A stretch of DNA of 28,330 nt from the IMG/VR virus record IMGVR_UViG_3300011113_000536, positions 1 through 28,330 of that record. The stretch is one strand, 5' to 3'. The notes below the pieces were generated by a model. The model saw only the letters and a program-made list of their open reading frames with translations. It was not told the DNA's origin and did no database searches. Position 1 is the stretch's first letter; each line of letters begins with the position of its first letter. This document shows positions 1 to 28,330 of the stretch, in pieces. The stretch is from a virus. Both the position numbers and the translations under genes were made by a program.

Positions 1-23
1 TTTTGTAACTTTGGTAACTCCAT
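1..23 (-). CDS. 5' end of an unidentified gene (runs off the window)
   Basis: Only the first seven codons are present (MELPKLQ), so the product cannot be named. The ATG at 23-21 has a good SD, AAAGGA, about six bases upstream. A sigma70-like promoter lies at 43-71. Together these make it a real start, transcribed in the same direction as all its neighbours. Confidence 0.6.
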
Positions 24-42
24 TCTTTTCCTTTATAACTTT

Positions 43-71
43 AATATAAATATACTAACCGAGAATAACAA
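43..71 (-). promoter_or_regulatory. Sigma70-like promoter before the gene starting at 23
   Basis: On the minus strand TTGTTA (66-71) and TATATT (43-48) are separated by 17 bp. The -35 box lies inside the 3' end of the SLOG gene. The predicted start near 36 gives a 13-base leader that holds the SD AAAGGA. Confidence 0.5.
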
Positions 72-459
72 CCGGTTTATTAAGTTTTTTTGTTTTTGTC
101 CAAGCTGTTTGTAATACTGGGTCTAATTGCATTTCGTTGGTTAGAATCATCATGTAATCGCAACGCTCTGCAATTAATTTCATACGGTGGTGTAGCTGAC
201 TAAAATGATAAGGTTTTCCATAATAAGATTCTGGCATAGCAGAGTACATATTGTATCCAGAAAAGCTAGGGTTGTATTCTTCATATTGTAATCCAAATTC
301 TAATGCAAATTTTCTAACCATGCTGTTAGCACCTTCATTACCTCCGGCGCCTACAACTATCAATTCTTCTCCAAATTTACGTTTGAGCATTTGAAGCGTT
401 TCTTGTATTTTTCTTTTATTTTGCCAACCGGTGTTGCCAATAACTGCTACTCGATTCAT
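55..459 (-). CDS. SLOG-domain (YspA/cpYpsA-related, DUF2493-like) protein
   Basis: A 134-residue protein that opens with the beta-strand/loop MNRVAVIGNTGW, followed by a helix and a second strand with a Gly-rich turn (IVVGAGGNEGAN). A later strand (YMMILTNE) and a closing PVVILG strand complete a Rossmann-like layout typical of the SLOG superfamily, which binds nucleotides or nucleotide-derived ligands. The exact ligand is unknown. The start has SD AAAGGAG and overlaps the end of the upstream gene by four bases. Stand-alone SLOG proteins are common in phages; a role in nucleotide sensing or metabolism is inference from the fold and from the nucleotide genes around it. Confidence 0.6.
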   Translation of the reverse strand: MNRVAVIGNTGWQNKRKIQETLQMLKRKFGEELIVVGAGGNEGANSMVRKFALEFGLQYEEYNPSFSGYNMYSAMPESYYGKPYHFSQLHHRMKLIAERCDYMMILTNEMQLDPVLQTAWTKTKKLNKPVVILG

Positions 460-698
460 TGTAACTCCTTTATAAATCTAACACCTTTCGGATAATGACC
501 ATATACTAATCGTAACATGGATTCTAATAACGTTTTATTTGCTTTATGATTATGTCCTTTTATATTTGTGCAAAGTTTATATTGCATAGTCTCCCAACGC
601 TTTCCGGTCCAACTTGGATGTGTACTGAGCTCAAATTCATATACATAAACATAATCGTGCGTATATTTTATTCTCGTATTCTGTTCTCTTTCGGACAT
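456..698 (-). CDS. Hypothetical protein, 80 aa
   Basis: I do not recognise this protein. It is rich in Tyr, His and Lys (for example HDYVYVYEFEL and the stretch GHNHKANK) and has no membrane segment or signal peptide. It overlaps the upstream nuclease gene by 31 bases and the downstream SLOG gene by four bases, so translation is probably coupled. No clear SD precedes the ATG. The compact, overlapping arrangement supports it as a real gene. Confidence 0.55.
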   Translation of the reverse strand: MSEREQNTRIKYTHDYVYVYEFELSTHPSWTGKRWETMQYKLCTNIKGHNHKANKTLLESMLRLVYGHYPKGVRFIKELQ

Positions 699-1624
699 CG
701 TTCGTAATCTGTTTTAAATGGACAATACTTACAATTTGCAGAGCCTTTACCTGCTACTGCTAAATATGTACGATCTGCATTCTTGTTACCTTCTAAATCA
801 AAACATTGCTCAACAAATAAATCGATACTTCGTTGAACACGCTTTTGCGTAACTGATCCTGCTGCTGGTCTAATATTTTGAATACGTTTCTGCGGAAACA
901 TTGATTCTTCCATTATTTTGCGTTTAACTACAAAAAATTCAACATCAATATTTTCTTTCGGAACGCCATATTGCTTTGCAAAATAATTTTTATATGTTAT
1001 GAGTTGTGCCAATTTCAATGAATCTGATTTAGCATTTTTATTCCAACCGTTACGACTCGTTTTAATATCAAGTATTAAAATCTTATTGGTTGGAACGTGG
1101 CGTAAAACAACATCCATGAATCCATACCAATATACTGAAGGATTTGCATCTGATGCTTGAACACACAATTCCATTTCAATGCCGGCAAGTTCCCAATTCT
1201 TAGTTGAAAAGTATTGTGAACGTCGTTTCATAAACCATTGCAATATTGCAACGCCATCTTCTAAATATTCTGCTAATTGTAATGGATTTGAAAAATGTTC
1301 TCCATTATTTTCAGCAACGCATCGTGAATATTCATCTTTAAGTTTTGCTGTTAATACATCGCGAAAATTTATTGCTTCTGCTTTCTTAACTGATTCGGTA
1401 TACATGACCGTTAAGAAATATTGAAATGTTTCATGGAATGCTGTACCGAAACATGTTTCAATTGATGATTGAAATGGGGCTAACCCATCAATATAATTGA
1501 GCTTCCATGAAAGCGGACATCGTTCATACAATGACCATTGTGAATAAGATATTTTTCTAGGAACTGTCGTTGCATCTCGTTGAGATAAACGATATATTGG
1601 TGAAAGATAGTTTCCGGATTTCAT
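668..1624 (-). CDS. PD-(D/E)XK nuclease, RecB/Cas4-like, with probable Fe-S cluster
   Basis: This 318-residue protein has the layout of RecB/Cas4/AddB-type nucleases. C36 sits in YERCPLSW, followed by GTAFHETF with H64, then D171 in the strand GFMDVVL, and the core D186-I-K188 of LILDIKTS. A Gln/Tyr helix (QLITYKNYF) follows. Three further cysteines near the end (C298, C301, C310) complete a C...CX2CX8C set like the 4Fe-4S cradle of Cas4 and AddB. The family cleaves or resects DNA ends. The gene lies downstream of the clamp-loader genes, so a role in recombination-dependent replication or host DNA degradation is likely. The ATG has no SD; the predicted promoter start falls exactly on it. Confidence 0.8.
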   Translation of the reverse strand: MKSGNYLSPIYRLSQRDATTVPRKISYSQWSLYERCPLSWKLNYIDGLAPFQSSIETCFGTAFHETFQYFLTVMYTESVKKAEAINFRDVLTAKLKDEYSRCVAENNGEHFSNPLQLAEYLEDGVAILQWFMKRRSQYFSTKNWELAGIEMELCVQASDANPSVYWYGFMDVVLRHVPTNKILILDIKTSRNGWNKNAKSDSLKLAQLITYKNYFAKQYGVPKENIDVEFFVVKRKIMEESMFPQKRIQNIRPAAGSVTQKRVQRSIDLFVEQCFDLEGNKNADRTYLAVAGKGSANCKYCPFKTDYERCPKENRIRE

Positions 1625-1630
1625 ACTATT

Positions 1631-1659
1631 ATTATATGAAATTATTTACCAGATTCCAA
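1631..1659 (-). promoter_or_regulatory. Sigma70-like promoter placing +1 on the ATG of the RecB-like nuclease
   Basis: On the minus strand TTGGAA (1654-1659) and TATAAT (1631-1636) are spaced by 17 bp. The -10 box is six bases from the ATG at 1624, so the predicted +1 is the A of the start codon. The -35 box lies inside the end of the preceding gene. No SD is present. Confidence 0.6.
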
Positions 1660-1887
1660 CCTTTCTAATTCATTTAATGCTCGTTGCATATAAAGAATGT
1701 CATCCATTTTTTCTTCAATACTATGTTGCAACCATTCTTTTAAAGAAAGATCCGTACGATCCATATCGGTACCATACTTTGCTTTTCCAATTTGATGTCT
1801 ACTGACAAATTCATCAATAATTTGATCTACAACACTATCTGTTTTTGGTATTGCTCGTAAGTGTCTATCTTGTTGATTTGATATCAT
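1642..1887 (-). CDS. MazG-like small phage protein (possible nucleotide pyrophosphohydrolase)
   Basis: 81 residues. The motif KYGTDMDRTDLS followed by EWLQHSIEEKMDDILYM resembles small phage proteins related to the all-alpha MazG/dUTPase-like NTP pyrophosphohydrolases, in which a Glu/Asp-rich helix (EExxD) binds Mg2+. That family hydrolyses (d)NTPs to monophosphates. The match is to a short motif only, so the enzymatic role is inference. It overlaps the gp62 stop by four bases (ATGA) and uses the SD AAAAGGGA inside the gp62 gene. Confidence 0.5.
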   Translation of the reverse strand: MISNQQDRHLRAIPKTDSVVDQIIDEFVSRHQIGKAKYGTDMDRTDLSLKEWLQHSIEEKMDDILYMQRALNELERLESGK

Positions 1888-2333
1888 TTTATCCCTTTTA
1901 AAAGTTTCTTTTTTTCTGCTTCACTATATCCGTACATGGTTAAAATTCGTTCGCATTGTGTTTTATCCATCAAGTCAATGTAATCAGAAGCTTCTGATTT
2001 TGATACTTGATAATGCTCGGCAATTTGTGCAACTAAATCCTTTTCATAACGATCTTCTGATTTGCCTTTTATGTATTTTGCAAATGATTTGTTAGTTGGA
2101 AGTAAATCATAATATAATCGATATGTATCACGTGGTGATAACTGTCCTATAGTATATGTTTGAAATTCGTTGATAAGTTCAGTCAATTCCATTCGCATTG
2201 ACAACCAACGATTCACGATAAATGGTGTAAATTTTTTCTGATCCGTTTCAGACCATTTAGACCATTCTCGTTTCTTATCAGTTACGCCTGCAATAAAATC
2301 GAATATTGTTGCACCCTTTTTTTCTTCTGCCAT
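1884..2333 (-). CDS. 62: Clamp-loader small subunit (gp62-like)
   Basis: 149 residues, with an N-terminal TIFDFIAGVTDKK region and a helical body (RWLSMRMELTELINEF). A later stretch (LLPTNKSFAKYIKGK) is followed by the helix AEHYQVSKSEASDYIDLM. This is the pattern of the gp62 family of T4-like phages; T4 gp62 itself is somewhat longer. gp62 joins four gp44 subunits to load the gp45 clamp on DNA. Its place two small genes after gp44, in the T4 order 45-44-62, is strong support. Sequence conservation in this family is low, so context carries part of the call. Confidence 0.75.
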   Translation of the reverse strand: MAEEKKGATIFDFIAGVTDKKREWSKWSETDQKKFTPFIVNRWLSMRMELTELINEFQTYTIGQLSPRDTYRLYYDLLPTNKSFAKYIKGKSEDRYEKDLVAQIAEHYQVSKSEASDYIDLMDKTQCERILTMYGYSEAEKKKLLKGIK

Positions 2334-2335
2334 TT

Positions 2336-2551
2336 TTATAGTTTATATTTTTTGCGATATTGTTCTTCCAATTGTTTACCAATGCCCATTTCGAGTATTA
2401 CGGCTGTGTCTGGTACTCCTATGATACGTTTTGCATCTAAAATATCATCAATTGATTTATTGCGAAATGATTTTATCTTAATTTTAGCATTGCTTCGATT
2501 AGAAGTTTTAAATACAATCGTAACCGTACTTTTATGGTATTGAATAGACAT
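2336..2551 (-). CDS. Hypothetical basic protein, 71 aa
   Basis: A small Lys/Ile-rich protein with no recognised domain. It starts with a probable beta hairpin (TVTIVFKTSN, then AKIKIKSF) and ends in a basic helix (EEQYRKKYKL). Its ATG overlaps the stop of the upstream zinc-ribbon gene (TAATG), and it ends two bases before gp62. It is therefore translated within the clamp-loader block and may be an accessory replication protein, but the function is unknown. Confidence 0.55.
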   Translation of the reverse strand: MSIQYHKSTVTIVFKTSNRSNAKIKIKSFRNKSIDDILDAKRIIGVPDTAVILEMGIGKQLEEQYRKKYKL

Positions 2552-2772
2552 TATTTAGTTTTCATTTTAACTGGTTGAAATTCTTCTGGAATTGCTCCAC
2601 AATCATCGCATCTAAATACGGGAATTGGTACCATAGTATCTTTATCGCCGCCCGTTAAAAATTTAGATACTTTATTAATTGCCATAACTTGACGAAAATA
2701 CATTCCGTCACATTCCTTACATGTTATCGGTTGCATTTCATTTGGACCGATGTTGATGTTCATTTTACTCAT
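2551..2772 (-). CDS. Small zinc-ribbon protein
   Basis: 73 residues with two CXXC knuckles, ITCKECDG near residues 17-24 and FRCDDCGAI near 53-61, which should bind one zinc ion. Between them is a polar stretch with a short Gly-containing turn (TGGDKD). The function is not known. It lies between the genes for gp44 and gp62. The start overlaps the gp44 stop by four bases, with the SD GGAGAAAT formed by the last gp44 codons, so the two are co-translated. Confidence 0.65.
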   Translation of the reverse strand: MSKMNINIGPNEMQPITCKECDGMYFRQVMAINKVSKFLTGGDKDTMVPIPVFRCDDCGAIPEEFQPVKMKTK

Positions 2773-3695
2773 ATTTCTCCTAATAAATTTACAAACATTG
2801 CCATTATGTTGATTTCTTTGTCTACCACACTAGCATCTTTGAATTGTGCTTCTGCTATAATTAAAATGCAAGGTGCTATATGTCCATGGGCAAATTCATC
2901 TAAGTTGTCATATAAAAATGTATATAATGGCGTAAAGTCTTTAACTTTGCTGTCTGCAATACATTGACGAATCTTTGTGAATGTTGCCTTTTTATCTTTT
3001 GCATTTTTAAGCATTTCAAGTATTTCAGTCATGTAATTAGCTTGAATTGCACTTGCTTTATCCAATTGCAATTGTCCATTAACTACAGATGCTTGTGCTG
3101 CATTAATTGCTCGACGAATATCTGGATATGATGCATTAATGATTGCAGCAATATCTTTGATATCATATGTTACACCTTTTTCATCTAATACTGTTACTAA
3201 ACGGTGTGCTACATCTTTTTTATTTGGTGGAGTAATTGCAAATGTTTGACAACGGGATTGAATTGGATCAATAATCTTTTCAACATAATTACATGTTAAA
3301 ATGAAACGCGTTGTTTTACTATATGTCTCCATCAAGTTACGAAGAGCTGCTTGAGCATTTGGTGTTAAATAATCTGCCTCATCTAGAATAATGATTTTCC
3401 ATCTGCGAAATCCTACTGTTGATGCATATCTTTTAATCTTATCTCTAACTGCATCTACTGAGTTTTCATCCGATGCATTAATATACATTAAATCGGCATC
3501 TACAGACCCGGCAATTATTTTTGCCAACGTTGTTTTACCTGTTCCAGCTGATCCATAAAATAAGAGATGTGGAACATCACCATTAGCAATAAAAATTTTA
3601 ACTTTCTCAATAATGTGCTCATTACCTATATATCCTTCTAATGTATCTGGGCGAAATGATTCAACCCATAATGTATTTTCTTGTTGTCCAAACAT
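2769..3695 (-). CDS. 44: Clamp-loader large subunit, AAA+ ATPase (gp44-like)
   Basis: 308 residues, a typical gp44/RFC-small-subunit length. Walker A is GSAGTGKTT (48-56), Walker B is IIILDEAD (101-108), and the SRC motif with the arginine finger is at 147-149. The N-terminal VESFRPDTLEGYIGNE is the usual RFC-type opening. In T4, four gp44 subunits with one gp62 use ATP to open gp45 and place it at primer-template junctions. It follows the dUTPase gene after a gap of six bases with only a weak SD. Confidence 0.95.
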   Translation of the reverse strand: MFGQQENTLWVESFRPDTLEGYIGNEHIIEKVKIFIANGDVPHLLFYGSAGTGKTTLAKIIAGSVDADLMYINASDENSVDAVRDKIKRYASTVGFRRWKIIILDEADYLTPNAQAALRNLMETYSKTTRFILTCNYVEKIIDPIQSRCQTFAITPPNKKDVAHRLVTVLDEKGVTYDIKDIAAIINASYPDIRRAINAAQASVVNGQLQLDKASAIQANYMTEILEMLKNAKDKKATFTKIRQCIADSKVKDFTPLYTFLYDNLDEFAHGHIAPCILIIAEAQFKDASVVDKEINIMAMFVNLLGEI

Positions 3696-3701
3696 ATTTT
3701 G

Positions 3702-4130
3702 TTATTTTCCCGTTGATCCAAATCCACCTTCTCCACGTTCTGAATCAGATAATTCGTCGACTTCTACTAATTCAATTTGCGGATATGGAGTTATTATTAA
3801 TTGTCCTACCCTATCTCCGAGTTGATATACTTTAGCATTAAGTAATCCGTTTATTGAACGATATTTAAACATTATTTCTCCACGGTATCCAGAGTCTATA
3901 ACTCCTACGTGATTAGTTAAATATAAATCCGTTTTACTATTAGATGATCTCGGATAAATTAATCCAACATAACCTTGCGGTATTTCTATTGCTAAACCCG
4001 TTCCGTATACAACATTACCGTAATTATCTTTTGTTGCAGAAATAGCTGTTAAATCCAAACCAGCATCTCCTTGTTTTGAATATGCTGGTATCGTTGCATC
4101 TGGATGTAATTTTTTTACTCTTACTTGCAC
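3702..4130 (-). CDS. dut: Trimeric dUTPase
   Basis: dUTP pyrophosphatase, which removes dUTP and supplies dUMP for thymidylate synthesis. The five family motifs are visible in order: KQGDAGLDL, PRSSNSK, GVIDSGYRGE (catalytic Asp and Tyr), RVGQLI and the C-terminal P-loop-like RGEGGFGSTG. I place the start at the GTG at 4130 (142 aa, opening VQVRVKKLHPDA, with fMet in place of V), because a perfect AGGAGG lies four bases upstream and homologues usually begin here. An in-frame ATG at 4163 would add 11 residues and overlap gp45. Lying between gp45 and gp44 is unlike the T4 order. Confidence 0.93.
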   Translation of the reverse strand: MQVRVKKLHPDATIPAYSKQGDAGLDLTAISATKDNYGNVVYGTGLAIEIPQGYVGLIYPRSSNSKTDLYLTNHVGVIDSGYRGEIMFKYRSINGLLNAKVYQLGDRVGQLIITPYPQIELVEVDELSDSERGEGGFGSTGK

Positions 4131-4134
4131 GTAT

Positions 4135-4140
4135 CCTCCT
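4135..4140 (-). promoter_or_regulatory. Strong SD (AGGAGG) that decides the dUTPase start
   Basis: On the minus strand AGGAGG overlaps the gp45 stop codon (CTAGGAGG) and stands four bases before GTG at 4130. It favours the GTG over the upstream ATG at 4163 and suggests stop-start coupling with the clamp gene. Confidence 0.7.
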
Positions 4141-4849
4141 AGTTTTGTAACATTACTAACCAATATGTTGATTCAAAATCAGCTCCGGAAAATTCAATAC
4201 GAGATAATCCGTCAGGTGATACATGTAATTTACCAGAATCGCCTCTGTTTGCAACAAGTACTTCTTTTAATTTATCTGCTGAGAAACAAACCGGATCCAT
4301 ATCTGCACCTGGTGTATTTCCTACTTCAAATGTAATGTTATCTGCATTAACCGTTGAATAATTGATAATAAATTTAATTACGCCACCTTTAACTTGTACT
4401 GCAAAATTTTTAGCATCAGGTAATGCATTCTTTGCTTTGATAAACTTGCTAACAAATTCTTCGTTAACAGGAATTTCAATAACATAATCAGGCTCTGCAT
4501 TGATTGTTGGAACTGCTGGGATAACTGTTGTATCAGCTAACATAAATGTTGCTTTAGTGCTACCCTCTGCAATTTCCATTGCATAATTCTTACCTGCTGC
4601 ATCTTTTACTATAATATTGATGTTTTCACCTAATGCACCTAGCATTTTGTTTAATGCTCCGGTATGATTGATACCTAATTCGCCTTTCATGAAAGGTGTT
4701 GTTTTCCAATTGATTTTTCCTACAATTGTTTGATCTACATCGATCAATTCACAATTAACACCAGTTTCATTTTCTTTTAATTTAACCGCTTCGCAGTTTC
4801 CTGCTAAATAATAACGATTAATAAATGATTGTAACTTGCTTTTTTCCAT
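4139..4849 (-). CDS. 45: DNA polymerase sliding clamp (gp45-like)
   Basis: 236 residues, close to T4 gp45 (228). The start MEKSKLQSFINRYYLAG is followed by a long run of alternating beta strands and helices without catalytic motifs, as expected for the trimeric ring that tethers gp43. The middle has the strand-rich segments VNCELIDVDQTIVGKI and VQVKGGVIKFIIN, and it ends in a hydrophobic strand, TYWLVMLQN. The call rests on this pattern and on the adjoining clamp-loader genes. The SD is CAGGATAA. The gene starts 11 bases after the transglycosylase stop. Confidence 0.85.
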   Translation of the reverse strand: MEKSKLQSFINRYYLAGNCEAVKLKENETGVNCELIDVDQTIVGKINWKTTPFMKGELGINHTGALNKMLGALGENINIIVKDAAGKNYAMEIAEGSTKATFMLADTTVIPAVPTINAEPDYVIEIPVNEEFVSKFIKAKNALPDAKNFAVQVKGGVIKFIINYSTVNADNITFEVGNTPGADMDPVCFSADKLKEVLVANRGDSGKLHVSPDGLSRIEFSGADFESTYWLVMLQN

Positions 4850-4860
4850 GTTTATCCTGA

Positions 4861-6120
4861 TTAAAATTTAAAGAATTTGTTAAAGTTTTCTGCATCGGTC
4901 GTAGAAATACTACTGCCACCGAATTTTTTATATGTTTTAATATATTTTTCGTAAATTTGCGGAGCTGCTTCTGGGTCTGCAAACATTTCATGTAATGAAA
5001 GAATCACATCGTATAAGTCTCTAGGAATCATTGTTTCTAATAATTCAACGTGACTATCAACTAGTTGATTTATTTCCTGTGCGGCTCTTACATATAAATG
5101 TGTATTATGAACAACCATCCTAGGCATAGCTTCTTGTGAATATCTATCTAATCCTTCTGGTGTTTTTCCACCTAATAATTCATAGGTAAAGTCTTTACAA
5201 GCCGGACAATGCAACGAACAAGGAACATGTTGAGTTAAATCGATTGGAACTTCACCCGTCTTACCTTGTTTAATATGTGACTTTCTTCGGTATTCTGCAT
5301 TCTTCGGAAAATACAATTCAGAAAAAGATTGAGTCTTGTAATTTGTTGAGTGCAAATATGTTCCGAATACTGGATATTGGCCTGGAGATGATGAATCTGT
5401 TGTAATATAAATTCTATTACCTGTATGTTGATTCATTAACTTTTGTAAGGTTGCTAAAATAAAGAAATCTGATATCTTAGAAATACCTAATAAATGGACA
5501 TATTCTAATCGTTTATTTTCAAACTCTCTATTCTTTAACATCAATGAAACCGCAAACATAAAGTCTACTAACTTCTGCGGGCCTCCAATTGCCCAACCTT
5601 GAAAATCAAAATGCTTAAATTTGTGATACCACCATGTATACTCTTCAGAATTTGATCCTTGCAACATGTTCAAGAATTTTGTCTTACCTGATTGATGTTT
5701 TTCAAACCAAGCAAAGTTATCAAAACTAATATCAGCACATAGAGCAAATTGATTCTTATACTTTGTCTTAGGTGGAATATCTAAATTTGCTGCAACATCA
5801 CTATTAGCTTCTAACCAATGAAAGATTTTTTCTCGTAATTCATTGCTATATGGCAAAGCTCCAGTTGCTATCTGATAACCTCCAGAATCTCCAAATACTA
5901 ATACATCTTTTTCTAAACCCATTTGCTGTCTAAAGTCCATTTTTTTGTAATGATGTCCTGCAGTCACTAGGAAATATGGATGTCTCCAATCTGCCGGATA
6001 TCTTGAATCAAAAAACTTGACAGGGTTACCATCTTCAAACTTCATATCCTTTTTGAAAGCAGATACCATGGAACCTGCGGACAATGATGGAAAGTATATG
6101 AATCTTTTATTTTCGCTCAT
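4861..6120 (-). CDS. dpdA: DpdA-like DNA (7-deaza)guanine transglycosylase, TGT family
   Basis: 419 residues related to tRNA-guanine transglycosylases. FGDSGGYQI carries the general-base Asp (D78), and ITTDSSSPG carries a candidate nucleophile, D242. A zinc site follows: C301, C305 and C308, then HNTH at 338-341. The stretch WAIGGPQKL (about 176-184) matches the substrate-binding Gly-Gly region of TGTs. In phages, DpdA-type members exchange guanine in DNA for a 7-deazaguanine. The same window holds FolE, QueD and QueE, which make that base, so DNA rather than tRNA is the likely substrate. It overlaps the glycosyltransferase gene upstream by 14 bases. The exact base inserted is not readable from sequence. 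Confidence 0.82.
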   Translation of the reverse strand: MSENKRFIYFPSLSAGSMVSAFKKDMKFEDGNPVKFFDSRYPADWRHPYFLVTAGHHYKKMDFRQQMGLEKDVLVFGDSGGYQIATGALPYSNELREKIFHWLEANSDVAANLDIPPKTKYKNQFALCADISFDNFAWFEKHQSGKTKFLNMLQGSNSEEYTWWYHKFKHFDFQGWAIGGPQKLVDFMFAVSLMLKNREFENKRLEYVHLLGISKISDFFILATLQKLMNQHTGNRIYITTDSSSPGQYPVFGTYLHSTNYKTQSFSELYFPKNAEYRRKSHIKQGKTGEVPIDLTQHVPCSLHCPACKDFTYELLGGKTPEGLDRYSQEAMPRMVVHNTHLYVRAAQEINQLVDSHVELLETMIPRDLYDVILSLHEMFADPEAAPQIYEKYIKTYKKFGGSSISTTDAENFNKFFKF

Positions 6121-7141
6121 CTTTTCTATATCCTTTTAAATAATTGATTAATTGTTTTGCTGAAAAAAAGTTATCATGTAATTTTGAAACTAAATGTGCA
6201 ACTTGTTCTGATAAATCTTGTTTTTCGTATTCTAATATTGCCTTAGCTGCATCTGCTACAGAATCAGCACGTTTAAACATTGGTGTATACATTTCTGTAT
6301 ATGATAATCGATTTGGAACTAACGGGCATGCACCTGCACACGCTGCTTCATACATTGAAATACCTAAAGTTTCTTGATCTGCAAATGAAACTGCAAAGCG
6401 TGCACGTTGAAGTAATTCATGATATTCTGTTTTGCTTAAATTCATTTCCATTGCAACGCAAAATTGATAATGTTGCAAATCTGGATGCTTTGCTAAACGC
6501 TGAAATAAATCTAAACGCTTTTCCGGTGCAATACGATGTGGAAATACTATTATATTTTCTTTCTTTGCCCACATTTTAGGTGCAATCATATCTTTTGTAT
6601 ATTCCATGGGCCAGCCCGTTCTATCAAAGGTTGAATTAAAATATATTGGATATGTTTTACTCATTAAATTAAAATGTGCTGCAGTTGCTAACCAATTATG
6701 GTCAAATGCACCAATAAAGGCTTGCTCAGCGTGTCTAATCCATGGTTTATCTCCAACGAGACGACCTAAAAAGTCATTTGGGTCATATGAACCCGCGTGC
6801 CAAAGTCCGTGCGTTACAACGGGAATATTTAGGAGTTCACTCATGTATTTAACATTGATAATACCAGGATGCCAAGCATCGGTGAATATGATATGATCTC
6901 CTGCCTTAATATCACCACGCGTAAACAATTCTGCTAAACGATGCGTTTGTGTAGCCTTATACATATTAGTGCCACCAAAATTCAAAAAGGCACCTGGTGT
7001 TACTGCTTCTGGAATATCTAAATCACCTTCGATAACTTCTACATCAAAGCCATTGTCTCTAAGCAATTGCGGCACGTGCCATTTCCATTCGCAAGTATAA
7101 CGCGTTGGAACTGATTCTAAATCTACTAAAAATATTTTCAT
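6107..7141 (-). CDS. GT-B (GT4-like) glycosyltransferase
   Basis: 344 residues with a two-Rossmann GT-B layout. The N-terminal strand is MKIFLVDLES; a linker leads to the second domain with NIIVFPHRIAPEKRLDLF, the usual nucleotide-sugar half. The E-X7-E motif is seen in QETLGISMYEAACAG. The acceptor and sugar are unknown. It overlaps the dpdA-like gene downstream and follows a PTPS-fold gene, so it may decorate the modified DNA base, as T4 glucosyltransferases do for hydroxymethylcytosine; that is inference. An ATG at 7165 would add eight residues, but MKIFLV at 7141 is the natural domain start, one base after the previous stop. Confidence 0.8.
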   Translation of the reverse strand: MKIFLVDLESVPTRYTCEWKWHVPQLLRDNGFDVEVIEGDLDIPEAVTPGAFLNFGGTNMYKATQTHRLAELFTRGDIKAGDHIIFTDAWHPGIINVKYMSELLNIPVVTHGLWHAGSYDPNDFLGRLVGDKPWIRHAEQAFIGAFDHNWLATAAHFNLMSKTYPIYFNSTFDRTGWPMEYTKDMIAPKMWAKKENIIVFPHRIAPEKRLDLFQRLAKHPDLQHYQFCVAMEMNLSKTEYHELLQRARFAVSFADQETLGISMYEAACAGACPLVPNRLSYTEMYTPMFKRADSVADAAKAILEYEKQDLSEQVAHLVSKLHDNFFSAKQLINYLKGYRKDERK

Positions 7142-7142
7142 A

Positions 7143-7493
7143 CTATCTTTCAATGATTGCACCATTTTCCCAATCTTCGTAAACTTCTACTTTATATAAA
7201 CTAGGAAATGATTCTAATAACCATTCTCCAATCATTTCACAAGACATTGACCCAAATTCTAATACATTAGTTTCGGTACCGGTAAATCCGATTCGCAGAG
7301 CTTTTTGAATCTTACGATTTAACAAAATAAACTCTTCATCTCTATCAGTATGTGTTACCGTTGCATAACAACGGAATCCAAACATATGACGATGTCTATC
7401 TGATAAGAATGCTACTTCTGGAAAAACTTCTTTAGCATCAGGCCAATTATGAAATCCTTCAATACTAAATGTTACTACTACACTATACTTCAT
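7143..7493 (-). CDS. PTPS/QueD-fold (T-fold) protein lacking the catalytic Cys
   Basis: 116 residues. The N-terminal strand MKYSVVVTFSIEGFHNWPDA gives one His, and FLSDRHRHMFGFR gives an HXH pair, matching the three-His zinc site of 6-pyruvoyl/6-carboxytetrahydropterin synthases. The C-terminal SMSCEMIGEWLLESF and VEVYEDWENGA match the family's helix and final strand. The Cys that precedes the HXH in QueD is absent (Leu aligns there), so normal QueD chemistry is doubtful. I recognise this as a conserved phage/actinobacterial-type family of unknown role. The start at 7493 fits the domain edge; 7514 is possible. It overlaps the upstream gene by 11 bases. Confidence 0.6.
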   Translation of the reverse strand: MKYSVVVTFSIEGFHNWPDAKEVFPEVAFLSDRHRHMFGFRCYATVTHTDRDEEFILLNRKIQKALRIGFTGTETNVLEFGSMSCEMIGEWLLESFPSLYKVEVYEDWENGAIIER

Positions 7494-7935
7494 GGCGATC
7501 GAATTTATAATCATCTGGGTTTACTGATTGCATATTATGAACGGTTGTGCAATACAATTTATAATCTCCATAAACTACTTTGATACTATCCGTTTGCTTT
7601 AATAATGCAGCATCTTTGCAATCTAACATTAACAAGATATGCGCTCGAATTCTAATCATCGGCGGAACGTGTTCTAACATACCAGGCGTTACTTCAATTG
7701 AAACAAATTGAGTATCTGATATCATGTTGAAAATGTTTTGCCAATTAAAGTCTTTGCTTTTACTGTCATTAACTAATTGCTCAGTAGCTGGAGAACAAAT
7801 ATAAATGTGTGGCACGGGTTTCATTCGTTCCGTACCATAAACTAATGGAGCGAAATCTGCAATGAAACATGTTTCGATATCCGTAAAGCGTCCTTCAACT
7901 TCTTTACCATACCATATACTTTTGAAACCAATCAT
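7483..7935 (-). CDS. Conserved hypothetical protein, first gene of the dpdA transcription unit
   Basis: 150 residues, not recognised. It appears to be an alpha/beta protein, with strands at VPHIYICSP and FVSIEVTPG and a hydrophobic segment at IRAHILLML that is too short and charged-flanked to be a convincing membrane span. It is the first gene after the strong terminator at 7980-8007 and has its own promoter at 7941-7969. It therefore heads the unit containing the PTPS-fold protein, glycosyltransferase and DpdA-like enzyme, and may serve the same pathway. There is no SD; the predicted transcription start lies within one or two bases of the ATG. Confidence 0.6.
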   Translation of the reverse strand: MIGFKSIWYGKEVEGRFTDIETCFIADFAPLVYGTERMKPVPHIYICSPATEQLVNDSKSKDFNWQNIFNMISDTQFVSIEVTPGMLEHVPPMIRIRAHILLMLDCKDAALLKQTDSIKVVYGDYKLYCTTVHNMQSVNPDDYKFDRHEV

Positions 7936-7940
7936 AACTT

Positions 7941-7969
7941 ATTATATAAATGTTTTTTAATATTTCCAA
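7941..7969 (-). promoter_or_regulatory. Sigma70-like promoter for the dpdA unit
   Basis: On the minus strand TTGGAA (7964-7969), 17 bp, TATAAT (7941-7946, a perfect -10). The box sits five bases before the ATG at 7935, so the transcript would start on or next to the start codon. It lies directly downstream of a terminator, as expected for a unit boundary. Confidence 0.65.
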
Positions 7970-7979
7970 ATCAAACAGT

Positions 7980-8007
7980 AAAAAAGTGCTAACATTTCTG
8001 CTAGCAC
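7980..8007 (-). terminator. Strong intrinsic terminator
   Basis: On the minus strand an 8-bp stem (GTGCTAGC pairing with GTTAGCAC, one G-T pair) with a six-base loop, followed by six Ts. It lies 16 bases after the stop of the 142-aa gene at 8023-8451. It separates the polymerase-side unit from the dpdA/clamp unit. Confidence 0.88.
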
Positions 8008-8022
8008 CTTATACTAATTTTT

Positions 8023-8451
8023 TTATTGTTCAACTACAATGTAGCCACCATATTCGCCGCGGTCTCTATCTGCTCGTTCTAATTCATCACTAATTTTATC
8101 TGCAATTTCATCTGAAATAGTTACTTTAAATTCAACAATACCTTCGTTTGGATCATATGATCGTTCAATCGAAGTTTTATCGAAGCCATATCTGTTAAAT
8201 ACATTAATAGCAACTCTATCCATGAATTTATTAGTACCAGAAAATAAAATCATTTGCTTATTAGCAGATCCTTCGGTATCATCTGGATATCCGTTATTAT
8301 TTGAATCAGTATCTCTTAAATTGCCTGTTTTTGGATCGCGATTAGCACCCGAATCGAATCCTAGTTTATTTTCTAAATCTTGCAAATTTGTTTCAGATAA
8401 ATTCTTAGTTCCAAATCTACGCATATTTTCTGCTAATATATTTTTTTTCAT
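8023..8451 (-). CDS. Small acidic protein with Asp-rich Ca-binding-like loop; possible head-associated tag
   Basis: 142 residues. It starts MKKNILAENMRRFGTKNL, an opening I associate with virion proteins of marine T4-like phages. Around residues 46-58 is DTDSNNNGYPDD, which resembles the DxDxNG Ca-binding loops of thrombospondin-3/dockerin-type repeats. The C-terminal half (RVAINVFNRYGFD, then EGIVEFKVTIS and an acidic helix) looks like a small alpha/beta domain. It has its own promoter (8466-8494) and SD (AGGTAAAAT) and is followed by a strong terminator, so it is a single-gene unit. The function is unknown. Confidence 0.6.
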   Translation of the reverse strand: MKKNILAENMRRFGTKNLSETNLQDLENKLGFDSGANRDPKTGNLRDTDSNNNGYPDDTEGSANKQMILFSGTNKFMDRVAINVFNRYGFDKTSIERSYDPNEGIVEFKVTISDEIADKISDELERADRDRGEYGGYIVVEQ

Positions 8452-8465
8452 ATTTTACCTAATTT

Positions 8466-8494
8466 AATATAAATATTGGCAAAAAAAAAATCAA
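8466..8494 (-). promoter_or_regulatory. Sigma70-like promoter before the 142-aa gene
   Basis: On the minus strand TTGATT (8489-8494), 17 bp containing a T10 run, TATATT (8466-8471). The predicted +1 near 8459 leaves an eight-base leader. The -35 box overlaps the last codons of the polymerase gene. Confidence 0.55.
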
Positions 8495-11007
8495 TTACCG
8501 AAACTAAAAAACTTCGAAACATTATTATTATCAGGAAATGACGACCAATTCATTGCTGCATAGAAATCATCAAGTTTATTCTTCAATTCCTTTTCAAAGA
8601 TTTTATTGCGATCTATGTATTGTTCTACAAAGTCTGTGATAACTTTTGGATCTTGATAACCTCGAAGTGCCATGGTATCAAAACCAAATGGATTATCCGA
8701 TAAGTATGCCCATTTTACTTTTTCGCCATCTGTAATAGGTTCAATGTCTCGAATACCATTTGATACAAGTAAATCATTGAAATTGATTGCTGATTTAACA
8801 TGAGCTGGGGTTCCTGATAAGTATCCTGTAAATGGCTTTCTTTTCTTGGTATATTTTGATATTTCTTTCACTCCGGAGTTCTTCATTACATTTAATACCG
8901 GAGAATTTTTTAATCCGGACTTGAACGTATGAATCATATCAGTTGTTGCAGTTTTATCACGTTCTTTAAGAATATTCCAAAGTGTTTCTTTCATTATCTT
9001 TTTGAAATCTTCTGGGAAACTTGATCTAACAACATCTAATCCTTTGATGTCTAATTTATCCGTAGGTTTACCTTCTTTGAATATAACCCATTGTGCATAG
9101 CGTTTCTTGGCAATCCACAAACCAGATTTTGCAACATATTCTTGTTTAATTTGCCAACGATGCGTTTTAGTATTATGAAATACTTCTGCATATCTATCGT
9201 ACATTCGATTTACGAGACTTTGAACTTCTGATGCAATTGCATTGGTTTGTGCAATCATGAACTTTTCATCTGTTTCATCAAATCCAGGAAAACGTTTTGC
9301 AATAAGTGGCAATGAACTAACAAAGGTTGAATCTGTATCTGTATAAAATGCAAATTCAGCTTTTCCTTTGGTTGCATTGATAAAATGATCTTGTCCTATT
9401 TCTTTTGCATAATGATTGTTAATAACCTTTGCAGAAAATTTAATTACGCTTTGACCTGTTGCTGTGATTGCACCTGCATTATCTAAATCGTGGAATCGGA
9501 ATGTTTTAAGTCCTAATACACCATAAAATGAATTGAGCAATACTTTTTGTGTATTTTGTAAGGCGTCATAAAATTTATAATCTTCAGATCCTACTTCATA
9601 TTCATCACGTTTATTTTTATACGTAACACGTTCATCAAACCATTTTGCTAATATAGTTGGTAAGAATCCTTTGATGTCTGTTCTATAAACTGCACCGTTA
9701 CTTGCAACAGTATACTCATTATCAGATAGCCACGCTTTAACATGTTGTGCATATGTACCATCAGTAAAAGTTACTTGTTGTGGCTCTGATTTTAATAAAC
9801 ATTCTTCATCCCAATTTTGAATTACTCCTACTTTAGTTTCCGGAGAAATATTCAAACTCATGATGATGCTAGGATATAGTGAAGTTAAATCTAAGTCATA
9901 TATCCATTTGTATAAACCAGGTACCGGATCTTTTACATATGCGCCAGCTAATGCATCTGCTTCCGTTTCTTCTTCAACGAATCGAAATTGTTTATTTGGA
10001 GCTACAAGTCCATTTCGTTTCAAATCAACTATTGCAGCACCATCTAGATATTTAGATGCATAATAAACATCTTCATATGCAACGTGACCTTTATGGCATA
10101 TGGTTCGTGCTAAATTTAACAATTGTGTCTTTTCATCTAACTCATAAACCAAGTTAACGTCAACCATGTTATATTCAACAAATTTTCGAATATCGGTTGC
10201 AAATAATTGATTCAAATCACCTTCATATTCAACTTTACCTCGACCCAATTCTGTCTTTGCTACAGTATCTAAACGGTAATTTGGTAATTCTGTATATGTA
10301 AACTTTTTATAAAGTGTCAGGTAATCTAAACTAGATACACCGAATATTTTGTATCGTTCTCTGTTTTTATTCCATTCAACAATACCAGCAGGAGAAAGTT
10401 TCTTAATTGCTTGTGCGCCTAATACTTTTTTGATTCTGTTAACGAGATATGGAACGTCATAATTATCAATGTTCCATCCTGTAATTACTGTCGGCTGAAC
10501 TGCTGCAAATATGTTTATGAAACGTGTTAACATGTCCGCTTCGGACCTAAATATTTCTACTTCATAATCCGTTTCTTTGAAGCCTTTTGTTGTTACACGA
10601 CGTTCTTCATCTAATAGCAATACGCGTCTATCTTGTCCGGCTTTATCAAAATATGCTATTGATGTAATACGTAATCGAGCATCTTCTGGTGTTGAATATC
10701 CGTTTTCATCACGTTCTGATTCAATATCAAAAAAGAAATCTCTATGTCCTTTTGACGGCGTATCAGATTCATAATACAAATCAATTAGAGTTCTAACTTC
10801 TTCATTGAGATCTGATTCATATGCCGTTCTATTGTCTTTGTGATTGCCTGGAACTCTAGACAATCGCGTTCCATCTAATGAAACGCAATCTCCGTCTGAA
10901 TCTGGTAAATATGCATATGGTTGAAATGGAAATTTCTGATGACCTAATTCATCATCAAACACGTGCATTACGTTATTTTTCTTATCATATGCTATATTTT
11001 GATACAT
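8491..11007 (-). CDS. 43: Family B replicative DNA polymerase (gp43-like)
   Basis: 838 residues, slightly shorter than T4 gp43 (898). The 3'-5' exonuclease motifs are intact: FFFDIESE (D94, E96), NIDNYD (179-184) and YNMVD (279-283). Polymerase motif A is DLTSLYPSI (373-381), motif B is QKVLLNSFYGVLG (487-499), and motif C is YTDTDS (555-560). The C-terminal end SKFFSFGN resembles the clamp-binding tail of T4-like polymerases. No intron or intein interrupts it. The SD AAAAGG precedes the ATG, 11 bases after the HNH endonuclease stop. It should replicate the genome with gp45, gp44/62, gp41 and gp32. Confidence 0.97.
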   Translation of the reverse strand: MYQNIAYDKKNNVMHVFDDELGHQKFPFQPYAYLPDSDGDCVSLDGTRLSRVPGNHKDNRTAYESDLNEEVRTLIDLYYESDTPSKGHRDFFFDIESERDENGYSTPEDARLRITSIAYFDKAGQDRRVLLLDEERRVTTKGFKETDYEVEIFRSEADMLTRFINIFAAVQPTVITGWNIDNYDVPYLVNRIKKVLGAQAIKKLSPAGIVEWNKNRERYKIFGVSSLDYLTLYKKFTYTELPNYRLDTVAKTELGRGKVEYEGDLNQLFATDIRKFVEYNMVDVNLVYELDEKTQLLNLARTICHKGHVAYEDVYYASKYLDGAAIVDLKRNGLVAPNKQFRFVEEETEADALAGAYVKDPVPGLYKWIYDLDLTSLYPSIIMSLNISPETKVGVIQNWDEECLLKSEPQQVTFTDGTYAQHVKAWLSDNEYTVASNGAVYRTDIKGFLPTILAKWFDERVTYKNKRDEYEVGSEDYKFYDALQNTQKVLLNSFYGVLGLKTFRFHDLDNAGAITATGQSVIKFSAKVINNHYAKEIGQDHFINATKGKAEFAFYTDTDSTFVSSLPLIAKRFPGFDETDEKFMIAQTNAIASEVQSLVNRMYDRYAEVFHNTKTHRWQIKQEYVAKSGLWIAKKRYAQWVIFKEGKPTDKLDIKGLDVVRSSFPEDFKKIMKETLWNILKERDKTATTDMIHTFKSGLKNSPVLNVMKNSGVKEISKYTKKRKPFTGYLSGTPAHVKSAINFNDLLVSNGIRDIEPITDGEKVKWAYLSDNPFGFDTMALRGYQDPKVITDFVEQYIDRNKIFEKELKNKLDDFYAAMNWSSFPDNNNVSKFFSFGN

Positions 11008-11018
11008 GTTAATCCTTT

Positions 11019-11486
11019 TTATTTTTTTAATTTACAATTGTTATTGTGCCATCTAGTTATATTTCCGATATCAGAAATAACATCGCAATATTGGCACTTA
11101 ATTCGTATAGAATTTAAACGAATTTTACTTTGTTTTTGTCTTGTTTCAGTTGAAACGATTTTATTACAATGCGTATGCTTAACTGCTTGACCATGATATT
11201 GTTTTATTCTATGATATTCATGTGATGAAATAATTAGTCCGGTTCGTTTAGTTACGCCATTAATCATTGCCCAAAGTGCATAACGTAATTTATTATTTTC
11301 TGGATAAATTTCACAAAGAAGTTTATGTGCTATGAAATGTTCTCTAGCTGTTAATTCGGCTATATTTTCTTTATTATTAGTTCCGCCCATACATTTAGGA
11401 ACAATATGATGTCGTTCTTTATATTCTGTTAATTTTCTAGTCTTTGATCTCATTATTAATTGATCGTATATTTTTTTGTAATTCAT
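11019..11486 (-). CDS. HNH homing endonuclease (free-standing)
   Basis: 155 residues. The HNH core is HHIVPKCMGGTNNKENIAELTAREHFIAHKLL (residues about 26-57; key HH, N, H), followed by a YALWAM helix. A C-terminal zinc-finger-like segment (IKCQYCDV then WHNNNCKLKK) probably helps bind DNA. It is a close paralogue of the enzyme at 22624-23244, sharing the N-terminus, HNH block and tail, but lacks the NUMOD3-like middle. It lies directly upstream of the polymerase gene, a common site for such elements in T4-like phages. The SD GGAG lies within the overlapping small ORF. Confidence 0.88.
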   Translation of the reverse strand: MNYKKIYDQLIMRSKTRKLTEYKERHHIVPKCMGGTNNKENIAELTAREHFIAHKLLCEIYPENNKLRYALWAMINGVTKRTGLIISSHEYHRIKQYHGQAVKHTHCNKIVSTETRQKQSKIRLNSIRIKCQYCDVISDIGNITRWHNNNCKLKK

Positions 11487-11607
11487 AGTATTTCTCCATT
11501 GTTTTTTTATTTATCTTCTCTTTGTTACGATAATAATACTCTTTAGCCCAAAGACGTTGTGCTTCAACTTTTTCTTGTTCTGTTTTGTATTTTTTTATTC
11601 GTCCCAT
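11437..11607 (-). CDS. Small basic ORF, 56 aa, upstream of and overlapping the HNH endonuclease
   Basis: Reading from ATG at 11607 to TAG at 11437 gives a Lys/Glu/Tyr-rich helical peptide opening MGRIKKYKTEQEKVEAQ, with the middle LWAKEYYYRNKEKINKK. This resembles basic helices common in small phage proteins and in the N-terminal parts of some phage HNH proteins. It overlaps the HNH start by 50 bases in another frame. No SD precedes the ATG. It may be a short DNA-binding partner, or a relic of a longer endonuclease. It fills most of the otherwise empty 161 bases between 11487 and 11647. Confidence 0.5.
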   Translation of the reverse strand: MGRIKKYKTEQEKVEAQRLWAKEYYYRNKEKINKKTMEKYYELQKNIRSINNEIKD

Positions 11608-11647
11608 TTAATATAAATATATAACTAAAAGAAAAAAACTAAAAGAA

Positions 11648-12049
11648 TTACTTAGTATTATTGACAATTTCAATTAACTTATCAAGGCATGCAAGTTCTG
11701 TTTCTTCATAGATTGCATAAACATAAATTTCACCCTCTTTATAGTCGGTTATTCTGTGTGGTCTAATCTCATAAATATATTTATTTTTTGTATATTCTTC
11801 AATCCAAGATTTTAGATTATACTTCTCTCTAAACCATCTAAATGCTTGTGAGAATGTTGGCTGTGATGTATATGTTGAACTATTGTAATTGACACCATTG
11901 AATTTTTGTTCATTTGTTCTCAAATCAGAACATCTCATAGGTGTACTGCAATTATCAAATGCAAATAAACAAGGTTCATCAAATCCAAGTTCTTTGAGTT
12001 TCACCGCCAACTCATAAGGTACAAATTCTTTTTCCATTCCTTGATACAT
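11648..12049 (-). CDS. Conserved phage protein of unknown function, 133 aa
   Basis: The segment EFVPYELAVKLKELGFDEPCLFAF, later PTFSQAFRWFREKYNL and a C-terminal CLDKLIEIV helix define a family I recognise from phages and prophages, without known function. No catalytic motif is evident. The ATG at 12049 overlaps the HPRT stop (TAATG) and has SD AAGG eight bases upstream. An internal ATG at 12037 is closer to where homologues often start (MEKEFVPYE), but its possible SD is too close. Confidence 0.7.
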   Translation of the reverse strand: MYQGMEKEFVPYELAVKLKELGFDEPCLFAFDNCSTPMRCSDLRTNEQKFNGVNYNSSTYTSQPTFSQAFRWFREKYNLKSWIEEYTKNKYIYEIRPHRITDYKEGEIYVYAIYEETELACLDKLIEIVNNTK

Positions 12050-12555
12050 TAATTAACCTTATATAAATCTTCTAAATTTCTTCCTACTCCGTTATTGTCT
12101 AATCCATAACCAGCTATCCATTCGTCTCCGATAACAAATCCACAAAAATTAGTTAGATCAACGCCGCCACCTCTACGAGTTAATGTAACAACTTTAACTT
12201 GTGCCGGAATATGACTATTAACCATGAACAATGCTTCTAATATAGTTGTGCCAGTATCGCAAATATCATCTACAATGTACACGTTGCGACCTTTAAGATC
12301 TAGTTCTAAACCTTTAATGATTTCTATACCTCCAGAATTATCTTGACCTTCATATGATTTCATTCTAATAAAGTCTGATTGTACATTGATTGGCATATTT
12401 CTAAGTAAGTCTGTATAAAACATATATGCACCATTGAGTATACAAATCATTACTGGTGGTAATGCATTACCTGTATTTACGTGATCTTCGGCAATACTTA
12501 ATGCCAATTGTTTTACTCTCAATTGGATGTCTTGTTTGTTAATAATAAGTTCCAT
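12049..12555 (-). CDS. hpt: Hypoxanthine(-guanine) phosphoribosyltransferase
   Basis: 168 residues. The PRPP-binding signature IVDDICDTGTT is near residues 95-105. The N-terminal region has ICILNGAYMFYTDLLR (family pattern LKGA..F..DL), and the C-terminus has GDEWIAGYGLD and YRNL-like GRNLEDLY, both typical of HPRT. The enzyme converts hypoxanthine or guanine plus PRPP to IMP or GMP. A possible specific role here is recycling the guanine released when the DpdA-like enzyme exchanges bases in DNA, and feeding the GTP used by FolE; that is inference. It overlaps the membrane-protein gene by 37 bases. Confidence 0.9.
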   Translation of the reverse strand: MELIINKQDIQLRVKQLALSIAEDHVNTGNALPPVMICILNGAYMFYTDLLRNMPINVQSDFIRMKSYEGQDNSGGIEIIKGLELDLKGRNVYIVDDICDTGTTILEALFMVNSHIPAQVKVVTLTRRGGGVDLTNFCGFVIGDEWIAGYGLDNNGVGRNLEDLYKVN

Positions 12556-12752
12556 ATTCCGTATAAATTTATTGCTATAATAATTAAACTAAGTACTAAA
12601 TGACTAAAATTTGCTATGAAAAAATCATACGTAATCCAACCTATATCTCCAATGATCCAAGAAATCATTGCATAGTTATGAAGGCGTTTTGCATTTAATA
12701 CATATCCTATTAGTACCAAAATAGTACTAATCCAACCTAATGTATCTACCAT
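12519..12752 (-). CDS. Small integral membrane protein, 77 aa
   Basis: Three hydrophobic spans are visible: about residues 4-21 (LGWISTILVLIGYVLNA), 28-47 (around MISWIIGDIGWITYDFF) and 50-70 (HLVLSLIIIAINLYGIW). Short loops and a Lys/Thr tail complete it. It resembles part of small phage/bacterial membrane proteins, perhaps PnuC-related, but I cannot assign transport. The ATG lies inside the GroES stop region (CCATGGTAG, seven-base overlap), so it is co-translated with the chaperonin. Confidence 0.65.
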   Translation of the reverse strand: MVDTLGWISTILVLIGYVLNAKRLHNYAMISWIIGDIGWITYDFFIANFSHLVLSLIIIAINLYGIWNLLLTNKTSN

Positions 12753-13048
12753 GGTAGTGAATTTACAAGACCTATTTCTGATTCTCTAATCAAATAATAA
12801 TTTACATCATCGATAACGATATTTTTATTTTCTCCTAAATTAGGTTTATGAATCAATACTATATCTCCGGACTTAACTGTCATTGGTATTGTATCTCCTG
12901 TCATAGTAAATAATCCAGGTCCCGTTGCAACAACGGTTGCTCGAGAAAATTGCATATCTCTATCAACTAAAATAATACCACTTTTTGTTTTTTCTGAAGT
13001 TTTTTCAACTTGAACTAATACTTGATCACCAATTGGTTTCCATTCCAT
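12746..13048 (-). CDS. GroES-like co-chaperonin (Cpn10; functional analogue of T4 gp31)
   Basis: 100 residues, the usual GroES length. The opening MEWKPIGDQVLVQVEK matches Cpn10 (xxPLxDRVLVK). The mobile loop EKTKSGIILV is present, then ATVVATGPG, and VKSGDIVLIHKP corresponds to the family's VKxGDxVLF strand. The end ISES-like REESEIG region appears as LIRESEIG. It should cap the host GroEL; in T4, gp31 with GroEL folds the capsid protein gp23. The SD AAAGGAAT lies upstream. It follows the thioredoxin gene by 15 bases. Confidence 0.9.
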   Translation of the reverse strand: MEWKPIGDQVLVQVEKTSEKTKSGIILVDRDMQFSRATVVATGPGLFTMTGDTIPMTVKSGDIVLIHKPNLGENKNIVIDDVNYYLIRESEIGLVNSLPW

Positions 13049-13063
13049 AACTTATTCCTTTTT

Positions 13064-13315
13064 TTATTTATTATATAATTCAATAACTGCATGTTTTGTT
13101 ACATTTGCTCCAACTAATTTACGTAATGCAACACCAGAACCATCAATTAAAATCACACATGGTATATTTTTTACATTGTATTTTTCTGTGGTGGCTGTAT
13201 TGGTATCAACATCGATAAATGAAATAGGAAGTTGATTGCTTAATTCTTGCATCTGTGGTCTTATGAATGTACACGGACCACACCACGTTGCTGTAAAATA
13301 CAATAATTTTTTCAT
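13064..13315 (-). CDS. Thioredoxin
   Basis: 83 residues, short for thioredoxin and similar to other minimal phage thioredoxins and glutaredoxins. The active site WCGPC (residues 11-15) follows MKKLLYFTAT. SFIDVDTNT and the cis-Pro segment NIPCVILIDG complete the fold. It is a likely electron donor to the class II ribonucleotide reductase at 18254-20110, whose C-terminal CX4C pair needs reduction. The SD is weak (ACGAGAT). The 52 bases upstream (13316-13367) hold no gene and no promoter I would defend. Confidence 0.93.
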   Translation of the reverse strand: MKKLLYFTATWCGPCTFIRPQMQELSNQLPISFIDVDTNTATTEKYNVKNIPCVILIDGSGVALRKLVGANVTKHAVIELYNK

Positions 13316-13367
13316 CGTATCTCGTAATTTATTTTAACGTCGCCAAACGTTGTTGTTATTATCCAAT

Positions 13368-13574
13368 TCATTTTTCTGCAGCTTGTTTTTTTGCTAATTC
13401 ATCTAATAACATATGGTATGTTTCATTTACGCCACTAACGCCATGATATACGTTTAAATTATGTACCATCATTTGACTTATTACTGATGATATAAGAATA
13501 TTATCATCAGCGTCTAAAATTTGAATTCTAATCTTAAGATTTTGTTCTTCTAATGGTTTTATTTGTTCTTCCAT
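13368..13574 (-). CDS. Hypothetical protein, 68 aa
   Basis: Not recognised. The N-terminus is acidic (MEEQIKPLEEQNLKI), followed by a strand-like IRIQILDADDN and an amphipathic body, ending in a Lys/Ala/Glu helix (LLDELAKKQAAEK). The good SD AAAGGA before the ATG and the tight fit between QueE and thioredoxin support a real gene. Confidence 0.6.
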   Translation of the reverse strand: MEEQIKPLEEQNLKIRIQILDADDNILISSVISQMMVHNLNVYHGVSGVNETYHMLLDELAKKQAAEK

Positions 13575-13600
13575 TTTTTCCTTTATTTTAAGTTGTTAGT

Positions 13601-14389
13601 TTACACGCCTCTTTTAGTATCATATGCAATAATATGATCCCTGCCTGTCATGTTATAACCATATTCGGCACACATTTCAAATACGATGGGATACATTTTG
13701 ATTAATTCTTCTCGGGTATCGCCTGCCGGCATAATGTATGTTTTTGATCTAGGAATATTCAATTTAACCCGGAATTCTTCAATTTCTTGTAAATTATATT
13801 CCGTACCATCCCATACTGGTTTGTAATGATAATCTGTATGAAACTCAATCATTTGTTTGATTGCTTCATAATTTAATCTAAATTTATTATGTTGCGTAAC
13901 CATTTTTTCATCCGTGATCGTCCCTTGCGGCGTAGGAGTACCCAGAACGGGAACGCTATTGCTAAACTTAGGACTAAGACTAATAAGCCCAATAGGATAA
14001 TCAGTCGCAATAAAATGTGAGCCTTCAGTTTCAATAGTGATAAGAATGCTTCTTTCATGTGCAAAGTGTGTTAATTCATTTACCAAAGCAGGATGCATTG
14101 TTGGAGCACCCCCTGTTAACATCATTTCTTTAATATGCGGATTTTCATCGTATATTTTTATGATGTCATTAAATGTAAATGTACCTTTTTCTGGATGTAT
14201 TGATGTGTACCAAGAATCACACCAACCACCTTCTCCAAAATAGCATCGGTGAGTGCAACCTGTAGTTCTAACTGCAATAGTAGGTCTGCCGAATCGAGAA
14301 CCTTCTGATTGCACGCATCTATACAATTCTACTATGGGTAATGTTTTGTTGTAATCTGTTATTCTTTTAGAAAGGGAGGTCATCGTCAT
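13601..14389 (-). CDS. queE: 7-carboxy-7-deazaguanine synthase (QueE), radical SAM
   Basis: 262 residues. QueE converts 6-carboxytetrahydropterin to 7-carboxy-7-deazaguanine. The substrate loop RCVQSEGSRFGRPT (about 24-37) is followed by the cluster cysteines C45, C49 and C57, then the SAM-binding MMLTGGAPTMHP and ETEGSHF. The cysteine spacing is CX3CX7C rather than the usual CX3CX2C, with FGEGG inserted before WCDS; I have seen similar insertions in phage QueE. The C-terminal PVWDG and YIMPAGDT segments match family strands. It overlaps the upstream gene by 23 bases. Starts at 14389 and 14383 are equally possible. Together with FolE and QueD it supplies the base for the DpdA-like enzyme. Confidence 0.9.
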   Translation of the reverse strand: MTMTSLSKRITDYNKTLPIVELYRCVQSEGSRFGRPTIAVRTTGCTHRCYFGEGGWCDSWYTSIHPEKGTFTFNDIIKIYDENPHIKEMMLTGGAPTMHPALVNELTHFAHERSILITIETEGSHFIATDYPIGLISLSPKFSNSVPVLGTPTPQGTITDEKMVTQHNKFRLNYEAIKQMIEFHTDYHYKPVWDGTEYNLQEIEEFRVKLNIPRSKTYIMPAGDTREELIKMYPIVFEMCAEYGYNMTGRDHIIAYDTKRGV

Positions 14390-14732
14390 CTTCTAATTTA
14401 GTTGGTACATTTAGTTGTTTAATCACAGCGTCAAATTTAGCTTCTAGATCTTGCAATCTTTGCTGCAATTTAAGTAATTCAGAACGTCTTACTAATGGCG
14501 TTCGATCTAATTCAGGATTTGTATTATTAGCAAAATATGAATCTAAGAATGATATCGGATATATTTGTACTTGAGTGTATTCTGGACGTTGTGCTTCTTT
14601 AGGTAGCATTCTCCATTTGATATCAACGCCTCGTTTTACAGCTTCTGCCGTTACTTCTCGTCCAATATTTGTACCACCAGAGCCTTTACCTAAATATTCA
14701 AAAAGTGATACATAAGTTTCATTATTCTCCAT
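14367..14732 (-). CDS. Conserved phage protein with an SSB-like acidic C-terminal tip
   Basis: 121 residues. The N-terminal half (YVSLFEYLGKGSGG, then IGREVTAEAV) and YPISFLDSYF belong to a phage family I recognise without known function. A Leu/Gln coiled-coil stretch follows (ELLKLQQRLQDLEAKF). The last residues are LEDDDDLPF, almost exactly the DDDIPF tip that bacterial SSB uses to recruit partner proteins. There is no evident OB fold. Binding to SSB partners or to phage replication proteins is inference. The start overlaps queD by 11 bases and the end overlaps queE by 23. Confidence 0.7.
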   Translation of the reverse strand: MENNETYVSLFEYLGKGSGGTNIGREVTAEAVKRGVDIKWRMLPKEAQRPEYTQVQIYPISFLDSYFANNTNPELDRTPLVRRSELLKLQQRLQDLEAKFDAVIKQLNVPTKLEDDDDLPF

Positions 14733-15192
14733 AACTTGCTGAGTTTCTTTCGTGTTCGTATACTTCTACTTTTATTGCTTTGACTCTACCTTCGGTTTCT
14801 TTTTCAAGGAATTCATTAATTACGCTGTATAAGTATTCTGCAAATCTTTCGCAACCTACTGCCGGTAAAACTCTTAATTGAATGATACCATCTGTATTCA
14901 TTTGTATAAATTGCTCTAAGTATGGATCATCTATTGCTACAATTGTAGTATGATCTAACAAATAAGCAAAATACTCTTTTGGAGCCATACCTTCAATTTT
15001 CGTTTTTGCTCTTTTCATTCCACCGAAATCAAATACCCAATTGCGATGATCTAAATCACCTTCGAACCATACTCGGAATGATACTGCATAACCATGGAGG
15101 AATTTGCAATGCGTGCCATCTGCTCGCCATTGACGGAAACATGCCGAGTAGCCGTCGAATAATTTTGTTGACTTAAATTTTGCCATTTTCAT
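14722..15192 (-). CDS. queD: 6-carboxytetrahydropterin synthase (QueD), phage type
   Basis: 156 residues. QueD turns dihydroneopterin triphosphate, the FolE product, into 6-carboxytetrahydropterin. The family pattern is visible: THCKFLHGYAVSF (the catalytic Cys and following LH), FDFGGMKRAK, LDHTTIV, VGCERFAEYLY and a final VEVYEHERNSASY. Compared with E. coli QueD, the first zinc His aligns with a Cys (YSACF), and the second His of HGH is Tyr, so the zinc site is altered. It still clearly belongs to the PTPS/QueD family. It lies between folE and queE, with translation coupling by overlaps on both sides. The start may be 15192 or 15186. Confidence 0.85.
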   Translation of the reverse strand: MKMAKFKSTKLFDGYSACFRQWRADGTHCKFLHGYAVSFRVWFEGDLDHRNWVFDFGGMKRAKTKIEGMAPKEYFAYLLDHTTIVAIDDPYLEQFIQMNTDGIIQLRVLPAVGCERFAEYLYSVINEFLEKETEGRVKAIKVEVYEHERNSASYGE

Positions 15193-15478
15193 TTGTTTTT
15201 TCTATCATTTCATAAGTTAATTCAAAAATATCCGGTTTACATGGATAAAATTCACCCTTCACTCCTTTGATTATATAATCACCAATAGAAGCTATATGTT
15301 CACCTTCTAGAGTTTTTATTGTAAGAGTATCTTTTTCACCAAAAAACAATACTTTATTTCCAAACTCACTAATCAACCATTCTGGTCTTTCAGATAGTAT
15401 CACTTGTCCCGATGTTGTGTCAAATCCATTGAATTGCACTGCTTCAATCTCTACTGGTTTTTTTCTATAAGTTGCCAT
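15173..15478 (-). CDS. Conserved phage protein (IKGVKGEFYPCKPDIF family)
   Basis: 101 residues. The opening MATYRKKPVEIEAVQF and the closing GDYIIKGVKGEFYPCKPDIFELTYE mark a very common small phage protein family whose function is unknown. It is probably a compact beta-rich domain. It starts directly after the folE stop (TAATATG) with SD AAAAGG inside folE, and it overlaps queD by 20 bases. It is therefore made with the deazaguanine enzymes, but the family is widespread in phages without that pathway, so a link is not implied. Confidence 0.8.
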   Translation of the reverse strand: MATYRKKPVEIEAVQFNGFDTTSGQVILSERPEWLISEFGNKVLFFGEKDTLTIKTLEGEHIASIGDYIIKGVKGEFYPCKPDIFELTYEMIEKTNENGKI

Positions 15479-15479
15479 A

Positions 15480-16181
15480 TTAATTGTAACCTTTTACGAA
15501 TTGATAAAATTCTGAACGGGCATTACCATCTTCTAAGAATGCTCCGGATAATTTAGCAGTCTTCATTGAAGCACCTCCATGCTTAACACCTCTACATTGC
15601 ACACAATTATGAGTTGCTTCAATCATAACTGCAACACCTTTATTGCGTTCAATAAGCTCATCTATTGCGTGATGAATTGCTACTGTCAATTGTTCTTGAA
15701 TTGCACCTCTTCTACCAAAATGCTCTACAACGCGATTCAATTTACTTAAACCAATAACATTGCTATTGTCGCCTGGAATATATGCAACATGGACGAGTCC
15801 GGAAATGGTTTGATGATGATGGCTACACATTGAAGTTAATGGGATGCCTCCTTCGAATACAATACCATCATAACCGTCACTAGGAAATGCTGTGATATCT
15901 GACATTGGTTCATATCGACCGGCCCATAAATCATTAACATATGCTTTTGCAACTCTGCGTGGAGTATCGGATGAATTTGGATCTGACTCCCATGTTACGC
16001 CTAATGCGGTTAAGAACTGACCGTAATGATATGCTGCTTTGTCAATTATTTCTTGTTTTTCTTCTCGTGTTAAACGAGCATCGGGGCCTTCTAAAGATTG
16101 TTTAACTGCTAATTGCATTGAAACGCCGTTAGCAAATCCAGGGTGCACTAATTCTAAATTTTTTCTTTGTTCTTGTGTCAT
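15480..16181 (-). CDS. folE: GTP cyclohydrolase I (FolE)
   Basis: 233 residues. FolE converts GTP to 7,8-dihydroneopterin triphosphate, the first step of both folate and 7-deazaguanine synthesis. Visible features are SDTPRRVAKAY, MCSHHHQTISG (zinc C119 and catalytic/zinc His 121-123), IGLSKLNRVVEHF, IQEQLTVAIHHAI and ATHNCVQCRGV (second zinc Cys and the substrate-binding CRG). The queD and queE genes downstream indicate that the product goes to a deazaguanine rather than folate. A good promoter at 16201-16228 precedes it, so folE probably heads this unit. Confidence 0.95.
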   Translation of the reverse strand: MTQEQRKNLELVHPGFANGVSMQLAVKQSLEGPDARLTREEKQEIIDKAAYHYGQFLTALGVTWESDPNSSDTPRRVAKAYVNDLWAGRYEPMSDITAFPSDGYDGIVFEGGIPLTSMCSHHHQTISGLVHVAYIPGDNSNVIGLSKLNRVVEHFGRRGAIQEQLTVAIHHAIDELIERNKGVAVMIEATHNCVQCRGVKHGGASMKTAKLSGAFLEDGNARSEFYQFVKGYN

Positions 16182-16200
16182 AACTTGATTTATTACTTAT

Positions 16201-16228
16201 AATATAGAATAATTTATTGGGCTTTCAA
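16201..16228 (-). promoter_or_regulatory. Sigma70-like promoter for folE
   Basis: On the minus strand TTGAAA (16223-16228), 16 bp, TATATT (16201-16206). The predicted +1 near 16194 gives a 13-base leader. It occupies the 52-base gap between the SGNH hydrolase and folE genes (16182-16233). Confidence 0.6.
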
Positions 16229-16233
16229 AGTTT

Positions 16234-16791
16234 TTACAATAAATTATCAATTGCTGCACCGATTTTTTTATATACTGGCTTATCTCCATGCGGTTCAATA
16301 TTTCCAATTGGTGGATTAATTAAACGAGCTCCGCGGGATTCATATTCATCTTGATAATATTTTCTAACTTGTTGTTCGTTATACTTAGAAACACCGCCCC
16401 ATCCCCATGAACCTTGAACTGCATATATCTTGGCATTTGGAAATGTATCTTTCAATGCTGCAAATAAGCCTCGCTCATCACCAGAACCTCCATAACCACC
16501 GTTGGTCCCAATACATAAAACAACATTTTTTATGTTTGCACTAAGCGGATATTCAGCAACTCGGTCTCGCAACCAATTAACCCCTTGTCCGCCTTTCTGT
16601 AATGCAGAAACCATTTTTACTTTAGTAGATTGTTTTGCTACATATGGAGTTTGTGAATCTCCTATAATAATATTTTCTGATATATTAGATTCTTCTGGTT
16701 TATTTTTTTCTTTCTCAGAATTTTTATTAGATCTGAACATATCTAAAGATTCAAACTCATCTTCTTTTAACAAACTTTTTAATTTAATCAT
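16234..16791 (-). CDS. SGNH-family hydrolase with a head-targeting-like N-terminal tag
   Basis: 185 residues from the ATG at 16791, chosen because AAAGGA lies a proper distance upstream; a longer frame to 16896 has no SD and lies inside the previous gene. After the N-terminal MIKLKSLLKEDEF and a charged linker (about 20-38) come IIIGDSQTP (catalytic S46), LCIGTNGG (block III) and a C-terminal PHGDKPVYKKIG with His and Asp for the triad. SGNH enzymes are esterases, lipases or glycan deacetylases; the substrate here is unknown. The tag ends in L-X-E, like the capsid-targeting peptides cut by T4 gp21, so the protein may be packaged. Confidence 0.75.
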   Translation of the reverse strand: MIKLKSLLKEDEFESLDMFRSNKNSEKEKNKPEESNISENIIIGDSQTPYVAKQSTKVKMVSALQKGGQGVNWLRDRVAEYPLSANIKNVVLCIGTNGGYGGSGDERGLFAALKDTFPNAKIYAVQGSWGWGGVSKYNEQQVRKYYQDEYESRGARLINPPIGNIEPHGDKPVYKKIGAAIDNLL

Positions 16792-16799
16792 ATAATCCT

Positions 16800-17234
16800 T
16801 TACATATTTGGATTGCCAGGAGTATCTATTCCGGACCAATCGTACTTTGTTAGTTGAATTAAATTTACTTTGATTTTTGAATGTCCTAATGCCCAATTGG
16901 CTACAAGTCGGTGATGTCCATCATGTATAGCCATTTCGCCATCTTCAAACTGAACTACATCGATTGGAGGCAACGCGTTCAAATCTTTAAGCATTGTTTT
17001 TACTTTATTGCTTTGAATGTTTGGTTGTGTTATATGTATATCTTTTAGATTTACTGTTTCTATATGGCCGTTGTTTTTATTTTTTTCAGCCGTCTCTATT
17101 ACCTCACTCCAACTGTGCTGACTCTTATTAAAAATGCCTTCTATATTTTTGGCATCGCTAAATAATTTACCCGTTGGCAATTGATCAATTTTAGTATTCA
17201 ACGTTTCAACTAGTAAATCTTGCAATCTTATCAT
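16800..17234 (-). CDS. ParB/sulfiredoxin-like domain protein with a head-targeting-like tag
   Basis: 144 residues from the ATG at 17234 (an ATG at 17249 would add five). The N-terminal MIRLQDLLVE is a short amphipathic tag. The domain follows: VNLKDIHITQPNI, MLKDLNALPPIDVVQFEDG and the core MAIHDGHHRLVANWALG, the ParB/Srx-type G-x-H-R motif. ParB domains bind CTP and related folds can bind or cleave nucleotides, so the chemistry is open. Many phages carry stand-alone versions. It is followed immediately by the SGNH gene, which has a similar tag. No SD is visible. Confidence 0.65.
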   Translation of the reverse strand: MIRLQDLLVETLNTKIDQLPTGKLFSDAKNIEGIFNKSQHSWSEVIETAEKNKNNGHIETVNLKDIHITQPNIQSNKVKTMLKDLNALPPIDVVQFEDGEMAIHDGHHRLVANWALGHSKIKVNLIQLTKYDWSGIDTPGNPNM

Positions 17235-17235
17235 A

Positions 17236-17454
17236 TTAATAAATATCATTTAATGAGGTATTACCTTTTTCGTGTTTAGGTTCATATGGACAATGTCGAC
17301 AACCGTTACCGCAACAGCTTCCTCTTCTTTTATGATATGATTCAGTCATTACTCGACGACCATCCTCCCAGTAAAAGTCCGTTGGAAGGAGCTTGTTTCC
17401 AAACTCCCTCACAAAGGCTTGTTGTATCCAATCTTTTGATGCTGGCTGTATCAT
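17236..17454 (-). CDS. Cys-rich DUF5522-like protein
   Basis: 72 residues. The central YHKRRGSCCGNGCRHCPY is the signature of the small DUF5522-type family (pattern T-x-x-YH-x-x-RGxCCGxGCRHCP), known from bacteria and eukaryotes without a settled function. Four to five cysteines suggest a bound metal or Fe-S cluster. The N-terminus (WIQQAFVREFGNKLLPTDFYWEDG) is helical then strand. The start overlaps the GIY-YIG stop (TAATG), so it is probably translated with the upstream endonuclease gene. Confidence 0.65.
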   Translation of the reverse strand: MIQPASKDWIQQAFVREFGNKLLPTDFYWEDGRRVMTESYHKRRGSCCGNGCRHCPYEPKHEKGNTSLNDIY

Positions 17455-18212
17455 TATTTTATCTCTTTTGTTATTTTTATTTTATATCCTTCATATGATA
17501 ATTTACGTTTTCTAGATGATTTTATAATAATATCTGTTTGTCCATTTCGTATTTCATCATTATTTTTCGAACATAATGGATATTCAGTTTTTAAATATCC
17601 TATACAATCATATCGTTTAACGAAATTCATATCAGTATCATATAAATATGCATACCCTTTCCATGTACTATTATTTGAACCTTTAGAATTTTTACTCCTT
17701 ATGGCACGTGCTTCTGGCGTATTACATATTTCTTTCATTATTCGTTTACGTTTAGCAATTATATCTGGGTTTTGATTTGCTCGATTGACGCCATCTTTAA
17801 CTTTTTTAGAATATTCTTCTGTTTGCCATAATCGTTTAGTATTTTCACTATGTTTTGTTCGATTGATATTATTCCAATATGATGATGCTTTTGATAATAG
17901 TTTTCTTGTTCTTTCTTGATCTTTTGCACAACGTAAACTAAACGTGTCGCCGCCTTCGCCTCCGATTGTTAAATTGTAACCTATAGATCTACATGTAGAA
18001 TTATAATATGCAATCCAAAATTTTTCTCGGTCACACATATGTTGTTCAGATTCGCAATATTCTATTATTACTTTTTCAAAATTTTCTCTACCATACTTAT
18101 TTATCGAACTATTTAAACGTTTACCAGAGCCTAAATATTTAGGATTATCGTGTTTATCTTTTCCGATATAAATTTTTCCGGTGATCAAATTAGTTGTTTT
18201 ATAAATAATCAT
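17454..18212 (-). CDS. GIY-YIG homing endonuclease
   Basis: 252 residues from the ATG at 18212. The GIY-YIG motif is split over MIIYKTTNLITGKIYIGK at the N-terminus (usual GIYxxxN...YIG form), with the family's second block KYLGSGKRLNSSINKYGRENF and the catalytic Glu in EKFWIAYYN. The linker has NUMOD3-like repeats (TKRLWQTEEYSKK, ANQNPDIIAKRK) and a C-terminal DNA-binding segment. A longer frame to 18269 has no SD and runs through the hairpin, so I reject it. The gene sits just after the ribonucleotide reductase. Its SD lies in the 3' arm of a strong hairpin, which should restrict its translation. Confidence 0.88.
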   Translation of the reverse strand: MIIYKTTNLITGKIYIGKDKHDNPKYLGSGKRLNSSINKYGRENFEKVIIEYCESEQHMCDREKFWIAYYNSTCRSIGYNLTIGGEGGDTFSLRCAKDQERTRKLLSKASSYWNNINRTKHSENTKRLWQTEEYSKKVKDGVNRANQNPDIIAKRKRIMKEICNTPEARAIRSKNSKGSNNSTWKGYAYLYDTDMNFVKRYDCIGYLKTEYPLCSKNNDEIRNGQTDIIIKSSRKRKLSYEGYKIKITKEIK

Positions 18213-18245
18213 AAAAAGCTCCTTATATAAATAAATATAAGGAGC
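18213..18245 (-). terminator. Terminator hairpin that also buries the SD of the GIY-YIG gene
   Basis: On the minus strand an 11-bp perfect stem, GCTCCTTATAT pairing with ATATAAGGAGC, has a TTATTT loop and is followed at once by five Ts and the ATG at 18212. The AAGGAG SD of the endonuclease is part of the 3' arm. The structure can stop transcription after the reductase gene and also block ribosome entry on read-through RNA. Confidence 0.85.
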
Positions 18246-18253
18246 CTGTGAAA

Positions 18254-20110
18254 TTAAATAATAGTACAATTGCCGCCTGCACAGGCTAGTTCTCCGGATA
18301 AATCTGTATTATCATCTAATTCAATAACTTTACTCAAATCTATATCAGTTAACGATTTAAGCATTTCTTCATATGTTTCTCGAGTAATGTCTTCGAAGGG
18401 CGCTTGGGTGTAGGTGCCTCCGTCATATGGAAGTACTGATAACCCATTATAATGATCTCTGTTGTTCCACATCCATTCTCCTGCCAATTCCCATTCATCT
18501 GCTTTGAGTGAAACCGTTGCAGAAACATTGTGTGTATTGTTTCCACTTCTGTGTCCTGGTTTAACCCATTCTAAATGTACTTTCTTGATACGCTCTAATA
18601 ATGCAAATGGAGATTCTGTTCTCAAAATAGCTCCTTCTGGTGCTTTTTGTGGAATAGAAATAACTGCAGTATCGTGTGGTCGGAAATATTCATCTTCAAT
18701 AAGCTCAGGATGATTGATTGCCAAGTATGAATAAATTGCTTCATTTTTTCCAACTCGGATTCTTCTTACATAGTAATCATTGTGCCAAGCGTGAATACCT
18801 GATGATGTTCCTAATGTTAAAGATGTTGTTCCTGCAGGTTTAACTGTGGTTGTACGTGCTGATTTATTAATTCCAATCAATTCTGCTACTCGAGCATTTG
18901 TTTCTTTAACTGCCTTTGCAGCTGCTTTCATATCATAACCCAATACTGTACCAGAACCTATACCTGTCATTGATACCCCAATTAACGCATCCTTTTCAGT
19001 TGTTCGTTTCCAAACCGGGCGAAGATAATGAAAGTCAGTATAACCTGCTTGAAGTGTTCCGATAAATGCTGCTGCTCGAACGCGTTCTTCCAAATCTTCT
19101 TGAGATTTAATATCTGATGCATTTACTTCACATAAGTTACAGAATTGGAAAGGACGTAGTGCAATTTCGCAACATGGGTTAGTTCCCCAATCTTTATCAT
19201 TTGTTAGGTAAATTCCCGGTTCACCTGCTCCTGACAATTCAACACGTTTCCAAAGATCCATAAAGAATTCTTTTGTTAATTTATGACGCATTAGTGTTGC
19301 TGAATTATTAGCTCTACCTCGTTGTGGATTTGTTTCCCACCAGTTACCTGATTTACAAGCAATCATTTCTTCATCATCTGCTGAAAATAAAGATATAAGT
19401 GCTGCACGTCTAATTCCTCCTGCTAATACTGCATCTGCAACGTGACAAACCATATCATGCACTTCAATTGCTGATAATTTGTCGCCATCTTCTTTTGCAT
19501 CTAAAATACCAGCTAATTTAATCAAACATTCTTTAAGTGGTTGTGGGCCAGGAGCTTTTCCTCCTGATGTAACTAATCTAGCACCTTTAGGACGAATATC
19601 AGAAAAATCAAATACGAATGTTGAACCGCCTTCAAAATAAGATTTAACTAGAGCTTTAACTGCATCTGCCCAACCTTCAATTGAATCTGCGATAAGGAAT
19701 CTACGTGTTTTTTTAGGATTTGGTTTACGAATTTCTGGTAATTTTTCTACATGATGCGTTTGAACTGAATATCCAACACCTGTACCACCTAATAATAAAA
19801 ACATTGCTTCACCAAATGCTCTATAATCATCAATTGGTAAATAAGCACAGTTATAAATTCGGTTAGGGGAGATTTCAATTGGCTTTCCTCCAAATTGTAA
19901 ACTGCGCATCGAAGGCAATACTTTTTTATCATAAACATACTGATATGCATTTTCAATTTCCGGGTATAACATCGGGTACTTTTTCTGATGCATTTCTTTG
20001 TTTCTTGTAACTAATTCTTCCCATGTCTCTCGTCGATTGAGCTCAGGGATGTACTTGGCATATTTCATGTATACCGTAATCTCGCTCAAAATTTGATTTG
20101 AAATTTCCAT
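18254..20110 (-). CDS. nrdJ: Class II (adenosylcobalamin-dependent) ribonucleotide reductase
   Basis: 618 residues, resembling the monomeric class II enzyme of Lactobacillus (RTPR). C88 in NCAYLP and C324 in FQFCNL form the substrate-reducing pair. NPCCEI (311-316) holds the thiyl-radical Cys C313 with N311 and E315. The C-terminal CX4C (C610, C615) relays electrons from thioredoxin, which this phage also encodes. No NrdB-type radical subunit or NrdG activase is needed, but the host must supply B12. PAGTTSL and the long GGTGVGYS loop fit the alpha/beta barrel. The SD AAAAGGAT precedes the ATG. It provides dNTPs for replication; T4 instead uses NrdAB and NrdDG. Confidence 0.92.
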   Translation of the reverse strand: MEISNQILSEITVYMKYAKYIPELNRRETWEELVTRNKEMHQKKYPMLYPEIENAYQYVYDKKVLPSMRSLQFGGKPIEISPNRIYNCAYLPIDDYRAFGEAMFLLLGGTGVGYSVQTHHVEKLPEIRKPNPKKTRRFLIADSIEGWADAVKALVKSYFEGGSTFVFDFSDIRPKGARLVTSGGKAPGPQPLKECLIKLAGILDAKEDGDKLSAIEVHDMVCHVADAVLAGGIRRAALISLFSADDEEMIACKSGNWWETNPQRGRANNSATLMRHKLTKEFFMDLWKRVELSGAGEPGIYLTNDKDWGTNPCCEIALRPFQFCNLCEVNASDIKSQEDLEERVRAAAFIGTLQAGYTDFHYLRPVWKRTTEKDALIGVSMTGIGSGTVLGYDMKAAAKAVKETNARVAELIGINKSARTTTVKPAGTTSLTLGTSSGIHAWHNDYYVRRIRVGKNEAIYSYLAINHPELIEDEYFRPHDTAVISIPQKAPEGAILRTESPFALLERIKKVHLEWVKPGHRSGNNTHNVSATVSLKADEWELAGEWMWNNRDHYNGLSVLPYDGGTYTQAPFEDITRETYEEMLKSLTDIDLSKVIELDDNTDLSGELACAGGNCTII

Positions 20111-20154
20111 TCGTAAATCCTTTTAAAATGTTTATTAACTATAATTTTTTAGAT

Positions 20155-20185
20155 AAAAAAAGGCCGGAGTATTTCATCCATGCCC
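20155..20185 (-). terminator. Possible imperfect intrinsic terminator after the helicase
   Basis: In the 95-base gap between helicase and reductase (20111-20205), the minus strand has GGGCATGGA...TCCGGCC followed by seven Ts. The stem has one mismatch and a two-base bulge, so it is weak. I see no clear promoter in the rest of the gap, although reductase has a good SD. Confidence 0.45.
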
Positions 20186-20205
20186 AATTTCATATAAATA
20201 TGTTT

Positions 20206-21561
20206 TTATCCTAATTGTCCACCCAAATCTTTGAACTTTTGTGCTAAATTTTTCTTCATAATATTTTCGCCCGTTTTCATTACTTGAGTTGTTTGTTTGC
20301 CTTGGGTTGTTTGTGGTTCGAAGAATTGAAATTGCCCATTATTAGTATTAATTTTACTTGGTAAAGTAATACCATCAGGGCCAAACCGATTCTTAATAAC
20401 ATGTCCTCTACCCGTTCCTGACATTTTATCTTCTACCTTTCTAGATAGTGACATCAAGAAATCAGCAACCATTACTTTACCATATGCGCCTGCAATTTTA
20501 TCAGCCTCAATAACATCCTCCTCCAACGCCGAGCGACCTGCTTGCGAAGCTGTCCAAACAGGTATTTCATATTCTCCCGCCATACCTCGTAATTCTTCAT
20601 ATAATTCTTCCAACGCTTCATGACGATCTTTTTTAGTATTAATTTTTAATAAGTCCCCATAATCTACAATTACTAGATCTGGCTTTTGTCCCATCATTAT
20701 GGTTTTTTCTAAATGTGCTTTTAATCCTAATACACTAACTGACTTGGTTGGATAATATTTTACTATCAAATTGCCAGATAGAGTGCGCATACGTTCTTCT
20801 ACAGTGTCTTGGTGATTCTTAAGGGTCTGTGCATTGATACCTGTTAAAACGGAGTCATACCGCTGTCCTACGTAGTTTTCGTTAAGTTCTAACGTATAAT
20901 GTATTACTGTTTTTCCGGCTTTAACTGCATTAGCCCCTATATTAATAAGCATCCAAGATTTACCAATACCTGCAGGAGCCATTACTACTCCTAATTCTCC
21001 AGGTGCTAATCCACCATCCATTAAATCATCAATAACGTCCCAACCCGTTGTGATAGTATGTCGAGATGATTCTGCATAACGAGCTGAAATGTTTGCTTTA
21101 TAGTCTAATCCAATATTAGTATCAGCTCCAGCTTTCATTGCTCCGTCAATCTTGCTTTTTATTTCATCATAGTTACCCATTTTGAGTAACCCGACTGAAT
21201 CCATAATTGCACGCTTAATTTCTTGATTCTTACAAAAACGAAGAATTTCATCTTTTACAAATGATAAATCATCTGACTCCATATATCGAAAAACTTCTTT
21301 GAGTTGTTCTAATACTGCAGTTTTTAATATATCATTTTCAATTTCTGTAATTTTTACTTTGAGCACATCTTTCGACGGAGGCATCTTATATTCTTGAAAA
21401 TGTTGAAGTGTTATTTCTAATAACCAACTATTTGCATCTGATTCGAAATAATCAGGACGTATAATATCCGCAATTTGTTGCAGAAATGATCTATCCGTGA
21501 ATAATGCTGCTATTGTTTTTACTTGAAATCCGTATCCGTATTCTGATAACTTATCTGTCAT
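20206..21561 (-). CDS. 41: Replicative DNA helicase, DnaB/gp41-like
   Basis: 451 residues. The N-terminal helical domain covers about residues 1-150 (EYGYGFQVKTIAALFTD, then a PPSKDVLK segment). The RecA-like motor starts at TTGWDVIDDLMDGGLAPGEL, with Walker A APAGIGKS (195-202), Walker B DLVIVDYGDLL, and WTASQAGRSA as the Gln-containing motif. KNRFGPDG corresponds to the arginine-finger segment. It should form the hexameric 5'-3' helicase at the fork. A primase (gp61) is not in this window. The ATG has no SD; the predicted +1 of a near-consensus promoter falls exactly on it. Confidence 0.92.
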   Translation of the reverse strand: MTDKLSEYGYGFQVKTIAALFTDRSFLQQIADIIRPDYFESDANSWLLEITLQHFQEYKMPPSKDVLKVKITEIENDILKTAVLEQLKEVFRYMESDDLSFVKDEILRFCKNQEIKRAIMDSVGLLKMGNYDEIKSKIDGAMKAGADTNIGLDYKANISARYAESSRHTITTGWDVIDDLMDGGLAPGELGVVMAPAGIGKSWMLINIGANAVKAGKTVIHYTLELNENYVGQRYDSVLTGINAQTLKNHQDTVEERMRTLSGNLIVKYYPTKSVSVLGLKAHLEKTIMMGQKPDLVIVDYGDLLKINTKKDRHEALEELYEELRGMAGEYEIPVWTASQAGRSALEEDVIEADKIAGAYGKVMVADFLMSLSRKVEDKMSGTGRGHVIKNRFGPDGITLPSKINTNNGQFQFFEPQTTQGKQTTQVMKTGENIMKKNLAQKFKDLGGQLG

Positions 21562-21567
21562 ATAACC

Positions 21568-21595
21568 ATTATAATAAAAACAATGTTAAATTCAA
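21568..21595 (-). promoter_or_regulatory. Sigma70-like promoter placing +1 on the helicase ATG
   Basis: On the minus strand TTGAAT (21590-21595), 16 bp, TATAAT (21568-21573). Six bases separate the -10 box from ATG at 21561, so the predicted +1 is the A of the start codon. It fills the short gap after the FEN nuclease gene. Confidence 0.65.
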
Positions 21596-21596
21596 A

Positions 21597-22649
21597 TTAT
21601 TTTTGTGTTTGTTTTGCGAAAGCATTTAACGATAACCAAGTATTGTTTAACCAATCCGGTAAGTTCTTCATTATTGCCCACATCTTATCTTCATAAAAAA
21701 GACGTTGAAATTCTGCACGATTTAATTCCGATACAGGCTGTTCCATGATACCACGTATTTTGCTAGCTGTTTGTGCAGGTATATCTAACAATTTGATATT
21801 CATGAGTTGATAATTTTGTTCAATGATTCTAGAATTATCTAGTATCTTTTGATATGATTTTGATTCTGTTAAAGAGTCTTTGCTTTTTTGAAATAATGCA
21901 TCAACCGTTACCTCTTGTTCATTAGCTAGTTCCGGAACTAATTTTAAAATAGTTTTAGGTCCTATACCATTAACGCCAGGAATGTTATCAGATGCATCTC
22001 CTGTAAATGTACGATAGATAACCATGTTTGCTGGATGAACGCCAAATTCATCTATAACTGCATTTACATCATACATTTTCTTTTTAATAGGAGACCATAC
22101 TTGAATTCGATTATCTACAAGTTGATAAAAATCTCTATCCGTAGAAACTATAGTTATCTTTTTACATTCCGTTTCATACATTTGAGCAATATATGCAATT
22201 GCATCATCTGCTTCAATACCATCCATGGCCATAAATGTAACAGGCAAATTATCTAAATAAGAAACTAATCTGCTGAACTGATGTCGCATTGACTCTTGTT
22301 CATCTTCAATTGAAGAATCGTGATGATCGTGACGTCGCAACTTTGTCTTGTTGGCTCGATTAGCTTTGTAATCTCCATATATCTTTTTGCGACGAGCAGA
22401 TCCACCTCTTCCATCAAATACGATAATTAATCTGCTTGGTTTGAAGTCTCTAACAATTTTACCTATAGAATATAAAAATCCGGTAATGCCACCGATGTGA
22501 TCTCCGTCTTCATTGTATGCAGGTGTTGCTCCGAACGCCCTGATAAATGTATTTAAACCGTCACAAACCATAATATGATCATTTGGGTTTGTTGGAGTTA
22601 AACTACGTTCTCGTTGTAATTCTTTAAAAAGTTTTTGATATTTGTTCAT
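21597..22649 (-). CDS. 5'-3' exonuclease/flap endonuclease (FEN, T4 RNase H-like)
   Basis: 350 residues. The PIN-like core has D30 (MVCDGLN), FDGRGGSARR with D79, KKIYGDYKANR (helical arch), GIEADDAIAY (E146, D148, D149) and STDRDFYQL (D171, D173). The helix-3-turn-helix GDASDNIPGVNGIGPKT (217-233) follows. Together these bind two metals and remove RNA primers or flaps, the job of T4 RNase H. The first 24 residues are an extra basic helix before the domain. The start overlaps the upstream HNH gene by 26 bases and lacks a clear SD, which may reflect insertion of that endonuclege element at the gene's 5' edge. Confidence 0.9.
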   Translation of the reverse strand: MNKYQKLFKELQRERSLTPTNPNDHIMVCDGLNTFIRAFGATPAYNEDGDHIGGITGFLYSIGKIVRDFKPSRLIIVFDGRGGSARRKKIYGDYKANRANKTKLRRHDHHDSSIEDEQESMRHQFSRLVSYLDNLPVTFMAMDGIEADDAIAYIAQMYETECKKITIVSTDRDFYQLVDNRIQVWSPIKKKMYDVNAVIDEFGVHPANMVIYRTFTGDASDNIPGVNGIGPKTILKLVPELANEQEVTVDALFQKSKDSLTESKSYQKILDNSRIIEQNYQLMNIKLLDIPAQTASKIRGIMEQPVSELNRAEFQRLFYEDKMWAIMKNLPDWLNNTWLSLNAFAKQTQK

Positions 22650-23244
22650 TTAGTTTACATTTTGCAAAATGCCAACGTTTCATTACATTATTTCCGCCAG
22701 TTTTATTACATATGGGGCATGTAATTAAATTACGTTTTTTTCCACGTTGTCCATCTGATATTTTCTTTCGATCTTCAATTGATCTTGTAGTGCCTTTCCA
22801 TAATGCACTTAATTTTTGTTTTGTTTTATCTGAATGTTTTATTGGAGTTCTTGTTTTTCTAGTTTTTGCAGCTATTCGCAGTTTTTGTTTATGTTCTTCG
22901 GATAGTTTTTGACCTTTTTGTCGAATACTAGATATTTCACTAAATAACATTCTTACTCGTTCATATTCTCTATTTGAGACTCGATATTCTCGTTTATATT
23001 TAGAATTTGAAATGTTTCTAGACATCATCCAATAAGCATAAATTAACTTCGGTTCATTGGGATATATTTCACAAAGAAGCTTATGTATAATAAAATGTTC
23101 TCGGGCCGTTAATTTAACTAAATTAGTTTTTTCATTGTTTCCACCTAAACACCTAGGAATAACATGATGCTGTTCATAATAGCCTTGCAACTTTCGATTG
23201 CGAGCTCTATCAATTATAGCATCATGTATTCTTTGGTAATTCAT
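22624..23244 (-). CDS. HNH homing endonuclease with NUMOD3-like middle
   Basis: 206 residues. The HNH core is HHVIPRCLGGNNEKTNLVKLTAREHFIIHKLL (about 26-57). The middle has NUMOD3-like short repeats (KLSEEHKQKLRIAAK, HSDKTKQKLSALWKG). The end is a zinc-finger-like ITCPICNKTGG plus RWHFAKCKL. It shares the N-terminus, HNH block and tail with the enzyme at 11019-11486, so the two are paralogues at different sites. It lies between uvsX and the FEN gene with SD GAAGGAT taken from the uvsX 3' end. It is a free-standing homing element rather than an intron, since neighbouring reading frames look complete. Confidence 0.88.
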   Translation of the reverse strand: MNYQRIHDAIIDRARNRKLQGYYEQHHVIPRCLGGNNEKTNLVKLTAREHFIIHKLLCEIYPNEPKLIYAYWMMSRNISNSKYKREYRVSNREYERVRMLFSEISSIRQKGQKLSEEHKQKLRIAAKTRKTRTPIKHSDKTKQKLSALWKGTTRSIEDRKKISDGQRGKKRNLITCPICNKTGGNNVMKRWHFAKCKLNEQISKTF

Positions 23245-23250
23245 AACTTG

Positions 23251-24414
23251 TTATCCTTCTTCATCATAAACTTCGTCAGTGATTATTACATCATCAATTC
23301 CTCCGTCAATACCTGCTTGGTATTTGAAAATATAAGCATCGCAGATTCTTTGATATAACCGTTCTTTTACTTCTGGTAATGCAATTACCTTATCAATAAA
23401 ATTCTTTGATTGAAATTTGATTTCGCCAAATGATTCACCTGTTTCGATATCAACATCTTCCAATGTATAATGTGCTCCAGATTGTTTAACTAAATCAAAT
23501 TTCTTCATTGTTTCTAACCAACCGCCATAATTGTCAATTCCACTATCATAATAGATTTCGTAATTAACTTTGCGGTGCGGCGGACCCATTCGGTTCTTAA
23601 CAACTTGTACTTCAGTTTTACTTCCTACAACTTGTTCAACACCATTAATTTTAGCTTTGATCATACCTGTATTTTTCAAACGAAGTCTAACCGATGCATG
23701 GAATGGTATTGCCTTACCACCTGCAGTTGTCCATTGGTCACCAAATGATACTCCCATTTTGGTACGTAACTGATTGGTAAATATGAGACAAATTCTTTCT
23801 CTAGCAATCCAATTGGTAACTTTACGCATTGCTTTTGATAAAATGATTGATTTTGATGTTGCATAACCATCTTTGTCATATTCGGCAGACATTTCAATTT
23901 TAGTTGACGCACCCATTATTGAATCTACAATGATTGTAACTAAACGATCTTTGTCAGACTTTCGGACTTGTTCAACTATAGTTTCAATTGTTTCGAATAT
24001 TTCTTCAACCGTTTCTAATGGAACATATAACATGGTTTTTAAATCAACCCCAATTGCTGTTAAGAATTCACTACTAGTTGCAGCTTCGGTATCAATATAA
24101 ACAGCTAAACCACCTTTCTTTTGCGTTTCTGCTAAGGTATGCGATGCTAATAAAGATTTACCTGATGCTTCTAATCCAGTTATCTCAGTTATTCTTCCTA
24201 CCGGAAAACCTCCGTGTGGCCTATTAGATATTGCTAAATCTAATGAATCACAACCAGATGAAATCCATTCTTTTACATTGCTAGGAGAATCATCATCGCC
24301 GGCTAAAAAGAAAGCAGTTTTTAGCGATTGCCCTTTGAATTGTTTGTTGATTGATTCCGCAAGGGTGTTTGCTAAGCTGTCCTCGATTTCCAGTTTACTT
24401 TTACTTTTTGCCAT
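23251..24414 (-). CDS. uvsX: UvsX/RecA-like recombinase
   Basis: 387 residues, the size of T4 UvsX (391). Walker A is GLEASGKS (80-87), with YIDTEAA as the catalytic Glu region, TIIVDSIMGA as Walker B, and LIFTNQLRTKMG as the L2-adjacent motif. WTTAGGKAIPFHASVRLRL is typical of the RecA/UvsX core. It makes presynaptic filaments for recombination-dependent replication, probably with gp32. The acidic C-terminus (DEVYDEEG) is as in other members. The SD AAGGAG is strong. It follows gp32 by 13 bases. Confidence 0.95.
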   Translation of the reverse strand: MAKSKSKLEIEDSLANTLAESINKQFKGQSLKTAFFLAGDDDSPSNVKEWISSGCDSLDLAISNRPHGGFPVGRITEITGLEASGKSLLASHTLAETQKKGGLAVYIDTEAATSSEFLTAIGVDLKTMLYVPLETVEEIFETIETIVEQVRKSDKDRLVTIIVDSIMGASTKIEMSAEYDKDGYATSKSIILSKAMRKVTNWIARERICLIFTNQLRTKMGVSFGDQWTTAGGKAIPFHASVRLRLKNTGMIKAKINGVEQVVGSKTEVQVVKNRMGPPHRKVNYEIYYDSGIDNYGGWLETMKKFDLVKQSGAHYTLEDVDIETGESFGEIKFQSKNFIDKVIALPEVKERLYQRICDAYIFKYQAGIDGGIDDVIITDEVYDEEG

Positions 24415-24427
24415 TTATAACTCCTTC

Positions 24428-25204
24428 TTAAGAATTGAATAGATCATCAAATGCAGATGCTACATCCGTTTGTTTAGTTGCTGCTGGTTTAGCTGCTTTT
24501 GCTGGAGCTGGTGCCGTTGTTTCTTCTTCTTCCGATTCTTCAACATCTGAATCTGCATTTTCTGGATTCATCCACTCTGCCAATGCTTTTTCTAATTCGT
24601 CATAAGTTGGCTCTGGAAATAAATCGGTAATTTGCGGTTGATTCATAATTTTTTGAGCAATTTCTTTGTCTTCTGTTGCTGCCTGTGTATTTGGCTTAAC
24701 ACGAATTGCTGTCTTAGGATATGCTCCGCCTTCTGCTGGTGTAAATTCTACATCAATGTCGCGACCATTCATTAGGTCCGTAATGTCACCATAATCTGGA
24801 TCTGAAATGATGCTTAACAATTCTGTATAAATTGTTTTTCCGAATCCCCAAAACTTAACTCCTTCAGATTCTTTACCACGAATGATAATTGGAACATAGG
24901 TTCTCATTTTAGGTTCAATTTTACGACCCATTAGCCATTCGTCTTTGTCACCAGTCTTTTTAAGTTTTTCTGCAAATTCTACAATTGGATCTGCATTACC
25001 AAATGTAATTGGCGACAACATGGATTTCTTACCAATGTCATAATGAAAATACAATTCTAGAAATGGATTGTCTTTGCGGTGGACGTACGGAACGATTCGG
25101 ATTCTCGTTTTGCCTGCTTCAGGCTTCCACAAATTTTGTTTTTTGTCATCAGCTTTGTTTAACTGATTAAGTTTCGCTTTGATAGCGTCAAGGTTAAGTG
25201 CCAT
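24428..25204 (-). CDS. 32: ssDNA-binding protein (gp32-like), without zinc cysteines
   Basis: 258 residues. The N-terminus (ALNLDAIKAKLNQL) is the cooperativity helix. The core holds FLELYFHYDIGKK, TYVPIIIRGKE, VKFWGFGKTIY and DPDYGDITDL, typical of gp32 of T4-like phages. A low-complexity Ala/Glu/Pro linker (SDVEESEEEETTAPAPAKA) leads to an acidic tip, SAFDDLFNS. No Cys is present: positions that hold the zinc ligands in T4 and cyanophage gp32 are S64, D72 and V75 here; H54 remains. It coats ssDNA and organises UvsX, helicase and polymerase. It has its own promoter, 44-base leader and the strong SD AAGGAG. Confidence 0.92.
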   Translation of the reverse strand: MALNLDAIKAKLNQLNKADDKKQNLWKPEAGKTRIRIVPYVHRKDNPFLELYFHYDIGKKSMLSPITFGNADPIVEFAEKLKKTGDKDEWLMGRKIEPKMRTYVPIIIRGKESEGVKFWGFGKTIYTELLSIISDPDYGDITDLMNGRDIDVEFTPAEGGAYPKTAIRVKPNTQAATEDKEIAQKIMNQPQITDLFPEPTYDELEKALAEWMNPENADSDVEESEEEETTAPAPAKAAKPAATKQTDVASAFDDLFNS

Positions 25205-25254
25205 AAGTACTCCTTAATTAATAAATAGTTAATAAAATATAAAAATATAATTAC

Positions 25255-25282
25255 AATATAAGTAATTAATTCGTTAATTCAA
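25255..25282 (-). promoter_or_regulatory. Sigma70-like promoter for gp32
   Basis: On the minus strand TTGAAT (25277-25282), 16 bp, TATATT (25255-25260). The predicted +1 near 25248 leaves a 44-base AT-rich leader ending in the SD AAGGAG. In the 113-base gap (25205-25317) I see no hairpin or pseudoknot that I could defend, although T4 gp32 mRNA is autoregulated. Confidence 0.6.
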
Positions 25283-25317
25283 AGTTATTTGTTAAATTTC
25301 TTTTACATATATAAATA

Positions 25318-25707
25318 TCATTTCCATGTAATTTTCTTGAAGAAAATAAGTGGAATTATTCGATATCCTGCTTCATCAGTTAAGATAAAAGAATTTTCAT
25401 ACATCGTCCAATCCAATTGGTAAGTTTTATCTAACACGCCGTTGTTTACTACGCGAATTATCTCATTCAACGCATTTACAGTATACAATGTGTTTGTTTC
25501 TTTTTTTCGATGTATGCTTATTGTATTTTGTCCTCTTTGTGTTCCTGCATCAGCATTGTATGTACAATATAAATTGTCTGAAGCTTCTGCATTTGAAAAT
25601 ACAAAGATTCGTCGTTCTGGTATCGTGTAGCTTTGTTGTATGTATTCAGTTACTATGTTTAAATCTGATCTATGTGCAAATGTGCAAAGTAGTTGCGTCT
25701 TTACCAT
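25318..25707 (-). CDS. Conserved T4-like phage protein of unknown function, 129 aa
   Basis: The pattern LLCTFAHRSDLNIVTEYI, then RIFVFSN and the strongly conserved ISIHRKKETNTLYTVNALNEII is one I associate with a family found near gp32 in marine T4-like phages. It has no known function. A basic strand-turn (HRKKETNT) is followed by a helix. No catalytic motif is clear. The ATG overlaps the upstream gene's last codons by seven bases, with GAGGAAAA as SD. Its position immediately before gp32 suggests an early replication or regulatory role, which is inference. Confidence 0.7.
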   Translation of the reverse strand: MVKTQLLCTFAHRSDLNIVTEYIQQSYTIPERRIFVFSNAEASDNLYCTYNADAGTQRGQNTISIHRKKETNTLYTVNALNEIIRVVNNGVLDKTYQLDWTMYENSFILTDEAGYRIIPLIFFKKITWK

Positions 25708-26945
25708 TCATTTTCCTCATTTATTTCTACATCACTTAAATCTACTTTATCCGCACCAATTGCTTTTTCGATTATTCTAATTTTTCCTGCATCGATTACA
25801 ACATAACGAAAATCTCTAGTAACTCGTATTCTATCTTTTCTAAATACAATAAATTCTAAACCTTCTGATACTATTGAATCTACAGCTTCTTGTAAATCAG
25901 TATCTAATGCATCCGGATTTCTAACATATTTTAATCGTCGCAATTCTGCATTAATATATGTAATATCTTGGCTACCGTCATCAATTGGTCGTATTACTAT
26001 AGACCCATCCGGTGTTTTTGTTAGCGGTTCAATTGATAATTCTATAGGAGTTGCATTCGGCCCGCGTAAAATAACGTTTGTGTATCCTTGAATATCAGAA
26101 TTTAATGCATTAGCTTCTCGATAAAATTGCATCAAATAACCTTTATCTTTCATGTTTAAATTACCAGCTAAAATAAATGATCGTCGTTCATCTAAATAAG
26201 CAACAGCTTCTAACAATGGTTGATCGAAATATTTACGAAAATCAAATTTAGGATTTTCCATAGTACCACGTAATTGATCTATGCGTTTCAAAGTGGTTAC
26301 AATTTCGTCCCAAAATTTAAATCTAGTAACACTACCTTTGGTTCCTAAACGAATTGATTTTGCATTTCCTTTTCCGCCCGTATAATCTTTAATTTCATAA
26401 GATTGCCCATTAGCGGTCATATCAAATGTTGAACCCCCTCCATTGATTTGTGCGCCATCAATTAATGTTGCTAATAAGATTTCACCTTTACCTAATCCTT
26501 TTGGTTCTATTTTAAATAAATCATAGGCTAATCCGGTGCGGAAGTTAATTTGATTTAATCCATTTTCTGTAACACCTTGTTGTGAATATAACATGTTTGC
26601 AAATTCATTGCATTGTTCTTGTTGCATATTATTTAATAATTGCAGTGTCGAATCATCAGCTTCGGTTGGAAGTAAATTTAAAAATGTTCTAAATTGTTCA
26701 ACTTTACCAGATTCTGTAATAGCATTAATTAGTAATTGATTTTCTATAGAATCGAATTTTATCGATTCTGTAATAACCTGTTTAACATGTCCACGTGCTC
26801 GCTCTACTATCATACGAGCTTCTTCAGACGAAACTTTTGCAATTTCTAGTAGAACATCATATAAAACTTCGTAGTCTTTTGGAGTTGTTGGATAACCTTT
26901 TGGAAGTCTATAACACCATTCTGTTAAAATTAAATCTATGTTCAT
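25701..26945 (-). CDS. PD-(D/E)XK-like hypothetical protein, 414 aa
   Basis: Not a family I can name. The middle has GKGEILLATLI (E155), FDMTANG (D175) and SYEIKDYTG (E184, K186), which together resemble the E...D...EXK core of restriction-endonuclease-fold nucleases. The N-terminal 140 residues are helical and Gln-rich (NNMQQEQCNEFANML), and the C-terminal region is a series of charged strands (EFIVFRKDRIRVTRDF). Nuclease activity is inferred from the motif only. It starts six bases after the polA-like stop, without a clear SD, so translation may be coupled. Confidence 0.6.
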   Translation of the reverse strand: MNIDLILTEWCYRLPKGYPTTPKDYEVLYDVLLEIAKVSSEEARMIVERARGHVKQVITESIKFDSIENQLLINAITESGKVEQFRTFLNLLPTEADDSTLQLLNNMQQEQCNEFANMLYSQQGVTENGLNQINFRTGLAYDLFKIEPKGLGKGEILLATLIDGAQINGGGSTFDMTANGQSYEIKDYTGGKGNAKSIRLGTKGSVTRFKFWDEIVTTLKRIDQLRGTMENPKFDFRKYFDQPLLEAVAYLDERRSFILAGNLNMKDKGYLMQFYREANALNSDIQGYTNVILRGPNATPIELSIEPLTKTPDGSIVIRPIDDGSQDITYINAELRRLKYVRNPDALDTDLQEAVDSIVSEGLEFIVFRKDRIRVTRDFRYVVIDAGKIRIIEKAIGADKVDLSDVEINEENEW

Positions 26946-26951
26946 GTTTAT

Positions 26952-28283
26952 TTATTTACTTATTACGGATATAGTTTTCAATTTATCATAAATATTGCCA
27001 ACTTTTGTTTTAACGGGGAAATTCCCTTGTTCTAACACGTTTTTAATTTGTAGCAACAATATTTTTGCTTCTGTGTATTCAATATCAAATAATACTGAAT
27101 CATATGTATAAAGTATCATTCGGCTTTGATATGCTTTTAATAGGTCTTGCACTTGCCGCAATTTTTGAACGGATACTTCTGTTTCAACAGCTTGTAAATA
27201 ATAATTAAACAATTTATTTGCTGTCATTGATTGCAATGTATCCGCATTCAATCTACGTTTTAATATGGGCGTTTCTATATATCGTTTAGATTTCCATTTG
27301 GCCCATAACTCATATATGAATGCATTGACTCTTTCAAAGAAAGGTATTGACAAAAATTCTCGATCAATACCACCATAAAGCAAACGAAATGTTATTGCTT
27401 TGCTTTCTTCTCGTTGCGTATCAGATAATTCTGCAACATCAAAATAAAATCGACCTAAGTAATCATGTATTGAAGATGCAGGTAATTCATAACCAACTAA
27501 TCGAGCAATCAATCTAACGTGATATGAATCAAAATCCATTTCAACGAGTGCACCTTGATCAAATCGACTACAAAATGCAGCCCTAGTACCATCTTCTTTA
27601 TTCATAGCTGCAAAATTAAATCCGCGGAATGCATTAGAGGGTCGACCCGTTGTAGTATGATAATTGTATTGGGAATATACTCGTCCGTTATGTATCAAAT
27701 CTGGCATTCTGAATTCTTCTGTAACTGCTAATCCTGCAGATTCTATTTGTGCAAACGTTTCTGGATATGTGTTATTGAATTGAACGTATGAATCTGATCG
27801 TTCTGCATTTATGCACATTGGCCAAGCATAGTGACGTATCTTTTGACACATTGCTAAATGTTGTTGTAATGGTATGATTGCATTTACTTGTGGCATTGCG
27901 GAGTGCCTTCTCCAATAAAACTGATGTGCAACGGTTGGATAATGAGATTCGTCATATGCTTCGCCGTACGTATACCACCACAATGTTTTTACATCCCATA
28001 CAGCCCCATTTCCTCCCGTTTGTAACCATTGCTTCTTGTCATGAACAAAGATATTCTCTAATGCTAAGAACTCCGGGACATGTTCTGAAAAGCCCCTTAT
28101 CTGTTCAGTATGTCGTATTGGTATTATTCTTTCTACATCATCTTCCGTATAAATGTATATAGCACATAACGGATTATGCGTAACATGATACGTAGGGCTA
28201 GAAAATATCGGCACAAGCAAAGCACGTTTATTACGTACGGCTTGTAACGTACTTATTACATCTTCTACGGAATCCACTATCAT
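26952..28283 (-). CDS. Divergent family A DNA polymerase (PolA-like)
   Basis: 443 residues. The polymerase domain is clear: TTTGRPSN (210-217, Arg of the thumb-palm junction), motif A VEMDFDSYHVRLIA (D250), motif B RxxxKxxxFxxxYG (R291, K295, F299, Y303, G304), and motif C YTYDSVLFD with D395. Motif C is YDS instead of HDE, but the catalytic Asp stays. The N-terminal 200 residues resemble an inactivated 3'-5' exonuclease fold: NPLCAIYIYT and FVHDKKQWL align with exonuclease strands, but the DxE metal ligands are missing. The phage also has a family B replicase, so a repair or lesion-bypass role is likely. The promoter start falls beside the ATG. Confidence 0.82.
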   Translation of the reverse strand: MIVDSVEDVISTLQAVRNKRALLVPIFSSPTYHVTHNPLCAIYIYTEDDVERIIPIRHTEQIRGFSEHVPEFLALENIFVHDKKQWLQTGGNGAVWDVKTLWWYTYGEAYDESHYPTVAHQFYWRRHSAMPQVNAIIPLQQHLAMCQKIRHYAWPMCINAERSDSYVQFNNTYPETFAQIESAGLAVTEEFRMPDLIHNGRVYSQYNYHTTTGRPSNAFRGFNFAAMNKEDGTRAAFCSRFDQGALVEMDFDSYHVRLIARLVGYELPASSIHDYLGRFYFDVAELSDTQREESKAITFRLLYGGIDREFLSIPFFERVNAFIYELWAKWKSKRYIETPILKRRLNADTLQSMTANKLFNYYLQAVETEVSVQKLRQVQDLLKAYQSRMILYTYDSVLFDIEYTEAKILLLQIKNVLEQGNFPVKTKVGNIYDKLKTISVISK

Positions 28284-28290
28284 TAATGGT

Positions 28291-28318
28291 AATATAAGAA
28301 ATTTTTTGCTTAATTCAA
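28291..28318 (-). promoter_or_regulatory. Sigma70-like promoter next to the ATG of the polA-like gene
   Basis: On the minus strand TTGAAT (28313-28318), 16 bp, TATATT (28291-28296). The predicted +1 near 28284 is one base before ATG at 28283. No SD precedes the start. Confidence 0.6.
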
Positions 28319-28330
28319 ACCGTTGATATC

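Follow-up and report, generated by a model that had tools for sequence, protein, structure and literature searches.

How would a freshwater phage that encodes the early enzymes of 7-deazaguanine synthesis, with no visible QueC, complete the base that it places in its DNA? The window, which is the whole 28,330-base virus record and itself a fragment, carries FolE, QueD and QueE, whose established family chemistry leads from GTP to 7-carboxy-7-deazaguanine, together with a TGT-fold enzyme. An earlier note had listed these four genes, and all are real, minus-strand genes at the positions below (three by Pfam or PHROGs matches, the TGT-like gene by structure). Its list missed two genes immediately upstream of the TGT-like one, a glycosyltransferase (GT) and a QueD-fold protein (SM), and these are the two that best explain the locus.

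4139..4849, minus strand: sliding-clamp-like neighbour, a weak match (family profile E 2.3e-6), outside the pathway count
4861..6120, minus strand: DpdA2-like transglycosylase of the TGT fold (model pLDDT 85.6; TGT structure matches; nt-1 DpdA2 homology)
6107..7165, minus strand: GT4-type glycosyltransferase, GT (PF00534, 27.2 bits against a cut-off of 26.4)
7143..7514, minus strand: SM, a T-fold (QueD-like) protein of 123 aa, phrog_17812 (AlphaFold2 pLDDT 92; QueD structure match)
7983..8010, minus strand: terminator-like hairpin preceding SM, GT and TGT (12 pairs, of which 4 G-C; T-rich tail)
12049..12555, minus strand: phosphoribosyltransferase, a speculative member (PF00156, E 2.6e-19)
13601..14389, minus strand: QueE, 7-carboxy-7-deazaguanine synthase, radical SAM (phrog_2076, E 1.3e-46; CX3CX7C motif)
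14722..15192, minus strand: QueD, 6-carboxytetrahydropterin synthase, phage type (PF01242, E 1.2e-14; phrog_2389, E 2.7e-38)
15480..16181, minus strand: FolE, GTP cyclohydrolase I (PF01227, E 4.8e-44; phrog_2197, E 1.5e-61; CSHH motif)

The window QueE is 79.5% identical to that of phage phiST over 308 bases, and its QueD retains the Cys and Asp-His of the family, with HGY in place of HGH. PHROGs gives the family of SM no known function, and a sequence search of solved structures with SM returned chance-level matches only. Its predicted structure shows the T-fold, matching E. coli QueD with a Foldseek value of 7.7e-7 and a VIA Z of 12.5 (107 aligned, rmsd 2.1), and residue conservation points to three candidate metal-ligand histidines (22, 41 and 43) and Glu113. 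Aligned with QueD, SM lacks the Cys and Asp-His that we take to be the catalytic residues of that enzyme: an invariant F36-L37 occupies the Cys position and the Asp-His has no counterpart. Two roles tried for SM were weakened. Replacement of QueD fits poorly with the QueD match present in 14 of 16 SM-carrying records (one only at 5.6e-5), and an active site split between the window QueD, with its HGY, and SM, which keeps histidines, fits poorly with locus L121, where a canonical-type HGH QueD accompanies SM. We propose that SM acts on the group attached to C7 of the base.

The Glycos_transf_1 domain of GT is marginal in the window, and relatives score 37.1 bits (3e-9, L121) and 26.5 bits (BUCT-ZZ01) with PF00534. 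A four-sequence GT profile found no solved structure; one of 16 sequences matched the mannosyltransferase 2f9f in the PDB (E 1.9e-4), and residues E265 and E273 are invariant in 4/4. The role proposed for GT is glycosylation of the 7-deazaguanine once it is in the DNA. A related GT occurs in PhiXhv-15 together with Gat-QueC and a PIG-L deacetylase.

Both genes recur with the pathway. Among 25 distant loci drawn by GT (fragments included, close relatives L005-L118 and L162-L196 left out), SM was present in 24, TGT in 21, QueE in 20 and FolE in 17, within ~10 kb, and none of 60 distant polymerase-drawn control loci held any of eight module families. When 16 records were selected for SM, window-type TGT was found in 9 and GT in the same 9, with GT in 0/7 of the others (for BUCT-ZZ01, L207 and L209, GT was scored from locus HMMs). 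GT adjoins SM or TGT in ACP17, PA5oct, X1 and BUCT-ZZ01; in Phosso the TGT gene lies ~170 kb away from GT. Six loci (L121, L134, L256, L259, L262 and L266) pair GT and SM with a phage-9g-type DpdA in place of the window-type transglycosylase. The module appears to be common, with at least 524 GT places and at least 587 SM places confirmed in IMG/VR scans. The earlier note's suggestion of plain 7-carboxy-7-deazaguanine or preQ0 as the end product therefore finds no support: with GT and the QueD-fold paralog tied to the pathway in many unrelated phages, it is more plausible that the base is tailored further.

A plain base made without QueC is nevertheless the alternative that survives best, and we consider it unlikely. 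It would be 7-carboxy-7-deazaguanine, for which FolE, QueD and QueE suffice, or 7-deazaguanine if SM were a decarboxylase, with GT acting elsewhere, for example on host surface glycans. Seven phages carry SM without GT (phiST, MA9V-3, RHph_I1_18, Ahp1_CNU-2021, Bakedbeans, D479 and Roos), and SM is found in phages that lack both GT and the window-type TGT, so that one pathway shared by SM and GT is not necessary everywhere. Furthermore, Cui et al. reportedly described in 2023 phages with dCDG and dDG and a predicted decarboxylase, DpdL, and SM could belong to this family, predicted to decarboxylate 7-carboxy-7-deazaguanine; a literature search on DpdL, DpdA3 and dCDG gave unrelated papers only, among the matches listed. 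For the Mycobacterium phage Bipper, CDG made without QueC has already been suggested in print (PMC6884629). Against a plain base stands the position of GT next to SM or TGT in the four dissimilar phages named above, a linkage that holds also with the other DpdA type.

The earlier observation of no visible QueC was borne out by a PF06508 search of the window, which, being a fragment, is weak proof alone. No QueC was detected in 15 related records, among them the complete ACP17, PA5oct and Phosso genomes, so neither the window nor these relatives showed the QueC or Gat-QueC of the dPreQ0/dG+ pathway. The full survey covered the window and 46 further records, with phage 9g as positive control (E 3.6e-58); 43 of the 46 had none, and weak QueC-like ORFs exceeded the cut-off in three of 31 further records (D479, G022 and G019). 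Unrelated N-type pyrophosphatases can be mistaken for QueC (PMC6884629). Whether real QueC or such enzymes, the three ORFs were counted against universal absence, and QueC is as such not universally missing. The suggestion that QueC merely lies outside the window did not hold, as most relatives lack it; its absence from complete genomes means that the limits of the window are not the whole cause.

Hosts may supply QueC, which exceeded the cut-off in 12 of 14 bacterial and archaeal control genomes, and phage 7-carboxy-7-deazaguanine would then be converted to preQ0 and inserted by the transglycosylase. Besides this commonness of QueC and the QueC-like ORFs of three related records, the idea draws on Vibrio phage nt-1, whose related DpdA2 acts in a phage with mainly dPreQ0, along with dG+ and dADG, in its DNA (PMC6884629). 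We think it improbable, because host QueC would have to match the output of phage FolE, QueD and QueE, and because SM would be left without a role: SM was absent from 10/10 QueC-bearing phages, a set from which Acinetobacter record MD-2021a (L244), with chromosomal-looking genes, was removed and for which seven SM-positive records served as positive controls.

The TGT-like gene had no match in Pfam or NCBIfam, and its protein none in a sequence search of solved structures. The predicted structure has the TGT fold, with a Foldseek value of 3e-9 against 2ash and a VIA-align Z of 24.0 against human TGT 7nq4 (311 residues, rmsd 3.9). Residues D78 and D242, presumably the catalytic aspartate pair of the TGT family, are invariant in 24/24 sequences and, in an alignment with the 9g-type DpdA profile, fall on its D72 and D215. 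ORF390 of nt-1, which lies beside the nt-1 QueC and is a candidate for the published DpdA2 by genomic place rather than accession, matched the TGT profile at E 1.2e-60 and 1.1e-54 (hhalign 98.6%); a profile was needed, as plain BLASTP gave only E 0.003. By these profile comparisons the window transglycosylase and the nt-1 DpdA2 candidate are homologs, which upholds the proposed phage route to 7-deazaguanine with an enzyme of the DpdA type.

Genomic context suggests that its target is DNA and not tRNA. A tRNA enzyme, within a cluster making a glycosylated queuosine-like base that tunes translation, would agree with the best structural matches, which are tRNA enzymes, and with the occurrence of mannosyl- and galactosyl-queuosine in animal tRNA (PMC12518689), and is very improbable given that nt-1 DpdA2 is the closest characterised phage homolog, that a 9g-type DpdA is swapped into the module in some loci, and that the transglycosylase gene adjoins the clamp-like gene (≤1 kb) in 39 of 40 relative loci with both. 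The Phosso member of this clamp-like family is an annotated sliding clamp; the window member has no PHROGs match of its own. It is likewise very improbable that GT, despite hydroxymethylcytosine being the best-known target of phage DNA glycosyltransferases, sugars another hypermodified base such as a 5-hydroxymethylpyrimidine and owes its place to a general DNA-modification island, as the recurrent set around it is FolE, QueE, SM and TGT, with no hydroxymethylase conspicuous in that set.

The pathway had been described as split and as lying in two transcription units. The split is present in the window but atypical, since ACP17, BUCT-ZZ01, L128 and L133 hold one cluster. Between SM-GT-TGT and the upstream genes lie the hairpin (8010-7983) and a promoter-like site (7969-7941), which is weakly in favour of two units, but neither kind of site is commoner in the region than in shuffles (terminator-like sites: 3 observed in 13 kb vs 4.9). 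The phosphoribosyltransferase could, speculatively, salvage guanine freed by base exchange; other such enzymes occur close to the module in 31/73 loci against 0/60 controls, the 73 being selected for GT (73/73 by construction) and including some near-identical pairs, and the window copy lies outside that cluster.

We lean towards reading the window as a phage module that, without QueC, builds a 7-deazaguanine, swaps it into DNA for guanine and then glycosylates it; the folds and the gene linkage are observed, and the sugar, its attachment and the chemistry of SM are our inference. FolE, QueD and QueE would supply 7-carboxy-7-deazaguanine, and SM, in the place of QueC, would alter the group at C7, decarboxylation being the likeliest change. 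The DpdA2-like transglycosylase would exchange the base for guanine in DNA near the replication machinery, and GT would then use a nucleotide-sugar to glycosylate the inserted base, comparable to the glucosylation of hydroxymethylcytosine in T4. Loss of the carboxyl would leave no obvious oxygen or nitrogen at C7 to glycosylate, which implies either another SM reaction or an unusual bond; with SM as a decarboxylase, the sugar may sit on C7 through a carbon-carbon bond, for which we know of no counterpart in DNA. Different phages probably use different sugars, given that some relatives encode sugar-nucleotide enzymes of their own. In L208 and L209 a UDP-Glc/GDP-Man dehydrogenase directly follows GT; in L124 a cytidylyltransferase that carries a mannose-phosphate-isomerase domain is placed between SM and GT; and in L125 Gfo/Idh and an alcohol dehydrogenase lie beside GT. 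The UDP-sugar dehydrogenase family also occurs in 3/60 control loci, and no sugar-nucleotide gene was seen among the window genes looked at. That many tailed phages have glycosylated 7-deazaguanine DNA, made by a QueC-less module with a DpdA2- or 9g-type transglycosylase and a sugar varying by lineage, seems to us evenly poised.

Sugars on phage bases are known for cytosine and thymine derivatives, and the 7-deazaguanines of phage DNA are, to our knowledge, so far without sugar. No paper naming a glycosylated 7-deazaguanine in DNA was found in a search of literature open without subscription, and an earlier description may exist. If true, the module would represent a new class of DNA hypermodification and a new viral DNA disguise, and would give SM a candidate function. 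Isolates suited to testing this include a phage of Synechococcus elongatus PCC 7942 and the PA5oct-like phages of Pseudomonas aeruginosa, of which Paride is one.

Among known systems, T4 likewise finishes its base modification with a glycosyltransferase, as proposed here, but on cytosine with an acceptor hydroxyl made at the nucleotide level, whereas the window would use deazaguanine and base exchange. The phages of Cui et al. reportedly share QueC-independent 7-deazaguanines with the window, and are not known to have a glycosyltransferase step. Mannosyl- and galactosyl-queuosine also place a sugar on a 7-deazaguanine nucleoside, but in tRNA and on the cyclopentene ring of queuosine, where the window proposal concerns DNA, with no kinship of the enzymes apparent here (PMC12518689). 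Carboxymethylcytosine made through CmoX similarly offers a base carboxyl as a possible handle for DNA hypermodification, on cytosine, by amide chemistry and with unrelated genes (PMC12783734). The DpdA or DpdA2 systems of phages 9g and nt-1 (PMC6884629) share FolE, QueD, QueE and a TGT-fold transglycosylase with the window, which differs in lacking QueC and in adding SM and a glycosyltransferase; the product of the window would therefore be something other than the dPreQ0 or dG+ of the known route.

The window, one complete IMG/VR virus record of 28,330 bases and a fragment, carries all of its convincing genes on the - strand. FolE, QueD and QueE, which the earlier note had placed at 13.6-16.2 kb, are clear by profile there. 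Its gene list was incomplete around the transglycosylase, as two genes directly upstream, encoding a glycosyltransferase (GT) and a 123-aa QueD-like T-fold protein (SM), were absent from it. The genes concerned are as follows.

4861-6120, - strand, DpdA2-like transglycosylase
6107-7165, - strand, GT4-type glycosyltransferase (GT), overlapping the transglycosylase gene by 14 bases
7143-7514, - strand, QueD-like protein SM (phrog_17812), upstream of GT and overlapping it by 23 bases
13601-14389, - strand, QueE
14722-15192, - strand, QueD
15480-16181, - strand, FolE

The enlarged cluster motif CX3CX7C of QueE is present in 64 of the 117 QueE ORFs found, including that of the window; another 52 fall outside the searched motif pattern, and those listed among them have a longer insert before a later Cys. 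Elsewhere in the window, homing endonuclease genes are found at 11019-11486 (phrog_655) and 17454-18269 (phrog_314, also GIY-YIG type phrog_5123), the start of 22624-23244 resembles the former when judged by eye, and 55-459 encodes a YspA/cpYpsA-related SLOG-family protein (PF10686).

Most of these genes travel together. Either GT or SM served on its own to collect distant loci from IMG/VR; many of the loci are short, which makes the counts lower bounds. Among 25 GT-drawn loci (≤55% identity), SM was found in 24, the transglycosylase in 21, QueE in 20, FolE in 17 and QueD in 2, while the 43 SM-drawn loci (≤46% identity) gave SM in 42 (the profile missed the one in L120, which is truncated and of higher identity), FolE in 28, QueE and GT in 24 each, the transglycosylase in 23 and QueD in 14. 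Control loci were drawn by the replicative polymerase, whose gene lies near this module in the window. None of 60 distant controls (≤34% identity, 693 kb; median length 10.6 kb against 16.2 kb for GT-drawn loci) holds the transglycosylase, GT, SM, FolE, QueD, QueE, QueC or the DpdA of the phage 9g type, and GT, SM and the transglycosylase are all present in 11 of 12 close polymerase-drawn loci. Furthermore, a 132-aa family typified by ASD50402 of phage ACP17, with no match in Pfam or PHROGs, occurs in 35 of 73 module loci (L003 6320-6718 and 34 others) compared to 0/60 controls, at most 300 bases from a module gene in 28 of the 35, and is a candidate for another pathway member.

The transglycosylase gene has no match in Pfam or NCBIfam. 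An AlphaFold2 model (pLDDT 85.6) was built from an alignment of 24 sequences, taken from the window and IMG/VR, and tRNA-guanine transglycosylases rank above all its other structural matches (2ash, Foldseek 3.0e-9; 7nq4, VIA-align Z 24.0 with 311 residues aligned, 3.9 A). D78, S79, G80, G81, Q83, D114, H209 and D242 are invariant in all 24 sequences, and D78, H209 and D242 align with D72, H196 and D215 of the 9g-type DpdA (hhalign, 90%). The family profile also matches ORF390 of Vibrio phage nt-1, a neighbour of QueC, at 1.2e-60 and 1.1e-54, and four family members match it by hhalign at 98.6%. Published work identified a DpdA2 in nt-1 among the genes flanking the preQ0 cluster and describes nt-1 DNA with mainly dPreQ0 and some dG+ and dADG (PMC6884629). 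Because of its position beside QueC, ORF390 is taken to be this DpdA2, by gene position and not by accession. A further member lies near QueF and QueC in Vibrio phage 2.275.O. A clamp-like family, whose representative in Phosso carries a sliding-clamp annotation, is found no more than 1 kb away from the transglycosylase gene in 39 of the 40 loci holding both, and the neighbouring window gene at 4139-4849 matches this family weakly (2.3e-6). The nt-1 homology, the 2.275.O occurrence and the clamp-like neighbour together point to DNA as the target. The locus L130 (464-13261) has as many as three ORFs from this transglycosylase family alongside SM and GT.

In six loci (L121, L134, L256, L259, L262 and L266) a 9g-type DpdA stands beside GT and SM in place of the DpdA2-like enzyme, in the order DpdA, SM, GT, QueD, QueE, FolE in L121 and L256; thus two different DpdA-type transglycosylases accompany the same GT and SM. 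Across whole records, the DpdA2-like enzyme occurs in 9 of 16 SM carriers, and the same nine carry GT. The profiles used found neither in phiST, RHph_I1_18, Ahp1_CNU-2021, Bakedbeans, D479, MA9V-3 and Roos, which must either insert the base by another route or have a transglycosylase that these profiles missed.

GT reaches 27.2 bits against PF00534 in the window protein (cut-off 26.4), with 37.1 in L121 and 26.5 in BUCT-ZZ01, and its profile matches the mannosyltransferase 2f9f at 1.9e-4. E265 and E273, whose spacing matches the EX7E motif of this glycosyltransferase class, are invariant in four members, and E273 in 16. The 73 module loci had been selected because they contain GT; when they were clustered without supervision and compared with the 60 controls, several further neighbours emerged: phosphoribosyltransferase (31 versus 0), HIT (16 versus 0), zinc alcohol dehydrogenase (16 versus 0), Gfo/Idh oxidoreductase (15 versus 0), UDP-glucose/GDP-mannose dehydrogenase (15 versus 3) and cytidylyltransferase (8 versus 2). 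In L208 and L209 the sugar-nucleotide dehydrogenase gene comes immediately after GT and is itself followed by FolE. L124 has a gene between SM and GT whose product combines a cytidylyltransferase with a mannose-phosphate-isomerase domain. The gene context of these three loci is the best evidence that GT would use an activated sugar within this pathway. No sugar-nucleotide gene was seen among the window genes examined, and therefore its phage would use host nucleotide-sugars.

The SM model (pLDDT 92) has E. coli QueD as its closest structure (Foldseek 7.7e-7; VIA-align Z 12.5, 107 residues aligned, 2.1 A). H22, H41, H55, R58, E61, S91, C92, E93, E113 and D114 are invariant in 39 sequences and H43 in 38. 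When SM is aligned with QueD (hhalign, 82.7%), H22, H41 and H43 fall on the histidines that bind the metal in QueD and E113 on a conserved Glu, and the catalytic Cys and Asp-His of QueD have no counterpart. SM thus has the architecture of QueD but, lacking these residues, is unlikely to perform its reaction. In L258 (9962-10894) SM and a MazG nucleotide pyrophosphohydrolase domain form a single fused protein, and in phiST SM adjoins MazG and an AAA_18 ATPase. It is rare in bacterial and archaeal genome contigs, with 27 loci (L250-L276). Nearly all of these come from metagenome bins and are probably phage contigs that were binned wrongly; one lies in a contig of a named isolate, Aurantimonas sp. 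VKM B-3413.

A search of 15 related records for QueC (PF06508) found none, and four of these records (PA5oct, Phosso, ACP17 and phiST) are complete genomes; phage 9g, the control, scored 3.6e-58 in both QueC searches. Three of 31 further records pass the cut-off and six more fall below it. Conversely, SM is absent from all 10 QueC-bearing named phages. As QueC is scarce among the relatives and SM is absent from QueC-bearing phages, SM looks like a substitute for QueC, although the weak QueC-like ORFs over the cut-off in three records may be QueC. L244, filed as Acinetobacter phage MD-2021a, resembles a bacterial chromosome around QueC (sulfate transport, dapD, purL).

In the pathway we propose, FolE, QueD and QueE would convert GTP to 7-carboxy-7-deazaguanine, and SM, in the place of QueC, would act on its C7 substituent. 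Our first guess is metal-assisted decarboxylation, for two reasons: a purine-like acid would be held by the three histidines and the Glu, and phages have reportedly been found to have dDG and a decarboxylase, DpdL. The transglycosylase would then swap guanine in DNA for the modified base, and GT would add a sugar after this exchange. If the carboxyl is kept, the product could be a sugar ester; if it is removed, the sugar could be joined by a carbon-carbon bond or at another position.

No description of glycosylated 7-deazaguanine in DNA was found in the literature searched, which covers this topic in part. The queuosine region of Stenotrophomonas phage Ps15 (ORF135-141) includes ORF137, annotated as myo-inositol-1-phosphate synthase (PMC9025141), possibly another tailoring step. 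Xanthomonas phage PhiXhv-15 is the only one of the 10 QueC-bearing named phages with GT. Its consecutive genes for Gat-QueC, a PIG-L deacetylase, a related GT and a Gfo/Idh oxidoreductase (L242 6753-10839) may represent another way to a sugared deazaguanine, one that depends on QueC.

Follow-up and report, generated by a model that had tools for sequence, protein, structure and literature searches.

A recurrent phage cassette of glycosyltransferase, PTPS2 and DpdA-like genes with a probable role in placing a sugar-bearing 7-deazaguanine in DNA

A four-gene unit in a viral sequence of 28,330 nucleotides (IMG/VR record IMGVR_UViG_3300011113_000536; the whole stretch is hereafter the window) probably serves to place a sugar-bearing 7-deazaguanine, derived from 7-carboxy-7-deazaguanine (CDG), in phage DNA. 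The unit encodes a small protein (U150), a paralogue of QueD (PTPS2), a glycosyltransferase (GT) and a DpdA-like transglycosylase. Computation showed which genes make up the set and that it recurs, that catalytic motifs are conserved and QueC is missing, and that GT is coupled to a large type of DpdA. A first-pass annotation of the window had proposed that the cassette may glycosylate a deazaguanine in DNA or modify it in some other way. The gene linkage behind this proposal is real and recurrent, but a preQ0 origin of the base is unlikely, and CDG takes its place.

The unit U150–PTPS2–GT–DpdA is contiguous and flanked by phage genes for DNA polymerase and clamp, and a check of the open reading frames confirmed that all four genes are on the minus strand, as first annotated (Table 1). 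With the first ATG used throughout, neighbouring genes overlap by 14-32 nt; an internal ATG at residue 9 of GT would place its start one base past the end of PTPS2. The order polymerase–U150–PTPS2–GT–DpdA–clamp is retained in the window's own phage group, with the exception of loci which lack U150 and loci with inserted genes. A phosphoribosyltransferase gene, which BUCT-ZZ01 and PAC2 also have close to the cassette, possibly serves in the salvage of guanine freed by base exchange. Searched at the nucleotide level, the region matched no phage record, and PADLOC returned no hits on the four window genes.

Table 1. Positions of the genes and signals discussed, counted from the first nucleotide of the window
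Feature	Position	Strand	Remarks
U150	7483..7935	-	150 aa; opens the unit
PTPS2	7143..7514	-	123 aa; QueD paralogue; zinc ligands kept, QueD catalytic Cys absent
GT	6107..7165	-	352 aa; predicted GT4-type retaining glycosyltransferase
DpdA-like guanine transglycosylase, large type (predicted)	4861..6120	-	419 aa
QueE, CDG synthase	13601..14389	-	phrog_2076, E 1.3e-46
QueD, carboxy-tetrahydropterin synthase	14722..15192	-	phrog_2389, E 2.7e-38
FolE, GTP cyclohydrolase I	15480..16181	-	phrog_2197, E 1.5e-61
Phosphoribosyltransferase	12049..12555	-	PF00156, E 2.6e-19
Promoter-like TTGGAA-17-TATAAT	7941..7969	-	5 nt between the -10 and the U150 ATG
Hairpin resembling a terminator, for the gene preceding the unit	7983..8010	-	12 pairs, -15.5 kcal/mol

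In the proposed pathway FolE, QueD and QueE would produce CDG and, with no QueC, synthesis would stop short of preQ0. PTPS2, retaining the zinc site of QueD, would bind CDG and then convert or present it, DpdA would swap guanine in DNA for the resulting base, and the GT4 enzyme, with U150 in many phages, would use an activated donor to attach a sugar to that base. The substrate of PTPS2, the action of GT on the base, the sugar, its attachment atom and the order of the steps are what we infer from the gene content, as is DNA, not tRNA, as the target. We lean slightly towards addition of the sugar after base insertion rather than before it.

The branch point is indicated by the distribution of QueC. 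No convincing QueC scored above the cut-off in the GT-bearing viral records searched, and only one of 37 viral records with PTPS2, itself without GT, exceeded the family cut-off. QueC was likewise not found in contigs of 145-160 kb from the window's group, the window being a fragment. Since, in addition, four phages which do have QueC carry neither PTPS2 nor this GT, the pathway appears to branch at CDG and not at preQ0; the modified base is probably not derived from preQ0, and a preQ0-based decoration was dropped as a candidate given the absence of QueC. A host QueC could still convert CDG made by the phage.

Phages 9g, CAjan and nt-1 modify their DNA with 7-deazaguanines by means of FolE, QueD, QueE, QueC and DpdA (PMC6884629). 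The cassette phages share with them FolE, QueD, QueE and a DpdA-superfamily transglycosylase, but differ in lacking QueC and in adding PTPS2, GT and U150. Phages without QueC, described by Cui et al. in 2023, reportedly carry carboxy- or plain 7-deazaguanine and use DpdA3 together with a CDG decarboxylase, DpdL. The CDG branch is common to these phages and the cassette, and Cellulophaga phage phiST has PTPS2; unlike the window, however, the phiST record has no GT, and a small transglycosylase-like gene replaces the large DpdA.

PTPS2 matches phrog_17812 (E 7e-25) and, by profile comparison, QueD (E 6.3e-6, probability 85). Eight residues are invariant in the family alignment (H22, H41, H43, R58, E61, S91, E93 and E113), among them the zinc-ligand histidines of QueD, H22, H41 and H43. 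Alignments A2 and A7 show no conserved cysteine in the stretch from H22 to H41, and because the catalytic cysteine between the zinc ligands is thus absent, PTPS2 is taken as a paralogue of QueD and not as QueD itself. The original description as a T-fold protein is in this way sharpened: the protein is a second QueD paralogue without the catalytic cysteine, and it is found in GT-less phages too. PTPS2 may be DpdL. Were it purely to decarboxylate CDG, the resulting 7-deazaguanine would offer no obvious C7 group for ordinary O-glycosylation, a point which speaks against the sugar-bearing base.

GT exceeds the cut-off for PF00534 (27.2 bits against 26.4), and its predicted model (pLDDT 91.6) has a GT-B fold and matches GT4-type structures with Z scores up to 26.8. 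It has an EX7E motif (E265-X7-E273) and donor-site residues R211 and K216. R211 and E273 are invariant in 40 relatives and K216 is conserved in at least 90%; the BUCT-ZZ01 homologue has Asp at the position of E265. Motifs and modelled fold together identify GT as a GT4-type retaining glycosyltransferase, with its acceptor a matter of prediction. GT4 enzymes act on many acceptors, which tells against assigning it the base. T4 glucosyltransferases, which may still be related to GT, are not among the structural matches listed for it. Isoelectric point was uninformative as a sign of DNA binding (median 5.8 for GT, 5.9 for phage DNA polymerase), and the GT alignment (A3) was too divergent as a seed for the collection scan.

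GT and PTPS2 adjoin each other in many metagenomic contigs and in five lineages of named phages, whose hosts differ (Sinorhizobium, Acidovorax, Pseudomonas, Synechococcus and Xanthomonas). In all 27 of the distant metagenomic PTPS2 loci holding GT, the two genes lie at most 2.5 kb apart, and their adjacency recurs in differing gene orders. Phages with PTPS2 are of two kinds, having either GT and a large DpdA or a small transglycosylase-like protein and no GT. Across 60 metagenomic or MAG loci, GT accompanies large DpdA in 37 of 43 cases, and at loci with the small transglycosylase-like protein GT never appears without large DpdA. The coupling of GT and large DpdA is significant by Fisher's test (2.6e-10), although kinship among the loci weakens the statistics (with relatives collapsed at 60%, p 0.034). 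These counts, like those for the U150 family, are for IMG/VR and MAG loci only; the named-phage loci (L082-L093) were assessed separately. A failure of the four genes to co-occur in other dpdA phages had been named at the outset as evidence against the cassette. The opposite was found, since GT, PTPS2, U150 and DpdA are linked in unrelated phages and the gene set is widespread, extending to cultured phages such as Synechococcus phage BUCT-ZZ01 (host PCC 7942), Acidovorax phage ACP17 and the PA5oct/Paride group (host PAO1).

Magnetospirillum chromosomes hold a related island adjoining a CoiA-like nuclease, and Magnetospirillum aberrantis SpK has such an island with GT, PTPS2 and DpdA. PADLOC returned no hits on six genes of the Magnetospirillum island. 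It is tentatively suggested that the sugar-bearing, CDG-derived 7-deazaguanine forms a new class of DNA base, made by a mobile GT–PTPS2–DpdA(–U150) module common to phages of many hosts, and that the cellular Magnetospirillum version could be a restriction-modification system.

The sugar might instead never reach DNA, with PTPS2 making 7-deazaguanine or a similar base for DpdA to insert and GT glycosylating a pterin or other small molecule from the same pool. The nearest folds to GT act on small molecules and not on DNA, and the cyanobacterial tetrahydrobiopterin glucosyltransferases, which share its GT4 fold and act on a pterin, are among its structural matches (5zer at rank 26; 5zes, Z 21.4) with about 12-14% identity over the fold. 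Some PTPS2 phages also lack GT. This account is nevertheless improbable: many GT4 enzymes score at a similar level to the tetrahydrobiopterin glucosyltransferases, which have no transglycosylase context, a pterin glycoside leaves the coupling of GT to large transglycosylases unexplained, and QueE is usually part of the cluster.

Slightly less probable still is a variant of the proposed pathway that differs in timing, with glycosylation of the free base followed by insertion of the sugar-bearing base by DpdA. Small acceptors among the nearest GT4 folds would suit it, as would the pairing of GT with one transglycosylase class, which is expected if that class must take a bulky base. In T-even phages, by contrast, alpha- and beta-glucosyltransferase act on 5-hydroxymethylcytosine in DNA, the glucose being added after replication (PMC13216743). 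Should the proposed sugar-bearing 7-deazaguanine exist, the cassette would resemble these phages in using a phage-encoded glycosyltransferase for DNA camouflage, but with another base, a transglycosylation route and a GT4-type enzyme.

The DpdA-like protein is, by its sequence, a member of the guanine transglycosylase superfamily (TGT/DpdA), with guanine exchange in DNA as its predicted activity. A profile built from 27 diverse relatives found transglycosylases in 51 of 53 PDB matches (best E 3.9e-5), including the DNA-guanine transglycosylase 7ui4 (E 2.3e-4). D78, S79, G80, G81, Q83, D114, H209, L211, G212 and D242 are invariant in the 27 sequences; D78-Q83, D114 and D242 presumably correspond to the DSGGxQ motif, the second Asp and the nucleophilic Asp of the bacterial enzyme. 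The profile scores with tRNA enzymes as well as with the DNA enzyme. Transglycosylases are known to act on tRNA, which can also bear glycosylated deazaguanines: mannosyl- and galactosyl-queuosine of animals have their sugar on the queuosine cyclopentene (PMC8654956, PMC12518689). A glycosylated queuosine-like nucleoside made by the phage for tRNA is nonetheless unlikely, given that the window DpdA falls under the cut-off for every tRNA transglycosylase family, that the unit is placed among replication genes and that the known products of phage DpdA are in DNA (PMC6884629). The proposed base would share with these eukaryotic tRNA nucleosides a sugar on an inserted 7-deazaguanine, but the cassette phages have no visible genes for the queuosine cyclopentene. 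Surface-acting GT4 enzymes do occur in phages, and a distant GT relative in Xanthomonas phage PhiXhv-15 adjoins amino-sugar genes, yet the alternative first raised, that of a GT for virion or host-surface glycans, is very unlikely, as is a GT for virion proteins with an incidental place beside dpdA, because the GT–PTPS2–U150–DpdA linkage recurs in unrelated phages, with PTPS2 adjacent across gene orders and hosts and large DpdA co-occurring.

A literature search with incomplete coverage of this chemistry found no description of a glycosylated deazaguanine in phage DNA, leaving novelty unproven; the published phage 7-deazaguanines, as far as covered, carry no sugar. A sugar-bearing 7-deazaguanine would, if real, unite two large ways of camouflaging DNA, the exchange of a base through transglycosylation and the addition of a sugar to a base, and the cassette gives several 'hypothetical' genes beside FolE/QueD/QueE clusters lacking QueC a possible function.

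U150, originally called an unknown protein, belongs to a broad and widespread uncharacterised family. Direct tblastn found no U150 in named phages; relatives surfaced only once profiles were iterated through distant loci, giving 118 open reading frames, some of which, in distant phages as well as Acidovorax phage ACP17, adjoin PTPS2, GT or DpdA. Within these data the family is seen only in GT-bearing loci. No confident fold match was obtained for its AlphaFold model (pLDDT 81.6), the top structural match being QueE 5th5 with a Z of only 5.2. QueE was also the best of nine profiles, albeit not significantly (E 0.073), and no radical-SAM Cys triplet is conserved in alignment A4 or in the expanded family. 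A QGEG-like start and the 5th5 match make a degenerate QueE a lead, not significant against control profiles.

Upstream of U150, the hairpin first described as a strong terminator is present and is the strongest of five within 15 kb, but that total is at the level of shuffled sequence (5.8 +/- 2.3). It lies outside the conserved unit, since L023 alone shares it among 17 relatives with upstream DNA read. The near-consensus promoter annotated there is likewise present, although the AT-rich window has no excess of such sites over shuffles (70 against an expected 82.7). Its TTGGA...TATAWT arrangement nevertheless recurs directly before the U150 ATG in nearly all relatives read, the TTGGA half overlapping the end of the polymerase gene in most. 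With the -10 so close to the U150 ATG, any transcript started here would lack a leader. Three other genes of the window have a similar arrangement in front of them.

The window is a complete IMG/VR contig of 28,330 bases but only a piece of a bigger phage genome, and its minus strand carries the genes listed here, including a T4-type replication set together with FolE, QueD and QueE. The four-gene unit claimed in the first-pass annotation is indeed present and contiguous, flanked by a DNA polymerase gene on one side and a clamp-like gene on the other, although family searches of the window returned no match supporting the clamp identity of the latter. The order polymerase–U150–PTPS2–GT–DpdA–clamp is retained across the window's own phage group, the exceptions being loci without U150 or with inserted genes. 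The terminator upstream of the unit is common to the window and one relative only; the promoter element, which in the window ends 5 nt 5' of the ATG, is present again in nearly all of the relatives' upstream regions read. A TTNGAA-type box with a TATAWT that ends 5-7 nt 5' of the ATG is present at minus-strand starts 1624, 7935, 21561 and 28283 (4 of 40 window genes, versus 1.9% of all ATGs). No ribosome-binding site is visible at these four starts, and the arrangement suggests that such phage transcripts form a leaderless class. Three homing-endonuclease-like ORFs adjoin the polymerase, ribonucleotide reductase and exonuclease genes.

Features of the window and of related loci
Feature	Position	Strand	Basis or remark
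U150	7483-7935	minus	ORF
PTPS2	7143-7514	minus	ORF
GT	6107-7165	minus	ORF
DpdA-like protein	4861-6120	minus	ORF
Clamp-like gene	4139-4849	minus	position; relatives annotated as clamps or caught by its profile
Homing-endonuclease-like ORFs	11019-11486, 17454-18269, 22624-23244		
Phosphoribosyltransferase	12049-12555; L085:3087-3548; L084:10342-10776		near deazaguanine genes
Second GT-B glycosyltransferase	L085:5004-6347; L134:3102-4331		Synechococcus phage BUCT-ZZ01; one metagenomic contig
Distant GT relative with neighbouring amino-sugar genes	L094:7753-10987		Xanthomonas phage PhiXhv-15
Small transglycosylase-like protein	L087:12813-13592		PTPS2 locus without GT
Magnetospirillum island, example	L187:1090-14334		CoiA-like nuclease (PF06054), LA2681-type HEPN protein, phage-type integrase

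GT lies close to PTPS2 in Sinorhizobium phage Phosso, Acidovorax phage ACP17, the Pseudomonas PA5oct group, Synechococcus phage BUCT-ZZ01 and Xanthomonas phage X1, in every case with other deazaguanine genes nearby; in Phosso a DpdA relative is encoded elsewhere in the genome. Among distant metagenomic PTPS2 loci, 27 of 40 carry GT, always at a distance of <=2.5 kb (27/27). Because gene orders differ, the association is not simply one inherited block.

GT scores slightly over the cut-off for PF00534, and its confident AlphaFold model (pLDDT 91.6) resembles enzymes of the GT4 type: sucrose-phosphate synthase, BshA and MshA rank high, and tetrahydrobiopterin glucosyltransferase falls within the first 50 structural matches. 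The ACP17 homologue is the outstanding match among viral predicted structures (TM 0.90). Since the donor-site residues are conserved in relatives, GT is probably catalytically active in sugar transfer. The cassettes with a second GT-B glycosyltransferase could specify two sugars. In PhiXhv-15 the distant GT relative sits beside annotated glucosamine-6-phosphate synthase and N-acetylglucosaminyl deacetylase genes, with no PTPS2 seen within the 20 kb read.

The DpdA-like protein has no Pfam match, and from NCBIfam came only a sub-threshold match to a tRNA transglycosylase (E 0.014). Run against solved structures, a profile of 27 diverse relatives matched tRNA-guanine transglycosylases (best E 4e-5) and the DNA-guanine transglycosylase 7ui4 (E 2e-4), transglycosylases making up 51 of the 53 matches. 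DSGGxQ, a second Asp and a nucleophilic Asp, the known catalytic residues of the superfamily, are invariant. PTPS2 is, by profile comparison, a QueD-type protein (E 6e-6), with nothing significant against six other profiles. It retains the zinc ligands and C-terminal Glu, and its alignments contain no conserved Cys at the position of QueD's catalytic Cys, so that its ligand is probably a pterin or deazaguanine and its chemistry other than that of QueD.

Two types of locus emerge among 60 metagenomic or MAG loci, 43 with GT and 17 without. The large DpdA occurs in 37/43 GT loci, and a small transglycosylase-like protein in 14/17 GT-less loci and no GT locus (Fisher 2.6e-10; p 0.034 after 60% clustering, applied because the loci are related). 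The small proteins (that of L087 and 19 relatives, mostly about 260-300 aa, in GT-less PTPS2 loci) contain DNSAFE, HFLG and DSS motifs that, read by eye only, are reminiscent of transglycosylases; possibly they are the published DpdA3. Seven named PTPS2 phages, Cellulophaga phage phiST among them, lack a GT of this family throughout their records. U150, tied by iterated searching to 165-190 aa proteins adjoining PTPS2 in distant loci and ACP17, is present in 18/43 GT-positive versus 0/17 GT-negative loci (p 0.001, uncorrected for locus relatedness). Its best structural match is QueE, at a Z of 5.2 that is below a trustworthy level, and profile comparison with QueE was not significant.

Whole-record searches of 37 PTPS2-carrying viral records found QueC over the family cut-off in one, Vibrio phage D479, which lacks GT. 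Two further records, X1 among them, gave only weak matches below that cut-off. Four QueC control phages gave strong QueC matches, and neither PTPS2 nor this GT was found in them. PTPS2 therefore marks a route departing from CDG without formation of preQ0. Within the window's own group, no QueC was found in contigs of 145 and 160 kb, the window itself being a fragment. We infer that PTPS2 may decarboxylate or activate CDG. The simplest reading is that a base derived from CDG would be inserted by DpdA and would bear a sugar. Were PTPS2 to be DpdL, reportedly the protein of Cui et al. 2023, the GT acceptor would be a base without the carboxyl group, which would call for an unusual linkage. No description of a glycosylated 7-deazaguanine in DNA was found in the open-licence literature searched, a scope outside which Cui et al. 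2023 and a 2024 review fall. The phosphoribosyltransferase found repeatedly near deazaguanine genes might salvage guanine freed by base exchange, drawing the reaction forward.

A cellular version, GT–PTPS2–DpdA–QueD, occurs in four Magnetospirillum chromosomal loci (L185, L186, L187 and L191), two from one assembly and one from the isolate M. aberrantis SpK. Two of these were read closely; they look like genomic islands, with genes for a CoiA-like nuclease and a HEPN protein on the upstream side and one for an integrase on the downstream side. The island, absent from PADLOC, is a candidate modification or restriction system. In 385 sampled genomes of the class, one additional, weaker DpdA match was found beyond the query genome. 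The nearest bacterial-assembly relative of the window's unit is a 3,017-base Crocinitomicaceae MAG contig (L173) with a 92% identical PTPS2, which hints weakly at a Bacteroidota host.
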